From Polyangium mundeleinium (GTDB lineage Bacteria; Myxococcota_A; Polyangia; Polyangiales; Polyangiaceae), in contig NZ_JAQNDO010000001.1 of assembly GCF_028369105.1 (NCBI RefSeq), forward strand, positions 9,580,501 through 9,644,500: a DNA stretch of 64,000 nucleotides, given 5' to 3'. The first letter of the stretch is position 1, and every line of letters begins with the position of its first letter. The notes under the pieces were generated by a model, which was not told the origin of the DNA, made no database searches, and saw nothing but the letters and a program-made list of their open reading frames with translations. Shown here piece after piece: positions 1 through 64,000 of the stretch. The translations under genes were made by a program, and so were the position numbers.

Positions 1-510
1 CTCGGTGTCGTCCTCGGGCGAGCGCCCCCACGCCACGGACGAACCTCGCACCACACAAAGCCCTTCGTGGCGCACCCGGGCGACGCACGCATCCACGAGC
101 GCGGCGAGGTTCGGGAATCGACCGGCTTCGAGCGTGACCCGCGCGGGATCGGAGGGCGGCGGCGGGACGTCGACGCGGCCCGGCGCATACACGTGGGCGC
201 GGAGCCATTCGAGGTCGTAGCTGCTTTGCCGGCCGGAGGGCTCGTCCCAGGTGACGAGCACGCGGCGGCGCTGCGCGTCCAGGCCCACGCTCCGGGGGCG
301 AATGCCGAGCGGGACCTCCGAGGCATCGAGCGTGCGCTCCCCGGTCCGCGGGTGCCGGTCGAGGTCGCATTGATGGCGGAGCCAGAACCAGTGGAAATCG
401 GCGTGCGAGAGGCTCCCTGCGCCGAAATGGACACGAAGCCACCCCTCGTGGGGAACGAGCGAGGGGCCGGTGTCCGGTCCAGGGACCAGGTCAAGAGATG
501 TGGGTGACAT
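1..510 (-). CDS. Gamma-butyrobetaine-hydroxylase-like dioxygenase, N-terminal part only
   Basis: An open frame runs from an ATG at 510 to the window edge, so 170 residues are visible and the C-terminus is missing. Residues about 35-110 resemble the N-terminal domain of gamma-butyrobetaine/trimethyllysine hydroxylases (DUF971-like): FHWFWLRHQC, GIRPRSVGLD, VTWDEP and YDLEWLRAHVYAP. From about residue 130 the start of a TauD-like Fe(II)/2-oxoglutarate dioxygenase domain seems to begin, but its metal ligands lie outside the window. Relatives usually carry several Cys that bind zinc in the N-domain; only one is seen here (HQCDLD), so the zinc site may be lost. The gene is divergent from the nitric oxide reductase gene. 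Family membership is fairly clear; the substrate is not. Confidence 0.72.
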   Translation of the reverse strand, partial: MSPTSLDLVPGPDTGPSLVPHEGWLRVHFGAGSLSHADFHWFWLRHQCDLDRHPRTGERTLDASEVPLGIRPRSVGLDAQRRRVLVTWDEPSGRQSSYDLEWLRAHVYAPGRVDVPPPPSDPARVTLEAGRFPNLAALVDACVARVRHEGLCVVRGSSVAWGRSPEDDTE

Positions 511-633
511 GGCGGATGGTCGTCCAGGATAGCGGACATTGGTCCCCTCGGGAAGAGACATTCGGCGCAGCCCACGGGAGAGTCCGAGCGTGCGGCCGGG
601 GACGAGCCGCCCCGACGACAAACGCAACGTAAC

Positions 634-653
634 GGAGCATTTCATGAAGCTCC
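634..653. promoter_or_regulatory. Dyad upstream of the NO reductase gene, possible operator
   Basis: GGAGC and GCTCC arms flank a perfect 8-bp palindrome, TTCATGAA (641-648). The element lies about 80 bp before the reductase start, in the divergent intergenic region. Its size and AT-rich centre suit a repressor site such as that of an NO-responsive regulator (NsrR type), but it does not match a consensus closely enough to name one. Confidence 0.35.
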
Positions 654-734
654 GCTCGAATTCGGCACGTGTTTGCTCTTGAAATTGGTCACCCGGACGC
701 GCACAACGGTCCCACCCGACGCGGGAGGTATTCA

Positions 735-3050
735 ATGCGTCATACGAGGCTGTGGGCGGCGTTCGGCGCGGTCATCGTCCTTTCCTTCGCCGTCCTCGGT
801 TACTTCGGACTCGAGATTTATCGCAAAGCACCACCAGTACCGGATCGTGTCGTCGTGGCCTCGGACGGCCGCACGCTCTTCACGGGTCAGGACATTCGCG
901 ACGGTCAGAACGTCTGGCAATCGCTCGGCGGGCAGCAAGTCGGCTCGATCTGGGGGCACGGCGCGTACGTCGCCCCCGACTGGTCGGCGGATTGGCTGCA
1001 CCGCGAGGCGACGTGGATCCTCGACGTATGGGCGCATGACGAGAAAGGGACCACCTTCGACAAACTGCCCGCCCCGGAGCGCGCCGCGCTCGTCGAGCGG
1101 CTGAAGGCCGAGATACGCACGAACACGTACGACGCGGCGTCCGGCGCGCTCACGGTGAGCCCGCTCCGGGCCCGCGCGATCGAGGCGGTTTCGAAGCATT
1201 ACACCGCGGTGTTCGGCACCGATCCCGCGATGGCCGAGCTGCGCGACGCCTACGCGATCCCCGCCGCGACGCTCAAGGACCCCGAGCGCCAGCGCCTCAT
1301 GAACGCCTTCTTTTTCTGGGCGGCCTGGGCGTGCGGGACCGAGCGGCCCGGGGCGAACATCACATACAGCAACAACTGGCCCTCCGAGCCGCTCATCGGC
1401 AATCACCCCTCGGGCGCGATCGTCGTGTGGTCGGTCGTTAGCTTCGTCCTGCTGCTCGCCGGCATCGGCGCGCTCTCCTGGTATTTCGCGGCCCAGCGCC
1501 ACCGCCCAACGGAGGACCCGGTCTACCCCGAGCGGGATCCGCTGATCGGCCTGCAGGCGACGCCCTCGATGCGCGCGACGCGCAAATATTTCTGGGTCGT
1601 CGCCGCGCTCATCGTCACGCAAATCGCGCTCGGCGCGGTGAGCGCGCATTACGGCGTCGAGGGCTCGGGCTTCTACGGCATTCCCCTCGACCGGTGGTTG
1701 CCTTATGCCGTGACGCGGACGTGGCACGTCCAGCTCGGCATTTTCTGGATCGCCACGGCGTGGCTCGCCACGGGCCTGTTCATCGCGCCGGCCGTCGGCG
1801 GGCACGAGCCGAAATTCCAGCGCGCAGGCGTCCATTTCCTGTTCGTGTGCTTGCTCGTGATCGTCGTCGGCTCGCTCGCCGGCCAGTGGTTCGCGATCCA
1901 GCAGAAGCTCGGGTTCGAAGCGAATTTCTGGTTCGGCCACCAGGGCTACGAATACGTCGACCTCGGCCGCTTCTGGCAGATCTTCCTCTTCGTGGGCCTC
2001 TGCCTCTGGCTCTTGTTGGTCGGGCGCGCGATGTGGCCGGCATTCAAGAAGGGCGGCGAAAACAAGAACCTGCTCGCGCTCTTCCTCATTGCCTCCGCGG
2101 CGATCGCCCTCTTCTACGGTGCGGGGCTCATGTGGGGGCGGCAGACGAACCTCGCGATGGCCGAATACTGGCGCTGGTGGGTCGTTCACCTCTGGGTCGA
2201 GGGCTTCTTCGAGGTCTTCGCCACGGTCGTGATCGCGTTCCTCTTCACGCGCATGGGCCTCTTGCGTCTCGCAACCGCGACCTCGGCCGTGCTCTTCTCG
2301 ACGGTGCTGTTCCTCTCGGGTGGCATCATCGGCACCTTCCACCACCTCTATTTCACGGGCACGCCGACCTCCGTGCTCGCCCTCGGCGCGACGTTCAGCG
2401 CGCTCGAGGTCGTGCCGCTCGTCCTGATCGGCTTCGAGGCCTACGAAAACCTCACGCTCACGCGCGCGAGGCCCTGGGTCGCCGCGTACAAGTGGCCGAT
2501 TTACTTCTTCGTGGCGGTCGCATTCTGGAACCTCGTCGGCGCGGGGCTCTTCGGCTTCTTCATCAACCCGCCGATCGCGCTGTATTACATGCAGGGCCTG
2601 AACACGACGCCCGTCCATGGCCATACCGCGCTCTTCGGCGTCTACGGCATGCTCGGCATCGGCCTCATGCTCTTCTGCCTGAAGGGCCTGTCGACGCACC
2701 GCGCGTGGAAGACGGGCGCGCTCTCCTTCGCGTTCTGGACCATCAACATCGGGCTCGCGCTGATGGTGCTCCTCAGCCTGCTCCCGCTCGGCCTGCTCCA
2801 GACCTGGGCCAGCGTCGAGCACGGGATGTGGTACGCGCGATCGGCCGAGTTCCTCCAGACGCCGCGCATGGACACGCTGCGCTGGCTGCGCGTCCTCGGA
2901 GATACGATCTTCGCGGCAGGCGCGCTCGCGCTCGGGTGGTTCGTCCTCGGATTGAAGACGGGGTGGTCGCTCCGCGCCGAGGGGGATCCAAGCACCGAAC
3001 GCGAGCGCGAGGCGCTCCAGATCGGGCAGCCCGCAGAAAAAGAGAGCTGA
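735..3050 (+). CDS. norB: Quinol-dependent nitric oxide reductase (qNOR), single subunit
   Basis: This 771-residue membrane protein of the haem-copper oxidase superfamily would reduce two NO to N2O using quinol. The ATG at 735 has GGGAGGT seven bases upstream; an in-frame GTG at 669 is a less likely start. Residues about 40-220 form the periplasmic domain fused in qNOR in place of NorC (for example QNVWQSLGGQQ and GSIWGHGAYVAPDW). The rest shows about a dozen membrane segments with the expected His-rich helices: HVQLGIFW near 330, HHLYFTGTP near 536 and HGHTALFGVYG near 628, plus EGFFEVFATV near 490 carrying a core glutamate. The length is normal for the family. No norC, norD or norQ lies nearby, so the likely role is NO detoxification rather than full denitrification. 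Confidence 0.95.
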   Translation: MRHTRLWAAFGAVIVLSFAVLGYFGLEIYRKAPPVPDRVVVASDGRTLFTGQDIRDGQNVWQSLGGQQVGSIWGHGAYVAPDWSADWLHREATWILDVWAHDEKGTTFDKLPAPERAALVERLKAEIRTNTYDAASGALTVSPLRARAIEAVSKHYTAVFGTDPAMAELRDAYAIPAATLKDPERQRLMNAFFFWAAWACGTERPGANITYSNNWPSEPLIGNHPSGAIVVWSVVSFVLLLAGIGALSWYFAAQRHRPTEDPVYPERDPLIGLQATPSMRATRKYFWVVAALIVTQIALGAVSAHYGVEGSGFYGIPLDRWLPYAVTRTWHVQLGIFWIATAWLATGLFIAPAVGGHEPKFQRAGVHFLFVCLLVIVVGSLAGQWFAIQQKLGFEANFWFGHQGYEYVDLGRFWQIFLFVGLCLWLLLVGRAMWPAFKKGGENKNLLALFLIASAAIALFYGAGLMWGRQTNLAMAEYWRWWVVHLWVEGFFEVFATVVIAFLFTRMGLLRLATATSAVLFSTVLFLSGGIIGTFHHLYFTGTPTSVLALGATFSALEVVPLVLIGFEAYENLTLTRARPWVAAYKWPIYFFVAVAFWNLVGAGLFGFFINPPIALYYMQGLNTTPVHGHTALFGVYGMLGIGLMLFCLKGLSTHRAWKTGALSFAFWTINIGLALMVLLSLLPLGLLQTWASVEHGMWYARSAEFLQTPRMDTLRWLRVLGDTIFAAGALALGWFVLGLKTGWSLRAEGDPSTEREREALQIGQPAEKES

Positions 3051-3066
3051 CGGCGCCCCGCCTCCG

Positions 3067-5379
3067 CTAGGACAGTCCGCCCCGCCTCCGCACGATCCAG
3101 TGCACCCCGACGAGCATCGCCGCGCCGAGCGTCCAAGCCCAGGGCGGCAGGAGCGGCGAGACCCGCCTCTCCGCCGCGATCTGCGTCGCCGCCGGCAGCG
3201 GTAGGCTCCCGATCTGATCCACCGTCACGCTCTTGCCCCCGGTCGCCGCGGCGATCGCCGCGAGCCGCTCGGGATCGGGCCGCGTGTCCGCCCACTCGTC
3301 GCCGCCGCGCTCGCAGGCGAAGTCTCGGCGGGTCGTCGGACCGCGCTGCGCCGAAGCCGACCCGTCCGAAGACGCCGCGCCCGCCTCGTTCGGCACGATC
3401 TCCACCGTCGCCGAATACCCGCCCGGCTGGAGTTTGCCCGCGTCGAGCGAGAGCGGCTCGCCTTTGCCGTCGAGCCGCGCCGAGAGAGCACGCGCCTCCT
3501 CGCCCGTGCCGAGCTTGCGGATCGTGATCTTCGCGTCGCCCTTTTGCCCAGGCAGCGGCCGGAGCGTGAGCGTCGTGTTTTCCCCGGCGATGCACCCGTC
3601 CGCGAGCTCCACGACTGCGGGCTCGAAGCGCGGGTCGCGCATGAGCCAGCCGAGCAGCGCGTCCCAGAACGCGCCGTGCGCCCTTCCTGCCGCATTCGCC
3701 GCGAAGGCGCTGAAGAGCAGCCGGTGCGAGCCGTCGATGGCGAGCGCGATCGTCCGCCCGCTGCCGTGCTCGCCGAGCGCGAGGATCGGCATCGGCCCGC
3801 CCTTCGGCGTCCTGCGCGTCGGGTGCTCGAGCAGCACCGTCGCGCCGGGCCGCGCGTCGCCGACCACGTTCGCGCCCGGCATCTCGGGCCACTCCTCGCC
3901 GATGAGATCCCGCAGCGGCCCGAGCACCGGCGCGGCGCGGCCCGCCTCGGTCGTGCGCGGGACGAACGAGCCGACGTCCGCGCCCTGCGCGTCCGCCCCG
4001 CGATCGAGCTCGACGGGCAGGACCTCGGCGAGCGGCGTGCCAGCGTAGTTGCCGGGCACGAACGCGTCCGGGCCGCCGACCATGATCAAGCCGCCGCCCT
4101 TGTCGACGTACCGCGCGAGCGATCGCAGGTGCTTCGCGAGGCCGTACGGCGCGGCGTTGAAGTCCTGGAGCACCACGGCGTCGAAGCTCGGCAGGTGCTC
4201 GCTGAAGAGCTCGTCGACCGGGAACGGGATGAGCGCGAGCTCCTCCGACGGCGCGACCACGTCGTCGGTCGGCGTGCGCAAAATGAAGAAGGCCACGACA
4301 TCGACGGACGCGTCGGCTTTGAGCCACATGCGGAGCGCGCGCACGTCGTACGTCGGCCGCCCGGCCACGTGCAGCACGCGCACGCGATCACGCGCGACGT
4401 CGATCGTCATGTACCGCGTGTCGTTGTCCGGCACCGCGTCGCCGTCCGGCGCGTCGATCGACACTTCGAGGATACGCGCGCCGGCGCGATCGAGCGTCAC
4501 TTCGAGCTCGAGCGTCGCCGATCCGCTCGACGCGTTGGCCTTGCCCGACGCGAGCAACGTCGGCTCGCCGCTTTCGCGAAGCTCGCGTAGCGACACGGGG
4601 ATCTCATCGCAGTCGAGCCCGCCCGCACAGCCGATCTCGACCCGCAACGTGAGCGGCTGATGCGCGACCGCCGCGCCTGCCGCTCGCACCGCGCGCACGC
4701 TCGCGTCACGCGGCGCCTCCGTCGCGACCGAGACCGCGTGCACCGGCACCGTCAGCGTCCCCAGCGCGGCGCGGATCGCCTCGCCCGCCTGCGCCTCGCC
4801 GGGCCGATCGAGCCTTCCATCCGAGAGCACCACGATCGCCGCGGGCCGCTCGTCCGCCGCGCGCGCGACCGACTCGATCGCGCCGGCGAGATCCGATCGT
4901 GGCATCGGCCGCGCCGCGAGCAGCGCCTGCCCGAGCCGACCTTCCGCCCCGCCTTGCGCCGCCTCGGGCGCGCCGTCCGCGAGCGCGGCGGTGAGCGGCG
5001 TCGGCGCGCCTTTGCCGAACGCGAGCCCGTAAAGCCGCACCTCGGCGCCGTGCTTCTGCAGCTCGCCGAGCGCGCGCGCAGCCTCCTGCCGGCGCGTCTT
5101 TCCCGCGGGGCCCGGCAGATCGATCGAGCGCGACGCGTCGGCGAGCACGACCACGCGGGGCCCGACGAGGCTGCCCTTGCTCTGGATCGCCACCGGCCGC
5201 AGCACCGCGAAGAGCAGGCCGATCGACGCGAGCGAGCCCGTGGCGAACGCGGCGAGCCGCGAGCCGCGCGAACGCTTGAGCTCGAGCGCGAGCAGCACGA
5301 TGCCGAGGACCGTGAGCAGGGCGGCGAGGAGCTGGTAGGACGGCGCGAGATCCCCCGACGGCGCGAGGCTCGTCGTCAT
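3067..5379 (-). CDS. Membrane-anchored VWA / glutamine-amidotransferase-like protein
   Basis: A 770-residue protein with two N-terminal membrane helices (about 14-60) and one at the C-terminus (about 745-762). Between them is a von Willebrand A-like domain with the MIDAS motif DASRS near residue 82 and SDG near 187. A later region resembles a class-I glutamine-amidotransferase fold (FDAVVLQDF, GGLIMVGGPDAF) without an obvious catalytic Cys. Proteins of this build usually sit in operons with MoxR ATPases, DUF58 and DUF4159 proteins; here only DUF4159 and a lipoprotein are present. Its ATG overlaps the stop of the DUF4159 gene (ATGA), so the two are probably translationally coupled. The substrate and exact function are unknown. 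Confidence 0.82.
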   Translation of the reverse strand: MTTSLAPSGDLAPSYQLLAALLTVLGIVLLALELKRSRGSRLAAFATGSLASIGLLFAVLRPVAIQSKGSLVGPRVVVLADASRSIDLPGPAGKTRRQEAARALGELQKHGAEVRLYGLAFGKGAPTPLTAALADGAPEAAQGGAEGRLGQALLAARPMPRSDLAGAIESVARAADERPAAIVVLSDGRLDRPGEAQAGEAIRAALGTLTVPVHAVSVATEAPRDASVRAVRAAGAAVAHQPLTLRVEIGCAGGLDCDEIPVSLRELRESGEPTLLASGKANASSGSATLELEVTLDRAGARILEVSIDAPDGDAVPDNDTRYMTIDVARDRVRVLHVAGRPTYDVRALRMWLKADASVDVVAFFILRTPTDDVVAPSEELALIPFPVDELFSEHLPSFDAVVLQDFNAAPYGLAKHLRSLARYVDKGGGLIMVGGPDAFVPGNYAGTPLAEVLPVELDRGADAQGADVGSFVPRTTEAGRAAPVLGPLRDLIGEEWPEMPGANVVGDARPGATVLLEHPTRRTPKGGPMPILALGEHGSGRTIALAIDGSHRLLFSAFAANAAGRAHGAFWDALLGWLMRDPRFEPAVVELADGCIAGENTTLTLRPLPGQKGDAKITIRKLGTGEEARALSARLDGKGEPLSLDAGKLQPGGYSATVEIVPNEAGAASSDGSASAQRGPTTRRDFACERGGDEWADTRPDPERLAAIAAATGGKSVTVDQIGSLPLPAATQIAAERRVSPLLPPWAWTLGAAMLVGVHWIVRRRGGLS

Positions 5380-6149
5380 GGCGAAGGCTCCGCCGCGCGG
5401 CGCCGCATCAGGAAGGGCGCGTGCACCTGATCGTCCTTGTAGTTCGAGCAGAGCACGAACATCGCCACGTTCACCGCGAGCCGCGCGGCCTGCTCGCGTT
5501 GCGGCTCGCCGTTCGGCACCACGACGAACGGGTGCGTCCCGTTTGCCGCGCGGGCGAGCGCGCCGAGCACGTCGTGCTTGGCGAAGATCACCTGCGGCAC
5601 GCCGCCGCGTAGGATCGCTTCGAGCTTCGGCTCGCCCTCGACACGCCCGACGGCGCGACGGAGCAGGTAAAACGAGCGGAAGAGCACGTTCTCCGTGCCG
5701 ATCGGGATCGCCGCGCCGTCGGGCAACACGCGGGCGAGCTCGCGCCGCGCGGCCTTGCCGAACGCGCCCGACTCGGGGGCGAAATCGTCGACGAAGAGCA
5801 CGCCGCCGAGCGCGAGGAAGCGCCGGATGCCGAGCACCTCGCGCTCGGTCAGGGCGGGCACGTCGTCCTCACCGCCCCAGATCGCAAACGGCTCGGCGAG
5901 CAGCGCGGGCGCGTCGGCGCGCACCGTCGTGGGCGTGAGGCGCGCGGGCGCGCTCGTGCGCCGCGTGAGCTCCTCGGACCAGCGCGCGGGACCGGTCGTC
6001 CGTGCGCCTTCCCAGCGCGCCGTCCCCGTGAGCAGGATCCGCGGGTTGAACGCCCCTTCCTCCCCGAAGGCCCGCGACGGCCGCGGCACGAGCGCGACGA
6101 GCAGGAGCGCCACGAGCACGAGGAAGACCGAGCTCACCCGCGCGCGCAT
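5376..6149 (-). CDS. DUF4159-family exported protein
   Basis: A 257-residue protein with a signal peptide (about 1-27, ending PSRAFG). The body has the DUF4159 pattern: REVLGIRRFLALGGVLFVDDF followed by a cluster near FRSFYLLRRAVGRVEG. The ATG at 6149 overlaps the stop of the upstream lipoprotein (TGATG), so it is preferred to the TTG one codon earlier. The downstream VWA gene overlaps by ATGA. The domain is thought to be related to glutamine-amidotransferase-like folds and occurs with VWA and MoxR partners. The molecular role is not known. Confidence 0.8.
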   Translation of the reverse strand: MRARVSSVFLVLVALLLVALVPRPSRAFGEEGAFNPRILLTGTARWEGARTTGPARWSEELTRRTSAPARLTPTTVRADAPALLAEPFAIWGGEDDVPALTEREVLGIRRFLALGGVLFVDDFAPESGAFGKAARRELARVLPDGAAIPIGTENVLFRSFYLLRRAVGRVEGEPKLEAILRGGVPQVIFAKHDVLGALARAANGTHPFVVVPNGEPQREQAARLAVNVAMFVLCSNYKDDQVHAPFLMRRRAAEPSP

Positions 6150-6769
6150 CAATCGAAATCCTCCACGTGCCAGACGCCCGCCTCGCGGCGCAGCTTCACC
6201 TCGTGGCCGCCCGGCACCTGCACGGTCGCGCGATCGCCGGCGACCTGCACCTCCAGGCCCTCCGGGTGCTCGAGCCCCTCGACGAGCGAACGCAGATCGT
6301 TCTCGATCGCGCTCCGCGTCGACGGCGAGAGGACCCGCAAAAGCCCGGCGTAGCTGCGCCGCGCGAGGACACGTCGGAGCTGCTCGAGCGCCTGCGCGGG
6401 CGTCTTCGCGCCTGCGGGCAGCGCGTCGGCGGCCGAGATCCGGAAGACGCCGCCTTCGAGCTCCAGCGTCGCCTCCTCGCCGTCCGCGTACCGCATGCGG
6501 GCGTGGGCCTTGATCGTCACGCCGGGTGCGGCGAGGGCCTTGGCCTGATCGGCGAGCTCGCTGCGCTCCTCGGCCACGATGCGACGCACGTCCTCGCGGG
6601 AGAGGCTCCGCTGGCCTTTCGCGGTCATCATGCCGTGGATCGCGTCGGCGTCACCACGTGCGGCCGCGTCGGCGTAGGCCTTCACGGCGTCCTTCGGGTC
6701 GGGCATGGCGGAGCCGCCGCACGCGGCAAGGGCGAAGGCGAGGCACGCGAAGGTCACGAACCGGGGCAC
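6149..6769 (-). CDS. Lipoprotein, first gene of the VWA/DUF4159 operon
   Basis: A 206-residue protein with a lipoprotein signal: a hydrophobic stretch ending in the lipobox LAAC at residues 14-17. The mature part starts with a helix-rich region (DAVKAYADAAARGDADAI) like NTF2-like or DUF4878 lipoproteins. It ends in a short beta-rich stretch (HEVKLRREAGVWHVEDFD) that recalls the tail of such folds. It overlaps the DUF4159 gene by one base and has about 120 bases of free upstream DNA, so the operon promoter should lie there. Function is unknown beyond probable envelope location. Confidence 0.75.
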   Translation of the reverse strand: MPRFVTFACLAFALAACGGSAMPDPKDAVKAYADAAARGDADAIHGMMTAKGQRSLSREDVRRIVAEERSELADQAKALAAPGVTIKAHARMRYADGEEATLELEGGVFRISAADALPAGAKTPAQALEQLRRVLARRSYAGLLRVLSPSTRSAIENDLRSLVEGLEHPEGLEVQVAGDRATVQVPGGHEVKLRREAGVWHVEDFD

Positions 6770-6890
6770 GGGCGGAGCCTAGTACAAAACGGGCGACCCG
6801 GGGCCTCGACGTCGCGCGCCGGACGACCTCGACCCTCGATCCCCCTGGTCGCTTGGACCTGGGAGCGGTACAGGTTGAAGCGGATCTCTC

Positions 6891-7436
6891 ATGTCGGGCC
6901 GCCCTTTCATCCGCCTCGCGGACCGCACGGACCTCGACGGATTCGCCGATCACATCGTCCGCCACTCGGCCGAGAGTGGACGCGAAGGCTCTTTGCATTT
7001 TGCGATCTCGCGTTCGCCCGAGCGCGCGAGCGTCCGAGAGCACGCGCGGCAGCGCTGGGAGCGCGCGCTGGAGGAGTCGCTCTGGGGCCGGTGTTTCCTG
7101 CTCGTCGAGCCTGTGCGGGGCTGGGTCGTGGGGCACCTCGAGCTCCGCGGCGGGCGTTTCTCGGCGGAGATGCACCGCGCGATCCTCGGCATGGGCATCG
7201 AGCGGGGGTACACGCGGAAGGGCCATGGCCAGCAATTGATGGAGGCCGCGATCGGCTGGGCGAAACGTACGGGCAAGGTCGCCTGGATCGACCTCGGCGT
7301 CTTCGAGCACAACCTCCCCGCCCGGACCCTCTACCAGCGGATGGGCTTCGTGGAGAACGGCAAGCGCAAAGACGCGTTCCGGATCGATTCGGGGATGCAG
7401 GTGACCGACATTTCGATGTCGCTCCGGATCGGCTGA
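6891..7436 (+). CDS. GNAT-family N-acetyltransferase
   Basis: A 181-residue protein with the GNAT fold. The acetyl-CoA motif A is visible as GIERGYTRKGHGQQLMEAAI near residues 103-122, followed by WIDLGVFEHNLPARTLYQRM and GFVENGKRKDAF, the usual final strands. It looks like the broad RimJ/YhhY-like group that acetylates amino groups of proteins or small molecules; the substrate cannot be read from sequence. It stands alone, with a strong hairpin overlapping its stop codon. The ribosome binding site is weak. Confidence 0.88.
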   Translation: MSGRPFIRLADRTDLDGFADHIVRHSAESGREGSLHFAISRSPERASVREHARQRWERALEESLWGRCFLLVEPVRGWVVGHLELRGGRFSAEMHRAILGMGIERGYTRKGHGQQLMEAAIGWAKRTGKVAWIDLGVFEHNLPARTLYQRMGFVENGKRKDAFRIDSGMQVTDISMSLRIG

Positions 7437-7464
7437 CGTCGAATTCGATAGCGAATTCGACGTC
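7435..7464. terminator. Perfect 13-bp hairpin at the end of the acetyltransferase gene
   Basis: GACGTCGAATTCG and CGAATTCGACGTC pair perfectly around the loop ATAG. The left arm includes the last two bases of the stop codon at 7436. There is no T-run after it, so it may act as an mRNA end-stabiliser or a weak terminator rather than a classic intrinsic terminator. Confidence 0.6.
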
Positions 7465-7610
7465 CTGAATGCGTTGTGTCCACGCCGTATCGCTACCACC
7501 GGTCCATCCCGACGTACGGACATGTCATGGGCCGTTCATCGTGGAGGTACGAAAGTAGTACGTGTACCTACTTGACGGGCGTCTTCCGGTGATGAACTAC
7601 TCGATTCGAT

Positions 7611-8117
7611 ATGGTGGGGGAAGCGCGGATTTTATTGGTCGACGACGATCCTGTTTTCGGCAAGGAGGCGCGGCTCCGGCTCTTGGCCGAGGATCTCGAC
7701 GCTGCTTTTCATCAAGGGCCGCTCGGCACGCTCCAGGCCGTGCGGGCCACGCGTTGCGAGCTCGTCGTGATCGACGTCAACATGCCGAAGGTCGACGGTT
7801 GCCTTCTGGTGCGGATGATTCGTGACGCCTTTGGCCTTGGGCATACCCGCGTGATGCTCTGTTCCGACATGAGGTCGGACATGCTCGCAGCGCTCGCGAA
7901 GGCCCTGCAGGTGCCGTTCATCGCGAAGAGCGCGGGCCTCGACGTGCTCGTCGAGAGCGTCCGCGCGGCCCTCGCGGAGCCCCGCGCGCGTGGCGCCGGC
8001 GCGGCCGGCGAGGTGAACCCCGTCTGCGACAGCCCATGCATCCCGGCGCCGGTTCGTCCCGCCAGTCCCGTGGTCGGGCGTCGTAGGCCGACGCCGCGTC
8101 GCTCGCGGGATCGATGA
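7611..8117 (+). CDS. Single-domain response regulator with a variable tail
   Basis: A 168-residue protein. Residues 5-120 form a receiver domain: acidic pair in LLVDDDP, phosphoacceptor Asp in VVIDVNMPKVDG (near residue 51), and the conserved Lys in FIAKSAG (near 106). The last 45 residues are Pro/Arg-rich with no DNA-binding domain, so output must come through another protein. No histidine kinase is adjacent. Upstream are three closely spaced GTAC motifs (7547-7567) within an AGGTAC...GTACCT dyad. Its 3' end lies 2 bases from the convergent acyl-AMP ligase gene. The start is uncertain; a GTG at 7614 is also possible. Confidence 0.85.
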   Translation: MVGEARILLVDDDPVFGKEARLRLLAEDLDAAFHQGPLGTLQAVRATRCELVVIDVNMPKVDGCLLVRMIRDAFGLGHTRVMLCSDMRSDMLAALAKALQVPFIAKSAGLDVLVESVRAALAEPRARGAGAAGEVNPVCDSPCIPAPVRPASPVVGRRRPTPRRSRDR

Positions 8118-8119
8118 GC

Positions 8120-11100
8120 TCAAGCTGGCGGTGCAAACATCTGGACGAGCCTCCGCCACGTCGAAAGCACACGCCCGAGCCATGGCAGCTCGAACACCGG
8201 CGACACCACCGTGTACGTGGTCAATCGATCCAGGAAGAGCCACGCAAGCGAAGCGCGGAACGCGGCGCGTAACACCTCGTCGTCGAGCCCCGGCGCGGCC
8301 ATCTCGGCGTGAGCCCGCACGAGGAGGAACACCTCTTCCTCGCTCACCTCTGGGGACAACGTCCAGCAAAGAAGCTCCGCGACATCACGCGTCCCGGGCC
8401 CGAGCGCCGCAAGCTCCCAGTCGTAAAGAACGATCTCCCCGTCCGCCGCCCCCCGCCGCAATGCAAGATTCCGCGGATTGACGTCATTGTGCAGCAGCGT
8501 CACCGGCAGCGCGGCGAGCGCCTCGGCCCAGCCGACGTCCTCGAGCAAGGGCGCCGCCGCCGCCGCGACATCCGCGTCGATCCGCGTCCGCGCGTGCTCG
8601 AAGAGTGCTTCCCATAGCGGTACGAGCTCCGCCGCGCGTGTCCCCGCGGCCCGCGCCCAGGGCACCACGGACAGCGCCGCGGCAGGCCCTCGGAAGGCTG
8701 CATGCAATCGCGCAAGCCCCTTCACTGCACGCCGCACGGCATCGATGGGCCAAGGCTCGGCGACGGCGTCGAGCGCGTCCACCTGATCGCCTTCGCGCAA
8801 TCGTTCGAGCACCAACGGAGCGCCGATCGCTTCCTCCGGCGAGGAAAAACAGCGGGGCTGCACGCGGGCAAGCGCGGCATGGTCGAGCCCATACAGCGCG
8901 CGTTCGCGGGTATGGGCGTCCGCGACATCGAGCCAATGTCCGTGCATCTCCAGCGCAGCAGCGAGCGTAGGGCTCGAAGCACGCGCGACGCCGGTGCAAA
9001 GGGCGCGGAGCTCATCGCCGCGGGCCGGCGCTTTGAGGACGACATCGAGCACGCGGCCGCCGTCGAGCGTCAAGGTCGCCGGATACACGCCGACCGGGCG
9101 ATCACAGAACCCGCAAGCAAGGCGGCTCAAAAGGCCGCTGCCCATGATGGCTGGCATCACGCGGGCCGAGGTGACGTCGTGGGATATGCCGTCGACCACG
9201 ACCTGCCGAGGTGCCACCGGGAGCGCTCGTGAGGCCGCTGTGGCGCGCGCACCGCGCCGCGGTGGGGATGGGAGCGCGGAGGCCGCTTGCCACGCGGCGA
9301 CTCGCTCGTCGAGGAAAGCGGGGTCCACGGGCTCGGCCCCGCGGAATGCAGGCGCAACCGATATCGACGCGCGGCGCGATCGCTCGTAGGTTCGCAACGT
9401 GCCGGCGCGGAAAAACGGCCATAGGCCTCGCAACGCCCCGCGCCGATGGAGCCCCAAGGCCTCCACGCGTGCGAGCCACGCTTCCCACGGCATCAATGCG
9501 ACATCGTACCCCGCGAGCGCCAGCCACGCGACCACCTCGCGGAGCCCACGCGACTCGTCCCCCACGTGGACGAGCGCAGGCCCCGTTTCGACGAGGTCCG
9601 CGAGGACCCGCGCGAGGTGATCCCGTGGACAAACCGAAAATGGAAAATCGAGGTCCGGGGCCGCGCCCGCCTCGACGCACGCGCGAAGCAAAAGGGCCAC
9701 CACATCGTCCACGCTCGCCTCGCCGTCCCTCCCGCCGAGGACGAGCGAGGGCCGCACGATCGTGGCCGAAAGCCCTTCCTGCCGCGCACGATCCACGAGG
9801 AGCTCGGCCACGGCCTTCGAGGATGCATACCCGAGCGGCAAATGTGGGAGCCGCGCGCGGAGGGCCGCGGGGGGTTCGTCGTCGCCGAGGACGTCCCCCG
9901 ACGCGGCCGCGCCGTCGTGACATACGATCTGCGAGGACACGTGGACGAGCCGCGCCCCCGCGACGGCGCAAAGGGCAATCACCTCGGCCGTCCCGGAGGC
10001 ATTCGTGGGCGCGAGCGACGAATAGGGCAAGACCCAGTTCACGGCCCCCGCCACATGCACGACCGCGTCGAGCTCCGCGACGAGCGCACGATACCGATCC
10101 TCCCCGAGCCCGAGCTTCGGCAAGGAGACGTCCCCGGCCAAACCCGAGGTCCCTTTGGCGCCCCTCGCAAGCACGAGCACGCGGTTGTCGCGCCGCACGA
10201 GCTCGGCGACGACGGCGCGCCCGACGAACCCTGTCCCGCCAGTAACGAGAATCGTGCCACCGCCCGATCGACGCGGTCTAGACCGCGGCACGGGCCGCTC
10301 GAGGTCCTCTCGCCAGGGCGCATCGAGCATACCTCGTCCCTCGACGAGAGCCCGCAGGGACGACGCGCGCCCCCATACGTCGAGCGAAATCGGTCGACCA
10401 AGCAAATCCCCCAGCGCTGCCGCGGCGTCCGCGGCCTTCAATGAGTCGAGCGGCAAACGCGCGGGCGGCGCATCAATGTCGATTTCATCGAGCGAAAGCC
10501 CCGTGACCCTTGCAAGCACGAGATGCGCCGCGTGCAGCGGGCTCCCCTCCCCTGACGCAAGATCCGACACAGGAGGCGGGCAGACGGGCGTTTTGATCTC
10601 GCCGGCGCGCAAAAGCGCCTCGGTGGCCCGCCGCTGGAGCTTGCCCGACGACGTCTTCGGCAATGTGTGTTTCGGGACGAGCGCGACGTCGACGAAGATC
10701 CCATGCTCGAACGACACGACGCGATGGACCGCGGCAATCACCGCGGCGTAGCCGGCCTCGTCGAGCCGATCGTCGACCTCACAAACCACGACGGCCCGCG
10801 GCTCCCCTCCCTCCGTGTCATCCTCGCGCAACACGGCGCAGACGCAGCCCCGCCGGATCGCCGGATGCGCGCCCTCCGCCGTGCGCTCGACGTCGTGCGC
10901 GTGATGATTCTCGCCGCGAACGATGAGCACGTCTTTTTGACGCCCCACGATGAAGAGGCGATCGCCACGTCGATAGCCGAGATCCCCGGTGCGCAAAAAC
11001 GGCCCTGCCTCGCCGTCCGGACACGCGAGTGTCGCGCCAAACACCCCGCGTGTCGCCTCCGTGTCTCCCCAATATCCATCCGCGACGCTCTCGCTCTGGA

Positions 11101-12289
11101 GCCAGATCTCGCCGATACGCCCGTCCGGGAGCGGCCGCCGCGTCTCCGGATCCACCACCCGCACCGTGACGAGCGGCGGGATTTCCCCCACGCACACGAC
11201 GTCGATCGTGCGCTCGCCGGCCGCCTCCTCAGCCTCGCCGCGCGCGAGCGCCGCGGCCGAGAGGCGCTCGACCGTGAAGGGCGCGTGCGTCCGGCAGGAA
11301 GCGAGTACGGTGTGCTCGGCGAGCCCATAACAGGGAAACCACGATCTCGCCGAGAATCGCGACGGCGCGAACGCCTCCGCGAACGCGGCGAGCGTGCTCG
11401 CGCGAATGGGCTCGGCGCCGCAATAGGCCTGGGCCCAGCAGGAGAGATCGAGCGTTTCGCGCGCAGCCGGATCGATCTTCCGGACGCAGAGGTCGTAGGC
11501 GAAATTCGGCCCGCCGCTGCGCATCGCGCCGAACCGCTCGATGGCCCGGAGCCACCGCAGCGGTCGTTCCAGAAAAACCCACGGCGGCATGAGCCACGCC
11601 GGCCAGCCGCCGTCGAGCGGCAGCAAGATCCCCTCGATGAGCCCCATGTCGTGGAATTGCGGGAGCCAGCTCACGGAGGCGCGCGGAATCGTGGGCGCGA
11701 CGCCGTGGATGACGTGCAGGTTGTGCGAGAGGTTGCTCCGCAGCACGCGCACGCCCTTGGGCGCGGCCGTCGAGCCCGACGTGTATTGCAAAAAGGCGAG
11801 ACCATCCCCGCGCGGATCCTCGACGCGGCGGCGCACGCGCGGGACCGCCGTCACGTCGATCCAGGGCAAACCCGCGAGCGCGGGCACGGCGTCGGCGAGA
11901 ATCGGGCGATAGGGCAAAATCACCGCCGTCGAGAGCACGCCCGCGGGCGCGGCATGCGCGACAAGGTGGCCGAGCCGCGCGAGGCTCCGCGCCGGCTTGT
12001 GAGGGTCGGGCGGAATGGCCGGCACCGCGACCCTCCCCGCGCGAAGACAAGCGAGAAAGGCGACCACGAAATCGATCCCCGGCGGGAAAAGCAGGAGCAC
12101 CCGCGCCTCCTCGGGAAAACGCTCGACCAGGGCAGCAGCCACGTCGTCGACGCGCGCATCGAGCGCAGCCACCGTGAGCGAGGCCGACACCTCTTCGCCG
12201 TCATCGAGAAACCCGAGCGCGAGTTCGTCCCCCCGCGCCTCGGCGCGACGGCGCAATTTCAGAGGCAGGAACGTGAATGTGCCGCTCAC
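8120..12289 (-). CDS. Fatty acyl-AMP ligase / carrier protein / thioester reductase / APH-like kinase fusion
   Basis: A 1389-residue, four-part enzyme. (1) An adenylating domain of the fatty acyl-AMP ligase type, about 1-570: YTSGSTAAPKGV near 168, YGLAEHTVLAS, GRQKDVLIVRGENHHAHDVE and KTSSGKLQRRA. (2) A carrier protein with the phosphopantetheine serine in LPLDSLKA near 614. (3) A thioester-reductase/SDR domain: TILVTGGTGFVGRAVVAEL near 675 and the YxxxK pair in GYASSKAVAE near 823. (4) A C-terminal aminoglycoside-phosphotransferase-like kinase: LLHNDVNPRNLALR near 1266 and VLYDWELAALGPGTRDVAE. Fatty acid would be activated, loaded, reductively released as aldehyde or alcohol, and possibly phosphorylated. 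The start is a GTG overlapping the upstream acyltransferase stop (GTGA); the open frame continues upstream but only as antisense to that gene. It resembles the described myxobacterial ether-lipid enzyme ElbD in spirit (inference). Confidence 0.9.
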   Translation of the reverse strand: MSGTFTFLPLKLRRRAEARGDELALGFLDDGEEVSASLTVAALDARVDDVAAALVERFPEEARVLLLFPPGIDFVVAFLACLRAGRVAVPAIPPDPHKPARSLARLGHLVAHAAPAGVLSTAVILPYRPILADAVPALAGLPWIDVTAVPRVRRRVEDPRGDGLAFLQYTSGSTAAPKGVRVLRSNLSHNLHVIHGVAPTIPRASVSWLPQFHDMGLIEGILLPLDGGWPAWLMPPWVFLERPLRWLRAIERFGAMRSGGPNFAYDLCVRKIDPAARETLDLSCWAQAYCGAEPIRASTLAAFAEAFAPSRFSARSWFPCYGLAEHTVLASCRTHAPFTVERLSAAALARGEAEEAAGERTIDVVCVGEIPPLVTVRVVDPETRRPLPDGRIGEIWLQSESVADGYWGDTEATRGVFGATLACPDGEAGPFLRTGDLGYRRGDRLFIVGRQKDVLIVRGENHHAHDVERTAEGAHPAIRRGCVCAVLREDDTEGGEPRAVVVCEVDDRLDEAGYAAVIAAVHRVVSFEHGIFVDVALVPKHTLPKTSSGKLQRRATEALLRAGEIKTPVCPPPVSDLASGEGSPLHAAHLVLARVTGLSLDEIDIDAPPARLPLDSLKAADAAAALGDLLGRPISLDVWGRASSLRALVEGRGMLDAPWREDLERPVPRSRPRRSGGGTILVTGGTGFVGRAVVAELVRRDNRVLVLARGAKGTSGLAGDVSLPKLGLGEDRYRALVAELDAVVHVAGAVNWVLPYSSLAPTNASGTAEVIALCAVAGARLVHVSSQIVCHDGAAASGDVLGDDEPPAALRARLPHLPLGYASSKAVAELLVDRARQEGLSATIVRPSLVLGGRDGEASVDDVVALLLRACVEAGAAPDLDFPFSVCPRDHLARVLADLVETGPALVHVGDESRGLREVVAWLALAGYDVALMPWEAWLARVEALGLHRRGALRGLWPFFRAGTLRTYERSRRASISVAPAFRGAEPVDPAFLDERVAAWQAASALPSPPRRGARATAASRALPVAPRQVVVDGISHDVTSARVMPAIMGSGLLSRLACGFCDRPVGVYPATLTLDGGRVLDVVLKAPARGDELRALCTGVARASSPTLAAALEMHGHWLDVADAHTRERALYGLDHAALARVQPRCFSSPEEAIGAPLVLERLREGDQVDALDAVAEPWPIDAVRRAVKGLARLHAAFRGPAAALSVVPWARAAGTRAAELVPLWEALFEHARTRIDADVAAAAAPLLEDVGWAEALAALPVTLLHNDVNPRNLALRRGAADGEIVLYDWELAALGPGTRDVAELLCWTLSPEVSEEEVFLLVRAHAEMAAPGLDDEVLRAAFRASLAWLFLDRLTTYTVVSPVFELPWLGRVLSTWRRLVQMFAPPA

Positions 12290-13038
12290 GCCGCCGCTCG
12301 ATCGGGGTTTGGCGCGGCGATCTCGGCCTCGAAGGCCTGGAAGACGCCGCGCACGTGGTCGGCGTGCTCGCGGGCGGTCTCGGGTCGCCAGCCGCTCGTG
12401 TCGATCTCGGGCAAGACGTGGACGATCACCCTCGTCCGCGTCATGACCCAGCTCTTCCCGGGGTTCTCGGCCCGCGGAATTTCGAGATGAAGCGGCACCA
12501 TCGGCGCCCCGAGTGCCGCCGCCAGGTGAAACGCGCCTTTGTTGAAAGGCCCCACGCCGCCCGAGACCACGCGTGTCCCTTCCGGGCTCAAATACACCGC
12601 GTCCCCCGTCTTTCGGAGCACCTCGCACGCAGCAGCGAAGAGCTTGCGGCGTTTTTCGGTGTACGTCTGCGGCACCGTGAAGAACGTACCGACACACACC
12701 GCCACGAGCGCGCCCGGCGGAAACACCCACGCGCCGCGCTTCATGAAGAACCACGCGCGCGGCAGACGCAATGAGAGCAAAACGAAGAGATCGATCGACG
12801 AGGTGTGATTCGAGACGTACACGACGCGGCGCTCCGGCAGCGGAACCACCGGCGCGCGCACTTCGACGGAGACGCCTGAGAGGCGCAGGACCACGGAAGC
12901 GGCCCAGGCCCCAAGCCCCTCGGCCGCGGCGCGCCTGCCAAAGAGGAGACGTACCAAGACGAACAGCGGCGAGAGGGCCGTGACGAAAAGAATAGTCAAG
13001 ACGAGGGCGACGACGCCTCGAATCCGCTTCAGGCTCAC
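12286..13038 (-). CDS. PlsC-like 1-acylglycerol-phosphate acyltransferase
   Basis: A 250-residue membrane-associated acyltransferase. It has an N-terminal membrane segment (about 8-32), the catalytic HTSSID (HX4D) near residue 78, FMKRGAWVFPPGALVAV, and the phosphate-binding block SPEGTR near 150 followed by FNKGAFHLA. Such enzymes acylate lysophosphatidate or related glycerol phosphates. It starts at a GTG overlapping the methyltransferase stop (GTGA) and its own stop overlaps the ligase fusion start, so it is translationally coupled within the lipid operon. A housekeeping PlsC role cannot be excluded, but the context points to a dedicated lipid. Confidence 0.9.
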   Translation of the reverse strand: MSLKRIRGVVALVLTILFVTALSPLFVLVRLLFGRRAAAEGLGAWAASVVLRLSGVSVEVRAPVVPLPERRVVYVSNHTSSIDLFVLLSLRLPRAWFFMKRGAWVFPPGALVAVCVGTFFTVPQTYTEKRRKLFAAACEVLRKTGDAVYLSPEGTRVVSGGVGPFNKGAFHLAAALGAPMVPLHLEIPRAENPGKSWVMTRTRVIVHVLPEIDTSGWRPETAREHADHVRGVFQAFEAEIAAPNPDRAAA

Positions 13039-14012
13039 GGCGAAGCCCCCGACGAGGGCCGTTCGAGGACGATCGTCTGCATGGCCAGGTTGAGCTGTTT
13101 TTCGAAGAGCAAGACCGGCGAGAGCGCGAGCTGTCCCGCGAAATACGGGCCGATCGCCTTGCCTACGTCGAGCCCCTTGCCGCGCAGCACGTGGAAGGCC
13201 GCGCCCGCGAAGAGGTAAAAATAGGCCGGAAAGGCGCCCCAGGGCAGGTGGTCAACGATCGAGAGGCCGCTCTTCTCGCACATCGCCCGGAGCGTTTGCC
13301 AATCGAAGAGCACCGTGTGTTGTGGCGCCTGGAGGCCCGGCCAGCGGTCCTTGAAGAGCCGGAAGCTCGTCGAATCGAGGCGCGGCACCTCGATGACGAC
13401 ACGCCCCCCGGGCGCAAGCAGGCTCCGCGCGCGCTCGAGCGTCTGCAAGGGCTCGTAATCGTGCTCCAGGAAATGCCACATCGTGATCAGGTCGAAGCGA
13501 GCGTCGCCGAAATCGATGTCCGCGAGCACGCCGAGGCGAAAATCAACGCCGTCGAGCAACGGGTTTCCCCGGAGATCCTTGAAATCGACCCCGGTCACGG
13601 CGGCGCCGTGCTTCTTGCGGAGCATCTGCAGGAAGCTGCCCACGGCGCAGCCGATGTCGAGCACGCGCATGCCGCGCCGGGGGGAGACGTACTGGCCGCA
13701 AAGCTCGACCTTGCGGCGATCGTGCCCGTTCATGCCCCATTCATAAAGCGGCGTGAACACGCCCCAATCCTTCTTCTTGCGATGGGCAATGTACTCGGAG
13801 TCGTAATACGCGCCAATGTCGTCCTGAAGAATCCGCGGTCGCTGATAGGCGAGGTCACACGCACGGCAACGCACGAAGCGAAATCGACCGGGTTTGCCGG
13901 TGAGATCGTCTTCGGCCTCGATGAGGAAATCAGCGTCGCGCCCACCACAACCAGGGCAAGCATTGTCTTCCATGCGGGGCTTCGTGTCCGGGATCGTGGC
14001 CTCGATCGTCAT
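13035..14012 (-). CDS. Class I SAM-dependent methyltransferase with N-terminal zinc ribbon
   Basis: A 325-residue protein. The N-terminus has two Cys pairs (CPGCGG near 20, CRACDLAYQRP near 52) that suggest a zinc ribbon, as in many methyltransferases acting on lipid- or sugar-linked substrates. The Rossmann motif I is VLDIGCAVGSFLQML near residue 110, and motifs near FDLITMWHFLEH and RVVIEVPRLDS complete the fold. The C-terminal third is hydrophobic and may touch the membrane. The ATG at 14012 was chosen because the longer open frame upstream is antisense to the UbiA-like gene. The target group in the lipid operon is unknown. Confidence 0.88.
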   Translation of the reverse strand: MTIEATIPDTKPRMEDNACPGCGGRDADFLIEAEDDLTGKPGRFRFVRCRACDLAYQRPRILQDDIGAYYDSEYIAHRKKKDWGVFTPLYEWGMNGHDRRKVELCGQYVSPRRGMRVLDIGCAVGSFLQMLRKKHGAAVTGVDFKDLRGNPLLDGVDFRLGVLADIDFGDARFDLITMWHFLEHDYEPLQTLERARSLLAPGGRVVIEVPRLDSTSFRLFKDRWPGLQAPQHTVLFDWQTLRAMCEKSGLSIVDHLPWGAFPAYFYLFAGAAFHVLRGKGLDVGKAIGPYFAGQLALSPVLLFEKQLNLAMQTIVLERPSSGASP

Positions 14013-14023
14013 CGTCGTGTCCT

Positions 14024-14662
14024 TCAGAAAACGCGGTCGTGAATCAGCCAGAGCGCAGGTCCAGCGCAAAGACAAACCAGGTCGACGAGGACCAGCGCGG
14101 GCGCGAGGGGTCCGCGGCGCGCGTCTTCGTCGTGCACGAGCTCGTAGGCGGCGACCACGCCATACAGCGTGATCGCGCGGCCGAGCACCACGAGGGGGGG
14201 CGTGTCCGGGAGGGCGAGACCAAGCACGAGCGCAGGCACCTTGAGCAGAATCACGTGAGCGAAGAGTCCACGCAGGCCGGGCCAAACCACACGCGCGGCG
14301 AAGGCGCCCTGGGAGGCGAGGACCGCGCCAAGAAATGGCGCGATCGCGGCTCGGGTGAACCCGATCGAAGCCGCCGTGAACGCGAGCCCGCCCAGCGCGT
14401 AGAGCAAGGGCTCGGTCGTGGTAACGAGGCGGCAAAGCACGCGCTCGGGGTGGTATTTTCGATCGTGCGGAAGATCCGTGACGTCGTCCCACAAGCGAAA
14501 CGCGACGATCCCGAAAAGCGCAGTCGTGGTCCGGGGAAAAAGCCTGCCGGTCCCGCCCGCGAGCGCGATGAAGAGCGCGAGCGGCACGAGCAGGTACCAC
14601 GACGCATGGACGCGCTCGCGAAACCACATCACGGACCAATGCCCGTCACGCGAGCCGAACAT
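14024..14662 (-). CDS. UbiA-superfamily-like integral membrane protein
   Basis: A 212-residue protein with about six or seven membrane segments. The stretch RLWDDVTDLPHDRKYHPER near residue 75 fits the first UbiA prenyltransferase motif (N/D)DxxDxxxD; a second acidic patch, YELVHDEDARRG near 170, lies where the second Asp-rich motif would be. It is shorter than typical UbiA enzymes (about 290 residues) and the second motif is degenerate, so this is a tentative call. Family members transfer isoprenoid or related hydrophobic chains, including ether-bond formation in archaeal lipids. The start is uncertain: ATG at 14677, 14662 (GGAGA upstream) or 14629. It overlaps the dikinase gene by 17 bases if 14662 is used. 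Confidence 0.6.
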   Translation of the reverse strand: MFGSRDGHWSVMWFRERVHASWYLLVPLALFIALAGGTGRLFPRTTTALFGIVAFRLWDDVTDLPHDRKYHPERVLCRLVTTTEPLLYALGGLAFTAASIGFTRAAIAPFLGAVLASQGAFAARVVWPGLRGLFAHVILLKVPALVLGLALPDTPPLVVLGRAITLYGVVAAYELVHDEDARRGPLAPALVLVDLVCLCAGPALWLIHDRVF

Positions 14663-17201
14663 GCCCCGTGTCTCCATCGACGACGATGTCGCGGCCGTGG
14701 CGGATCCGCGTGGTGGCCTCGGGGACGCCGACGACCGACGGAATGCCGAGCTCCCGCGCGAGGATCGAGCCGTGCGAGAGCATGCCGCCGCGTTCGAGGA
14801 CGAGGCCCTTCACGAGGAAAAACAACGGCGCCCAGCCGGGGTCCGTTTGTCGCGCCACGAGCACGTCGCCGGGCGCGAGCTTACCCGCATCGGCGAGCCC
14901 CCCGAGCACCGCGGCGCGCCCCGAAACGCGGCCTCCGCTGGCCGGGACGCCGCGCATCACGCCGTCGTCGGCAGGGAGATCGGGCGCGGGATCCACGGGC
15001 GCAGAGAGCGCGGAAGGCGCGACGCACGTGCCCGCGGCGAGGGTGAAGACATCGGGCAGATCGAGCGCGGAAAGCGCGGCATGTTCGGCGCGGCGCGACG
15101 CGACGAGCGCGCGCACGTCGCTCGGGGAACCGCGGCCTGCCGCGAGATCCACGAGCTCGTCGAACCGAAGGAAAAACACGTCGGCGGCGGCGTCCGTGGT
15201 GCCCGCTGAAACGAGCCGCCGGCCGAGGGCGAGCGCGACGCTGCGCAGGCGCGTGTACAGCAAGGCCTGCCGAAACCGCGCACGCTCACGAAGCTGCACG
15301 GACGTCTGCGTCGCAAGCACGAGCGCATCGAAGAGCGGTCGCAAGGCACGACGAGGTCCCCCGAGCCGCGCGCGGAGCCGTGCCGTCTCGCGCTCGCGCT
15401 CGGCACGCTGGCGCTCGAACGCACGCGCGGGGCTCTCGATGGTTGGATCCCCAACGGCCTCCACGTACCGCGAAAGCAGCGGCAGAAGGCGGTCCGGCTC
15501 CTCCGCGAGCGAAGGCTCGGTGAGCAAGAGCTCACCCGATCCGCGGAAGCCGAACCGATCGAGCCATTCGTCGACACGCGCGACGAGCTGCGGGCCGAGC
15601 GCGCCACGAAATACGGCAAAGCTTCCCCCACACGCAGCGAGCGCCTCGCGCGCGGGCGCGTCCGCGCGAACCACGACCGCGAGCTCCCACAACGCGCGGA
15701 GCGACCACGCGCCGGCGACGTCGAGCCCCTTGAGGAGCGCGTGGTGCCGCGCCGCGGGGTCCTCCGCGCCGTGCCCGCTCGCGACCGCGTCATCGGGATC
15801 GATCACGCGGAGGAGCGCCTGCAACGCGCGATACGTGACAGCGGCCGCGCAGTCGGCGAGCGAGGCGTCGACCCAGCGCCGGAGACGCACGTCGAGGATC
15901 GCTTCGAGCCCCTCAGCGAGCGCGCGCATGGGCATCGCCTCGACCTCGCGCGGATGAAACCGCGACGCGACGTCGTCCACCACGTGCTCGAAGCGGGCCA
16001 CGCGGGCCGGCAGATCACGATACGCGCGCGCCACGTGGGTGATCACGCGGCCGAGCGCCGTGATCTCGTCGGTCACGCGCCGGCCCTCGGGCGACGAGGC
16101 GCCCGCGCCCACGAAGACGTCGAAGCTGTCCACGAACCAGTCGCCGAACGGCATGAGCCGGAGGACCGCGTGGATGTGCGAGAGGTTGTAGTAGAGCCGC
16201 GCGCCGTGCGCGTCGACGATGCCGCGGAACGCCTCGTCGTGGGCTTCGATGCGGGCGTCCACGATCCCGAACGCGCGCGCCAGGTTGCGGAAATACGCGT
16301 CGTATCCCGCGCGGGCGAACGAGACGAGGAGCGGCGTCACCGGCGCCGGGAAGTTCTCGCTGATGTTCGCGTTCGACCACAAGAACGTGCGCCGATCCGT
16401 GACCGGCCGCGCCTGCACGATCCAGAGGTTGTCCTCGGGATCGACGGCCCACTCGAGGTCGAGCGAGAGGCCGCGCCGCCGTTCGAGCGTGGTCGCGTGG
16501 CGAACGAGCGCGCGCGTGGCTTGGTCCGTCAGAGGAAACGGGCTCTCGTCCTCGGGCAAACGCTCGACGTGCGCAACGCGACGCGTGCCTTCCATCGCGC
16601 GGCGATCGAGGCGAAAGGCGCCCGGCGTGATCGCGCCGTCGACGAGCGCTTGTCCGTGCCCGCGGCACCATTCGCCACGAAGCATCACGCCGTCGGTGAA
16701 GAGGACGCCGGCCGCCGCGCTGGGCACGAGCCGCTGCACGACGACCGCGGCGCCCTGCAAACGCACCTTCCGGGCCTGCTCGTACGCACGCACGCGCGCC
16801 GCCGCGCACGACGCCACGCACCGACGCACGGCGCTGAGGATCGCCGCGGGATCCGCGCCGTCGACCGGAAAGATCGATTCGAGCAGCCCCGCGAAGGCCG
16901 CCGTCGTCCCGTCCTCGCCAACGGCCGAGCTGCGCACGATGAGCGGCCCGCCGCCAAGCCTCCGGCGCGCCTCGTCGAGCGCCTCCATGCAGCGCGCCGG
17001 CACGGGTTTGCCCTCGTCCGTCAGCGCCTCGGAGAAGGCCGTCGTCAGGATCACGCCCTCGGGCACGGGCGCCCCCACGGCGCGGAGCTCCTGCAGCGAT
17101 CGTCCCTTCCCGCCGATGAGCGCGACGTCGTCGACGGCGTCGAACCCCCGCACGAACGGCGGCTTCCGGAGCACCCCCCCGATCCCCCCATGCCCCCTCA
17201 T
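14646..17201 (-). CDS. PEP-synthase/rifampicin-phosphotransferase-like dikinase
   Basis: An 851-residue protein with the three-part plan of rifampicin phosphotransferase (RPH, about 867 residues). An ATP-grasp PPDK_N domain comes first, about 10-300 (GGKGRSLQELRAVGAPVPEG, LIVRSSAVGEDG, LDLEWAVDPEDNLWIVQARP). A large middle substrate domain covers about 310-740. A C-terminal swivelling domain carries the phospho-His in GGMLSHGSILARELGIPSVV; this His is residue 810, 41 from the end. RPH enzymes move the beta-phosphate of ATP to a hydroxyl of a hydrophobic compound, so a lipid alcohol is a reasonable substrate here (inference). The ATG at 17201 overlaps the CarS-like stop (ATGA). Central gluconeogenic PEP synthase is unlikely because the middle domain differs. 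Confidence 0.85.
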   Translation of the reverse strand: MRGHGGIGGVLRKPPFVRGFDAVDDVALIGGKGRSLQELRAVGAPVPEGVILTTAFSEALTDEGKPVPARCMEALDEARRRLGGGPLIVRSSAVGEDGTTAAFAGLLESIFPVDGADPAAILSAVRRCVASCAAARVRAYEQARKVRLQGAAVVVQRLVPSAAAGVLFTDGVMLRGEWCRGHGQALVDGAITPGAFRLDRRAMEGTRRVAHVERLPEDESPFPLTDQATRALVRHATTLERRRGLSLDLEWAVDPEDNLWIVQARPVTDRRTFLWSNANISENFPAPVTPLLVSFARAGYDAYFRNLARAFGIVDARIEAHDEAFRGIVDAHGARLYYNLSHIHAVLRLMPFGDWFVDSFDVFVGAGASSPEGRRVTDEITALGRVITHVARAYRDLPARVARFEHVVDDVASRFHPREVEAMPMRALAEGLEAILDVRLRRWVDASLADCAAAVTYRALQALLRVIDPDDAVASGHGAEDPAARHHALLKGLDVAGAWSLRALWELAVVVRADAPAREALAACGGSFAVFRGALGPQLVARVDEWLDRFGFRGSGELLLTEPSLAEEPDRLLPLLSRYVEAVGDPTIESPARAFERQRAERERETARLRARLGGPRRALRPLFDALVLATQTSVQLRERARFRQALLYTRLRSVALALGRRLVSAGTTDAAADVFFLRFDELVDLAAGRGSPSDVRALVASRRAEHAALSALDLPDVFTLAAGTCVAPSALSAPVDPAPDLPADDGVMRGVPASGGRVSGRAAVLGGLADAGKLAPGDVLVARQTDPGWAPLFFLVKGLVLERGGMLSHGSILARELGIPSVVGVPEATTRIRHGRDIVVDGDTGHVRLA

Positions 17202-17779
17202 CCTGCCCTCTTCTTCACGCCGAGCACCCACAAAAGGACGCTGAAAAGCCCGTGGATCGGCGGCCCAATCAAGAGGCAGAAGAGCGCCGTTTTCCACGAT
17301 AGTTCGACGACCAACGATGCGCCGGCGAGCGCACCGACGACCGAATCCAGCCGATCGGCCACGGCCGAGATCACGCGCCCCAAGCGGTGCTTCGGCGGCG
17401 CGCCCGGCTCGACGTCGAGCTGACGTTTCACGAAGGAGTTCGGCAGCTCCCCGAGCATCAACCCGAGCGCCGAGACCGCGCCGAGCAGGAGGAGCCCCGG
17501 CAACGTCGAGGGCCACACGGCGAGGCCGAGGCGCGGAGCCGCGGTCCCAAGGCCGGCCATGGCGAGCGCGGTCGCGGGCACGATGACCACGAAGCCACGC
17601 GTGGTCTTGTTGTCGCCGAAGAGGCGTCGCCCCCGGAACGTGTGACCTCCGTCGAGCGGACGGGTGAAACGTTTCGAGAGCGGATGCGCGAACCACGCGG
17701 ACTGGCAGGCGCCGCCGACAACGAAGCTCCCGACGAGGAGCCCAGCACAAGCGAGCGGAGAGAGCGCCGCGGGTTCCAT
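17198..17779 (-). CDS. CDP-archaeol synthase (CarS)-like CTP transferase
   Basis: A 193-residue polytopic membrane protein that fits the CarS/DUF46 family: HTFRGRRLFGDNKTTRGF near residues 46-63, then GELPNSFVKRQLDVEPGAP near 110 and DRLDSVVGALAG near 142. CarS activates phosphatidate-like ether lipids with CTP to give CDP-diacyl/dialkylglycerol. A bacterial member embedded in an acyl-reducing operon points to a non-standard phospholipid. It starts five bases after the desaturase stop and overlaps the dikinase start by ATGA. No CDP-alcohol phosphotransferase is in this operon; one lies 41 kb away at 58632. Confidence 0.82.
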   Translation of the reverse strand: MEPAALSPLACAGLLVGSFVVGGACQSAWFAHPLSKRFTRPLDGGHTFRGRRLFGDNKTTRGFVVIVPATALAMAGLGTAAPRLGLAVWPSTLPGLLLLGAVSALGLMLGELPNSFVKRQLDVEPGAPPKHRLGRVISAVADRLDSVVGALAGASLVVELSWKTALFCLLIGPPIHGLFSVLLWVLGVKKRAG

Positions 17780-17783
17780 GGGG

Positions 17784-18764
17784 CTAGATCGAGAGGCCGG
17801 AGGTGCTCCGGTTCTTGAAGAGAAAGACCTCGGCCGGCACGGCCTTGGCGGCGCGGATCCAGGCCCACGCAGGCGCCTCGTTCGGCGGCGTCCACGGGAT
17901 CTCGCGGAGGCGCGGGCCCGGCACGAAGGGGAAGACGTGGTGCAATTCGTGCGCGTCGAACCCCGTCAGGACGAACGTCGACAAGAAGCCCGAAAACCGG
18001 AGCGAACGCGTGTACGGCGCCTGCTCGGGCGCGGGAATCGGCGTGACGTCGGCGCCGTGGGAGAGCTCGAGCGGGATGTGCGTGTGCTGGCTCAACATGA
18101 TCACATCCATCCACGCGAAGCCGAGAAAAAGCCCGAGCCCGAAGAGGCGCAGCAGCGCCGCGGGTCCGACGAACACGAAGGCCGCGGCATAAATCGCGAG
18201 CAAGGCGAGCGCATTGACGACGAAGGCGCGACGTGCGCGAGCCTCGGGGAAGAGCCGGAAGAGGCGCGGCAGGTGCCAGAAGCTCTGCGCCCGGTAGAGG
18301 AACGAAAACAGCGGGAGCCAGGCGCGCCAGGCGATGTTGATCGCAGCGCGCTCGAACGTGCCGAGCGGGCGCGGGACGAGCGAGGAGGTCGTGGGATCCT
18401 TGTCCTGAAAGCCGGTCCATTTGTGGTGCATGCGGTGGATGGCTTTCCAGCTCGCATACGGGAGCACCGAGATCACGGAGGCGAGGTGGCCGGCGAGGGT
18501 ATTCAGGCCCCGCGTCGCGAAGAGCGTGTGATGTCCGGCCTCGTGCAGGAGGGAGAACCATTTCACGAAGGAGACGGCGAACACGATCTGCCCGACGAAC
18601 CACGCGGCCCACGACGCGCGCGAAGACAACGCGATCCCCGCAGCCGTGAGGGACACCGCGACGAACGTGTGCAGCGCGCCCTCGGCATCCCGCGGCCGGA
18701 GGTCTGTCACGGCGGCGTCACGCGCGGACGGGGGACGGGCGGGAGAGGCCTTCGGGGGAGCCAT
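17784..18764 (-). CDS. Membrane fatty acid desaturase
   Basis: A 326-residue membrane-bound di-iron desaturase/hydroxylase. The three His boxes are clear: HEAGHH near 75, HRMHH near 112 and HELHH near 285, with hydrophobic pairs between them; QHTHIP near 225 is a fourth His patch. The likely start is the ATG at 18764 (MAPPKASPARPP); an ATG 17 codons upstream would run into the next gene's end. It is the first gene of the lipid operon. It could desaturate or hydroxylate the acyl chain, or introduce the vinyl-ether bond of a plasmalogen; which one cannot be told by eye. Confidence 0.9.
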   Translation of the reverse strand: MAPPKASPARPPSARDAAVTDLRPRDAEGALHTFVAVSLTAAGIALSSRASWAAWFVGQIVFAVSFVKWFSLLHEAGHHTLFATRGLNTLAGHLASVISVLPYASWKAIHRMHHKWTGFQDKDPTTSSLVPRPLGTFERAAINIAWRAWLPLFSFLYRAQSFWHLPRLFRLFPEARARRAFVVNALALLAIYAAAFVFVGPAALLRLFGLGLFLGFAWMDVIMLSQHTHIPLELSHGADVTPIPAPEQAPYTRSLRFSGFLSTFVLTGFDAHELHHVFPFVPGPRLREIPWTPPNEAPAWAWIRAAKAVPAEVFLFKNRSTSGLSI

Positions 18765-18777
18765 GGCGCCGGATCGG

Positions 18778-19521
18778 TCAGAACTGGCCCGCGAGCGACA
18801 AACCTTGTTTGTCACGGTCGATCATGGGCAGGACGGTAAACGAGGGCATCGCGGACGTGCGTTTGCGTTTCGGCTCCGGCTCCGACTCCGCGTAGCTGAG
18901 CACGGCGATGTCGACGACGGGCCAGGCGACGACCGAGAGGAGGACCAAGGGGATGGTCATGTCCCTCGCGTCGCTCACATCGGCGATCATGGCGCTGACG
19001 ACGGGCAAACCCACATTGAGCCCGAGGCTCAAGAACCCGCGGCCGACGTTGCCATGGACCCAGTGCACGATGGGCGCCGTCAAGCAATGCCCAGCAGCAC
19101 CGAGACCCACCATCACCACGCCGATGTCTTCGGTGCTGTGGCTGCTGAACGTGAGCACGTAGCCGAGCGTAAACACGACATCGGAGGGGATGAGTCCAAG
19201 CAGTGTTTTCGCGCCGTACCATTGCCGCGTCGACGACGCGGACGCCTTCCCCTCGTCCTCGAGCCTCCACCCGGGATAAGGCCCATAGGCCCACGGCGGC
19301 GGGCGCTGCATCCAGGAGGGCTGGGCCCACGGAGGCGCAGGCGGCGGCGCGCCAAGCGTCGCAGGGGGTGCGGGTGCGGGCACGGACCCAGCTGCGGGCG
19401 CGGAATCGGACGCGGGAGCCGCCGAGGGCGCGGGCGGCGGCGGTGGCGCTGCACGCGCGGCGGTGGCGCCGAGGGCGGCGAACGCGGCGGAAGCAAGCGG
19501 CAAGAAGACACGCGGCGGCAT
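18778..19521 (-). CDS. Secreted/membrane protein with Pro/Ala-rich N-terminus, unknown function
   Basis: A 247-residue protein. The ATG at 19521 gives a clean signal peptide (PLASAAFAALGATAARA); an ATG nine codons earlier does not. A Pro/Ala-rich stretch (about 25-70) is followed by a WMQRPPPWAYGPYPGW patch and then four or five hydrophobic helices. The pattern is common among myxobacterial membrane proteins of unknown role. It ends 13 bases before the desaturase start and may therefore be part of the same transcript as the lipid operon. I do not recognise a domain. Confidence 0.7.
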   Translation of the reverse strand: MPPRVFLPLASAAFAALGATAARAAPPPPPAPSAAPASDSAPAAGSVPAPAPPATLGAPPPAPPWAQPSWMQRPPPWAYGPYPGWRLEDEGKASASSTRQWYGAKTLLGLIPSDVVFTLGYVLTFSSHSTEDIGVVMVGLGAAGHCLTAPIVHWVHGNVGRGFLSLGLNVGLPVVSAMIADVSDARDMTIPLVLLSVVAWPVVDIAVLSYAESEPEPKRKRTSAMPSFTVLPMIDRDKQGLSLAGQF

Positions 19522-19580
19522 CGATGGCTCCGGTCCGTCAGGCAGCACGCCACGACGAAAAACGCGGACATCGTATCACC

Positions 19581-20054
19581 TCACGTGTACTTCACGCTCA
19601 CGATCTCCATCTCGATGTCGCCCGCCGGACGACGCACTGTCACCACGTCGCCCGGGCTCTTGCCGAGCAGCGCCCGGCCCACGGGCGACTTCCAGCTGAT
19701 GCGCCCCGTCTTGCTGTCGATCTCGTCTTCGCCGACGATCCGATAGGTGTGCCGCTTGCCGTCCTCGTCCTCGACCTCGATGGCGGCGCCGAAGAAGACC
19801 TTGTCCCCCTTCTGCTCCTTCGGATCCACGACGACCGCGCTCTCGAGCCGCTTCGTGAGGTAATGCATGCGGCGGTCGATCTCGCGCAGCTTCCTCTTGC
19901 CGTAGATGTACTCGGCGTTCTCGCTCCGATCGCCCTGCGCAGCCGCATCCGCGACCTCCTGAACGATCCGCGGCCGGTCCACCGAGCGCAACCGGCCGAG
20001 CTCCTCCGACAGCCGGCGCGCCCCCTCGGGCGTGATGTAGTTCGGGTTCGGCAC
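19581..20054 (-). CDS. greB: Transcription elongation factor GreB
   Basis: A 157-residue Gre factor that rescues backtracked RNA polymerase by stimulating transcript cleavage. The coiled-coil carries the acidic tip in GDRSENAEYIYGKRKLREID; the YIYGK...LREIDRR wording marks GreB rather than GreA. The C-terminal FKBP-like half includes ISWKSPVGRALLGKSPGD. Translation most likely starts at the GTG at 20054 (AAGG upstream). The gene lies 19 bases after the AEC transporter stop, in the same direction. Confidence 0.93.
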   Translation of the reverse strand: MPNPNYITPEGARRLSEELGRLRSVDRPRIVQEVADAAAQGDRSENAEYIYGKRKLREIDRRMHYLTKRLESAVVVDPKEQKGDKVFFGAAIEVEDEDGKRHTYRIVGEDEIDSKTGRISWKSPVGRALLGKSPGDVVTVRRPAGDIEMEIVSVKYT

Positions 20055-20073
20055 GGCCGCGACCTTAGCAGGC

Positions 20074-21009
20074 TCAGGGCCGCGTCGCCTCGACGATCCA
20101 GGCGACCAGAGGCAACGTCGCCATCGACGCGAGGGACGCGAGTGTGCACACGGCCGCCGCGAGCGGACGATCACACCCCGTGAGCGCGACGATGATCACG
20201 CTGGCAAGCGCCGAGGGCATCGCCGCCTGGAGCACAGCGACGGTCGCGAGCGGCTCGGACACCGAGAAGACGCGGACGCAGAGGAGCGCCACGGCCGGCG
20301 CGAACAAGAGTTTGACCGCGCAAATCGCGATCGCCGGCGCGACGCGGCCGGAGAGCGCGCGCGCGTCGAGCGAGAGGCCGAGCGAGAGGAACACGAGGTA
20401 CGTCGTGGTACGTCCGAGCCCTTCGAGCGTGGTGAGCAAGAACGGCGGGATCGGCAGTTGGAGCGCATGCACGAGCGCGCCGAGCGGGACGGCGAGGACC
20501 AGGGGCTTGCGAAAGGTGCGCAGCGCGGCTCTCGCGTCGAACGCAGCGCCGCGGCCGAAGCGCTCGGCGTAGGCCTGGCCGAGGGTCCAGAGCAGGATCG
20601 TGGTGATGACGAGGTCGATCATCATGGCCGCCGAGCTCGCAGCCGCGTCGCTCGGGAAGAGCGTGAGCAGGAGCGGCAACCCGAGGAACCCCGTGTTGCT
20701 GAAGGACGCGACGATCCCCGCGCTGCCGATCGCGCGGGCGTCGAGACCAAAGGCCCGCGCCACGGCAGCGCCCACGCCGAGCGCGGCGAGCAGCGCGGTT
20801 GCGGACCACGGCAACACGCGCGCTGCGCCCCAGTCCATGCCATCCCGCGCGAGCACGGCGAAGAGAAGCGCGGGCATCGTGACGTCGACGACGAGCCCAT
20901 TCAGCACGTCGGCCTCGCGCGCGCCGAGGCCTCGCACGCGCGCGAGCACGAAGCCGAGGGCCAGCACCAGCGAGAGCCCGCCGAGGAGGGGTCCGAGCGC
21001 CTGCGTCAT
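20074..21009 (-). CDS. AEC-family (auxin efflux carrier-like) transporter
   Basis: A 311-residue protein with about ten membrane helices. Family features are the N-terminal VVDVTMPALLFAVLAR, the helix break near ASFSNTGFLGLPLLL and the C-terminal block from ALASVIIVALTGCD. Bacterial members move small organic acids or other metabolites; the substrate here is unknown. The ATG at 21009 overlaps the upstream lipoprotein stop (ATGA). Confidence 0.88.
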   Translation of the reverse strand: MTQALGPLLGGLSLVLALGFVLARVRGLGAREADVLNGLVVDVTMPALLFAVLARDGMDWGAARVLPWSATALLAALGVGAAVARAFGLDARAIGSAGIVASFSNTGFLGLPLLLTLFPSDAAASSAAMMIDLVITTILLWTLGQAYAERFGRGAAFDARAALRTFRKPLVLAVPLGALVHALQLPIPPFLLTTLEGLGRTTTYLVFLSLGLSLDARALSGRVAPAIAICAVKLLFAPAVALLCVRVFSVSEPLATVAVLQAAMPSALASVIIVALTGCDRPLAAAVCTLASLASMATLPLVAWIVEATRP

Positions 21010-22232
21010 CGCGCGGCGGACGAAACCTTCCCGCATTCCGCCACGAAATCACGGGCGGCCGCCTCGATCGGGCGCGACGCGCCTTGTTCGTCCTTCCGGG
21101 GATCCCATCCCGTGAGCTCGGCGAGCGCGGCCGTCGCGACTTCCTGCTGGCGTTGCCAGGCGTCGATGCGCCCCTCCGGCCTCGGCGCGCCGAGCAATTC
21201 GACGATCGACGGCACGAGGGATCGGGCCCCGGCGAGGCTGGCGAGTTGCAGATGAGCCGCGCGCACCCACCACGCATCCGGCTCCGCGGATTCGACCATC
21301 GACGCGAGGAACCGCTCCTCGAAGAGCGTGAGCACATCCCCCGACGCGGGCCCGTCTTGCCACGACAGTTTGTCGACGAGCTGCCGGATCTCCGCACCGG
21401 CCCGCTGGAGCGGCAAGTACCGGCCCTGGCCATCGCTGCCGATCGAGTCCGAGAATTTCTTCTCCACGGCTCGCCCCGCCACGTCCTCGAGACGCACGAG
21501 CACGTGCATCGAGGACGACGAGCCGAACGCCGCGAGCCCGGTGAGCCCCGACTTCGGCAGGGTCTCACGGATCGTCGTGTGGAGCGCCGCGCGCACGAAG
21601 GGCATTTTCGCGGCCACGGCGTCGGTCGGGATTTTCGCGCGCAACACCTGGAACGGGGGCATCTTCGGGTTGTTCACGAACGGCGACGACTCGCGGATCC
21701 CGATCACGTCGTACGACGCAGCCGCCGGATCCGTGCGGGAGATCTGCACGATCTCGAGCTGGTTGCCGTGCCCGGCGCCATGCTCGTACACGAGCTTCGT
21801 GATGGGCTGCTCGAGCCCGTCACATCCGAACGAGACCTCGACCGTGCTGCCCGGCCGCGTGGGCTTGTACTGCGCCCGCATGTCGGCCGTGATCGATCTC
21901 TCGGCGGCTGGATCCTTCGGGCGACACGCGAGCGGCTTGGGCTCCGTCGCGGGCTTCGGCGTCGCCGAGAGCGGCGGGAAAGGCCCGCCCTTCGCGCAGC
22001 GGTTCGGCTTCTGCGACTCGGGCGCCTTGGGAATCTCGTCGCCCCCGGCCTCCTCCGCACCCTTCGCCGCCTCGCCAGGGCCCGCCGTCGTGGGCACGGT
22101 GTTCCCTCCACCGCCGTTGCCCGCCGCCCCGCTGCACGCAACGAGCCCCAAAGCCAGCCCAAATCCCGCATGCCTCACGCGCCGCATGAGGCTGCGTATC
22201 ACGACGCTCCGTTCGCGCAAAAACGCATCCAT
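21006..22232 (-). CDS. Putative lipoprotein, unknown function
   Basis: A 408-residue protein. The ATG at 22232 has GGAGGG upstream at normal spacing; a further ATG 15 codons later would give a shorter leader, and both lead to the lipobox LVAC. After a Gly/Ala/Glu-rich linker (about 35-80) comes a soluble region with regular strands (VSFGCDGLEQPITKLVYEHG). The C-terminal part is helical with repeated residues like those of HEAT-type proteins (AHLQLASLAGARSLVPSIVE). It is coupled to the AEC transporter by ATGA. Function not recognised. Confidence 0.7.
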   Translation of the reverse strand: MDAFLRERSVVIRSLMRRVRHAGFGLALGLVACSGAAGNGGGGNTVPTTAGPGEAAKGAEEAGGDEIPKAPESQKPNRCAKGGPFPPLSATPKPATEPKPLACRPKDPAAERSITADMRAQYKPTRPGSTVEVSFGCDGLEQPITKLVYEHGAGHGNQLEIVQISRTDPAAASYDVIGIRESSPFVNNPKMPPFQVLRAKIPTDAVAAKMPFVRAALHTTIRETLPKSGLTGLAAFGSSSSMHVLVRLEDVAGRAVEKKFSDSIGSDGQGRYLPLQRAGAEIRQLVDKLSWQDGPASGDVLTLFEERFLASMVESAEPDAWWVRAAHLQLASLAGARSLVPSIVELLGAPRPEGRIDAWQRQQEVATAALAELTGWDPRKDEQGASRPIEAAARDFVAECGKVSSAAR

Positions 22233-22369
22233 CGTTCCCTCCTGGCCACGACGACCCGTGGCCAAACGACAAGGGAACGCGGGCATGGTTCCGCGGGACG
22301 TGTGGGGCTCTGAGACTCGCCGGAGCGAGAGGGCGGGCGCGGCGGAGCCTCGTTCGCGGCGCTTCGGGC

Positions 22370-22552
22370 TCAGTCCACCTGAGGCGGCTGGGGGCCCGGG
22401 ACGATGCCGGCGATGTCCGGATCTTCACCCGGCGTCTGATCGCCGCGCGTGTCCTTTTCCTTGCGACGCTCGAGCTTGTTCGCGGTCTTTTCGCGCTGCT
22501 TTTCCTGACGCGCGCGTTCCTTCTGGCGCTTCAGCGCTCCCTGCCTCTGCAT
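22370..22552 (-). CDS. Small highly basic coiled protein, 60 residues
   Basis: From the ATG at 22552 the frame encodes a Lys/Arg/Gln-rich helix of about 38 residues (ALKRQKERARQEKQREKTAN) and then an acidic-Pro tail (DPDIAGIVPGPQPPQVD). The upstream AAGG gives a weak ribosome site. Such proteins are common next to RNA-binding proteins, and this one is 124 bases after the RRM gene in the same direction. An RNA- or ribosome-related role is only inference. Confidence 0.55.
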   Translation of the reverse strand: MQRQGALKRQKERARQEKQREKTANKLERRKEKDTRGDQTPGEDPDIAGIVPGPQPPQVD

Positions 22553-22676
22553 GCGGCTCTGCCTTTCGCTTGGGGTTCTGCGCGTCCCGAAGGACGTGGG
22601 GGATGAGAAACGTGTCGGCGCGGCGGGGCCTTCCGGCAACCCGCCGCGCCGCTCCGGGTCAACCGACCGTTACCGA

Positions 22677-23081
22677 TCAGTAACGATCGCGCCCGCCGCC
22701 GCCACGGCCGCCGCGGCCACCGCCGCCGCCGCCGTAGCCGCCGCCGCCACGACCACCGCCGCCGCCGCCGCCGAAGCCGCCGCCGCCGCCGCCGCCGAAC
22801 CCACGGCCACCGCCGCCGCCACCCTCACGCGGGGGACGCTCCTGGGCCTCGTTGACCTTGAGCGTGCGGCCGTCGAGCATCACCCCGTTGAGCTGCGAGA
22901 TGGCGTTCGTCGCCGCGCTCGCGGAGCCCATCGTGACGAACGCGAAGCCGCGCGGCTGACCGGTCTCACGGTCGGTCGGCATCGCAATCTCGCGAACTTC
23001 ACCGGCAGCCGAGAACGCCTGCTCGAGGGTCTCGCGGGTGGTGCTGTAGGAGAGGTTGCCTACGTAGAGACGATTTCCCAT
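22677..23081 (-). CDS. Glycine-rich RRM RNA-binding protein
   Basis: A 134-residue protein. One RNA recognition motif fills residues 1-82 with RNP2 LYVGNL at 5-10 and RNP1 RGFAFVTM near 44-51. The tail is almost pure Gly with Arg, Phe and Tyr (RGFGGGGGGGFGG and similar) ending GGRDRY, like cold-regulated Rbp proteins of cyanobacteria and myxobacteria. It would bind single-stranded RNA as a chaperone. The Gly tail is encoded by GCC/CCG-rich repeats at 22680-22835. Confidence 0.93.
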   Translation of the reverse strand: MGNRLYVGNLSYSTTRETLEQAFSAAGEVREIAMPTDRETGQPRGFAFVTMGSASAATNAISQLNGVMLDGRTLKVNEAQERPPREGGGGGGRGFGGGGGGGFGGGGGGGRGGGGYGGGGGGRGGRGGGGRDRY

Positions 23082-23392
23082 GACATGATGCTTTCACGGC
23101 TTCCTTCGCGCGCGGGAGCGCCATCTCTGCCGACCATTCGACGAAGCCGTAGCGATCGAACGGGGACGTGCTGCGCGGGTCAGTCCGCGCCAGCACACGC
23201 TGCGTCTTCCAGTCGTTCGAGGCGAGCCACGTCCCCCTCCGAGTGGAGGGAGGAAAGAAAGCGTCGTGTCGAGGGCCAGTGACGTTCGTGAGGCACCTAC
23301 CGTACCCCGACGCGCCCAAGGTCGCAAGTCTGTCGCAGGCTTTTCTCGGGGACGCCGGAGGCCCCGTTCGGACGGAGAACGCAGAAGACGCG
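23082..23392. other. Long upstream region of the RRM gene
   Basis: About 310 bases lie between the RRM start and the terminator of the next gene. I see no clear RNA structure. On the minus strand, 23120-23240 reads as a stretch with good coding bias (WKTQRVLARTDPRSTSPFD, then YGFVEWSAEMALPR) with no convincing start, and the frame runs on into the RRM gene out of phase. It could be a decayed exon-like remnant, a regulatory leader or a real small ORF. Confidence 0.3.
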
Positions 23393-23421
23393 AAAAAAAG
23401 CGGGCCTCGCCGAAGGCGAGG
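23393..23421 (-). terminator. Intrinsic terminator of the 28169-23470 transcription unit
   Basis: On the minus strand CCTCGCC pairs with GGCGAGG around a three-base loop (23405-23421), followed by CCCGC and a run of seven T (23399-23393). It lies about 50 bases after the stop at 23470. This is a textbook rho-independent terminator, uncommon in this GC-rich DNA. Confidence 0.85.
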
Positions 23422-23469
23422 ACGCCGCCTCCGTAGGCGCGCACCCGGTTCGTCCCGGAACAGGGTTCG

Positions 23470-24039
23470 TCAGGCCAACCCTAGCCGCTCCCGCGCGCCC
23501 TTCACGCCGAAGATCGTGCCCCCACCCGGCGGTACGATCGGAGCGAGCAGGATCGACGCGAGGATCGCCGCAAGCGCGAGCGGCGCGTCGGGATCGTCCC
23601 CCTCGGCGACCTCGCTCGACACCTGCCAGACCCGAAGGCCGCGCTGAACGAGCACATCCATGCCCGCGCCGCCGATCGCCGCCGCGCCCGCCTCCGCGCA
23701 GAGGCGCGCCTCGGGCGCCTCCTCCACGGGCACGGTCACCACGCGCACGCGCGACGCGGCGCTGCGTCCCTTGCGCTGGACCAACATGACGGCCGCGTCC
23801 GCCGCGGGCGTCTCGCCGTTCGGGTAGGCCTTCGGCTGCTCGATCTCGAGCGTCACGCCGAAGAACGTGCGGGCCTTGTGCGCCCAGAGCGCGATGTCGA
23901 CGCGGGCCGAAGGATCTTGCGCGAGGAGCGTGTACGCGCTCGACACGGGGAGCGGCTCGACCCGAGAGCTCGCCCAACCATTGCGGTCGACATCCATGCC
24001 CGCACGATACGCCGTCCGCGACGGCCCCGGTATCGGCAT
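23470..24039 (-). CDS. Hypothetical protein coupled to the kinase/ATPase gene
   Basis: A 189-residue protein with no domain I recognise. The ATG at 24039 shares one base with the TAA of the upstream kinase (TAATG). The middle has alternating strands (VDIALWAHKARTFFGVTLEI) and the last third a hydrophobic segment rich in Ala, Leu and Ile ending PIVPPGGGTIFGVKG that may be membrane-associated. The coupling suggests it works with the kinase. A strong terminator follows. Confidence 0.6.
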   Translation of the reverse strand: MPIPGPSRTAYRAGMDVDRNGWASSRVEPLPVSSAYTLLAQDPSARVDIALWAHKARTFFGVTLEIEQPKAYPNGETPAADAAVMLVQRKGRSAASRVRVVTVPVEEAPEARLCAEAGAAAIGGAGMDVLVQRGLRVWQVSSEVAEGDDPDAPLALAAILASILLAPIVPPGGGTIFGVKGARERLGLA

Positions 24040-27000
24040 TACGAACGCAACGTCGCTTCGTCCGATCGCGTCCGCGCGAGGTGGCGCTCGATCCGGGGCG
24101 TCATGACGTTCGGCACGGTCCGCCCTATTGCGAGCGCGCGCTCGAAATGGCGCCGCGCCTCGGCCGTGCGCCCGCGGCGGAGCGCCGACAAACCTCGGGC
24201 CTCCGTCACCTCCAGGCGCTCTTGCCCCACGGAAAACTCGCGTGAGCGGGCTTCGAGCGCGTCCCAGGTCGCGTCGTCCGTGTCCCGCGTGGCGAGCTCC
24301 AGCATGACGCAGAGCACGTCCTCCGCCGGCACGGAGAGCGCGGGGCCCGCCTGCGCCCGGATGCGCGCCGCCGCCTCGCGCGCGCCCTCGAGGTCGCCGC
24401 GAAAATGCCGCAGGCGCCCGTCGAGCAGGGCGATCACGGGCCGCGGCGCGCCGCCCGTGTGCCGCACTTCGAGCGCGAGCGCGCGCGCCGCGTGAGGCTC
24501 GGCCGCGTCGAGGTCGTCCCATAGATACAGGTACTCGCCGAGGTTGTGGCACGCGAGGATCTCGAGCCAGTCCTGGCCGAGCTCGCGGCCAAGCCAGGCG
24601 ACGCGTTCGAAATCGGCGACCATGCGCGCCTTGTCCCCGACGAGCGCCGCGAGCAGCGCCCGCGCGTTGATCACGCTGGCGAGGTGGAGGTCGTCGCCGT
24701 GCGACTCGCAAAGCTCGATCGCACGCACGATCGCACGCTCGGCTTCGGCGAGGCAGCCGAGCGCCGGCAGCACGAAGCCGAGCATCGTGAGCGCGACGAT
24801 CCGCGGCTCGTACGCCTCGTCCCCGATCGCGTCCGCCACCTCGATCGCGCGCTCGAAGAGCGGGACGGCCTCGGCCTCGCGGCTGAAGCGGAGGAGCGAC
24901 AAACCCTGGCCGAGCAGGAGACGTGCGAGGAGCGCAGGCGGCCGCGATTCCGGGAGGATCCCTTCCGCCGCGACGACACGCGCGCGCGACGCCTCGTAGT
25001 CGGCCATCCAGTCGAGGACCGTGGCCTCGTCGAGGAGGATCTCCGCCTCCGCGAGGGGATCACCGGCCGCGGCCTCACGCGCGAGGGCGAGGTCGTCGAG
25101 CGCGTCCGGGTAGCGGCCAAGCCGGTAGCGCATGAGGCCCCGTCCCCGGAGGGCGCCCTGGCGCAGATCGAGGGGTTTGTCCGGGGCCCCCGCGCTCGTG
25201 GTCGAAGCCTCCAGGGCGCGCGTGTAGCAGCGCTCCGCGTCGAGCCAGTCATGCCGCGCCCGCGCCGCTTCAGCGAGCGCGAGATAGGCCCGCTCGCCGA
25301 GCGCGCGCTCGCCAGCGTTCGTCGCGTGGTGCGCGAGCTGCGCGAGGTGCCGCTCGTCCCCGCTCGGGGGCGAACGGCCGTCCCAGCCCGAAGCTTGCTG
25401 GAAATACGCCATCGCCGCGAGGTGAATCCGGGCGCGCTGGGCCTCCGGCACCGAACGCGCGATCGCCTCGCGCACGAGCGCATGCCGGAACGCGTACCGG
25501 CCCGCTCCATGGCGCGCGAGGAGCCCCGCGGCGACGAGCCGCTCCGAACCGACCCGCGCGTCGAGCGGAAAATCCCCGCCCGCGCTCATCCGATCGAGCC
25601 GACCGAGCACGCCGTGCATCTCGGCGACCGTCACCTCCGCGCCGAGGACCGCGGCCAGGCAGGCGTGCGCGCGCGCCGCGGGTGGCAGCGCGTCGAGCTC
25701 GCGGTGCGCGAGCCACTCGATGAGCGGAAGATCCGGCAGATCGTCGAGCTCGTCGGTCGCGAGAAAATACCCGCTGCCCGAAGGGTGCTTCCGGACAATC
25801 CCCTGGGCCTTGAGCCCCCGCACGAGCTCGACGAGCAGGAGCGGCACGCCTTCGGCCCGCGCCGCGATCCGCGCGACCGCCGACTCGGGTACGTTCTCCG
25901 CAGGCCGCAGAAGCTCGCGGCAGAGCGCAGCGGCGCTCGCGGGATCGAGCGGGCCGAGCCGATGCATGGCGCGGCGATGCGCCCGCGCGCCCCACGACGG
26001 GTGATCCTCCTCGAACGAGGGCCTGCCGAGTACGCACACGAAGAGCGGCGCGCGCGCCTCGGCCCGCGCAGCGAGATCCAGGATCGCGAGCGTCGCCTCA
26101 TCGGCGAAATGCGCATCGTCGAGGATCACGCAGAGCGGCGCCTCGAGTGCCCTGCGCCGCAGCGCCTCGCCCACGCTCACCGTGAGCAGCGTGCGCAACG
26201 CGCCCGGCGCGACCTCGATCGCGTGCAGCGCGGAAGGGCCCGTGATCGGCGCACCGCTGCCCTTCGAGATCCACCCGAGCGAGCGCGCCACGGTTGCGCC
26301 GGCCTCGACGTGGCGCGCGGGCCCGAGCCTCGCCGCGAGCAGTTCCCGCCCGCCGTCCTCGGGGGCCTCGTCGGGCAAGCCGAGGGCGCGTTGCAAGAGC
26401 TCGCGCACGCTCCCCGCCGCGCCGTGCACCGGCTCGTGCGCCGAGAACACGATGAGCCGCGTCCCCGGTAAAACCTGCACGAGACGCTCCACGAGGGCGC
26501 GCTTGAGAAAGCTCTTTCCGCAGCCCGCCTCGGCGAGCACGACGGCGACCGAAGGCAGCGTCCCCTCGATGGCCTGTCGCGCGAGCTCCGTGAGCGCGTC
26601 GAGCACGCGCTCGCGCCCGGAGAGCGGGATCGCGTTGCGCGACGACGTGACGTCCGTGATCTCGCCCGACGACGTGGGCGGCGTCTCCTCGACGCTGCCG
26701 TCGAGGTAGCCGGGCAGCGGATCCGGCGCGACGCCCGAGGCTTCGAGCACCGCGCGAGCAGCCGCCGAGAGGGAGACGCCGGGCGGCGACGAAGCCTTCG
26801 GGAACCGGTCTTCGCGGGCGATCCGCGGCGCCAGGATGCGGCGGGATCCCTCGGGGCCGAGGTGGACCGCGACGGCCGCGAGATCGAGCCCGACGCGCTC
26901 GCAAGCTCCCTGCTCCGTGAGCGAGCGCGCGGCTTCGAGGGCGCGCCGCGCGGGGTTCTCATCGACCTCGTGGCCGAAGGCCGCGACGTACCGGCCCGCC

Positions 27001-28169
27001 GAGGCGTGGACGATCTGCGCGCCGAACGGCTCGAGCGCGCGCCGCAGGGCGATCGCATCGAGGCTCGACTCGAAGCAGGCGATGCACACGACGCGCCGCT
27101 CGGCGCTCTTCGGTGCCTTCGCTCCGGGCGGCGGATCGAGCGTGGGTACCGCGAGCACGAGGTGCTCCTCGTCCGGCAGCGCGAGCGTGGCGGCGAGGCT
27201 CGCGCGCAGGTAGGCGGCCGAGGGAGGGCGATCGGCGGGGGCCTTGGCGAGGCAGCGCAGCACGATGTCCTCCACTGCGGACGGGATCGATCGCGCGAAC
27301 GGCGGCGGCGCGACGGCCGACGGGGGCGGCGGCCTCTGGCTCACGTGGCCCTCGCGCACGAGCGGCGCGGGACCGAAAAACGGCGGACGCCCTGTGAGCA
27401 TCTCATACAACAAGATGCCCATCGCGTAGATGTCGGTGCGCGTGTCCTCGCCGCGGTGCCCCTCGCACGACTCGGGGGCCATGTACTCGCTCGTGCCCAC
27501 GATCGCGCCCGCCGCCGTGAGCGCGGGGGCCGCGGGCCAAACGGCGCACGTGACGCCGAAATCGAGCAGCACCGCGCGTTTCCCTTCGGCGTCGACGAGG
27601 ATGTTTTCCGGCTTCAGATCGCGGTGCACGAATCCCCGCGCGTGGAGGGCCTCGAGCGCGCGCAGCACCGCGAGCCCGAGCAGGATCGCCTCGCGGGCGG
27701 GCAGCGGCCCCGCGCGGGCGAGCAGGTGATCGGCGAGCGTCCTCTCGGCGACGAGCTCCATGACCACGTACGTCCCCGTGGAGGCGAGCTCTTCGCGCGC
27801 GAAGAAGGCCGGCACGTGGGGCGGGCCGACTGCGCGCATCACCTCGACCTCGCGCACGAGGCGCGGCGCGGCCTCGGGCACGTCCGGATGCGCGAGCTTG
27901 ATGGCCACGCGCTCTCCGTCCTCGATGCGCCGCGCCGCATACACCACGCCAAACCCCCCGCGGCCCAGCGTGCCGGAGACCTCGTAGCCTGGAAACACCG
28001 GCGCGGGTGGCTCGGGTGGCTCGGGCGTGATCGTGTCCGGCGGGCCTGTGCCGTGCTCGGGGCAACCGTCCACGGGTACGCGCCGCCCGCACGCGAGGCA
28101 TCGGATGCCTCGCCGTGGGCCCAGGGAAACCGGGCCCTCGTCGAGCGGCGCGCCGTGGACAAACGTCAT
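24039..28169 (-). CDS. Ser/Thr protein kinase fused to ATPase and TPR regions
   Basis: A 1376-residue signalling protein. The start has a CxxC-H-like patch (CLACGRRVPVDGCPEHG). The kinase spans about 55-320: GRGGFGVVYAA, VAIK, HRDLKPENIL near 180, LLDFGVT and YMAPESC. Next, about 350-490, comes a region that looks like a degenerate nucleotide-cyclase-type fold (RRVVCIACFESSLDAIALRR). A STAND/AAA-type ATPase follows with Walker A EAGCGKS near 550 and Walker B LCVILDDAHF near 690. The last 450 residues are helical repeats of the TPR type. Myxobacterial kinases of this build act as large regulatory scaffolds. The ATG at 28169 overlaps the lipoprotein stop (ATGA). Confidence 0.92.
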   Translation of the reverse strand: MTFVHGAPLDEGPVSLGPRRGIRCLACGRRVPVDGCPEHGTGPPDTITPEPPEPPAPVFPGYEVSGTLGRGGFGVVYAARRIEDGERVAIKLAHPDVPEAAPRLVREVEVMRAVGPPHVPAFFAREELASTGTYVVMELVAERTLADHLLARAGPLPAREAILLGLAVLRALEALHARGFVHRDLKPENILVDAEGKRAVLLDFGVTCAVWPAAPALTAAGAIVGTSEYMAPESCEGHRGEDTRTDIYAMGILLYEMLTGRPPFFGPAPLVREGHVSQRPPPPSAVAPPPFARSIPSAVEDIVLRCLAKAPADRPPSAAYLRASLAATLALPDEEHLVLAVPTLDPPPGAKAPKSAERRVVCIACFESSLDAIALRRALEPFGAQIVHASAGRYVAAFGHEVDENPARRALEAARSLTEQGACERVGLDLAAVAVHLGPEGSRRILAPRIAREDRFPKASSPPGVSLSAAARAVLEASGVAPDPLPGYLDGSVEETPPTSSGEITDVTSSRNAIPLSGRERVLDALTELARQAIEGTLPSVAVVLAEAGCGKSFLKRALVERLVQVLPGTRLIVFSAHEPVHGAAGSVRELLQRALGLPDEAPEDGGRELLAARLGPARHVEAGATVARSLGWISKGSGAPITGPSALHAIEVAPGALRTLLTVSVGEALRRRALEAPLCVILDDAHFADEATLAILDLAARAEARAPLFVCVLGRPSFEEDHPSWGARAHRRAMHRLGPLDPASAAALCRELLRPAENVPESAVARIAARAEGVPLLLVELVRGLKAQGIVRKHPSGSGYFLATDELDDLPDLPLIEWLAHRELDALPPAARAHACLAAVLGAEVTVAEMHGVLGRLDRMSAGGDFPLDARVGSERLVAAGLLARHGAGRYAFRHALVREAIARSVPEAQRARIHLAAMAYFQQASGWDGRSPPSGDERHLAQLAHHATNAGERALGERAYLALAEAARARHDWLDAERCYTRALEASTTSAGAPDKPLDLRQGALRGRGLMRYRLGRYPDALDDLALAREAAAGDPLAEAEILLDEATVLDWMADYEASRARVVAAEGILPESRPPALLARLLLGQGLSLLRFSREAEAVPLFERAIEVADAIGDEAYEPRIVALTMLGFVLPALGCLAEAERAIVRAIELCESHGDDLHLASVINARALLAALVGDKARMVADFERVAWLGRELGQDWLEILACHNLGEYLYLWDDLDAAEPHAARALALEVRHTGGAPRPVIALLDGRLRHFRGDLEGAREAAARIRAQAGPALSVPAEDVLCVMLELATRDTDDATWDALEARSREFSVGQERLEVTEARGLSALRRGRTAEARRHFERALAIGRTVPNVMTPRIERHLARTRSDEATLRS

Positions 28170-29044
28170 GGCAGGAACACCGTCACGACCTCCGTGGTCT
28201 TGCGAGGCGGGCTCACCGTCCCATCGTAGACGCATTTCGGACGAAATCCATTGGTCGTATCGATCGAATCACACACGGCGTCGCAGGAGCCGCGCCGCAC
28301 GATGATCCCGCAGCTCTCGATTCCGGCGGGCCCGACGTGCCCCGCGGCGCAGTCGCGCTGGACGCTGCGCGCGTAATCTGTGTTCGGGACATATACACAG
28401 GACTGCAGGTACGGCGTCGGCGCGAACAGGTTCCCCCAGAAAGCCCCTTCCTCTCGAGGAAAGATGATTTTCTCGAGGGTCCCCGCCTGCTTGATTGCGC
28501 TGTGGGCGGCTCGCATCGAGATCAGGACCGTCACGCCATACCAATTCGTCCGGGCCGCAAGGCACGCCGAGACCCACCGTTGCCCCGTCTCGTCGAGGGG
28601 CCCGGTCGCCCAGGAAGGCGCGAGCCCGAGCTGGCCGACGTAGGCCTCCGTATGCTCGACGCCGTCGAGGTCGGTCCATGTCACCGTGAACGATTGGGAC
28701 GGAGCGAGCGCGCACCCCACGGCATAACGGAGGAACATCCGCGACCCATGTCCGGCCTCGCCCGGATCCTGCAGCGCGGCGAGCGTGTCCGGGCTAAAGG
28801 CCGACGGTGTGAGCGCGTTCGGCTGAATTGCGTTCGGCTGAATCGCGTTCGGCTGGATTGCATTCGGCTGAATCGAGTTCGGCTGAATTGCGTTCGGCTG
28901 AATCGCGTTCTCCTCGACGAGGCCCATCACCGCGACCCCCTCGACGGTCCCTTCCTCCTCCTCCAAGAACGCGTCCTCTGCGTCCCCGCAGCCCACGAGT
29001 GTCCCCAACGAAATCGCCAGCCAAGCGAGCGTGTTGCTCCGCAT
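28166..29044 (-). CDS. Lipoprotein with NAIQP pentapeptide repeats
   Basis: A 292-residue protein. The ATG at 29044 has GGGGGGAA upstream and gives a lipoprotein signal with lipobox LVGC near residue 19. After an acidic linker come six pentapeptides of consensus NAIQP, then a region with W and Cys (ALAPSQSFTVTWTDLDGVEH) and a C-terminal part with four or five Cys. Similar IQP-repeat lipoproteins occur in myxobacteria but have no known function. It is co-transcribed with the giant kinase, so it may be its envelope partner or input. Confidence 0.7.
   Translation of the reverse strand: MRSNTLAWLAISLGTLVGCGDAEDAFLEEEEGTVEGVAVMGLVEENAIQPNAIQPNSIQPNAIQPNAIQPNAIQPNALTPSAFSPDTLAALQDPGEAGHGSRMFLRYAVGCALAPSQSFTVTWTDLDGVEHTEAYVGQLGLAPSWATGPLDETGQRWVSACLAARTNWYGVTVLISMRAAHSAIKQAGTLEKIIFPREEGAFWGNLFAPTPYLQSCVYVPNTDYARSVQRDCAAGHVGPAGIESCGIIVRRGSCDAVCDSIDTTNGFRPKCVYDGTVSPPRKTTEVVTVFLP
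28814..28903. repeat. 15-bp tandem repeat, six units, coding for NAIQP
   Basis: Six in-frame copies of a 15-base unit GCGTTCGGCTGAATY (plus-strand reading) with a few changes at positions 2, 12 and 15. A seventh, diverged copy follows. The repeat keeps frame, so its number can vary without breaking the lipoprotein. Confidence 0.9.
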
Positions 29045-29349
29045 GTTGTTCCCCCCACCCCTACGCGAACATGAAAAATATGAAATCGAGAAGAAAGACG
29101 GCAGTACTCTAGCACCCGGAAAGCACACACGAACTGAAAACGAAGCGGGTCGAAAAAGAATGACCCGGCGCGAGTCGATCGAATCTGTCCGCGACGCGCC
29201 GCAGCGAAATCCGTCGCTCGTGGACCTGAGGAACGTTCGTTCCCGGACGCGCGGCGACGCGCGGGACGTGCTATCGTGAAATATCTACGATTGCTTGGTT
29301 TCCGCGGAGTCCGCCCCTTCGGGGGAGGACGGAAAGCAGGGGGCAGGCC
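29045..29349. promoter_or_regulatory. Divergent promoter region between lipoprotein and kinase genes
   Basis: These 305 bases hold no gene. The AT-rich stretch at 29068-29120 is the likely promoter of the minus-strand lipoprotein-kinase operon. Nearer the plus-strand kinase are two dyads: GGAACG-TT-CGTTCC at 29230-29243 and ATCGT-N9-ACGAT at 29273-29291. Either could be an operator. No sigma-70 boxes match well enough to state a start point. Confidence 0.45.
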
Positions 29350-30849
29350 ATGGGGGGAATCAACGACATGACCACGCGGCCGCACGTCAAGACCAGGGAG
29401 AGCGGGCGCTCGGGTGAGCTGCACGCCGGGACGAGCCTCGGTGATTACGTGATCGAGGCTCTCACCTCGTCGGGCGGGCATGGCTCGGTGTATCGCGCGC
29501 GCCGCCACGTCGACGGCGGCCGCGTCGCCATCAAGGTGATGCACCCGGCGCTCATGGCGCTGCCGCGCATGGCCGAGCGATTCGTGCGGGAGGTCGAGGT
29601 CATTCTGCGGCTCCACCACCCGAACATCGTCGAGGTCCATGAGCTCGGCACATTGCCCGACGGCACCCCCTATTACGTGATGGAGTACCTCGAAGGCACG
29701 ACGCTGCGCAATTACCTCGGGGCGCGCGGGAGGCTCACGCCCGACGATGCGCTCTCGATCCTCGAACCCGTCTGCGCCGCGCTCGCCTCCGCGCACGAGG
29801 CCGGCATCGTCCACAGGGACGTGAAGGCGAGCAACATCATGATCGGCGAGGGCTCGCCGCGCGTTGTAAAACTCCTCGATTTCGGGATCGCCAAGCTCCT
29901 CGCGCCCGAGCCGGGCCGCGCCGGGCTGACCTCGATCGGCCAGCAGCTCGGCACGCCCTCCATCATGGCGCCCGAGCAGATCCTTTGTGGTCCCATCGAC
30001 GCGCGCACCGACATCTACGCGCTTGGCGCGCTCCTGCACGTCCTCTTCACGGGGCGCCCGCCCTTCGAATCGAACGTGCACGAGGGCCTCGTCGAGCAGC
30101 ACCTCGCGGCGCCTCCGCCACGCCCGAGCCAACGCGCCCCCGTGAGCCCCGCCCTCGACGCCATCGTGCTCCGGTGCCTCGAAAAGAAGCCCGATCGGCG
30201 ATTCGAGTCCATCGGCGCGTTTCTCGAAGCGCTGCGTGAGGCCGTGCGCGCCGGCCGATCCGAGGAGACGGCCTGCGCCGAGGCGGAACGGCGCGCGGTC
30301 GGCATCCACGTCGACCTGCGTTTCCCCGAGGGCGCGGACGAGGCCGACGAATCACTCGTCACGGCGCTCGCGCAAACCCTCGAACGCGCCGAGGAGTGCA
30401 TGCGCTCGGGCGGCTTCGTGCTCGCCACCGTCACGAGCACGCAGCTCCTCGGGGTCAGGTTGCTCTCGGCCGATCCGGTGCACGCGAAGACCGAACGACG
30501 CTCCGCCGTGCAGTTTGCCCTGACGCTTCACGCCGCGCTGCAGCCGCAGGACGAAGGGAGCACGGTGCACGCGAACGTGGCCGTCCACGTGGACGCGGTG
30601 AACGTGCGCGTCGCCGCGGAGATGGACATCGCCTCGGGCGACCTCGCGCGCACGGAGGCGTGGACGCCGCGGGGCAACGTGGATGGGCTCGCGGCGACGG
30701 ACGCCGCCATCGAGGGCCTGAGCGGCAGCGCGGGTGGTTTCTTTCTCGAACCGGGCCCGTCTGGCGCGACGATCGTCCGGCGAGCCTCGACACGCCGCTC
30801 GAAGCCCTCGCTCACGATGGTCTCGGGTCAGGGCAGGCCGGGCACCTGA
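29350..30849 (+). CDS. Soluble eukaryote-like Ser/Thr protein kinase
   Basis: A 499-residue protein. The kinase domain spans about 30-300: a Gly loop SSGGHGSVYRA, VAIKVMHP, catalytic HRDVKASNIM near 155, LLDFGIAKLL near 177 and GTPSIMAPEQI. The last 200 residues are mixed alpha/beta without a membrane segment (LRFPEGADEADESLVTALA) and not recognised. Substitution of the usual KxxN by KASN keeps the catalytic Asn. It starts at ATG with AGGGGG upstream and is divergent from the lipoprotein-kinase operon. Targets are unknown. Confidence 0.9.
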   Translation: MGGINDMTTRPHVKTRESGRSGELHAGTSLGDYVIEALTSSGGHGSVYRARRHVDGGRVAIKVMHPALMALPRMAERFVREVEVILRLHHPNIVEVHELGTLPDGTPYYVMEYLEGTTLRNYLGARGRLTPDDALSILEPVCAALASAHEAGIVHRDVKASNIMIGEGSPRVVKLLDFGIAKLLAPEPGRAGLTSIGQQLGTPSIMAPEQILCGPIDARTDIYALGALLHVLFTGRPPFESNVHEGLVEQHLAAPPPRPSQRAPVSPALDAIVLRCLEKKPDRRFESIGAFLEALREAVRAGRSEETACAEAERRAVGIHVDLRFPEGADEADESLVTALAQTLERAEECMRSGGFVLATVTSTQLLGVRLLSADPVHAKTERRSAVQFALTLHAALQPQDEGSTVHANVAVHVDAVNVRVAAEMDIASGDLARTEAWTPRGNVDGLAATDAAIEGLSGSAGGFFLEPGPSGATIVRRASTRRSKPSLTMVSGQGRPGT

Positions 30850-30865
30850 GCCACCTTCCGGCTGG

Positions 30866-33800
30866 TCAGGATGCCGCGCGCCGTCGCGCGACCTTCCACC
30901 GCTCCCCGCGCTCGACCGAGACGACGACACCGACGGCGGCGAGGCCATCGAGCAGATCGGCTACGTCGGCCATCTTCGCTCCCTTGAAACCTGCGGCGAT
31001 GTCGTCTGCGCTGAACGCTCCGCGGAGCGTGCCGAGGCGATCCCGGACCGCGGCGATCTGCTCGGGGAGCTTCTTCGGCCAGGGCTTCGCCTTCGGGGCT
31101 GCGGCAGCCGGCGCTACCTCGTCGTCGGGTGCTTCCTCCACGGTGGCGATCGTGGTCTGCGTGGCGGCCTGCGCGCCGCTCGGGTTCTGGAACGCGGGAC
31201 GGAGCCAGCGAACGATCCCGCGCGCTTCCTCGGCAGCCCGCTCGGCATTCAGGGCAACGAGCTTCTCCAAGAGCTGCTCGTCGGTAAGGTCGGAGGGCCA
31301 GCCGTACGCCTCGAAGACGGCGGCGTCGAGATCCTCATGCAGGCTCAGCAGCGTCGCCCCGAGGCCGGCCTCCCACACATTCTTGTCGCTCTCATCGAGG
31401 GTCCCCCCAGCGCGCACGACGTCGAGCGCCTTGTAGAGCTTCGTCAACGTCAACGATGGATGCGACGCCTGCTGCTGCTTGCGGTGCGAATCCAACCGCT
31501 CGGCGAGATGTGCGATGCGCTTGCGGAGCCGGGGCGATGCTTCGGGGAAGGGGAAGGGGTCGAAACAACGAGTCTTGTTATACCGCGGGTCATGCCGGAT
31601 CCCCAGGCGCCCCCCGGCAGCAAGCGCCCAGCACACGTGAACACGGCTGGACAGAACGCCCAAGAAGTAGGCATCGTCCACCGCGACTGCGACCACCATG
31701 TTGTCCGGAAGGATCTCACCATCAAGAAATACAAAATAACGCCGCCGGGCGCTCTCGGGAGTTGCTATGTACCGCGAGAGTCCCCGGAGAGCTCCGCGCA
31801 ACTCCGTATTCCTCCGGCCAAAGAGCCACCAGTTTTCGCGCCGGTAACGCTCGTTGTTGTGGTCCCGTTCCGGCTTCACCCGCTCGACGATCCGGTGGTA
31901 CACCGCGGGGAACCGCGCCCTCACTTGCTCGGCGGTCAGTCCGTCGAGATCGATCACGTACAACCCCCGCGGATGAGCGGCGAGATCGTTACCATTGCGG
32001 TACGGCCTGATATGCCGCTCGATGCCCCGAATCGAGCCCACGCCGAGCTTCTGTAGGTCCTTGGGCTCGACAAGGAAACCAGCACCATGGAGCTTCACGC
32101 CAGGCGAACTCAATCCGAGATTCGAACGTAGCGCAGACGCGCCCGCAACATTCGCGCCAACTGTAAGATCGGTATTGATCCTGCCGCTACACCAATCCAA
32201 ATCGACCCGCACCTCGCCATTTTCGGCGTGGAACTCTCGGACAACTCGCCCCCTGAGCCCGTCCTGTTGTCCTGGAGCAAGAACCGTCATGGCGGTCCGC
32301 ACTTCGGCACCACCCGATGCCTGGTCGTACTTCGCCGTCGTCCAAGGGTGATCCGCAATCGCAAAGACCAGAGAAGCGGGGTTCTCCTCCTCCAGATGAG
32401 CCTGCACGATCCGACGATTGCGGGTCTGCGTTATGCTCGTTGTCGTGATGAGCCCGGCCCTTGAGACTGCCCCCCTGCGAACGAGCGCAGCGGCATGATG
32501 CCACCAATACATTACAAAATCAGCGGAGTCCGGCACTTCAGGATAGCTAGCGCGTAGGGCCTCGGTATAGCCGTTCCCCAGTTCGGTACGCATCCGCCAA
32601 TTCCCCAGGAAAGGCGGATTTCCGATGATATACCCAGCCTCAGGCCACCCCGCCTTCCGCGGGTTCACGTACCGATGCACGGGCACGGTCGCCTTCTCAT
32701 CCGGCACCATCTCCCCCGTGACCGGGTGCTTCTTCATCGTCTCCCCGTCCCACCGCGTCACGGGCTTGCCTTTCTCGTCACGGACCAGCTCCACGTTATC
32801 CCACGCGAGCACGGCATCCCGGCATTCGATGTTCTGGAAGTCCCGGAGCACCGGCTCCGGCGGCGGTGTCAACCTCCCATATGTCCGGAAGTGCCATTGG
32901 AGGTAACCGATCCAGAGGACGAGCTCCGCGATCTCCTTGGCCCATGGCTTCACCTCGATCCCGAGGAACTGCCCGGGCGTCACGCGGATGCCCGTCGCAT
33001 GCAAGAGCTCCTGCCGCTCGCCGAGGTCGTTGAGCAGGGCAAGAACCTCGCTCTCCAGCCGCTTGAAAAGGTCGAGGGTCACGTAAAGAAAGTTCCCCGA
33101 GCCGCAAGCCGGATCGAGGACGCGCGTTTGCGTAAGCTTCGCGTGATAGGTACGGACGGCCGCACGGGCTTCCTTTTCCTTCCCGCTCTGGTAGAGCTTC
33201 CGCGCCGCGGTCTGCACGTTCTCCCATTCTTCGCGCAGGGGCTCTTCAATCGTCGGCCGAATCAACCGCTCGACGTAGGCGCGCGGCGTGTAATGGGCCC
33301 CGAGCTTGTGCCGCTCCTTCGGGTTCAAGGCGCGTTCGAGGAGCGTCCCGAAGATGGCCGGATCCACCTCGGACCAGTCACGCCGCGCGGCCTCCAGCAG
33401 GAGCGCGAGCGATTCCTTGGAGAGCGGCAGGCCGGTCGGCTGCTTGAAGAGCCCGCCGTTGAACCGCAGGAGCTTGCCAAAATAAGAGAACGAGGTGCCC
33501 TCGTTCATCGCCGTCCAGAGCCCTTCAATGGCCGCGGGGAAGGCGCGCGGGTTCGTGATCCAGTGGTGCTCCAGCCCTTCCGTGAAAAGCCGCGACGGCA
33601 AGAGCGCCACATCCTCGGCGAACATCGTGAAGATGCAGCGCATGAGGAACTTGGCCACGGCCTCGGGCGGGTTCTTCTCGACCTCCAGCTTCTTCGCGAG
33701 CTCCGCGAGCTGCGCGGCGACCTCCCGTGTCACCCGCTCGGCCCGGCGCGAGGGGTCGAGGGAGAGCGGATCCGTGAAGACCGCGCGCAGGGTGTCGACG

Positions 33801-34300
33801 TGCTTCGCGAGGTCCCGGAGGTAGATCCGCCGGTTCTGCGCGTTCGGGAAGGCCGGCCAGCGCCGCGTGCCGTCGAAGTCGGCGTAGAGCTCGAACACGT
33901 ACCCGATATCGCAGACGACGAGGAACGGCGGCGGATCGTCGAGCGCGCTCGCGTAGCCGAGCGCCTGCCCGCGCGCGTCGACCATCGCGAGATCCCAGGA
34001 GTCCGTCCCGCGCTGCGTCTTGCCGCTCTTTTTCGTCCCGACCGCGGCGGCCTGCTTCGCTTCGAGGAGGAAGCACCCATGCTTGTAGAGGTCCGCGCGC
34101 TTGGTCGTGACCTTGCCGCCCTCCTGCGTCATCGGGATCGGCTTCTCGAAGACGTACCGATCACGCGCCGGGTCGCCCGTGGCCGGCTCAGGCCGGGGGA
34201 CGCCCAGTACGTCGCAGAGCTCCGCGAGGAAAAGGTCCTTGTTGGCGCGCTCGGAGGCGCCGGAGGCGCTCCACTTTTCGACGAAGGCAGCGACGTCCAT
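30866..34300 (-). CDS. MmeI-type single-chain restriction enzyme and adenine methyltransferase
   Basis: A 1144-residue protein with the MmeI (type IIL/IIG) plan. The N-terminal PD-(D/E)xK nuclease has D-X9-E-x-K in [13 protein letters not shown]. With the ATG at 34300 these residues are D70, E80 and K82, the same numbering I recall for MmeI, which favours this start over a GTG at 34324 that has a better ribosome site. A helical spacer follows; then the gamma-class N6-adenine methyltransferase with motif [13 protein letters not shown] near 400 and motif [10 protein letters not shown] near 565. Then come a target recognition region and a C-terminal domain with an Ala/Pro linker. It should both cut and modify one strand of its site. 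It stands alone, with codon use like its neighbours. Confidence 0.92.
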
Positions 34301-34810
34301 GGCGGAGGCGGGAGGGTAGCCCACAGACGCCCCTGGCAGGAAGGGCTGATCGCGTCAGAAGTGCGCGCACCAATCCACCCACCGCCCCCCGTTTGGGCCC
34401 CCTCCACCGACCGAAGCGCTCGATGAGGGCCCCCCCTGGGCGCGCGCCCGCATGCATGGGCCTCCACGGGCCCCGCCCGCGGGTGCGCCCCCTCTTCGCC
34501 TGGCCTCTCCCCGCCCCTTGCATGAGCGCCGGAGGTCATCGCTCCCCCGGGAGGCGGCTCGCCCTCACGCGCGGCGCTCGACCCTTCGAGGTGTCGCAGG
34601 GGCTCTCCCGCGCGTGCCCTTCCGTGTGGAGGCCTGAAGGTGGGCCTCGCGGAGCCGCTCGCCGTCGCGACGAGACCACCGTGCGCCGCTTGGTCGAGCG
34701 TCCTTGCGCGCGCCGAGCCCTCCCGGGCGTTTCCGCACGCAAGATTTCAACGCCGAAGGCCCTCCTCGAGGCCACGTTCGCCTTGACGCGCCCGCCGTAC
34801 CCCAGCGACC
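34301..34810. other. Gene-free, pyrimidine-rich stretch
   Basis: About 510 bases between divergent genes. The plus strand is C-rich with several CCCCCC and GGGCCC blocks near 34380-34480. Open frames cross it on both strands, but none has codon bias, a ribosome site or recognisable protein. It probably holds the promoters of both flanking genes; no clear boxes seen. Confidence 0.5.
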
Positions 34811-35662
34811 ATGCCGGCCATGCTCGTCAACCTCACAGATTTCCTCAATCTGGTGCAGTTTCCGACCGGCCGTCGTATCTACACCTTTCATCGCGTATAC
34901 GACATCGCGAAGGCCCTCCCCGCGCCTGCCGTCGACGCGCTCGTCGCGGAGGCCATCGCGGCCGACGAGAAGACCTTCGCGCTCGAACAGCGCTGGGCCA
35001 CGAAGCGGCGGACCGGCAAGCCGTCGGCGAAGCAGGTTCGTGATCAAAAAGCACTCCAGCGGCTCGACATTCAGCTCGACAACGCGCTCTCCGGCTTCCG
35101 CGGCGCGGCGGAGGCGCTCCTCAAGGGCGCCGACGAGGACGAGGACAAGGAGCTCATCGCCGATGTGGAGACGCTCCTCCACGCCGTCTTCCCCAATGGC
35201 GTCGCCGCGATCACGAACGCACCCTACGACGTCGAGCTCGTCGCCGTGCATGCGATCGTGGGGAAACTCCAGGGGGAGCTCGCGCCCCTCGTTCAGAAGC
35301 TCGGCCTCGGCGTCAATGCCGCGCGTATCACGAAGCTCGTCATGAAGTACGACGAGGCCTTGAAGTCCACCGACGACCTCGATTTTGGCATGGTGAAGGC
35401 CGCGCGCGAGGCCGGGCAGAATTACCTTTTGCGGATCGTGGCCAAGATCCTCGGCACGTACGACGAGCCGACGGGCGATCACGCGCAGAAGCGCGCCGCG
35501 CTGCTCGCGCCCGTGGTGAAGCAAAGCGAGGCCATCCGGAGCCATATCCGCGCGCGCCGGAGCACCCCCGATATCGATCCGAAGACGGGCGAGGAGCAGC
35601 TCCCGGAGGAGGCGGCGGGAACCGGGGGCGCGGAGGAGGCGCCTCCGGCACCGGGCGGCTGA
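34811..35662 (+). CDS. Hypothetical helical protein
   Basis: A 283-residue protein, mostly helical, with no signal peptide or membrane segment. ATG codons at 34811 and 34820 are both possible. Features: NLTDFLNLVQFPTGRR at the start, a KxAxxxKTFALEQRWA-like Lys/Ala helix, the acidic turn GADEDEDKE near 118, and a Pro/Glu/Gly-rich tail from about 255 (low complexity). I do not recognise a family. Codon bias is strong, so the gene is real. It is divergent from the restriction enzyme gene, but nothing shows that the two are linked. Confidence 0.65.
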   Translation: MPAMLVNLTDFLNLVQFPTGRRIYTFHRVYDIAKALPAPAVDALVAEAIAADEKTFALEQRWATKRRTGKPSAKQVRDQKALQRLDIQLDNALSGFRGAAEALLKGADEDEDKELIADVETLLHAVFPNGVAAITNAPYDVELVAVHAIVGKLQGELAPLVQKLGLGVNAARITKLVMKYDEALKSTDDLDFGMVKAAREAGQNYLLRIVAKILGTYDEPTGDHAQKRAALLAPVVKQSEAIRSHIRARRSTPDIDPKTGEEQLPEEAAGTGGAEEAPPAPGG

Positions 35663-35708
35663 GCGCTTTCGCCTCGTTGGCTACGCGTCTCGGGACCTCG
35701 TCCGGCGC

Positions 35709-35735
35709 TTGACAGCGCCACGGGACTCCTATCTC
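35709..35735 (+). promoter_or_regulatory. Candidate sigma-70 type promoter for the CX3C peptide gene
   Basis: A perfect -35 box TTGACA (35709-35714) is followed after 15 bases by TATCTC (35730-35735), a 4/6 match to the -10 box. A start near 35742 would leave about 20 bases before the ATG. The short spacer lowers confidence. Confidence 0.4.
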
Positions 35736-35761
35736 CTCATGCTCTACGCTTGGAGGAGATG

Positions 35762-36046
35762 ATGCTCCGTTATCTTGTTATCTTTTCAGCCATTGCACTC
35801 ACCCGAGACGCGACGCCGGTGCGATCGGACGCACGGCCGGCGCTGAGACACGCGGAGAACGAGACAGGAGCGGATGGCCTGGAGGGGCCGTCGGACTGGT
35901 TCCGTCGAGCCCAATGCGCCAAGCAGTTCAACGCTTGCCAGAAACGTTGTCTTGTCGCTGGTGGAGAAGAGAAAGCGACGTGCGAGAAAGAATGCGACGC
36001 CACATACCGAAGCGGTATGAAGTCGTATGGATTGGATCCGAATTGA
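35762..36046 (+). CDS. Small secreted peptide with twin CX3C motif
   Basis: A 94-residue protein. The ATG at 35762 is placed five bases after GGAGG; an ATG three bases earlier and a TTG at 35750 are less well spaced. The N-terminus (LRYLVIFSAIALTRDA) resembles a short signal peptide. The mature part has five Cys in the order C-x6-CQKRC-x10-CEKEC, that is two CX3C pairs, which would suit a helical hairpin held by disulfides. No family is recognised. It lies 36 bases upstream of murJ in the same direction. Confidence 0.65.
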   Translation: MLRYLVIFSAIALTRDATPVRSDARPALRHAENETGADGLEGPSDWFRRAQCAKQFNACQKRCLVAGGEEKATCEKECDATYRSGMKSYGLDPN

Positions 36047-36082
36047 CCCACGCGGGTCGGACGCCGAGCGAGTCGTGACCTG

Positions 36083-37753
36083 ATGACACAGCAGTCGCTC
36101 GGCCAGCAGGCTTCTTCCTCCAAGCCGCGGCGTGGGGCGCTCCTCGTCGGGGCGGGGATCCTCCTCTCTCGCCTCGTCGGCCTCGCCCGCCAGCGTGCGC
36201 TCGCCCATTCCTTTGGCACCTCGATAGCAGCGGCGGCCTTCGCGGTTGCGTTACGCATCCCGAATTTTTTGCAGAACCTCTTCGGCGAAGGCGTCCTTTC
36301 GGCGTCTTTCATTCCGGTATACGCCGCCCTCACCGGCAGCAAAAAGCAGGAAGAAGCCGACCGCGTCGCCGGCGCGGTCTTCGGGCTGCTCGCGCTCGTC
36401 GTCGGGCTGTTCACGGCCCTCGGGATGCTCGCGTTGCCGTGGCTCATGGCGCTCATCGCGCCCGGCCTGGTCGGCGAGAGCTACGAGCTCACGATGCGGC
36501 TCGTGCAAATCGCGTTTCCGGGGACCGCGCTCCTCGTGTTCTCCGCGTGGTGCCTCGGGGTGCTGAACAGCCACCGTCGGTTCTTCCTCTCCTATGCTGC
36601 GCCCGTCGTTTGGAACCTGACGATCATCCTGGCGTTGCTCGTCGCGGACGCGGACGACGTCGCGCAGCTCGCGGTCATCGCGACGTGGGCCACCGTCGTG
36701 GGCAGCGCGCTCCAGTTCGGCGTGCAGCTCCCCGCGACGCTCCGACTCCTCGGGCAATTCCGCCCCTCGCTCGGCATCACGAACCCACACGTTCGCCAGG
36801 TCATCCGCAACTTCGTGCCCGTGATGTTCGCGCGTGGCGTCGTGCAGGTGAGCGCCTACATCGACCTCGCCTACGCGTCTCTGCTCTCTGCGCGCGCTCT
36901 CGCCGCGCTGTCCCAGGCACAGGGCATCTCTCTGCTGCCGGTCAGCCTCTTCGGCATGGCCGTATCGGCGGCCGAACTCCCGGCCATGTCTCAGGTGAGC
37001 GGCACCGCGTCCGAGGTGGCCACGGCCATGCGGGCGCGAATCGATGCAGGCTTGCTCCGCATCGCGGTCCCGGTCGTGCCCTCCGCGATTGCGTTCCTGA
37101 TGCTGGGCGACGTCGTCGCTGCTGCGATCTTCGAAACGGGCGCATTCCGCGCGGCCGACACCCGTTACGTGTGGTACCTGCTGATGGGCTCCGCCGTTGG
37201 CCTCCTGGCGTCGACGTCGGGCAGGCTCTACGCGTCCGCCTTCTACGCGTTGCAGGACCCGCGCACACCGTTTCGGTTGGCCGTCTTGCGCGTGGCGTTG
37301 ACCGCAGCTCTGGCGTTCTACTCGGTCCGTTACCTGCCCGCGCAGCTCGGCCTTCCGCGCGATCTCGGCGGAGCTGGGATCACCGCGAGCACGGGCCTCG
37401 TCGCGTGGTTCGAATACCTCATGCTCAAGCGGCTCCTCGGCCAGAGGATCGGCCGCACCGGGCTCGGGCGGGGTGTGCTGGCGAAGCTGTGGGGCAGCGC
37501 GATAGGCGCGGCGATGCTCGCGCTCGGATTGAAGTGGGCGCTCGGCTGGCTGTTCGGAGTCCGCGACGCTACAGCAGCGGAGTGGGGCGGCTCGTTCCTG
37601 ATGCCACCTGCGCTGCATCCGGTCCCTGCTGCGATCCTGATCCTGGGGGTCTTCGGCGTGGCCTACTTCGGCTTGGTGATCCTCGTGGACGTGCCGTTCG
37701 CGCGAGAGATGATCCGACGGCGGCTCCCGGGGCGCCTCCGTGGAAAAATATAG
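36083..37753 (+). CDS. murJ: Lipid II flippase MurJ (MviN)
   Basis: A 556-residue protein with about 14 membrane helices in the MOP superfamily. Near the N-terminus are the family signatures GAGILLSRLVGLARQRALAH and NLFGEGVLSASFIPVYAAL, including the conserved Arg and the GEG-ASFIP block. It moves lipid II to the periplasmic side for cell-wall synthesis. The length is normal. A small CX3C peptide gene precedes it and ung converges on its 3' end with a 13-base gap. Confidence 0.94.
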   Translation: MTQQSLGQQASSSKPRRGALLVGAGILLSRLVGLARQRALAHSFGTSIAAAAFAVALRIPNFLQNLFGEGVLSASFIPVYAALTGSKKQEEADRVAGAVFGLLALVVGLFTALGMLALPWLMALIAPGLVGESYELTMRLVQIAFPGTALLVFSAWCLGVLNSHRRFFLSYAAPVVWNLTIILALLVADADDVAQLAVIATWATVVGSALQFGVQLPATLRLLGQFRPSLGITNPHVRQVIRNFVPVMFARGVVQVSAYIDLAYASLLSARALAALSQAQGISLLPVSLFGMAVSAAELPAMSQVSGTASEVATAMRARIDAGLLRIAVPVVPSAIAFLMLGDVVAAAIFETGAFRAADTRYVWYLLMGSAVGLLASTSGRLYASAFYALQDPRTPFRLAVLRVALTAALAFYSVRYLPAQLGLPRDLGGAGITASTGLVAWFEYLMLKRLLGQRIGRTGLGRGVLAKLWGSAIGAAMLALGLKWALGWLFGVRDATAAEWGGSFLMPPALHPVPAAILILGVFGVAYFGLVILVDVPFAREMIRRRLPGRLRGKI

Positions 37754-37766
37754 CAGGAAGCGGCGC

Positions 37767-38528
37767 TCATTCGATAGGCTTCAGCCCGCCTCGCAGGTGT
37801 TCGCCAAGGCGAACACCTGCGTCCCTTGCACCAGCCGAAGGAAATAACGCCTTTCGCGGGGGCAACCTCCAATCGATTTCAGGTTCTCCCATCGATCGCA
37901 GCGCCGCATTGATGGCGGAAAACGGCCTCGTCCCGGCAAAACTCCGCACCGAGAGCGGCGAGGGGTGGCCGGTCTTGACGATCGGGTTCCTCGACGTATC
38001 GACGAGGCGCGCTTTTTTCTGTGCGTGCGCCCCGAAGAGCGCAAAGACGACCGGCTCCTTTCGCGCCGACAAGGCCGAAATCACGCCGTCCGTGAATGTC
38101 TCCCAGCCCTTGCCGCGGTGCGACCCCGCCTCGCCTGCACGCACCGTCAGGATCGTGTTCAACAAAAAAACCCCCTGCGCCGCCCAGGGCTCGAGGCAGC
38201 CGTGGTCGGGCACCTCGAAGCCGGGGATGTCCTCGCGCAGCTCGCGGAACATGTTCGCAAGCGAGGGCGGGATTCGCTGGGAATGACAAACCGAAAAGCA
38301 GAGCCCGTGCGCCTGCCCTGGGCCCACGTAGGGATCCTGGCCGAGCAGGGCCACGCGGACCTTCTCGTACGGGGTCTCCTTGAACGCATTCCACACTTCG
38401 TCCTCGGGCGGAAACACCACGTGGTTTTTCCGCTCCTCGTCGACGAACGCGGCGAGCTCGGCGAACGAGGGGCGCGAGAGCTCGGCCGCGAGGACCTTTT
38501 GCCAGGAACGGGGGATATCGATCTTCAT
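37767..38528 (-). CDS. ung: Uracil-DNA glycosylase, family 1
   Basis: A 253-residue protein that excises uracil from DNA. Family-1 motifs are complete: catalytic GQDPYVGPGQAHGL near residue 65, FLLNTILTVRAG near 120 and the leucine loop HPSPLS near 188. The canonical fold ends near SMGEPEIDWRLP at about 223; the last 30 residues are extra. They are coded by DNA that contains a perfect 14-bp hairpin, so the true original end may have been earlier and the tail a later read-through extension. The ATG at 38528 is used because the upstream frame lacks support. Confidence 0.95.
   Translation of the reverse strand: MKIDIPRSWQKVLAAELSRPSFAELAAFVDEERKNHVVFPPEDEVWNAFKETPYEKVRVALLGQDPYVGPGQAHGLCFSVCHSQRIPPSLANMFRELREDIPGFEVPDHGCLEPWAAQGVFLLNTILTVRAGEAGSHRGKGWETFTDGVISALSARKEPVVFALFGAHAQKKARLVDTSRNPIVKTGHPSPLSVRSFAGTRPFSAINAALRSMGEPEIDWRLPPRKALFPSAGARDAGVRLGEHLRGGLKPIE
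37792..37821. terminator. Perfect 14-bp hairpin inside the 3' end of ung
   Basis: CGCAGGTGTTCGCC and GGCGAACACCTGCG are exact complements separated by AA. The element lies 39 bases after the murJ stop on the plus strand and within the last codons of ung on the minus strand. It probably terminates murJ transcription. There is no T-run. Confidence 0.6.
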
Positions 38529-38670
38529 GGCTCGGACACGCTCCATCGTAGGGCGCCGGGATCGGTTTGGCCAGGTGGAACCGCTCCGAACAAGCAAAAC
38601 GCGTCGCCCTGGAGATCCGCCGCAGGGTGCGCCTGGACGAACCCAACCCTTTTTCTTGGAATGCCGGCGA

Positions 38671-38961
38671 TCAAGCCCGCCTGCCGGAAGCGGTCTGCGT
38701 GACGAGCCACAGGATCGCGAACACGAGCGGCCACGCCGCCGCGCCCGCGCCCACGGCCATCCGAAAGGGCAACCAGAGCCCCGCGATCCCCGCCGTGATC
38801 CCGCCCGAAAACGAGCCACACAGGAGATGCGCCGGGATGGCCGGCGCGGATTTCACGCCACGGCGCTGCTGGTAGGGCGCCACGAGGACCGCGAGCACGA
38901 ATCCCTCGAGCGCGCCCGCGAGGGCGCCGAGCAGCGCGGCGAAGATGGGTGCGTGTTCCAT
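38671..38961 (-). CDS. Small membrane protein, 96 residues
   Basis: From the ATG at 38961 the frame encodes three hydrophobic segments (IFAALLGALAGALEGF, LLCGSFSGGITAGIAGLWL, PLVFAILWLVTQTA) separated by a short basic loop QQRRGVKS. A longer open frame continues upstream, but only antisense to the PilT-like gene. Codon bias and the clean membrane pattern support a real gene, divergent from the PilT operon (105-base gap). No known family. Confidence 0.6.
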   Translation of the reverse strand: MEHAPIFAALLGALAGALEGFVLAVLVAPYQQRRGVKSAPAIPAHLLCGSFSGGITAGIAGLWLPFRMAVGAGAAAWPLVFAILWLVTQTASGRRA

Positions 38962-39066
38962 GGCGAACCCGTGCGATCTGCGGCGATGGTATCGCGGACG
39001 GCGCCGTCCTTGCCGAAACATCGAGCCCTCCGTTACGATGACCCTCCCCCGCGCTCCGCCAAGGCG

Positions 39067-40929
39067 ATGCCCCAGCTCAAAGCCCTGCTCGAGAACCTCC
39101 TCCGGCCCGACGTCACCGAGGTCGCCCTCGCCACGGGCCGAAATCCCTGCGTCAAGATCGGCGGCACCTACGAGATCGTCGACCGGAAGATCCTCTCGAC
39201 CGACGACATCCTCGCGCTCCTCACCACGGCCGGCGGAGGCCGCCACCTCGAAAACCTCGGCCCGAAGCCCGTGCAGTGGGGCTGCCGCGTGGACGGCATC
39301 GGCGCGGTCGCCATCGCCGCCGTGCGAAACACGAACGCCGTGCAAGCCCGGCTCATGCGGCTCGCCCAGGATCCACGCAAAGACGCGGCCCCCGGCGTCC
39401 CGCCGCCGAAACCCACGCCGCAAAAGCCCGCCGCCGCGCGCCCCGCGCCGTCCGCGGGCGCCACGAAACCCGGCGCGCCGCCGCCGGAGCTCATGTGGGG
39501 CGACCTCAACGAGGACACGCCTCCCCAGGCGCCCGCCCCGCCGCCCCAGGCCGCGCTGCCTCCCGCCGACAAGATCACGGCGCCGGCCCCCGTGATCGCC
39601 GCGCCGCCCTCGTTCGAGCTCGACCTCGACGAGCACCACGCCCCGCCCGCGCGGAAGGACACGCCTCGCCCGCGGAATTTCTCCATCACGCTCGACGATC
39701 CGGCCGATCCCACGCTCCTCGCGGCCGCGGCGAGCGTCGCCCATTTCGCCACGCTCGCGCTCGACGACGTCCTGCTCCGCGCGCGCGCGGAGGGCGCGAG
39801 TGATCTGCACATCGTCGCGGATCGGCCGCCGCTCCTCCGTATCTCGGGCAAGCTCGTCCCGCGCGGCCCGGTGGTCGAGCCGCAGGCCCTCGAACGAATG
39901 CTGGAGTCGCGCATCCCCGAGCGCCTGCGCGCCCAGCTCGCGCTCGACGGCTCCTGCGATTTCGCGCTCGACGATCCGCGCATCGGCCGCGCGCGCGTCA
40001 ACGTTACGCGCCAGCGCACCGGGCTCAAGGCCTCGTTCCGACTCATCTCGCGGGAAATCCCGACCCTCGCCGAGCTCGGCCTGCCCGACGCCATCGCGCT
40101 CGCGACACGCCACCACCAGGGCCTCATCGTGATCACAGGGCCCACGGCGCACGGAAAAACCACGACGCTCGCCGCGCTCGTCGACATCATCAACAGCGAG
40201 ACCTCGCATCACGTCATCACGGTCGAGGACCCGATCGAGTACGTCCACCCGCGCAAGAAGGCCATGATGAGCCAGCGCGAGGTCGGATCGCACACGCGGA
40301 CATTTCCATCGGCCCTCAAAGCATCGCTCCGCGAGGATCCGGACGTCATCGTCGTGGGCGAGCTGCGCGACACGGAGACCGTGCGCATGGCGCTCTCCGC
40401 GAGCGAGACCGGGCACCTCGTGCTCGGCACGATGAACACGCCGAGCGCGGCGAAGACCATCGATCGGCTCATCGACCTCTTCCCGCCCGGCGATCAGCAG
40501 CAGGTGCGCGTGACGCTCGCCGGTGGCCTGCGGCTCGTCGTGAGCCAGCGCCTCCTGCCGCGGAAGGACGGCCCCGGCATGATCGCCGCCGCCGAGATGC
40601 TCCCCGGATCCGTGCCGCTCTGGAACCTCATCCGCGAGAGCAAGACCTGGCAAATCCCGAGCTTGCAGCAGCGCGGCAAGGGCTTCGGCATCGTGCGGCT
40701 CGACGACTCGCTCGCCGAGCTGGTCCGCGCGGGCAAGGCCTCCCTCGAAGACGCGCTCCTCGTCGCCGAGGCCCCGGACGAGCTCGAAGCCACGATCGCA
40801 GGCAAACGCGCGCCGGCAGCAGCACCCCAAGCCCCGCCCGGCGAGCCCCCGAAGCCCGCCGAGCCCGAGGCGAACAAGGGCCTGCTCGGGCGCGCCGGCG
40901 CGCTCTTCGGCAAGAAGGGAGGCGCGTGA
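39067..40929 (+). CDS. PilT-like secretion ATPase with Pro-rich N-terminal extension
   Basis: A 620-residue protein. Residues 1-105 form a small domain (LLRPDVTEVALATGRNPC) that itself resembles the start of a PilT protein. Residues about 105-225 are a Pro/Ala-rich linker, and about 235-570 the ATPase: SDLHIVADRPPLLRISGKL, Walker A GPTAHGKTTT near 358, VEDPIEYVHPRKK, GELRDTETVRMAL and GHLVLGTMNT. The Walker A has AHGKT where PilT normally has GSGKS, but still fits GxxxxGK(T/S). In VGELRD the conserved Glu is kept. It is coupled to a second PilT-like gene by TGATG. Either twitching-motility retraction or a specialised secretion motor is possible. Confidence 0.88.
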   Translation: MPQLKALLENLLRPDVTEVALATGRNPCVKIGGTYEIVDRKILSTDDILALLTTAGGGRHLENLGPKPVQWGCRVDGIGAVAIAAVRNTNAVQARLMRLAQDPRKDAAPGVPPPKPTPQKPAAARPAPSAGATKPGAPPPELMWGDLNEDTPPQAPAPPPQAALPPADKITAPAPVIAAPPSFELDLDEHHAPPARKDTPRPRNFSITLDDPADPTLLAAAASVAHFATLALDDVLLRARAEGASDLHIVADRPPLLRISGKLVPRGPVVEPQALERMLESRIPERLRAQLALDGSCDFALDDPRIGRARVNVTRQRTGLKASFRLISREIPTLAELGLPDAIALATRHHQGLIVITGPTAHGKTTTLAALVDIINSETSHHVITVEDPIEYVHPRKKAMMSQREVGSHTRTFPSALKASLREDPDVIVVGELRDTETVRMALSASETGHLVLGTMNTPSAAKTIDRLIDLFPPGDQQQVRVTLAGGLRLVVSQRLLPRKDGPGMIAAAEMLPGSVPLWNLIRESKTWQIPSLQQRGKGFGIVRLDDSLAELVRAGKASLEDALLVAEAPDELEATIAGKRAPAAAPQAPPGEPPKPAEPEANKGLLGRAGALFGKKGGA

Positions 40930-42002
40930 TGGCCCGCATCGACCGGCTCTTCGACGAGCTGCTCGCGAAAAAGGGCAGCGACCTGCACCTCGGCGTCGGC
41001 TACCCGCCCCTCCTCCGCGCGCGCGGAGAGCTCGTGCCGCTGCGCGACGCGCCCATCGACGAGGCCGAGATGGAGGAGCTGCTCTTCGAGATCACCTCGC
41101 CCGAGGAGCGCACCAAGATCACGACCGAGCTCGACCTGGATTTCGCCTACCAGTACGAGGACAAGGCGCGCTTCCGGGCGAACTATTTCTACAAGATCAC
41201 GGGGCTCGCCGCGGTCTTCCGCATCATCCCCACGAAGATCCTCACGCTCGACGATCTCGGCTGCCCGCCGGTCGTGCGCAAGCTCGCGGACAAACGCGCC
41301 GGGCTCTTGCTCGTCACGGGCCCGACGGGCAGCGGCAAGTCGACGACGCTCGCGGCGATGATCGATCACATCAACACGACGCGGCCTTGCCACATCCTGA
41401 CGATCGAGGATCCGGTCGAGTTCGTGCACCCGCCGAAGATGTCGCAGGTCACGCACCGCGAGGTCGGGCCCCACGCGTCGAGCTTCGCGGCCGCGATCCG
41501 CAGCGCGGGCCGCGAGAACGCGGACGTGATCCTCATCGGCGAGCTCCGCACGAACGAGACCATGAAGCTCGCGCTGCAGCTCGCGAGCTTCGGCGTCCTC
41601 GTCTTCGGCACCGTGCACACGAACAGCGCGGCGGCGACGATCGACCGCATCATCAACGCCTTCCCCGCCGACGAACAGCCGCAGGTGCGGGGCATGCTCG
41701 CGGAGAGCCTCGTGGCCATCGTGGCGCAGCAGCTCCTCAAGACGGCGGACGGCAAGGGGCGTGTCGCCGCGCACGAGATCCTCGTGGGCTCGTCGGCGCT
41801 CGCGGCGATGGTCCGCGAGGGCAAGACGTTCCAGATCCCGAACATCATGCAGGCGGGCCAGGCGCAAGGGATGCAGACGATGGACATGGCGCTCGAGCGG
41901 CTCGTGCAAAAAGGGACGATCTCGCCGGAGGTCGCGCTCGAAAAGGCGATCGACAAGGAGAGCTTCCAGAAGGTGGTTGCGCAACGACTCGCGGGGGGAT
42001 GA
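40929..42002 (+). CDS. PilT-family ATPase
   Basis: A 357-residue protein of normal PilT length. It has SDLHLGVGYPPLLRARGEL near 18, Walker A GPTGSGKSTT near 136, IEDPVEFVHPPKMSQVTHRE, Asp/His box GELRTNETMKLAL and GTVHTNSAAATIDR. All catalytic residues appear intact, unlike the upstream paralogue's altered P-loop. The ATG at 40929 overlaps the upstream stop; the next gene overlaps by ATGA. The two ATPases could form a mixed hexamer or work one after the other. No pilus structural genes are in the window. Confidence 0.92.
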   Translation: MARIDRLFDELLAKKGSDLHLGVGYPPLLRARGELVPLRDAPIDEAEMEELLFEITSPEERTKITTELDLDFAYQYEDKARFRANYFYKITGLAAVFRIIPTKILTLDDLGCPPVVRKLADKRAGLLLVTGPTGSGKSTTLAAMIDHINTTRPCHILTIEDPVEFVHPPKMSQVTHREVGPHASSFAAAIRSAGRENADVILIGELRTNETMKLALQLASFGVLVFGTVHTNSAAATIDRIINAFPADEQPQVRGMLAESLVAIVAQQLLKTADGKGRVAAHEILVGSSALAAMVREGKTFQIPNIMQAGQAQGMQTMDMALERLVQKGTISPEVALEKAIDKESFQKVVAQRLAGG

Positions 42003-42625
42003 TGCGCATCTCGAAAGCCACCTTCGCCTGCGCGCTCGTGGGCGCGTTGGTGTGGCCCGCGGCATCCCACGCGCAGCAGGTCGCGCCCGCGCCCATGCCC
42101 ATACAGCCGGGGCCATCCCAAGCCACGTACATGCGGTACCGCGGGCGGGAAGTCTACTGGGGCACGCTCGGGTTCGGCCCGCGGTTTTCGACGCTGTACA
42201 ACATCCCGCGCGGCAAGTTCGCAATGGGCGGCGGCGCGGTGATCCGGATGCACCCGGCTTCGTATCCGTCGAGGCCGGCGAGCTACATGCCGCTCGAGGT
42301 CGAGCTGGAGATCGGATACGATCGTTATTTGGGGGAAAACCATTACGAGCTCAGTTATGGTGGCTCGGGGTTGCTCATGTTCGCGTCGGGCAAGTGGCAG
42401 CCGTACATGGTCGCCTCGGTGGGTCGCTCGCTCGGCGTGCTGGACGCCGGGCGCGACGTGCGCTGGTATGCGGGCGGGGGGTTTGGCGTCGGGTATCGTA
42501 CGAGGACGTTTTTCCTGAGCACGCAGGTGCGCGGCGGCGGGCACTTCGGCCCGGACACGAGTCCCACCGGCGGGGCCGAAGGGATCATCGACGTGAGGCT
42601 CGTGGGGATCTTTTATGTCTTCTGA
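41999..42625 (+). CDS. Outer-membrane beta-barrel-like protein, coupled to PilT
   Basis: A 208-residue protein with a signal peptide ending SHAQQ (about residue 26). The rest is rich in alternating aromatic and glycine residues (WGTLGFGPRFSTLY, YMPLEVELEIGYDRYL, GGGFGVGYRTRTFF) and ends in VGIFYVF, a terminal aromatic typical of outer-membrane proteins. A small eight-strand barrel is likely. The ATG overlaps the PilT stop by ATGA, so expression is coupled to the motor. No specific family recognised. Confidence 0.72.
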   Translation: MMRISKATFACALVGALVWPAASHAQQVAPAPMPIQPGPSQATYMRYRGREVYWGTLGFGPRFSTLYNIPRGKFAMGGGAVIRMHPASYPSRPASYMPLEVELEIGYDRYLGENHYELSYGGSGLLMFASGKWQPYMVASVGRSLGVLDAGRDVRWYAGGGFGVGYRTRTFFLSTQVRGGGHFGPDTSPTGGAEGIIDVRLVGIFYVF

Positions 42626-43403
42626 GCGCCCTCACGGATTCTGCGTGCGCCTCCTGCCCGCGCTGATCGTCGTTTCGGTCGCGGCGACGAGCCAGATGAT
42701 TTCGGTGCCCGACGTGTACGCAACGGGGCCGATGGGCACGGGGATGAAGCCTCCGCCTCCGCCGCCCCCGCCTCCGCCTCCGCCGGTCTATACGCCGCCT
42801 CCGCCGCCGGTCTATACGCCGCCTCCGCCGCCGGTCTATACGCCGCCTCCGCCGCCGGTCTATACGCCGCCTCCGCCGCCTCCGCCGCCGCCGCCGGTCT
42901 ATACGCCGCCGGTGACGCCTACCACGCCCGGGAAGAGTGGCCCCCCGCCGATCGGCGGATCCGGGCCGGAATTCGGCATGTCCGGGCGGTTCTCATCGCT
43001 CTGGATCGTCAACCGCAATGAATTCGGAATCGGCGGCGGGGGCGGGCTCCGTGTGTACGGAGGGTATCTCGAGCTCGAGCTCGAAGTCGGCTACAACAGC
43101 TACTTCGACATCGATCGCAAGGATATCCCGGTCCTCTTCAACACCTTCATTTTTTATCGCGAGAACAAACGCCTCCAGCCCTACCTGACGCTGGTGACGC
43201 TCGGCGTGAACATCTCGGAGGAGAACCAGAAACGGAACGTGCTCTTCCAGGGCGGCCTCGGGTTCGGGCTCGCCTGGCGGCCCAGGAACTGGATCGCCTT
43301 GAACGGGGAGATGCGCTTCAGCCTCGCCGATTCCGTGGAGCCGACCGTCGCCGGCGACGGGATCGCGGAGTTTCGGCTGTACTCGGTCCTCTATCCATTC
43401 TGA
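42615..43403 (+). CDS. Outer-membrane-like protein with PPPPPVYT repeats
   Basis: A 262-residue protein overlapping the previous gene by 11 bases. A signal-like hydrophobic segment (about 13-30) is followed by a stretch of about 60 residues made of Pro runs and the repeated unit PPPPPVYT (five copies). The rest resembles its neighbour: GGYLELELEVGYNSYFDI, FQGGLGFGLAWRPRNW, and a C-terminal YSVLYPF. It looks like a paralogue of the previous protein with a Pro-rich neck, perhaps to cross the periplasm or cell wall. It ends the PilT operon. Confidence 0.72.
   Translation: MSSERPHGFCVRLLPALIVVSVAATSQMISVPDVYATGPMGTGMKPPPPPPPPPPPPVYTPPPPPVYTPPPPPVYTPPPPPVYTPPPPPPPPPPVYTPPVTPTTPGKSGPPPIGGSGPEFGMSGRFSSLWIVNRNEFGIGGGGGLRVYGGYLELELEVGYNSYFDIDRKDIPVLFNTFIFYRENKRLQPYLTLVTLGVNISEENQKRNVLFQGGLGFGLAWRPRNWIALNGEMRFSLADSVEPTVAGDGIAEFRLYSVLYPF
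42750..42915. repeat. CCG/CCT-rich tandem repeat coding PPPPPVYT
   Basis: A 21-24-base unit around CCGCCGGTCTATACGCCGCC occurs about five times in frame within a longer (CCGCCT)n run. It is a likely site of copy-number change. Confidence 0.85.
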
Positions 43404-43427
43404 CGAGCTCCCGCGCGCGGGGAGGCT

Positions 43428-44285
43428 TCACGGCTTCGCGGAAGCGTCCGGCGCGGGCGCGGGTGAAAGCAGGCGCTCGCCGCGCACCGGCACGCTGAGC
43501 GGCGGGAGCTGGAACTCGACGCGGAAGATCGGGACGACGTCACTCCACACGGCGCCCTGGCCCTGCGTGGAGTCGAGCGAAACCTGCGTGCGAGGCCCCG
43601 AGCGCGCGCCCGTATCGCTGTAGCGTACGGCATACCTGAACGTCCCCAGGGCCTTGCCTCCCTCCTCGCCGAGGCCGTATCCGTTCATGCTCATTCCTTC
43701 GAGCTTGTCCTTCGAGTCATACACGGGGCGCCCGCCGCACGTCACCGCGAGATCCACGACGCGGCCCGTGTCGCCGTTTCCTTCGAGGGTCGAATTCACG
43801 ACACAGGAGGCGCCCGGCGCGAGCGGCAATCCATTCGCGCGGGTGACCTTGCCCTCCCAGCGCGCGGCCACCTGACGCGCAGACGCAGGCGCGGGGGACG
43901 TCTCGGGGCGAGGCGGCTCCACGACGGGGACGGGCGCGGTGGCGACGGCGGGGGACACGACGGGCTCGTGCGGGGGCGGCGGCGGCTCATCCTTGGCGAC
44001 GAGGAGCACGACGCTGCCGGTGATCGCGAGCAGGACCGTGCCGACGAGGAGGAGGGGCGCCCCGAGGGAGCTCTTTTTCGGCTGCGGCGGCGCGCCCCGG
44101 AGCGAGGCGAGCTCGCTCCGAAGGGCTTGCAGATCCTGCTCCGCCTCGCGCATGCGGCCTTCGATCTGCTCGATCCGCGCGCGTTTCTCTTCGGCCGACT
44201 GCTGGGATATCCGGGCGTCCTGGAGATCCTGCTCGAGGCCCTGGATCCGCCCGCGGAGGGCGTCTCTTTCATCGCGGTAGGTCAT
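43428..44285 (-). CDS. Coiled-coil, single-pass membrane protein
   Basis: A 285-residue protein. Residues 1-65 form a cytoplasmic coiled coil (RIQGLEQDLQDARISQQSAE), residues about 77-97 one membrane helix, and 100-135 a Pro-rich linker. The periplasmic domain (about 138-265) has strands and two Cys (PGASCVVNSTLEGNGDTG, DLAVTCGGRPVYDS) and ends in a Pro/Ala tail. Related plans are seen in myxobacterial envelope proteins of unknown role. It converges on the PilT operon with a 24-base gap. Confidence 0.7.
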   Translation of the reverse strand: MTYRDERDALRGRIQGLEQDLQDARISQQSAEEKRARIEQIEGRMREAEQDLQALRSELASLRGAPPQPKKSSLGAPLLLVGTVLLAITGSVVLLVAKDEPPPPPHEPVVSPAVATAPVPVVEPPRPETSPAPASARQVAARWEGKVTRANGLPLAPGASCVVNSTLEGNGDTGRVVDLAVTCGGRPVYDSKDKLEGMSMNGYGLGEEGGKALGTFRYAVRYSDTGARSGPRTQVSLDSTQGQGAVWSDVVPIFRVEFQLPPLSVPVRGERLLSPAPAPDASAKP

Positions 44286-44363
44286 GCCTTCGTTCCTCGG
44301 AGGACGAGAGTGTACGCTTTGCAGCGCGGCTCGTCACCCCGAGGAGCACGAGGGCGGCGAGGC

Positions 44364-45713
44364 TCAGGGGCACTTGCCGGCTTCGTAATAATTCGGGCCG
44401 GTCTTGCGGATCCAGGTCGGCAGGACGTTGTTCAGGCCGAGATTCTGATTCGAGCCGACGGCGCACGCATAACTATTGAATGCGCCGCACACCACCGCGC
44501 GCCCCTTCTGCACGTGGTAATAGTTTCCCTCGTAGAATTCCTCGCAGACCGGGGTGGGGCTGCCACCGCTGCCGCCACTTCCGCCGCTTCCGCCACTGCC
44601 GCCGGTACCGCCGGTCCCGCCCGTGCCGCCGGTCCCACCCGTGCCGCCGGTCCCACCCGCGCCGCCCGTGCCGCCGGTCCCGCCGGCCCCGCCACTTCCG
44701 TCCCCAGGCACGCCCTGGTCGAGGCCGAAGAATTGCCCGATGCGGTATGCCGAGCAGAGATTGACGTCGAGAATGTACGCGCCCGCGGTCCCGCAGCCGC
44801 CCGCCGCGGCGAATCCGGGGTCGACCGGGGCCCCGTGGCCCATGTTCGGGATCGACCAGGATTCCACGATGGTCTCCCCGTTCGCGTCGCGATACTCCTT
44901 CCGCGTCGCGCCGTCGATCGTCCACGTCGCGTCGGCCGTCGCGTCGGCGCCGTGCACGTTCGTCCATTGCTCGACGAGCTCGGTCGCGTTGAGCGGCTTC
45001 ACGATCGTGTCGCTCGTGCCGTGCCAGATCGAGACCTTCGGCCTCGGACCGGCGTACCCGGGCACCGCGTTCCGCACGACGTCGCCGAGGACCGTCGCCG
45101 TGCGATCGACGCCGCCCATGCATTTCGTGAGATCCGCCTGGCCCACGGCGCAGCGGTACGGAATGCCGCCGAGGATCGCGCCGCCCGAGAAGACGTCGGG
45201 GTACGTCGCGATCATGACCGCCGTCATGGCCGCGCCCGCCGACAGACCCGTCGCGAAGACGCGGTCGTCGTCGATGGAGACCTGGCCCTTCATCCAGTCG
45301 ACCATCTGCTTGATCGAGAGCGCCTCGCCCTGATCACGCTGGATGTCGCCGAGCTCGTACCAGTTGAAACACCGCGTGATGCTGTTCGCCGTTTGCTGCT
45401 CGGGGTAGATTACGTGGAACTTCCACGTGTCGGCGAGGCTGTTCCAGCCTGCCTTGACGTAATCGAGCGCCGATTGTGTACAGCCGTGCATCACGACCAC
45501 GAGCGGCGCGTCCGCGCCCACGCCCGCGGGAGAATACGTGTACATCTTGAGGTTGCCCGGGTTCGAGCCGAAGCCGGTCACGGCCGTGAGGTTCGAGGCG
45601 TCGGTCGCCACGGAATCGGCGAGCGATTCGCCGTCGTCCGCGGGCGTGAGGCAACCGGCGCCGAGGGTGACGAGGGCGAGGGCGAGGGCAGAGCGGGTCA
45701 TCGAGCGCGTCAT
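44364..45713 (-). CDS. Secreted PHB-depolymerase-family esterase with Gly-rich linker
   Basis: A 449-residue lipoprotein-type enzyme. The ATG at 45713 has AGGAG upstream and yields the lipobox LGAGC. The alpha/beta-hydrolase domain (about 40-310) carries VVVMHGCTQS (oxyanion region), the nucleophile elbow GLSAGAAMT near 157, and likely catalytic Asp and His in SIWHGTSDTIV and IPNMGHGAP. A run of about 45 residues of GGTGGT/GGSGGS follows, then a 50-residue C-terminal domain with four Cys (CEEFYEGNYYHVQKGRAVVC), probably for binding polymer or surface. It would cleave short-chain polyesters or acetylated polysaccharides outside the cell. Confidence 0.88.
   Translation of the reverse strand: MTRSMTRSALALALVTLGAGCLTPADDGESLADSVATDASNLTAVTGFGSNPGNLKMYTYSPAGVGADAPLVVVMHGCTQSALDYVKAGWNSLADTWKFHVIYPEQQTANSITRCFNWYELGDIQRDQGEALSIKQMVDWMKGQVSIDDDRVFATGLSAGAAMTAVMIATYPDVFSGGAILGGIPYRCAVGQADLTKCMGGVDRTATVLGDVVRNAVPGYAGPRPKVSIWHGTSDTIVKPLNATELVEQWTNVHGADATADATWTIDGATRKEYRDANGETIVESWSIPNMGHGAPVDPGFAAAGGCGTAGAYILDVNLCSAYRIGQFFGLDQGVPGDGSGGAGGTGGTGGAGGTGGTGGTGGTGGTGGTGGSGGSGGSGGSGGSPTPVCEEFYEGNYYHVQKGRAVVCGAFNSYACAVGSNQNLGLNNVLPTWIRKTGPNYYEAGKCP
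44566..44705. repeat. Gly-rich simple repeat within the esterase gene
   Basis: About 140 bases of CCGCC(G/A)GT(C/A)CC-like units on the plus strand code for the GGTGGT/GGSGGS linker on the minus strand. The repeat keeps reading frame. Confidence 0.85.
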
Positions 45714-45861
45714 GGTTCCTTCTCCTGGGTTTCCGAGGTGTTCGGAGAGGACCCATGAGCAGGCGGCATGCCACGACGCAGCGCCGCGGTTTCCTCGCAA
45801 ATTCGCGGGAAATGACCCTGAAGCGCGTCACGCGCGTCGCACCGGATCCCGGCGCCGGGGG

Positions 45862-45877
45862 GCGTCACGCGTGACGC
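45862..45877. promoter_or_regulatory. Perfect 16-bp palindrome in a divergent promoter region
   Basis: GCGTCACGCGTGACGC is its own reverse complement. It lies about 150 bases before the esterase start and 125 bases before the small lipoprotein start, so it could control both. A related half copy (GCGTCACGCGCG) occurs near 45826. The rest of the 290-base gap (45714-46003) shows no gene. Confidence 0.5.
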
Positions 45878-46003
45878 AGGCGCAGCGCGGCGACGGTGCT
45901 GGGCGCCCCCGAGCCTGGCGGCGATCACGTGCCGAAAAGTGGACGACGAAGGTTGCAATGCGACACGATCGGCCACCGTACCCGTCCAGAAGGAGAACCT
46001 CAC

Positions 46004-46252
46004 ATGAGCGCTCGATCTGTCGCGTCAATGGCCCTCGCACTTTGGGCCGTGTGTTGCCTGGGCTGCGTTACCGAGGTGGACGTCGGTCCAGAAGAAGAGG
46101 AGGTCGATGAGTCCACAATGGAACTCGCGGCTGGCTGTCATCCCAACATCGATCGTTGTATAGAGACCGCCGAAGGGTACTATGATTCAAATAAACCACT
46201 CTACCACAAGCTGGTAGATTCGTGCGTTAAGAATCTGTGCACCTTTGATTGA
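46004..46252 (+). CDS. Small Cys-containing lipoprotein, 82 residues
   Basis: The ATG at 46004 follows AAGGAGA at good spacing. The signal (ASMALALWAVCCLGC) ends in a lipobox; an acidic stretch VGPEEEEVDEST follows, then a short domain with four Cys (AAGCHPNIDRCIETAEGYYD, DSCVKNLCTFD). The GC content is lower than in neighbours near the 3' end. No known family. Three hairpins lie after the stop. Confidence 0.65.
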   Translation: MSARSVASMALALWAVCCLGCVTEVDVGPEEEEVDESTMELAAGCHPNIDRCIETAEGYYDSNKPLYHKLVDSCVKNLCTFD

Positions 46253-46262
46253 TGCATGTGGA

Positions 46263-46284
46263 TGGGCTGCCATCAGGCAGCCCA
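46263..46284. terminator. Perfect 9-bp hairpin after the small lipoprotein gene
   Basis: TGGGCTGCC and GGCAGCCCA pair around ATCA, 10 bases after the stop at 46252. No T-run follows. Confidence 0.55.
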
Positions 46285-46385
46285 CCTGCCACGCCTCCCG
46301 AGCGCGGTCACGGGCACGAAAGGGGCTTTCGGAGCACCTGAAGGAGGGAGCAACGAGGGGCGAGGGGCGCTCCCTGAATATCCGC

Positions 46386-46453
46386 GGAAGGCGCGAGGGT
46401 CGCCCCCTCGCGCCTTCCTCTAGCCGAGAGGGGACGCGAGGCGTCCCCCTCGG
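46386..46453. terminator. Two strong hairpins between convergent genes
   Basis: First: GGAAGGCGCGAGGG with CCCTCGCGCCTTCC around five bases (46386-46418), a perfect 14-bp stem. Second: CCGAG-A-GGGGACGC with GCGTCCCC-CTCGG around GAG (46424-46453), 13 bp with one bulge. The second ends three bases before the stop of the minus-strand FN3 gene. They probably form a bidirectional terminator. Confidence 0.65.
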
Positions 46454-46456
46454 GAA

Positions 46457-47773
46457 TCAACGCGCGCGGGCCACGACCTGGTTCGAAGGCGCGCTCGTGC
46501 CGAGAGAATTCGCCGCGGCGACCACGTAAAAATACCGCAGGGGTGTGACGACGTTCGTATCGGTCCAGCTCGTGGTGTTGACGGTCGCCACGACCGCGTA
46601 GGGACCGCCGCTCGTCGTGCTGCGCCGGACCTCGTAGCGGCTCGCGCCGTTCGAGGCGACCCAGGACAGGTTGACACGCCCCGGAAGCGTACTCGCCGTG
46701 AGCGCGGTCGGCGGCGTCGGGTTCGGGATCGGGAACGTCCGGGTCACGGGGGTGATCCAGAGGCTCGCGTTGCGCGCCTCGCGCTTCTGCTCGACGTGGA
46801 CGAACGTGCCGGTCGTGGTCGTCGGCTCGAGCGAACAGGCTCTCTCGGCAGCAATGCCATTCAAATGGCGCCCCTCGACGTTGTCGGTGGCATTCAGGCC
46901 GCACGTCCCGCTGCCGGGCAACGTGACCCTCCAGGCCGGGTTCGCCGCCTCGGCCTCGGCGTCGAGCCTGCGCACGGGTGCGTTCTGCGCGGGCGCGCTC
47001 GCGAGCCCAGGTGAGATGTAGGCCGTGACGCCTTCGCAGGTGTCGGCCCCCATTCCGTGCCACTGGATCTGCGTATGCGAGCGGGTGCCGTAAAACGCGG
47101 CGATCTCACGCGAGGCCGCGAAAAACATGCCGCCCGTATCGTGCGCGCAGTCGGCCTTGCGGTACCCGCTGTCGCAGGCGCTGGCCGCGTTCGCATTCCG
47201 ATGCGCGCCGCACAGGAGAAAGCTCCTGGAGTCCGTCCGTTTGAAGATCTCGATGGCCTCGATCTCGGTGTCGAGGTCCGCGAGCGGGTGCGGCGCCTGG
47301 TGCGAGATCTCGCGCGAGGCGGACGGGTCGACGATGAACGTGCCCCAGCCTCGATCCACGCGGCCGTCCCCGTTCGCGTCGACCCTTTCGAGCAGCACGC
47401 AATACCGCTTGCCGTTGTCGGCGTCCGTGAACGGCCGGAGCTCCATCACCGGGGCGATGTTCGCGCCGAGCGCGAAATCACAATGCCCGTTCAGCATGCG
47501 GGACACCGCGGTGCGAATCTCGCCGAGGGCCACCGCGGACGGTGCGACGTATCCCTCGGAGTTCAGAATGGGCATCGTATCCCGGAGACAAACGGCGAGC
47601 GCCCCCAGCGTCGTCGACGACCTGCAGCCGATCTCGAGCGCCTCGGCCGAAACGCCGGAGGGCGCCTCGTCTGGGACGTCGAGGTCCGTCAGGGAAAACC
47701 ATTCCGCGTCCCCACACGAAGCCACCATGACGGCCGCAGCGAGCAGAGCCGTCCCCTTGCGAATGCCAAGCAT
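46457..47773 (-). CDS. Lipoprotein with C-terminal fibronectin type III domain
   Basis: A 438-residue protein. The ATG at 47773 sits five bases after GGAGG; a GTG two codons earlier overlaps that site. The signal ends in the lipobox VASC. The middle domain (about 40-330) has eight or more Cys, the EF-like loop DANGDGRVDRGWG, and a block HPLADLDTEIEAIEIFKR ... CGAHRN that suggests an enzyme fold not recognised here. Residues about 345-438 form an FN3 domain (VNLSWVASNGASRYEVRRST). The product is likely exposed at the cell surface. Confidence 0.72.
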   Translation of the reverse strand: MLGIRKGTALLAAAVMVASCGDAEWFSLTDLDVPDEAPSGVSAEALEIGCRSSTTLGALAVCLRDTMPILNSEGYVAPSAVALGEIRTAVSRMLNGHCDFALGANIAPVMELRPFTDADNGKRYCVLLERVDANGDGRVDRGWGTFIVDPSASREISHQAPHPLADLDTEIEAIEIFKRTDSRSFLLCGAHRNANAASACDSGYRKADCAHDTGGMFFAASREIAAFYGTRSHTQIQWHGMGADTCEGVTAYISPGLASAPAQNAPVRRLDAEAEAANPAWRVTLPGSGTCGLNATDNVEGRHLNGIAAERACSLEPTTTTGTFVHVEQKREARNASLWITPVTRTFPIPNPTPPTALTASTLPGRVNLSWVASNGASRYEVRRSTTSGGPYAVVATVNTTSWTDTNVVTPLRYFYVVAAANSLGTSAPSNQVVARAR

Positions 47774-47897
47774 ACGCACCTCCCCTCCAACGCACCGTCT
47801 ACCACATCGACCCAGGATGTGCTCACGGCCCGGAGATCCGCGCCTAGGGGGAGATTCTTTTTGTCGTGGGACGAATCGTTTTACAGGAAGAACGACG

Positions 47898-48344
47898 TCA
47901 AGGCGTGCAGTACGGCCCTTGTCCGCCCACGAGGAGGCACATCCCCGAGACGATCACAGAGCAGCTCCCCGGGCACGACGGCGTGCAGCTGGCCGCCTGG
48001 AACGCCTCGATCGCCGCGGCGAAGCCCTGCGCCTCGGCGCTCCCGCCGGTCTTCACGTACGAGTTGCAACCGCATTCGTCCGTGACCTTCTCCGCGCACT
48101 GGCCCGAGGCGCCGAGGACACACGACTTCGCCGCGATCCGCGTGGCGTCGAGATCGACTTGCAACGCCGCGCAATCGGCGCCGCCGCCGCCCGCGCCGCC
48201 GCCGCCCGCACCGCCGGCCCCGGCGCCTGCGTCCGCCAAAACAGGCGCGCCGACCTCCCAGTCGTATACGCAGCTCGTCGAGAACGCCGAAACCGTGGCG
48301 CCAAGGAAAATCGCGCAGCGCGTTATACGAGGGACGGGGGACAC
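47898..48344 (-). CDS. Cys-rich lipoprotein, 148 residues
   Basis: The probable start is a GTG at 48344; another GTG lies five codons earlier. The leader (RITRCAIFLGATVSAFSTSC) ends in a lipobox-like STSC. An Ala/Gly-rich linker follows, then about 85 residues with ten Cys (CAALQVDLDATRIAAKSCVL, SGQCAEKVTDECGCNSYV, SCTPSCPGSCSVIVSGMC). Similar Cys-rich lipoproteins occur throughout myxobacteria without known function. It is divergent from the kinase trio. Confidence 0.65.
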   Translation of the reverse strand: MSPVPRITRCAIFLGATVSAFSTSCVYDWEVGAPVLADAGAGAGGAGGGGAGGGGADCAALQVDLDATRIAAKSCVLGASGQCAEKVTDECGCNSYVKTGGSAEAQGFAAAIEAFQAASCTPSCPGSCSVIVSGMCLLVGGQGPYCTP

Positions 48345-48464
48345 GAACGGGCAGGCTACCAAGAGAGGCGCAGAGCCGCCAAGGGCGAAGCCGGGGCGTT
48401 GCCACGGCAAACGTTTCTCCGGGACGATCTTCGGGCAGGGGTCTTGTGGTAGGCTCGGGCCCTC

Positions 48465-49394
48465 ATGCGACGCGCTCGCTCGCACGGCCGGATGACCTTT
48501 GCCCTCGCCGCCGCGCTCGTGCTCCTCTGCGTGGCCCCAAGCCGGGCCGCGGAGCCGGATCCCGCCGCGACCGAGGCGAAGGCGGCCTACGACCGCGGCG
48601 CGGCCGCCTATGAGCGCGGGGACATGGCGACGGCGGCGCGTGAACTCGCCCGCGCCGACGCGCTCCTGCCGAACCCCGTGGCGCTCGCATCGGCGCTGCG
48701 GGCCGCGATCGAGGGAGACGAGCCGGTGCTCGGAATGGAGCTCGCAGAGCGCGCGTCGGCGCGGAGCGAGGAAACAAGCGTCGCCGAGCTCGTCCGCACG
48801 GCACGCGCGCGCTTCGGCGCCCGCGTGGGGAAGCTCCGTGTGGTTTGTCCGGGGCCGTGTCGTGTCTCCGTCAACGGCGCGTCTTTCGAGGCGAACGAAG
48901 AGCGCCTCGTGCGCGCGGGCCCGCACGTGGTGGTGATCGAGCAAGGCAAAACGCGCGAGGAGATCCGCACCGACGTCCCCGCCGGCGCGGCCGTCACGGC
49001 CACACCGAAAAACCCGCCCGATGCGACGAAGGCCGCGGAGCGATCGAGCGGCCTTTCGCCTGTGTGGTTCTTCGTGGGCCTCGGCGCGACGGCGGTCTCC
49101 GGGGCGGTGCTCACGGCGTCGAGCCTGCAAACCAAGGGCCTCCACGACGACTTCGTGGCGCGCGGGTGTCCCGGGTCCGCGGCCCCGAGCGATTGCCGCG
49201 GGCTCGCGAGCGACGGAGAAGGCGCGCAATTGCGAACGAACGTGCTCGTCGGGGTGACGGCCGCCCTCGGCGCCGCCACGATCACGCTCGGCGTCCTTTC
49301 CCTCGGCCGCCGCGACGCGCCTGCCGCGGCACGATTGTCCTTTGAACCTCTGCTCGGCGGCGGCGTCGCCAAGGTCTCCGTGTCCCTGCCGTGA
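48465..49394 (+). CDS. Exported membrane protein of a kinase module (PEGA-like)
   Basis: A 309-residue protein with a signal peptide (about 10-28, ending SRAAEPD). A helical TPR-like part follows (AAYDRGAAAYERGDMATAAR), then a small beta domain like PEGA (VCPGPCRVSVNGASFEANEE). After it come two membrane helices (about 196-218, 262-284). Such proteins often precede a Ser/Thr kinase in myxobacteria. Its stop overlaps the kinase's GTG start, so the two are coupled. An ATG at 48492 is an alternative start. It may sense an envelope signal for the kinase (inference). Confidence 0.75.
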   Translation: MRRARSHGRMTFALAAALVLLCVAPSRAAEPDPAATEAKAAYDRGAAAYERGDMATAARELARADALLPNPVALASALRAAIEGDEPVLGMELAERASARSEETSVAELVRTARARFGARVGKLRVVCPGPCRVSVNGASFEANEERLVRAGPHVVVIEQGKTREEIRTDVPAGAAVTATPKNPPDATKAAERSSGLSPVWFFVGLGATAVSGAVLTASSLQTKGLHDDFVARGCPGSAAPSDCRGLASDGEGAQLRTNVLVGVTAALGAATITLGVLSLGRRDAPAAARLSFEPLLGGGVAKVSVSLP

Positions 49395-50908
49395 GCGTTG
49401 TCCCGTCTGCTGCATTCGCCGGCTCGCCTCGGTACGAGCCGCTCGTGAAGATCGCCTCCGGCGGCATGGCGACGGTGTACGTCGGCGTGCTGCGCGGGCC
49501 CCTCGGTTTTCAGCAGCTCGTGGCGCTCAAGCGGCCCCACGAACACCTGCTCGAAGACCCCGGCTTCCGCGAGGCGCTCGTCCGGGAGGCGCAAATCGCC
49601 GCGCGGATCCACCACGCGAACGTGGTCGACGTGCGCGACGTCGACCTCGCGGGCGCGTCGATCCAGCTCGTCATGGACTACGTCGAGGGCGCGTCGCTCG
49701 GCCAGCTCATGGCCGCCGCGGGGCGCGCCGGTCGGAGGCTCTCGCCGGCCGTGGTCGTGCGCATCGGGGCCGAAGCATGCGCGGGCCTCGCGGCGGCGCA
49801 CGCGCTCACCGACGACGAGGGAAGACCGCTCGGGCTCGTGCATCGTGACGTGTCGCCGCAAAACATCCTCGTGGGCCTCGACGGGGTCTCGAAGATCACG
49901 GATTTCGGCGTGGCGAAAGCAGAAGACGATGCCCGCGCGCCGACGACCGTAGGCACGCTCAAGGGAAAGGTCGGGTACATGGCGCCCGAGTACATTCGGG
50001 GCGAGCGTCCGGACGGCCGGGTGGACGTGTTCGCGATGGGCGTGGTGGTATGGGAGGCGCTCGTGGGCAAGCGCCTGTTCAAGGGCGCGAACGAGGGACA
50101 GGCGCTCGATCGTGCATTGCGAGAGGAGGCGCCGCTGCTCAGCACGGTGGTGCCGGAGCTCGGGGATGCGCTCGACGAGGTGGTGGGGCGGGCGCTCGAA
50201 AAGGATCCGGCGGCGCGCTTTCAAAGCGCGGACGCGTTTGGCGCGGCCCTCGAAGAAGCGGCACGGCGCGCGGGGTGTTTCGCGAGCGCGGCGGAGGTGT
50301 CGCGCGTCGTGCGGGAGACGGTGGGCGACACGCTGGCCGAGCGGCGAAAGGAGGTCCGCGCGCGGCTTTCGGAGCTCGGTTTGCCCGCGGTGCGCGCATC
50401 GGCGGCGTCGATTCCGGACGCTCGCGTGGCGCAGAACGAGGCGGTCGTCGTGAATGCAACGACCCACGCGTTGCCGGCGCCGGAGACGGCGACGCCCACG
50501 AAGGGGACGAGGCGCGTGGTGGGGGTGGGAATTGCGGCCGTGGTGGTGGCGGTGGCCGTGGGTGCAGGTTTTTTCATGTTTGGCAGGAAGGACCCGGAAG
50601 AAACGGAGACCGCTTCCGTGACCGCTTCCGCTACCGCCTCCGCTACCGCTTCCGCTACCGCCTCCGCTACCGCTTCCGCTACCGCCTCCGCTCCCGCCTC
50701 CGCTTCCGCTCCCGCCTCCGCTCCCGCTCCCGCCTCCGCTTCCGCTCCCGCTCCCGCTCCCGCTCCCGCTCCCGCTCCCGCTCCCGCTCCCGCTCCCGCT
50801 TCCGCTTCCGCTCCCGCTCCCGCTCCCGCCTCCGCTCGCCCCAAACCCACAACGACCGCAACCGCCAAACCAAAAAGCCGCCTCCCGCCGAACCCTTACG
50901 CAAAGTGA
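49391..50908 (+). CDS. Membrane-anchored Ser/Thr protein kinase
   Basis: A 505-residue protein. The kinase fills about 15-275: ASGGMATVYVG, VALKRPHEH, HRDVSPQNILV near 151, ITDFGVAKAED near 171 and KGKVGYMAPEYI. A membrane helix lies at about 378-397. The extracytoplasmic tail is Ala/Ser/Thr/Pro-only for about 75 residues, coded by a hexanucleotide repeat, and ends KSRLPPNPYAK. The start is a GTG overlapping the upstream stop (GTGA). The next gene, an FHA activator, starts eight bases later, which suggests that the kinase phosphorylates a partner read by the FHA domain (inference). Confidence 0.93.
   Translation: MSVVPSAAFAGSPRYEPLVKIASGGMATVYVGVLRGPLGFQQLVALKRPHEHLLEDPGFREALVREAQIAARIHHANVVDVRDVDLAGASIQLVMDYVEGASLGQLMAAAGRAGRRLSPAVVVRIGAEACAGLAAAHALTDDEGRPLGLVHRDVSPQNILVGLDGVSKITDFGVAKAEDDARAPTTVGTLKGKVGYMAPEYIRGERPDGRVDVFAMGVVVWEALVGKRLFKGANEGQALDRALREEAPLLSTVVPELGDALDEVVGRALEKDPAARFQSADAFGAALEEAARRAGCFASAAEVSRVVRETVGDTLAERRKEVRARLSELGLPAVRASAASIPDARVAQNEAVVVNATTHALPAPETATPTKGTRRVVGVGIAAVVVAVAVGAGFFMFGRKDPEETETASVTASATASATASATASATASATASAPASASAPASAPAPASASAPAPAPAPAPAPAPAPAPASASAPAPAPASARPKPTTTATAKPKSRLPPNPYAK
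50612..50834. repeat. Hexanucleotide repeat array coding an Ala/Ser/Pro tail
   Basis: About 220 bases of six-base units: first (GCTACC GCYTCC) alternation, then (GCTCCC)n. All units are multiples of three, so copy-number change alters tail length only. Pure runs of more than eight GCTCCC units are likely to slip. Confidence 0.9.
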
Positions 50909-50915
50909 GACACGC

Positions 50916-52274
50916 ATGAGTGATTTCGACGATTTCGAGCAAGGCGCCACGACGCGTGTCCCTGCGCCGGCGACGGGGCTACGGCTTCCGTCGGTCGACC
51001 TCGTCGTCGTCGAGGGCAAGGACCGGGGCAAACGCGTCACCGTGCAGACCTCGCTCTCGCGCATCGGGACGGCGGCCAACTGTGATCTCGTGCTCACGGA
51101 TCCCACGGTGTCGCGCATGCATTGCGAGCTCCGCGTCCGCGCGGGGACGATGACCCTGAAGGATCACGGCAGCACGAATGGCACGTACGTCGGCGGGGCG
51201 CGGATGCGCGACGCGGACGTGCCCGCGGGCACGGTGCTGCGCGTGGGAGCGACGTCGATCCGGGTCGACGTGGGGGACGCGCCTGCGTTCGTCGAAGTCT
51301 CGTCGCGGTCCTCGTTCGGCGAGCTGGTCGGCGCGAGTTTGCCCATGCGGCAGCTTTATGCGGTGCTCGAGCGGGTCGCGCCGATGGATACGACGCTGCT
51401 CGTGACGGGCGAGACGGGCACGGGCAAGGACGTGGTCGCGCGTTCGGTGCACGTGATGTCACGGCGCAATGCAGGGCCGTACGTGCCGATCGATTGCGGC
51501 GCCATTCCGGAGGCGCTCTTCGAAAGCGAGCTCTTCGGGCACATGCGCGGCGCGTTCAGCGGCGCGACCTCGGATCGGCGGGGCGTGTTCGAGGAGGCCG
51601 ACGGCGGGACGCTTTTCCTCGACGAGATCGGGGAGATGCCGCTCGCGCTCCAGGCGAAGCTGCTCCGGGCGATCGAGACGCGCACGGTGCGACGCGTCGG
51701 CGGCAATACGGCGAAGCGCGTCGACGTGCGGATTGTGGCCGCGACGAACCGGGACCTCGCGCGGCGCGTGAACGAGGGGACGTTTCGCGAGGATCTTTAT
51801 TATCGGCTGGCCGTCGTGGAGGTTTCCCTCCCGTCCTTGCGCGAGCGCCCGGAGGACGTGCCGATCCTGGCGCAGCATTTCTACGACAAACTCTCCCCGG
51901 GCGCAGGCGCCTTGCCGCCGGATTTCTTGCGCGTCCTCGCCGCGCGCAGCTTCCCGGGCAACGTGCGGGAGCTTCGGAACTTCATCGAGCGGAGCGTCTC
52001 GCTCGGGTTCGTCTCGCCCCATGGCCCACCCTCCGCGCCCCCGGCTGCGGTGGAGCGGCCACACGCCGAGCTCGACGACCTCGTGCCGCTGCACCTGCCG
52101 CTGAAGGACGCGCGGCAGGCGTGGACCGAGCGGTTCGAGGAGGTGTACCTGCGGGCGATGTTGAAGAAGACGGGCGGGAACGTGACGCGGGCGGCAGAGC
52201 TCGCAGGGGTGAGCCGGCGGTTTTTGCAGAGGCTCGCGGCGCGGCTCGGGATCCGGGCGAGCGACGAGGGCTGA
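50916..52274 (+). CDS. FHA-domain sigma-54 activator (enhancer-binding protein)
   Basis: A 452-residue protein. The FHA domain at about 35-110 has RIGTAANCDLVLTDPTVSRM and STNGTYVGG, so it should bind phosphothreonine. The AAA+ domain (about 130-365) has GETGTGKD, the L1 loop ESELFGHMRGAFSGATSD, FLDEIGEM and FREDLYYRLAV. The loop reads GAFSGA, not the usual GAFTGA; Ser at this position is a conservative change that may alter sigma-54 contact. A Fis-type helix-turn-helix ends the protein (NVTRAAELAGVSRRFLQRL). It is the third gene of the kinase module. Confidence 0.94.
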   Translation: MSDFDDFEQGATTRVPAPATGLRLPSVDLVVVEGKDRGKRVTVQTSLSRIGTAANCDLVLTDPTVSRMHCELRVRAGTMTLKDHGSTNGTYVGGARMRDADVPAGTVLRVGATSIRVDVGDAPAFVEVSSRSSFGELVGASLPMRQLYAVLERVAPMDTTLLVTGETGTGKDVVARSVHVMSRRNAGPYVPIDCGAIPEALFESELFGHMRGAFSGATSDRRGVFEEADGGTLFLDEIGEMPLALQAKLLRAIETRTVRRVGGNTAKRVDVRIVAATNRDLARRVNEGTFREDLYYRLAVVEVSLPSLRERPEDVPILAQHFYDKLSPGAGALPPDFLRVLAARSFPGNVRELRNFIERSVSLGFVSPHGPPSAPPAAVERPHAELDDLVPLHLPLKDARQAWTERFEEVYLRAMLKKTGGNVTRAAELAGVSRRFLQRLAARLGIRASDEG

Positions 52275-52283
52275 ACCTCGGAA

Positions 52284-53102
52284 TCAGAGCATGATCCCGG
52301 CCCGCGCGAGCGGAGCGCGGACCGATTCTTCGATCGTGACGCGCGCGAGCTCCGCATACGCCGACGCCTCCATCCACCCGAGCTCGCGTACGTGTTCCAG
52401 GAGAAACCCCTCGCTGGTCACGCCCGCGACGACGTGGCTCGGGCCGCGCTCCCATAACGAACGATAGGCGTCGAGCGTCTGCCGCGCCGCTTTCCCGAGG
52501 CGATCCCGCTCGGCGGGGCGGAGCTCCGCGCGGATCCAGTCGAGGTAGAGGAACCCGAATTTGCCGTGGTGCGCCTCGTCCCGCACGATCGTCTCCAGGA
52601 TGGAGCGGCTGAGCGGATGCGACGCGCTCCGCATCGCGCCCGAGAGCAGCGGGAAGCTCAACGCCTCGCCCACGCAGCAGAGGCGCACGACGAGCTCATT
52701 GGACCGTTCGAGCGGGGTGAGCGACGGGTCGAGGGCGAAGACGATGTCCTCGGGATCGTAATGGATGGGCGCGCCGCCGCCGAGCCGCATGGCCATCCGC
52801 GCGCAGAGCTCGATGTGGAGGACCTCGTCGATCGCGAAGCGGCTCGCCATGCCGATGAGGTCGAGCGGCGCGCGCGCCTGCACGAGGGCCTGGAGCATTT
52901 GGCCCATGGCCGCGGCGGTGCAGAATTCGTTGAACGCATTTTCGGTCCAGCCGACCCGTGCCCGCGCGAGGAGCAGCGGCGGGTACCGCGAGGGTTCGAG
53001 GCTCTGCCACGGGTAATCCTGCTCGATATCGCCGAGCGCGCGCTCGTGCAGGGTGCGCGCGAATCCGTTCGAGAAGGAGAGATCAAAGACCTCGCGCGCC
53101 AT
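52284..53102 (-). CDS. Ferritin-like di-iron protein
   Basis: A 272-residue helical protein with a ferritin-type four-helix pattern. Candidate iron ligands are the Glu in WTENAFNEFCT near 52, DEVLHIEL near 92, the Glu in CVGEALSFPL near 145 and DEAHHGKFG near 175, giving two ExxH-like pairs. It may be an oxygenase or oxidase rather than an iron store. It begins three bases after the stop of the tail-anchored protein gene, so the two form an operon. The family is not named with certainty. Confidence 0.78.
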   Translation of the reverse strand: MAREVFDLSFSNGFARTLHERALGDIEQDYPWQSLEPSRYPPLLLARARVGWTENAFNEFCTAAAMGQMLQALVQARAPLDLIGMASRFAIDEVLHIELCARMAMRLGGGAPIHYDPEDIVFALDPSLTPLERSNELVVRLCCVGEALSFPLLSGAMRSASHPLSRSILETIVRDEAHHGKFGFLYLDWIRAELRPAERDRLGKAARQTLDAYRSLWERGPSHVVAGVTSEGFLLEHVRELGWMEASAYAELARVTIEESVRAPLARAGIML

Positions 53103-53105
53103 GCC

Positions 53106-53516
53106 TCAGCCGCGCCGCATCCAGACGAAGGCGGCGACGGCCGCGAGCGCGAGCCCGAACAGGACCAGGGCCAAGACCTTCCGGCGGCGGCGGCTATGTT
53201 CGAGGACGTCTTCGTCCTGTCCCAAGAGGCTCGGGCCCGTCGTGTAGCGCGAGCCCTTGGGGTTGCCCATGAGAATGGGCCCCTGGCTCGGGCCCGCCGA
53301 ATATCGCGAGCCCTTGGGGTTGCCCATGACGACGGGCTCCCGATGGAAGGGCTCGGGCGATCCACGGTCCCCGCCTTCGCTCGTCGTTGCGCCCGTGGTC
53401 TCGTCCCCACCGCCCACGGGGTCGACCGGCTTGGGCACGAGGAGCGGCGTCGCGTCGCCCCGCGCCTGCGGCTCCTCGGGGGGATCGGTGAGGGACCAGG
53501 TCTTCTTGTCGGTCAT
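53106..53516 (-). CDS. Tail-anchored protein with two MGNPKGSRY motifs
   Basis: A 136-residue protein with no signal peptide. The first half is acidic and disordered. Near residues 64-78 and 80-95 are two copies of the motif MGNPKGSRY(S/T)(A/T)GPS. A basic patch HSRRRRKV precedes one C-terminal membrane helix (LALVLFGLALAAVAAFVWM). The repeat is near-identical at the DNA level too (53249-53273 and 53309-53333). The motif may bind a partner, perhaps the ferritin-like protein encoded next to it. Confidence 0.65.
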   Translation of the reverse strand: MTDKKTWSLTDPPEEPQARGDATPLLVPKPVDPVGGGDETTGATTSEGGDRGSPEPFHREPVVMGNPKGSRYSAGPSQGPILMGNPKGSRYTTGPSLLGQDEDVLEHSRRRRKVLALVLFGLALAAVAAFVWMRRG

Positions 53517-53566
53517 GGGGCCGCGTGGACGGTATCACGCCTCGGACGCGGCTGGGATCGTCGCAG

Positions 53567-54030
53567 GGCCGTTCGCCGGGTGGGGTGAGACCGTCTCCGG
53601 GAGGGGTGAGACCGTCTCCAGAGACAGATGCGAGTGTCTTCCGGGAGGGTAAGACCCTCCTGCAAGAGGGTTGGGAGCGTCTTCGAGGGGGAGGAGACCC
53701 CCCTCCGGAAGGGGCGCAGGGGTCTCGGGGAGGAAGAACCGTCCCTCCGGGGAAGGACGATACCCTCCTGCAAGAGGGTCGCACGTGTCCTCAGGGTGGA
53801 TAAGACCCCTGTCCCGGAAGGGACGAGGGGTCTCCAAGGGCGGTCGGGAGGGTCTCGGAGAGGATCGTCACCGTCCCAAGGGAGGGACGAGAGCGTCCTC
53901 CGAGAGGGGCGAGAGCGTCTTGAAGAGGGATGGCGCTGTTCTCGAAAAGGGACGAGAGCGTTTTTCGGGGGGATGGGACTGTCGTTGGGGAGGGTCGAGG
54001 GGGTCCTCCAAGAGGGTTGGGAGAAAGTCA
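53567..54030. repeat. Degenerate array of about 21 short palindromic units
   Basis: About 460 bases are made of imperfect units of 18-24 bases. A typical unit reads GAGAGCGTCCTCCGAGAGGG, with an internal dyad of the form CCCTC...GAGGG. An exact 18-base copy ACCCTCCTGCAAGAGGGT occurs twice (units near 53654 and 53762). Units follow each other directly with no spacers. Unit lengths are not multiples of three and frames drift, so the array is not coding. It ends at the coding start of the secreted protein gene. Confidence 0.8.
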
Positions 54031-54033
54031 TCC

Positions 54034-54501
54034 CTGGCTCGTTTCGGTGCCGGTCTTGCCGCGATAGCGGTAGCGACCAGCGCGTTCGCTACGATCGACG
54101 CGAACTTGCCCGCACGATATGGCGAGACCACGCTTCGGGCGGGTTTCTCGCCTGACCCATTTGTCGTGGCTGTTCGTTCGAGTGGGTCCAACGACGTGAA
54201 CGCGTACCGCGCCACTTGCAATGGCTGGGTGGAGGATTCGCCTGACTACCGCATCCATCGCGAGGGTGTCACGGGCTTGCTGCGCTTCTACGTGACGTCG
54301 AGCCAAGACACCACGCTGCTCATCTCCGACCCAAACGGCAACTGGTACTGCCGCGACGACTCGTACGACACGCGGAGTCCGACGATCGATTTCTCGAACG
54401 CTCCGCAAGGCCGATACGATATATGGGTCGGCTCCATCCACCGAGAGAACCACGAGTCGGCCACCCTGCACATTACAGAAGTGGATTCGAATCATCCATA
54501 A
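54034..54501 (+). CDS. Secreted protein, probable binding or pre-peptidase-like domain; start unclear
   Basis: The frame encodes a good signal peptide (LARFGAGLAAIAVATSAFA) and about 135 residues resembling domains found at the ends of secreted myxobacterial proteases: CNGWVEDSPDYRI, LLRFYVTSSQDTTLLISDPN, WYCRDD, GRYDIWVGS. No ATG, GTG or TTG lies in frame near the signal peptide. The closest TTG is at 53920 inside the palindromic array. A CTG at 54034 follows GGGAGAAAG and may be used. Alternatively the true start was lost when the array expanded. The Cys pair and Asp clusters suggest a calcium- or sugar-binding beta fold. Confidence 0.6.
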   Translation: MARFGAGLAAIAVATSAFATIDANLPARYGETTLRAGFSPDPFVVAVRSSGSNDVNAYRATCNGWVEDSPDYRIHREGVTGLLRFYVTSSQDTTLLISDPNGNWYCRDDSYDTRSPTIDFSNAPQGRYDIWVGSIHRENHESATLHITEVDSNHP

Positions 54502-54502
54502 C

Positions 54503-54528
54503 GCGGTCCCTGATCTTGGCCGGACCGC
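54503..54528. terminator. Hairpin after the secreted protein gene
   Basis: GCGGTCC and GGACCGC pair perfectly around 12 bases, starting two bases after the stop at 54501. No T-run. Confidence 0.5.
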
Positions 54529-54614
54529 GCGCGGAGGGTGATATTGCCAGGCGCGGCAGCCGCGGTTGCTACGGATCCTTGCCATCTCCTCGGCGTGGCA
54601 AGTACACTCTCGGG

Positions 54615-55304
54615 ATGCGCGTCCATACCTTCCTTATCCACGCCTTCCTCGTCCACGCCTCGATTCTCGCCCTCTTCGGCTGCAGCGGCGACCCGGCCCC
54701 GGCCCCCACGAACACCGAAGATTGCGGCGGGCTCGGCTGCCCGTCTTGCGGCGGGCTGGACCTCACGAACCCCAAAACCGAGATTTGCCAATCGTCCGTC
54801 ACCTGCACCGCGGACGCCGATTGCACGGCCATGCTCGATGGCGACTGCGTGGAGGACCTCGGCACCTTCACGACCGATTTCTTCCCCGCCGGCTGCGTGG
54901 GCGGGGTATGCGTTCATCACGTCGTCAAGGCCAGCTGCCCCGATCACACGACGTGCAGCGATTGCACCGAGCAGGGCAAATCGCAGGCTTGCCACCTCGA
55001 GGGCTCGGCTGCCGCCTGCGCCGATTGCTGCGCGGGTTCGAGCGGGAGCACCTATGCCGTGCCCTTCTTCCAGGCCTGCGCCTGCGGTGCGGGCATGCCG
55101 TGTGAATCCGCGTGCAGCAAGAGCAGGTACTGCGGCGGCCAAGGCCCCGAGACGGACACGTGCGCCGCTTGCCTCAAGGGAACGCTGCGCGACGGGGGCG
55201 CGTGTGTTGCGAGCAGCGATTTCCAATCCGCATGCATTCACATGCAGGGAAGCAACGCGTGCCAAATACTGTCGCAATGCTTGGCGACGTGCCCCACGCC
55301 TTGA
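54615..55304 (+). CDS. Cys-rich lipoprotein, 229 residues
   Basis: The ATG at 54615 gives a leader ending in a lipobox (ALFGC). The mature part has about 30 Cys in short spacings (CGGLGCPSCGG, CTADADCTAM, CSDCTEQGK, CADCCAGSS, CACGAGMPCESACSK). The pattern suggests a disulfide-stabilised surface protein, as often seen in Polyangiaceae. It has no recognised domain. A decayed gene follows. Confidence 0.7.
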   Translation: MRVHTFLIHAFLVHASILALFGCSGDPAPAPTNTEDCGGLGCPSCGGLDLTNPKTEICQSSVTCTADADCTAMLDGDCVEDLGTFTTDFFPAGCVGGVCVHHVVKASCPDHTTCSDCTEQGKSQACHLEGSAAACADCCAGSSGSTYAVPFFQACACGAGMPCESACSKSRYCGGQGPETDTCAACLKGTLRDGGACVASSDFQSACIHMQGSNACQILSQCLATCPTP

Positions 55305-55379
55305 GCGCTCGGCTCATTCGAAGGAGGTAGTCCGCACGAGCGCCAAGCCACCGACCACGATCCAGAGACAAGACGAAGC

Positions 55380-55600
55380 GACGCGGGAACGGGAGCGGCA
55401 AGCGGGAGCGGTGGCGGAAGCGGTGACGCGGGCGGCAGCGGCGGCGCTAGCTCCGGCGGAAATCAGGTGACCGATCCGAGGGGCTGCGGAAACGGCTCCG
55501 CCGTCGGAGCCGGAGCCGGCAACAAACGCGGCCTCGTTCGCGCGCTTCGCCGCGATCGGCCTCCTCGGCCGGCGCAAACGGCGCTACTCCTCCTTCACTT
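55380..55600 (+). pseudogene. Remnant of a Gly/Ser-rich MYXO-CTERM-type protein
   Basis: One frame reads a Gly/Ser linker (SGSGGGSGDAGGSGGASSGG) then DPRGCGNGSAVGAGAG. Another frame continues as AASFARFAAIGLLGRRKRR. Joined, these look like a MYXO-CTERM sorting tail (Cys-Gly, hydrophobic helix, Arg cluster) split by a frameshift near 55525. No start codon or 5' part is found in the 75 bases before. The gap 55305-55621 holds nothing else. Confidence 0.4.
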
Positions 55601-55621
55601 CGCCCCGTGAAAGCCACGAAC

Positions 55622-56110
55622 ATGAGAACCCTGGCGACCGCACAAGAAGCGTTTACGGTCCTGGCCGAGTCCCTCTTGATAGCGTTCCGCTTCGAGCACG
55701 ATCCCAAGAGGTTTACGTTGGTGTGTGACTTCCCACCGGACGAAGGGGCGCAGCGCGCTTTCGTGGGCTTCCTCTTCACGGGCGTCCGTGGCTACACGAG
55801 GGAAGCGGGCGATCTCGCCGTCAACCGCAAGTTTCAAGAGTCCTACGAGACCCGTGAGAATCCTCGCGCGGTCGTGGTGCAATCCATCAAGGCAAGTCGT
55901 CGATCCCAAAGCGGCAGCCTGGAACTCTGGTTCGGCATCAACTTCGGTGGCATTTCGTTCCGGTACGACCACGTGACGGCGTTCGTACGCAACGCGCACG
56001 TCGAAAAGAAAGGGAACGACTGGATCTACCGGGATGCTCAAACGGGGGAGTGCTTCGATTACGCGGATCCCTTCCCGCTGCTGAGAGGGTGCTCCACAGA
56101 ATCAGGGTGA
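55622..56110 (+). CDS. Hypothetical protein, 162 residues
   Basis: From the ATG at 55622 (or a GTG at 55607) the frame encodes an alpha/beta protein without signal or membrane segments: FRFEHDPKRFTLVCDFPPDE, FLFTGVRGYTREAGDLAVN, LELWFGINFGGISFRYDHV. Its composition is less GC-biased than its neighbours, which hints at transfer. The size and strand pattern recall immunity proteins, but no toxin gene is adjacent and I do not recognise a family. Confidence 0.6.
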   Translation: MRTLATAQEAFTVLAESLLIAFRFEHDPKRFTLVCDFPPDEGAQRAFVGFLFTGVRGYTREAGDLAVNRKFQESYETRENPRAVVVQSIKASRRSQSGSLELWFGINFGGISFRYDHVTAFVRNAHVEKKGNDWIYRDAQTGECFDYADPFPLLRGCSTESG

Positions 56111-56160
56111 CGCCCGCCCCGCCGCCGGGCGACACCTCCTCCGTCGTCGCGGGGGACGTT

Positions 56161-56715
56161 CTACTGGAACACGGCCATCGGGCCGAGCAGCCAGTTCCCG
56201 GGGGCGTTCGGGTCCGCGCTCAGATAATACTCGACGATGGCCTGCCGGAACTCGGCATAACTGATCTTTCCGCTGCCATCCCGGTCGAGCCGCTTGAACG
56301 CCTCGGTGGAGGTCACCGGAGGGACGCCCAGCGCGTCGTACATCCGCACGTACTCTTCGAACGAAAGACTACCGTCACCGTCACGGTCGAGGGCTCCAAT
56401 CAACCCGTCGACGAGGCCGAGCACCGCATTCTCGAAATTCTCCGGGGCGATGACATTGGCGTTCATGATGCGGATGAACTCCGGCAGCCCGATCTTCTCT
56501 CCCGCGTTGCCCTCCGTGGCCCCCAGCAGGACGCCCCACCAGTTCATGAAGCCCTTCTGCATCGCCGTCCTGTTCTTCAGATCCTTCTCGTCCGCCAGGG
56601 CGGTGAACAGCTCGGCCATCTTCTGGAAGTCGTCCCGGGTGAGCCACCCATCGCCATCCTGGTCGAACCAGGTGAATACGTAGGTGAACTTCTTGACCTG
56701 CAAATCAGTCGTCAT
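56161..56715 (-). CDS. Calerythrin-like EF-hand calcium-binding protein
   Basis: A 184-residue soluble protein. Three canonical EF loops are clear: DQDGDGWLTRDDF near 18, DRDGDGSLSFEEY near 108 and DRDGSGKISYAEF near 142. The second position (about 63-85) is degenerate, as in calerythrin and sarcoplasmic calcium-binding proteins. It should bind Ca2+ in the cytoplasm as a buffer or sensor. The start has a strong AGGAGG eight bases upstream. It is 48 bases downstream of no gene in its own direction, so it has its own promoter or reads from 58635. Confidence 0.9.
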   Translation of the reverse strand: MTTDLQVKKFTYVFTWFDQDGDGWLTRDDFQKMAELFTALADEKDLKNRTAMQKGFMNWWGVLLGATEGNAGEKIGLPEFIRIMNANVIAPENFENAVLGLVDGLIGALDRDGDGSLSFEEYVRMYDALGVPPVTSTEAFKRLDRDGSGKISYAEFRQAIVEYYLSADPNAPGNWLLGPMAVFQ

Positions 56716-56763
56716 GGATATGCCTCCTGGCTTTTAGCTGCGCAGAATCGCTCAGAGTGAACG

Positions 56764-58635
56764 TCAATCGCCCCGCCCCGCGACCGCCACGAACGAGACC
56801 GGCACGAATCGCTCGCCGTCCCATTTCATGAAGCGATACCGCGGTGAGCTCAGCGGCTCCGGGAAGGTGAAGCGCACCTTCGAGACCTCCCCCTCCGGCG
56901 AGACCTCCTCGATCGTCGCGCGGTGCGTGCCCGGCTCGAAGACCTGCCCCGCCCGCCACGGCTTGCCCGTCGTGTAGAGCTGCTCGAAGAGCGTCGGGAA
57001 GAAATGGCCCTTCTTCGGGCGGACGGCGATCTCGTACTCCGACAGGACCTCCACGTCGACCTCGCCCACGACGTAGGAGAGCGAGTAGTAATGGATGCGC
57101 TCGCCGCCGAGGCCCTGGTAGAGCTTGTCGACGTAGGAGATGTTCGGGTTGTGCGTGATCGGCTTGTAATCGGTCACGCCCGTCGGGAGCACGCGGCGGA
57201 GGTAGAGGCCGTAGAGCGCGGTCATCTCGCGCTGGTGCCAGTTCAGGAAGTAGACCTCGAGCTTGTCCTCGGGGAGGCGCTGGTAATCGATCGACTTCGC
57301 GAGCGAGTCCGCGATCACCCGGTAGCGGCCCTCGAACGTGGCGACGATGTAGATGCACACCTGGCAGAGCACGGGCGCGAGCACGAGGTGCAAGAACACG
57401 AGCGTGCCGGCGACGGCGCGATACGAACGGCCCTTCGGGAACCGGGCGACCGCCTCTTCGAGGACCCGCGCGACCATGTAGGCGAAGCCAATCGAGGGCA
57501 GGAAGAGGTTGCGCGGGTCGGGGAAGCTCGTCGTCACGATGACCTGCCCCGCCACCATCGTGAGCACGAAGAAGCGGAGCGGCCTGTCGTTCCGCAACCA
57601 GCGCCACGCGAGCGCCCAGAAGCCCACCGTGACCGCGCCGAGCGCGAGCGCCGCGAGCGGATAATCACGCACGGGCGTGCTGGAGAGCACGTGCAGAGGC
57701 ACGCCCGTCGCGAGGATCACGGCGTGGAAAAACCCGGACCGGAAGAAATGCTCGGCCCACAGGCCAGGGTTCTTCAGCGGGTTGATGTAATACACCGAGT
57801 TCGCGCCGTGCCCGAGCACCACGAAGTACAGGGCGAGGAACGCCACGCTGACCAGGAAAAATGCGGCCAGCATGCCGAGGTGCGGGCGAATGCGCGCGAA
57901 AAAGGGTTGTCCGGGCCGCTCGGGGAAGACCACGACGTGCGCGAGCACGAAGAGCGGGAGCACGAGGCCCGACTCTTTCGAGAGCAGGGCGCAGGCATAC
58001 GAGAGGAGCGACAACCCCGCGAAGGCGCGGCCGGCTCCCTCGCGGTACCGGATGAACGAGAGGAGCGAGGCGAGGACGAAGATCGCGCCCACGGTCTCGT
58101 TGCGGTTCGCGCTCCACACGATGTTCAGCGCGTGCGCGTCGTCGAGCGCGAAGACCGCGACCGCAAAGACGAGCGGCCAGCGGGAGGGCGAGAGATACCG
58201 CGCGAGGAGGCGATGGACGAGGAAGACGGTGGCCGTGTAAAACCCGATGTTGATGAGGTGCGCGGCGATCGCGCTGTGGCCGAAGAGCTGGTACTCGAGC
58301 CAGTGCGTGATCGACGGGATCGGGCGCCAGAAGTTGATCCGCATGTCCGGATCGGTCCACCAGGGCGCCAGGCCGAATTTCTTGAACGCGGCGACTTCCT
58401 CGTTCGAACGGATGAGGCCAAAGAGGTTCAGGTGCTCGCGAAAGATGTCCGGGAACTGATCGAGCGCGAGCCGGTGCAGCCAGTCGTCCGCGAAGAAGCC
58501 GCAGCGGAGCGAGGGGATGTAGAAGATCGCCGTGAAGAGCGCGACGAACGCGACGGCGCGGTGCACCTTCGCCCGCGCGAGTGTCGCCTCCGAAGGCGCG
58601 GGGTTCTCCTCCTGGGCCGGGAGCGCGGTCGTCAC
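56764..58635 (-). CDS. GT-C-like polytopic membrane protein
   Basis: A 623-residue protein with about ten membrane helices. The first loop has CGFFADDWLHRL, with the Asp pair expected of GT-C (dolichyl-phosphate-sugar-using) glycosyltransferases, and a second acidic loop DPDMRINFWRPIPS. A soluble C-terminal domain of about 170 residues follows (FEPGTHRATIEEVSPEGEV, PEPLSSPRYRFMKWDGERFV). Translation starts at a GTG overlapping the stop of the CDP-alcohol phosphotransferase gene (GTGA). It likely moves a lipid-linked sugar; the acceptor is unknown. Confidence 0.8.
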   Translation of the reverse strand: MTTALPAQEENPAPSEATLARAKVHRAVAFVALFTAIFYIPSLRCGFFADDWLHRLALDQFPDIFREHLNLFGLIRSNEEVAAFKKFGLAPWWTDPDMRINFWRPIPSITHWLEYQLFGHSAIAAHLINIGFYTATVFLVHRLLARYLSPSRWPLVFAVAVFALDDAHALNIVWSANRNETVGAIFVLASLLSFIRYREGAGRAFAGLSLLSYACALLSKESGLVLPLFVLAHVVVFPERPGQPFFARIRPHLGMLAAFFLVSVAFLALYFVVLGHGANSVYYINPLKNPGLWAEHFFRSGFFHAVILATGVPLHVLSSTPVRDYPLAALALGAVTVGFWALAWRWLRNDRPLRFFVLTMVAGQVIVTTSFPDPRNLFLPSIGFAYMVARVLEEAVARFPKGRSYRAVAGTLVFLHLVLAPVLCQVCIYIVATFEGRYRVIADSLAKSIDYQRLPEDKLEVYFLNWHQREMTALYGLYLRRVLPTGVTDYKPITHNPNISYVDKLYQGLGGERIHYYSLSYVVGEVDVEVLSEYEIAVRPKKGHFFPTLFEQLYTTGKPWRAGQVFEPGTHRATIEEVSPEGEVSKVRFTFPEPLSSPRYRFMKWDGERFVPVSFVAVAGRGD

Positions 58636-59528
58636 GAAAGGACCTCGCCAGGCTCCACGTGGGCCGCGAGGACGCGGCGCTCCCATACGATCGCGACGAT
58701 CGCGAGGATCGTGAAGACCACGATGCGAAGCACGAAATAAACCTCGAAACGATCCAGCGCGATGGCGAGGACCATCAGGTCCATGTGCGGGGCGTTGCCG
58801 CAGATCGCCCATAACCGCATCGGCGCGCGGTGCGTCGCGACGTACGTCTTGCCGAACGTGTCGTCGGCCGGGCGCTCCGAGAGGCGCACGCCGAGGGGGC
58901 TGACCTTGGCGAGCAAGGATTGCCGGTTGCCTAGCTGCCAGACGAAGACCGTCATGAGCACGCGCTGGAAGAGCGAGCCGCCCTGCCGCACCTTTTCCAG
59001 CGTCTTCTGCGCGCGTTCGCGATCGCCGCCCTGGTGCTTGCCGCCCGAGTAGAAGCGCAGATAGAGGGCGCAGTGGAAATCGTAGAGCATGAGGTGGTGC
59101 GCCCATGCGATGTGCGTGCCGAGGCCGAGCGCGGCCGCGAGGAGCGGCCTGCCCGAGGTCTGTCCGAGGTGGTAGACGGCCGCGAGGGTCGTGGCGACGT
59201 TGACCGCGTAGTCGGAGGCGCCGTCGATCGCATGGCCCGTCTCGGACGAGGTCTTTTTCAGCCGCGCGATCATGCCGTCGACGCCGTCGAGGATGGCCGA
59301 CGCGAAGAGGAGGAGCGCGCCCGCGAGTCGCACGTAGAGGCTTCCCTCGACGATGCAGGCGGCGGCGCCGAGGCCCGCGCAGAGGGACAGGAACGTGATC
59401 TGGTTCGGCGTGATGGAGGTCTTCACGAGCGGCCGCGCGAGCAGGAGCTGGAGCGGCCGGTGGACGTGGAGGTTCACGGGGTCCTCCACGTCGGGAGATT
59501 TGATCACGTCGCTGAGGCGGATGGTCAT
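58632..59528 (-). CDS. CDP-alcohol phosphatidyltransferase
   Basis: A 298-residue membrane enzyme. The family signature DGxxDGxxARx8GxxxDxxxD is perfect: DGVDGMIARLKK ... GHAIDGASD near residues 80-105. It joins a CDP-linked lipid or polyol to an alcohol. The C-terminal third is longer than in simple phosphatidyltransferases. The ATG at 59528 is chosen; an upstream ATG at 59591 adds a basic leader. It is coupled to the GT-C-like gene, suggesting a glycophospholipid pathway. It could also complete the lipid made by the 8120-18764 operon (inference). Confidence 0.92.
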   Translation of the reverse strand: MTIRLSDVIKSPDVEDPVNLHVHRPLQLLLARPLVKTSITPNQITFLSLCAGLGAAACIVEGSLYVRLAGALLLFASAILDGVDGMIARLKKTSSETGHAIDGASDYAVNVATTLAAVYHLGQTSGRPLLAAALGLGTHIAWAHHLMLYDFHCALYLRFYSGGKHQGGDRERAQKTLEKVRQGGSLFQRVLMTVFVWQLGNRQSLLAKVSPLGVRLSERPADDTFGKTYVATHRAPMRLWAICGNAPHMDLMVLAIALDRFEVYFVLRIVVFTILAIVAIVWERRVLAAHVEPGEVLS

Positions 59529-59632
59529 CGCTTGGAACGCAAAGGAGGTGAGGTCGCGCGCGCGCCGGGGGAGGCGCGAGCGAGGCCCCATTTGGCATGA
59601 AGGACGAGAGAAAGAAACCGTTGCCGCACGCC

Positions 59633-59655
59633 TTCACGGTGTGAACGTGGTTCAC
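59633..59655. promoter_or_regulatory. Overlapping dyads in a divergent promoter region
   Basis: TTCAC-GGT-GTGAA (59633-59645) and GTGAAC-GTG-GTTCAC (59641-59655) share a half-site, so three TTCAC-type half-sites alternate. The element lies between the CDP-alcohol phosphotransferase (start 59528) and the MMPL exporter (start 59805), a 276-base gap with no gene. It is a good operator candidate for both. Confidence 0.5.
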
Positions 59656-59804
59656 GCCTCGCGAGAGGGTGCGTAGGCTAGGTAGCGGCGAGCACATTCT
59701 CATCCGGAGCTTTCCGGCGCGCGGGCTTGCAGGGCCTCTCTCGGGCGTGCACTATCCTGCCGCGTCCGGCGGCCCTGGATCCCGCGCCAGGACGCGCTTT
59801 TCCA

Positions 59805-62363
59805 ATGCACGAACGTAGCTCCCCCCGGCCTTTCCGTGTCCTGGGTCGATTTCAGGCGCGCCGGCCTTTTCTGGTCCTTCTCCTGGGCCTGCTTTCGCTG
59901 CTGCCCGCGGGCTTCTTCGCGACGAAGATCGGCTTTCGGCCCGATTTCTCGGAGTTATTGCCCGACAACAAGGACAGCGTGATCGAGATGCGCCGGGTGT
60001 CGGCGCGGCTCTCGGGCATCACCACGCTGACGGTCACGGCCGAGATCGCGGACGGGAAAAACGAGGCTGCGCTCCGGGCATTCGTGGACGCGCTCGCGCC
60101 GAAGCTCCAGGCGCTCGGGCCGCCGTGGGTCGAGCAGGTCGACTGGAGCTCGCGGGAGACGAAGAAGTTCTTCGACGAGAACAAGCTGCTCTTCGCGGAG
60201 CTCGCAGACCTTCAGAAGGCGCGGGACGAGGTCGTCGCGCGGTACGAGTACGAGGTCCAGAAGGAGACGGGCGTCCTGCTCGACGAGTCGGATCCGCCGC
60301 CGCCGATCACGGCAGCGTCGCTCAAGGAGCGGCTGACGGGGAAAAAGGGGGGCGAGGCAAAGGCCTTACCGAAGAGCCAGGCGGAGATCGATCGAGGCCC
60401 ACACCCGAACGGGTATTACATGAGCGCCGACGGCAAGTTCGCCGCCGTCATCGCGCGCACGAGCCTGTCGAAGAAGGCGGACCGCGAGGAGCTCCGGCGA
60501 AAGATCGAGCAGATCGTCGAGGAGATCGGGCCGAAGAAGATCGATCCGACGATGGAGGTCGGTTACACAGGGGATCTCGTCATCAGCGGCGAGGAGTACG
60601 ACGCGATCGTGCAGGACCTCGGGGAGGTCGGCGTGGGCGGCGTGCTCGGCGTGCTCGTGCCGGTGCTCCTGTTCTTTCTGCGGGTGCGGACGGTGCTCGT
60701 GATGGCGGGCAGCCTGCTCGTGGGGCTCGTGTGGACGTTCGGCCTGACGTATTTCACGATCGGATACCTGAACAGCTCGACGGGCTTTCTGGTCACGATC
60801 ATCGCCGGCAATGGCATCAATTACGGCATCATGTACATGGCGCGATACCTGGAAGCGCGCCGGGACGACGATGCCGACGTCGAGGGGGCGATCGAGGCGG
60901 CGCACAAGGACACGTGGCTGCCGACGCTCTCGGGCTCGGCGACGACGATGCTGGCGTACGGCTCGCTGATGCTGACGGATTTCCGGGGCTTCAAGCACTT
61001 CGGGGTCATCGGCGCCTACGGGATGCTGCTCTGCTGGCTCGCGACGTACCTCTTCACGCCGGCGCTGCTGGCGGCGACGGAGCGTGTTCGCCCGGTGTAT
61101 TTCCCCGGAAAGGAGAAGACGAAGGCGCGCGGCTATTATGGCGTGCTCTTCGCGAAGCTCGCGCAGGCCGCGCCGCGCACGCTCGGGGCGATCGGCGTCG
61201 TGATCGGGCTCATCTCGGTGGGGCTCACGTATCAATATTTGACGAAGGACCCGATCGAGTACGACATGCGCAACATCCGCAGCGAGCGGCGCGACAAGAG
61301 CGCGGCGCTGTCGCTGTCGGTGCGCGTGGGGCACATCGTCGGCCGGATGTCGCAGGACGGAATGGCGGTCATGACGGACCACCTGGAGCAGGTCCCGCTG
61401 CTCGAAACGGAGCTGCAAAAGCGGCTCGAAGCGGCGCCCGCGGACGCGAAGCCGTTTGAAAAGGTGGTGACGATCCACTCGTTGATCCCGAAGGAGCAGG
61501 CGGAAAAACTGCCGCTCATCGAGGACATCCGGCGCATCGTGCAGAAGGCGCGGAAGCGGAATCTGATCTCGGACGCGGACTGGGCCGAGATCGCGCCGTA
61601 CGTGCCCGCGGAGGCATTGAAGTCGATCGCGATCGCGGATCTGCCCGAGACCGTGGCGCGGCCGTTCACGGAGAAGGACGGGACGCGCGGGCGGATCGTG
61701 TACATCGTGCCGAAGCAAGGCCAGAGCGTGTGGGACGCGCATTACCTCATCCGCTGGGCCGATAGCTTCCGGGCGACGACGCTGCCGACGGGCGACGTGA
61801 TCAAGGGATCGGGCCGCGCGGTGATTTACGCGGACATGATCCAGGCGGTGGTGGAGGACGCGCCGAAGGCGGTGGGGCTCGCGGCGATCGGAGTCGTGGT
61901 GATCATCCTGATCGCGTTCCGCGGCAGCGCGCGGTCGCTCGGCGTGTTCGTGCCGTGGCTCTTCGGCGTGTCGATGCTGCTCGGGTTCTTGCACCTGCGC
62001 GGCATCAAGCTCAATTTCTTGAACTTCATCGTCCTGCCGATCACGTTCGGAATCGGCGCCGAGTATTCGCACAACCTGATGCAGCGATATCTCTCGGAGG
62101 GCGGCGAACGGCTCGATCGGGTCTTCACGGAGACGGGCGGCGCGCTCGTGCTCTGCTCGATGACCACGTGCATCGGGTATTTCGCGCTAATGTTCTCCAT
62201 CAACAAGGGGATCGCGAGCTTCGGGCTGGCGGCGGCGGTCGGGGAGATCGCCTGCCTGCTCTCCGCGGTGCTGATCCTGCCGGCGTTCCTCGTGTGGCTG
62301 GAGCGCCGTCGCAAGGCCGCAAAGGCCCCTGAGGTCCGGCCGGAAGGCGCGAGCGGGGCCTGA
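59805..62363 (+). CDS. MMPL/RND-family exporter, HpnN-like
   Basis: An 852-residue protein with two sets of about six membrane helices split by large periplasmic loops. Features: FRPDFSELLPDNKDSVIEMR near 40, GYTGDLVISGEEYDAIVQDL near 255, TIIAGNGINYGIMYMARYLE near 340, and in the second half VLPITFGIGAEYSHNLMQRY near 750. Proteins of this type export hydrophobic molecules such as hopanoids or lipids from the inner membrane. The start ATG at 59805 has little upstream ribosome site. The divergent CDP-alcohol transferase fits a lipid substrate. Confidence 0.9.
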   Translation: MHERSSPRPFRVLGRFQARRPFLVLLLGLLSLLPAGFFATKIGFRPDFSELLPDNKDSVIEMRRVSARLSGITTLTVTAEIADGKNEAALRAFVDALAPKLQALGPPWVEQVDWSSRETKKFFDENKLLFAELADLQKARDEVVARYEYEVQKETGVLLDESDPPPPITAASLKERLTGKKGGEAKALPKSQAEIDRGPHPNGYYMSADGKFAAVIARTSLSKKADREELRRKIEQIVEEIGPKKIDPTMEVGYTGDLVISGEEYDAIVQDLGEVGVGGVLGVLVPVLLFFLRVRTVLVMAGSLLVGLVWTFGLTYFTIGYLNSSTGFLVTIIAGNGINYGIMYMARYLEARRDDDADVEGAIEAAHKDTWLPTLSGSATTMLAYGSLMLTDFRGFKHFGVIGAYGMLLCWLATYLFTPALLAATERVRPVYFPGKEKTKARGYYGVLFAKLAQAAPRTLGAIGVVIGLISVGLTYQYLTKDPIEYDMRNIRSERRDKSAALSLSVRVGHIVGRMSQDGMAVMTDHLEQVPLLETELQKRLEAAPADAKPFEKVVTIHSLIPKEQAEKLPLIEDIRRIVQKARKRNLISDADWAEIAPYVPAEALKSIAIADLPETVARPFTEKDGTRGRIVYIVPKQGQSVWDAHYLIRWADSFRATTLPTGDVIKGSGRAVIYADMIQAVVEDAPKAVGLAAIGVVVIILIAFRGSARSLGVFVPWLFGVSMLLGFLHLRGIKLNFLNFIVLPITFGIGAEYSHNLMQRYLSEGGERLDRVFTETGGALVLCSMTTCIGYFALMFSINKGIASFGLAAAVGEIACLLSAVLILPAFLVWLERRRKAAKAPEVRPEGASGA

Positions 62364-63473
62364 CTAACCGCGGCGGCGGCGCTCTTCGACCACTTCTTCG
62401 AAGAGCGCGCCGAGCTGCTCGCCGTGGGCCTGCCAGGAGTGCTTGCGCTCCACGAGCGCGCGCCCTGCCTGCCCGAGACGCTCACGCAAGGCGGCGTCGG
62501 TGGCGGCGCGCCGGATCGCCGCGGTGAGGGGCGCGGCCTGGCCCGGCGGGACGAGCAGGGCATGCTCGCCGTCCTTGAAGAGCCGCCGCATGTTCGGGCT
62601 TTCGAACGTGATCGCCGCCTTGCCCACCGCGAGGTACTCGAACACCTTGAGGGGATCCATGAACATCCCGTGGTGGCGTAGCTCCTCGTGCCGATCGGGA
62701 TCATACGCCGCGACGCAGAAATCGCTGGCGGCGATATGGGCGGGGACCTCCTCGTAGGGGACGCGGCCCGTCAGGAGGAAGCGGTGGGACAACCCCGCGG
62801 CCTGGATCCGCGCCTCGATGTCGCGGCGCATCTCGCCGTCTCCGACGAGGAGGTAACGGATCTTCGGGGCGGAGGGGTCCCGATCGAGCTCCGCGGCGGC
62901 GGCGACGAGGATATCGAGGCCGTGCCAGTGATAAAATGCGCCGGTATAACCCGCGACGATCTCGTCGTCGGCAATCCCGAGGCGGCGCCGGATCGCGGCG
63001 CCCGAGACGCCCGGATGGAATGTCTCGATATTGGCGCCCCAGGAGACCTCGACGAGCTTGGGGTGATATCGCTGCGCGACGAGGTGGGGCGCGGTGGAGA
63101 TGAGCCGGTCGGCGCCCTCGAGGGTGAAGAGGGTGGCCTTGGTGTCGAGGATCATGCTGACCACCGGCACGCCGAGCGCGCGGCCGAGGAAGATGCCGAG
63201 GCCCTGGGCGCTGAACCGCTCGTAGATGGCGTCCGGCCGGAAGCGACGGGCGATGGGATACGCCGCGGGGAAGTGGAGAAAGGGGATGACGTACCGCGCG
63301 GGGCCGCCGTGGCCGAGCCCAACGCCCGCGACGCCCTCGCCGTGGGAGCCGACCTTGGCCAGGACCTGGACCTCGTGACGGCGGCGCAAGGCACGGACGA
63401 CCTCGGTGACGTGTGTGGAGCCGCCGTTGGTGCCGGGGAGCGTGATGTTCGGGGCGACGAAGAGGATGCGCAT
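62364..63473 (-). CDS. Glycosyltransferase family 4
   Basis: A 369-residue GT-B enzyme. The N-terminal fold starts RILFVAPNITLPGTNGGSTH. The C-terminal nucleotide-sugar domain has GYTGAFYHWHGLDIL near 175, YLLVGDGEMRRDIE, the acceptor-side block GRVPYEEVPAHIAASDF and the EX7E region in MDPLKVFEYLAVGKA near 275. It would add a sugar to a lipid or polysaccharide. Its stop abuts the MMPL stop with no bases between, so the two genes converge exactly. Confidence 0.93.
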   Translation of the reverse strand: MRILFVAPNITLPGTNGGSTHVTEVVRALRRRHEVQVLAKVGSHGEGVAGVGLGHGGPARYVIPFLHFPAAYPIARRFRPDAIYERFSAQGLGIFLGRALGVPVVSMILDTKATLFTLEGADRLISTAPHLVAQRYHPKLVEVSWGANIETFHPGVSGAAIRRRLGIADDEIVAGYTGAFYHWHGLDILVAAAAELDRDPSAPKIRYLLVGDGEMRRDIEARIQAAGLSHRFLLTGRVPYEEVPAHIAASDFCVAAYDPDRHEELRHHGMFMDPLKVFEYLAVGKAAITFESPNMRRLFKDGEHALLVPPGQAAPLTAAIRRAATDAALRERLGQAGRALVERKHSWQAHGEQLGALFEEVVEERRRRG

Positions 63474-63600
63474 CGGATACGTCCAGCCCTGACGCGGCGC
63501 GTATCCCTGGCAAGGAAAAAGTCAAGGCGCGCTAAAAGAAACTTGCACGTGTGTCACCGTCCTGTAACAATCAGTCCTTCGACTTGACATGGAGGCGGCC

Positions 63601-63708
63601 ATGATGCGCGAGCGCGTTCACCAAGTTCTGAAGTTCGTGGGACTGGCCCTTGCCGTCGTCTTCCTCGGCCCGGGCGTGGAAATTACGTCCCAGGACGGTC
63701 AAGGCTGA
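63601..63708 (+). CDS. Putative 35-residue membrane peptide
   Basis: The ATG at 63601 lies five bases after GGAGG (63591-63595). The peptide has a basic N-terminus (MMRERVHQ), one hydrophobic segment (VLKFVGLALAVVFLGPG) and a short polar tail VEITSQDGQG. A weak promoter, TTGCAC-N16-TAACAA (63543-63570), precedes it. It is too short for usual gene callers. It could be a leader peptide or a small membrane modulator; codon bias agrees with coding. Confidence 0.45.
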   Translation: MMRERVHQVLKFVGLALAVVFLGPGVEITSQDGQG

Positions 63709-63805
63709 GCGGGGGACGGGCCCTGGAAGGTCGGGGCCCTTTGTGACCTGGACGTGCGGGCGGGTCCCGCACGCGACGGTCGCGTACGTTCGTTCCATAC
63801 AAACT

Positions 63806-63824
63806 TGACCCTCGGTGAGGGTCA
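63806..63824. promoter_or_regulatory. Perfect 8-bp dyad upstream of the SpoIIAA-like gene
   Basis: TGACCCTC-GGT-GAGGGTCA, 38 bases before the ATG at 63863. A -35-like TTGACC overlaps its left arm (63805-63810). It may be an operator or a leader hairpin. Confidence 0.45.
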
Positions 63825-63862
63825 GCCTACGAGCGCGGAGAGATATCGACGGGGCGGCGGCG

Positions 63863-64000
63863 ATGACTCTCCAGACGCCGGTGAGCGCGGATCGCGAGAC
63901 CTTGACGGTCGGTACGCATCAGCTCGCCCTGGAGCCGCCTGACATCGTGCTCGTGCGATTCACGGGGGACCTGAGTGACGCGGACGTCGCGCGTATTCTG
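63863..64000 (+). CDS. SpoIIAA-like/STAS-type protein, N-terminal part
   Basis: The frame is open from the ATG at 63863 to the window end (46 residues). It reads TVGTHQLALEPPDIVLVRFT then GDLSDADVARIL, which matches the first strands and helix of SpoIIAA-like (STAS-related) proteins seen in many myxobacteria. Too little is visible to assign a function. Confidence 0.55.
   Translation, partial: MTLQTPVSADRETLTVGTHQLALEPPDIVLVRFTGDLSDADVARIL

Follow-up and report, generated by a model that had tools for sequence, protein, structure and literature searches.

A conserved seven-gene operon of Polyangium mundeleinium that may encode a second phospholipid pathway from reduced fatty chains

The window considered here is a stretch of 64,000 nucleotides of Polyangium mundeleinium DNA (RefSeq assembly GCF_028369105.1, contig NZ_JAQNDO010000001.1, positions 9,580,501 to 9,644,500). 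Positions 8120-18764 of its minus strand hold seven coupled genes, all of which were confirmed (Table 1), with GC at third positions of 0.80-0.89 in all seven. The identities given to them in a preliminary description were borne out by Pfam matches, motifs, relatives and predicted fold. Its account of their coupling, through ATGA or GTGA overlaps or gaps of at most 11 bases, holds for the seven minus-strand genes and the gap limit: there is a gap of 4 bases between DES and CarS and of 11 between UbiA and MT, and overlaps of 4 at CarS/RPH (ATGA), MT/PlsC (GTGA) and PlsC/FAAL-ACP-TR-kinase. It fails at the RPH/UbiA junction, where the GTG is out of frame and a 4-base GTGA overlap therefore does not occur; the overlap is 17 bases if the UbiA-like gene starts at the ATG at 14662, and alternative in-frame starts lie at 14677, 14632 and 14629.

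Table 1. Genes of the operon and the kinase domain of the fusion, with positions counted within the window.
Feature	Position	Strand	Length	Remarks
DES	17784..18764	-	326 aa	Membrane fatty acid desaturase; first operon gene
CarS-like, predicted CTP:lipid-phosphate cytidylyltransferase	17198..17779	-	193 aa	Pfam CarS-like
RPH/PPDK-like dikinase	14646..17201	-	851 aa	ATP-grasp and C-terminal phosphohistidine domain (LSHG)
UbiA-like membrane protein	14024..14662	-	212 aa	Relatives, motifs, predicted fold
SAM methyltransferase MT	13035..14012	-	325 aa	Methyltransf_23; N-terminal CxxC pair
PlsC-type acyltransferase	12286..13038	-	250 aa	NHx4D and SPEG motifs
FAAL-ACP-thioester reductase-APH-like kinase fusion	8120..12289	-	1389 aa	Pfam and NCBIfam
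KIN, C-terminal kinase domain of the fusion	8120..9004	-		Alignment A3, AF2, Foldseek

We refer to the gene set of the window as type I, to a related set with an HMGR-kinase as type II and to the clostridial-type CarS-PSS-PSD-UbiA-RPH set as type III. Of the 20 closest loci, 15 have the complete order DES-CarS-RPH-UbiA-MT-PlsC-FAAL-TR/KIN, and the other five are truncated at contig ends. This count is independent of the TR and KIN profiles, whose matches in L024, L025, L029 and the type II loci were not counted as domains because the profiles had been made from entire ORFs. The 20 type I loci are partly non-independent, as L019 and L020 have an identical CarS, L030-L032 are close to one another and so are L021 and L041. 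Acidobacteria, Gemmatimonadetes, Planctomycetes and unplaced MAGs carry the same genes in an identical order, and two other Myxococcota genomes (L113, L116) have the complete set reordered, with DES at the 3' end. The gene block is old and real; chance clustering was rejected on the recurrence of the gene order across several phyla. Window-type CarS proteins form one group of 26 rows that takes in all their phyla (SH-aLRT 100) in a CarS tree of 70 rows, which, like those of the 44-row RPH tree, were hand-chosen from the loci collected. In 50 of 78 loci, CarS, RPH and UbiA occur together on the same strand. Five of the 20 type I loci have a CDP-alcohol phosphatidyltransferase gene as a neighbour (upstream in two, downstream in three), as do L114 and L116, and the Pfam assignment was checked for four of these neighbours. 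Distribution within the Myxococcota is patchy, with a CarS match in 11 of 282 genomes. Cultured carriers include Polyangium fumosum DSM 14668 (window type) and Aestuariivivens sediminis S-DT1-15 (HMGR-kinase type).

Most proteins of the operon match known families. DES matches Pfam FA_desaturase (2.2e-26), and its three His boxes (HEAGHH, HRMHH, HELHH) are kept across 23 aligned rows, except in L019 and L020, where the frame is short; small changes occur in L030-L032 and L076. MT matches Methyltransf_23 (1.9e-24) and carries the motifs DxGC and WH(F/Y)LEH, while PlsC matches Acyltransferase (4.8e-16). RPH matches PPDK_N (1.3e-34) and PEP-utilizers (3.7e-24) and has both an ATP-grasp domain and a catalytic His domain; its best PDB matches (5hv1, 5hv2, 5fbs) were deposited as phosphoenolpyruvate synthase, and the catalytic His is kept in 30 of the 30 rows that cover the position, among 33 aligned. 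The CarS-like protein matches Pfam CarS-like (PF01864; 1.5e-11, 45.1 bits where the cut-off is 22), the CarS family motifs appear as invariant columns of its alignment, and the sole PDB match of the CarS profile A2 at E <= 0.01 is the CDP-archaeol synthase 5guf (3e-12). The enzyme is quite likely to form a CDP-lipid, by predicted CTP transfer to a lipid phosphate. A CdsA-family protein (PF01148) is present in 15 of 15 genomes, and CarS is therefore an additional enzyme.

The UbiA-like protein of the window has no Pfam or NCBIfam match at E <= 0.01, and its identity follows from its relatives, motifs and predicted fold. Motif I reads DDxxDxxxDRxxHPxR and motif II YExxHD (alignments A1 and A4). 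Relatives in L047, L074 and L037 match Pfam UbiA; the relative in L036 does not. In a Foldseek search with the AF2 model (pLDDT 94.3), which gave no match at E <= 1e-3, the first six matches were UbiA homologues (probability 0.99-1.00, E 0.02-0.07), and the membrane-bound PRTase 8j8j was found at rank 8. Comparison of the model with UbiA 4od5 gave a VIA Z of 12.6 at 3.5 Å over 190 residues, values at which a chance match between helical folds is possible. The predicted structure has the all-helical UbiA/isoprenoid-synthase fold and, with it, the Asp-rich motif I. When profiles were compared with the PDB, the only significant match of the type II UbiA profile was DGGGPS (1.3e-9), which a mixed profile also matched (9.9e-8); the type I profile alone had DGGGPS at rank 4, with a weak E of 0.49.

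The large fusion protein matches Pfam AMP-binding (2.4e-47) and NAD_binding_4 (1.3e-37) as well as NCBIfam FAAL models, every one of the latter matches being under that model's own cut-off. Its ACP has Ser615 within a DSL motif and matches PP-binding slightly under the cut-off (0.0011, 19.6 bits), which four relatives exceed. Reductase motifs are seen at 684 (GGTGF) and 821 (YASSK), and kinase motifs at 1267 (HNDVN) and 1289 (YDWE). By its FAAL region, ACP serine and reductase motifs, the protein can be assigned to the FAAL-ACP-thioester reductase class. The KIN domain of the window alone has no Pfam match; its relatives match Pfam APH/EcKL, the catalytic H, D, N and D are invariant in the 18 rows of alignment A3, and a Foldseek search with its AF2 model (pLDDT 82.2) returned the APH/choline-kinase fold, with a 25-hydroxysteroid kinase ranked fifth and seventh.

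Related operons offer a second view of the reductase and kinase pair. In L036, L039, L044, L047, L076, L097, L126 and L127, KIN is fused to an HMG-CoA-reductase-like domain that replaces FAAL-ACP-reductase; L044 and L047 are near-copies within type II, and L037 was left out of this set as only the end of its HMGR-kinase ORF is present. L076 otherwise holds PlsC, CarS, RPH, MT, DES and a UbiA-like gene. The phmmer matches of its own UbiA-like protein to type I UbiA (4.2e-9 to 3.1e-4) are an independent link, and detection of L076, L036, L037, L039, L044, L047, L060 and L074 by the UbiA profile is by construction, because all are in the profile. The catalytic Glu, Lys, Asp and His are kept in 8 of 8 HMGR-like domains. 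Ser684 and Lys735, which we take to be HMG-binding residues of class I HMG-CoA reductase, are replaced in all eight (by E or D and by I, G, V, H or C, respectively), and both class I references, 6hr7 and 8ecg, the only controls for this comparison, keep their equivalents. Equivalents of Arg590, Asp690 and Lys692, presumably HMG-binding residues as well, are kept in 8 of 8, so part of the HMG pocket remains. In the alignment, the two HMGRs of the window's genome (L098, L099) do not display the class I residues near Lys691/692 and Lys735 and were therefore unusable as controls. HMG-CoA synthase was not found in any of the four deltaproteobacterial type II genomes; the HMGR-kinase fusion is the only HMGR in three of them, and the fourth has two partial HMGR matches at two contig ends, probably a single gene split by those ends. 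A role of the domain in making mevalonate was rejected on the two changed positions and on the synthase not being found. As the catalytic residues are kept and two HMG-binding residues lost, the substrate of the fused kinase is most likely an alcohol derived from an acyl thioester, and these fusions strengthen the case for a reduction and phosphorylation step.

The interpretation that we prefer, and hold at slightly less than an even chance, is that the operon is devoted to a second phospholipid pathway, which starts from a reduced fatty chain and follows an archaeal-style logic, probably with an ether bond. The FAAL domain would load a fatty acid onto the ACP, and the thioester reductase would release a fatty alcohol, or an aldehyde that is further reduced. 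The fused kinase would convert the fatty alcohol to an alkyl phosphate, and it is probable, from the gene fusions, that it does phosphorylate the alcohol made by the reductase. The RPH-like dikinase could then phosphorylate this product again, and the resulting alkyl diphosphate, a mimic of a prenyl diphosphate, would be the donor with which the UbiA-like enzyme alkylates the free hydroxyl of a lyso-glycerophosphate, forming an ether bond as archaeal DGGGPS does; these two steps have at best an even chance of being right. UbiA enzymes use allylic diphosphates as donors, and a saturated alkyl diphosphate, if used here, would be a new kind of donor. PlsC would add an acyl chain, the CarS-like enzyme would activate the resulting ether phosphatidic acid with CTP, and the head group would come from a CDP-alcohol phosphatidyltransferase, encoded next to the operon in some relatives and absent from the operon here, with tailoring of the product by the desaturase and methyltransferase. 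Reduction of the chain, phosphorylation, UbiA-type bond formation and CTP activation, all proposed in the preliminary description, fit the findings; the ether bond, given there as an ether or similar bond, is still our inference, as are the final product and which of RPH and UbiA acts first.

Other arrangements of the same activities are conceivable. It is unlikely that CarS turns the kinase-made alkyl phosphate into CDP-alkyl, from which a CDP-alcohol phosphatidyltransferase would make an alkyl-phospho-head-group lipid, with RPH and UbiA adding something else and the reduced chain yielding no glycerol ether. The Flavobacteriaceae loci L126 and L127 combine HMGR-KIN, CarS, a CDP-alcohol phosphatidyltransferase and a GtrA-like gene, and neither RPH nor UbiA lies within the 14 kb read, so that alkyl phosphate may be a direct substrate of CarS; RPH and UbiA could, however, sit elsewhere in these two genomes, and they accompany CarS in most of the 78 loci. 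The presence of PlsC in 15 of 15 complete window-type loci, moreover, suggests a glycerophosphate backbone. Improbable to the same degree is an order in which the UbiA-like enzyme joins an isoprenoid or alkyl chain to a lipid alcohol or, in a variant, acts on alkyl phosphate in the manner of a membrane phosphoribosyltransferase, and RPH phosphorylates the product of either reaction for CarS. Clostridial operons have UbiA, RPH and CarS, mostly with PSS and PSD, and neither a reductase nor a kinase was found there, which suggests that RPH may act after UbiA; the Foldseek match to PRTase 8j8j is consistent with the variant. Against this, the seven genes include no isoprenoid gene, and the RPH of window-type loci and of 6 of 7 HMGR-kinase-type loci (the exception being G024) grouped apart from that of most clostridial loci, so that its function may differ. 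A strict swap between a kinase plus one RPH and two RPHs was unsupported, as numerous clostridial operons contain a single RPH without any kinase. Less probable again is that the operon makes a secreted or specialised FAAL-thioester-reductase metabolite and not a membrane lipid. Natural product clusters often contain FAAL-ACP-TR modules, and the patchy distribution among Myxococcota would suit such a product, but CarS and PlsC point to phospholipids, as do the CDP-alcohol phosphatidyltransferase and PS decarboxylase that are their partners across the wider family, and an HMGR-like reductase can take the place of FAAL-ACP-TR.

We put forward, more tentatively, that bacteria of several phyla could build ether lipids much as archaea do, but with fatty-acid chains: a reductase fused to a kinase, either FAAL-ACP-TR or an HMG-CoA reductase repurposed for fatty acyl-CoA, would yield alkyl phosphate, RPH would convert this to alkyl diphosphate, and a UbiA-family enzyme would form the ether bond from that non-isoprenoid donor ahead of CarS activation. 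Among the best matches listed in the open-licence literature, no description of this operon or route was found. The enzymes named for bacterial alkylglycerol ethers are ElbD and Ger, the latter converting a glycerolipid ester bond to an ether (PMC11150832, in excerpt), and an AGPS-like enzyme provides a minor ether route in M. xanthus (PMC9131029, in excerpt). The ether-lipid route of Acidobacteria is called unclear, and alternative strategies are thought possible for some Planctomycetes, in an excerpt of PMC11868695. By joining UbiA and CarS families to fatty-acid reduction, the operon, conserved in these phyla, is a testable candidate for a missing route; if the proposal is correct, it would add a further bacterial ether-lipid route to ElbD, the AGPS-like enzyme and Ger. 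The operon is relevant to the divide between bacterial and archaeal lipids, and it predicts a relative of HMG-CoA reductase that reduces other acyl thioesters.

That the operon is an elb-type (ElbD) cluster or another described route (archaeal GGGPS/DGGGPS, Ger/PlsA) is already contradicted by gene content and very improbable: the activities of ElbD overlap with those found here (AMP-ligase, ACP, reductase, acyltransferase) and the window's genome encodes one DUF2229 protein elsewhere, but genes and architecture differ from elb, which is reported not to be conserved in Polyangium (PMC12766979, in excerpt), and neither PcrB/GGGPS nor, outside the window's own genome, DUF2229 was found in type I genomes (0 of 8 and 0 of 7, respectively). 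The elb cluster of Myxococcus xanthus, named in the preliminary description as the ether-lipid locus of myxobacteria, resembles the operon in its ACP and its domains for fatty acid activation, reduction and acyl transfer, which in M. xanthus serve to make ether lipids (VEPE, AEPE, TG-1). When its gene content by Pfam is set against the excerpted description of elb in PMC9131029, the operon is not elb: it has no ElbD-type protein or architecture, no NAD-epimerase ElbA/E and no HAD-like ElbB, and elb as described there is without CarS, UbiA, RPH and kinase. With Ger/PlsA the operon shares a presumed end product, an alkyl ether lipid, but Pfam finds no BadF/DUF2229-type large protein among its products. 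The DUF2229 protein of the window's genome is encoded far from the window and others occur in two deltaproteobacterial type II genomes, so other ether routes may exist alongside. The related operons recall the mevalonate pathway in their HMGR-like domain and in the path from thioester to alcohol to phosphorylated product; they differ from it in the two altered HMG-binding positions and the HMG-CoA synthase not found in the four genomes, and in a kinase that is APH/EcKL-like and not GHMP. FAAL-ACP-thioester reductase systems share the domain order of the fusion, which departs from them in the APH-like kinase fused C-terminally to the reductase and in its lipid-type operon. An archaeal-type pathway with GGGPS was rejected on the count of PF01884 in the window-type genomes, where controls matched (among seven other genomes, G069 has one match over the cut-off and G024 two below). 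The archaeal ether-lipid pathway nevertheless shares with the operon and its relatives a UbiA-superfamily enzyme, CarS and CDP-alcohol phosphatidyltransferase, with PS decarboxylase in some relatives, and its DGGGPS and CDP-archaeol synthase are the best PDB matches of type II UbiA and of CarS; the operon differs in drawing its chain from FAAL-ACP-TR or an HMGR-like reductase and not from a prenyl synthase, and in its additional kinase, RPH, PlsC, desaturase and methyltransferase.

In a 13.25-Mb genome of two contigs, the window occupies positions 9,580,501-9,644,500 of the main one; judged by this operon, the closest relatives with names belong to Polyangium. Re-examination of starts, stops and spacing bore out the seven minus-strand genes of the preliminary description; two of their junctions are gaps, of 4 and 11 bases, and the other four are overlaps, of 4, 17, 4 and 4 bases. 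Third-position GC of 0.80-0.89 in all seven supports their coding status. The identities proposed for the desaturase (DES), CarS-like protein, PPDK/RPH-like dikinase (RPH), methyltransferase, PlsC, and AMP-ligase (FAAL) with its male-sterility-type reductase agree with Pfam; the ACP of that fusion matched weakly, and the UbiA-like protein and C-terminal kinase domain (KIN), which had no Pfam match, were assigned via relatives. Among papers listed in an open-licence library, none was found to describe the seven-gene operon.

Located features of the operon, its surroundings and related genomes
Sequence	Coordinates	Strand	Feature
Window	8120-18764	minus	Seven-gene operon
Window	6651-7523		Open frame near the operon; no Pfam match
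Window	18778-19548	minus	Open frame 13 bases before the desaturase start; no Pfam match; could be part of the operon transcript
Window	24039-28235		Protein of 1398 aa that combines protein kinase, AAA ATPase and TPR repeat domains
L047 (deltaproteobacterial locus)	13512-16838		Radical SAM, methyltransferase and DUF5714 domains encoded in one ORF; adjoins the type II operon
Window's genome	G000:C1:10407828-10408523		DUF2229 protein (Ger/PlsA or dehydratase-activase type) in a 1218-codon frame

All six genomes of the genus encode CarS-like and UbiA-like proteins; searches of 53 further relatives gave no match to the UbiA-like protein and a single one to CarS, in G024 at 36%. A CarS scan of named genomes gave 78 loci, in 50 of which CarS, RPH and UbiA are found together. 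The 20 closest (L014-L032 and L041), several of them near relatives of one another, belong to Polyangium, Acidobacteria, Gemmatimonadetes, Planctomycetes and one betaproteobacterial MAG, with three unplaced. All share DES-CarS-RPH; the whole block keeps the same order in 15, and the remaining five, including the betaproteobacterial locus, are cut by contig ends. In all 11 complete loci that are not from Polyangium, FAAL is a separate reading frame; in L113 it is again fused in one frame. Active-site motifs are retained across loci, the few exceptions being a short DES frame in L019 and L020 and a divergent PlsC in L076. Of 282 Myxococcota genomes, 11 gave a CarS match, weak in the last three; two of the 11 (L113 and L116) have the block with the desaturase shifted to the opposite end, and portions are visible in L114 and L115 up to the contig starts. 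This patchy spread suggests horizontal transfer of the operon, with the trees differing on details: CarS of these operons groups together with an SH-aLRT of 100, but Polyangium is not adjacent to other Myxococcota within that group, while the RPH tree keeps the window's gene set (type I) together (84) and places Polyangium beside other Myxococcota (91).

In a second set of loci (type II), KIN is fused to an HMG-CoA-reductase (HMGR) domain. Such fusions occur in deltaproteobacterial L036, L044 and L047 (L037 holds only the end of such an ORF), an uncultured proteobacterium (L039), three Flavobacteriaceae (L076, L126 and L127; 3/199 genomes searched in that family) and L097, whose genome (G024) shares the window's family. 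The HMGR domain was identified by Pfam in the four fusions scanned (9e-97 to 2e-104) and by phmmer in the others. L076 reads PlsC, HMGR-KIN, CarS, RPH, UbiA-like, methyltransferase, DES, and, apart from that fusion, corresponds to the window's operon; its UbiA-like protein matches those of type I at 4.2e-9 to 3.1e-4. In L097, HMGR-kinase, PS decarboxylase (PSD), PSS-like, CarS, GNAT-like and RPH genes share one region, in which the UbiA profile found no UbiA-like gene.

All eight alignable HMGR-like domains retain the catalytic Glu, Lys, Asp and His and the equivalents of Arg590, Asp690 and Lys692; at the sites matching human Ser684 and Lys735, residues with roles in HMG binding, they have E/D and I/G/V/H/C. 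Of four deltaproteobacterial genomes with type II loci, three have the fusion as their sole HMGR; the fourth (G068) has two partial matches, each at the end of a different contig, as would be expected of one gene cut in half. HMG-CoA synthase was not found in any of the four; as all are MAGs, this absence is no proof. Stand-alone HMGRs occur with HMG-CoA synthase matches in the window's genome, G024 and G334, and without one in G069. The KIN model has an APH/choline-kinase fold, with Foldseek matches including 25-hydroxysteroid kinase, among others. Because one kinase family is fused to two unrelated thioester reductases, KIN probably phosphorylates the alcohol produced by its fused reductase.

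We tentatively favour a phospholipid route in which a reduced fatty chain would receive its ether bond from the UbiA-like protein, a reading that has slightly less than an even chance. If true, a UbiA enzyme acting on a non-allylic alkyl diphosphate would be new chemistry; alternatively, a 2-enoyl chain may yield an allylic alcohol, which would lift the difficulty of a non-allylic donor. The UbiA-like model (pLDDT 94.3, pTM 0.89; alignment A1, 25 rows) had the A. fulgidus UbiA homologue at Foldseek ranks 1-6, followed by UBIAD1 and the membrane PRTase; DGGGPS came 45th and 47th, and every E-value exceeded 1e-3. VIA-align Z reached 13.6 across isoprenoid synthases (12.6 for UbiA 4od5), a range where helical folds may coincide by chance. 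Against PDB sequences, DGGGPS was the sole match of a mixed UbiA profile at E <= 0.1 (9.9e-8) and matched the type II profile at 1.3e-9; the type I profile alone had no significant match. For the CarS profile, CDP-archaeol synthase was the sole match at E <= 0.01. A CdsA-family protein (PF01148) is also present in 15/15 genomes tested, so CarS is an additional enzyme. That CarS acts directly on an alkyl phosphate is unlikely; its strongest support is the minimal operon of L126 and L127 (G529 and G513), which consists of HMGR-KIN, CarS, a CDP-alcohol phosphatidyltransferase and a GtrA-like membrane protein, with neither RPH nor UbiA within the 14 kb read.

In seven loci a CDP-alcohol phosphatidyltransferase, Pfam-checked in four of them, lies next to the window-type block, either upstream (L021, L041, L114 and L116) or downstream (L018, L022 and L023); none is inside the Polyangium operon. 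PSS-like genes, and often PSD genes, occur in most type II and clostridial loci. CarS-PSS-PSD-UbiA-RPH operons are conserved in Lachnospiraceae and other Clostridia (L040, L042, L045, L046, L048, L060, L066, L073, L074 and others), and some of these hold a pair of RPH paralogues from separate lineages. In place of the reductase-kinase, the three clostridial loci scanned have an AMP-ligase (2/3) and a weak GNAT-like protein. In the RPH tree, clostridial-type loci hold two RPH lineages; type I RPHs group with one of them, as do six of the seven from type II loci, and the RPH of G024 groups with the other.

Compared with known ether-lipid systems, the window-type genomes differ from the archaeal pathway in the absence of GGGPS (0/8). 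According to a review, CarS and CdsA tell archaeal from bacterial lipid phosphates (PMC9385802); archaeal-type genes are reported in Cloacimonetes but without CarS (PMC7852524), and the acidobacterial ether-lipid route is called unclear (PMC11868695). The elb (ElbD) cluster of Myxococcus xanthus has been described together with a minor AGPS-like route (PMC9131029); Polyangium, Sorangium and Nannocystis are reported not to conserve elb (PMC12766979), and ElbD and Ger are named as enzymes for bacterial alkylglycerols (PMC11150832). Seven of the eight window-type genomes lack a DUF2229 protein, the kind typical of Ger/PlsA-like enzymes, the window's own being the exception; of the four deltaproteobacterial type II genomes, three were examined and two of these have one.
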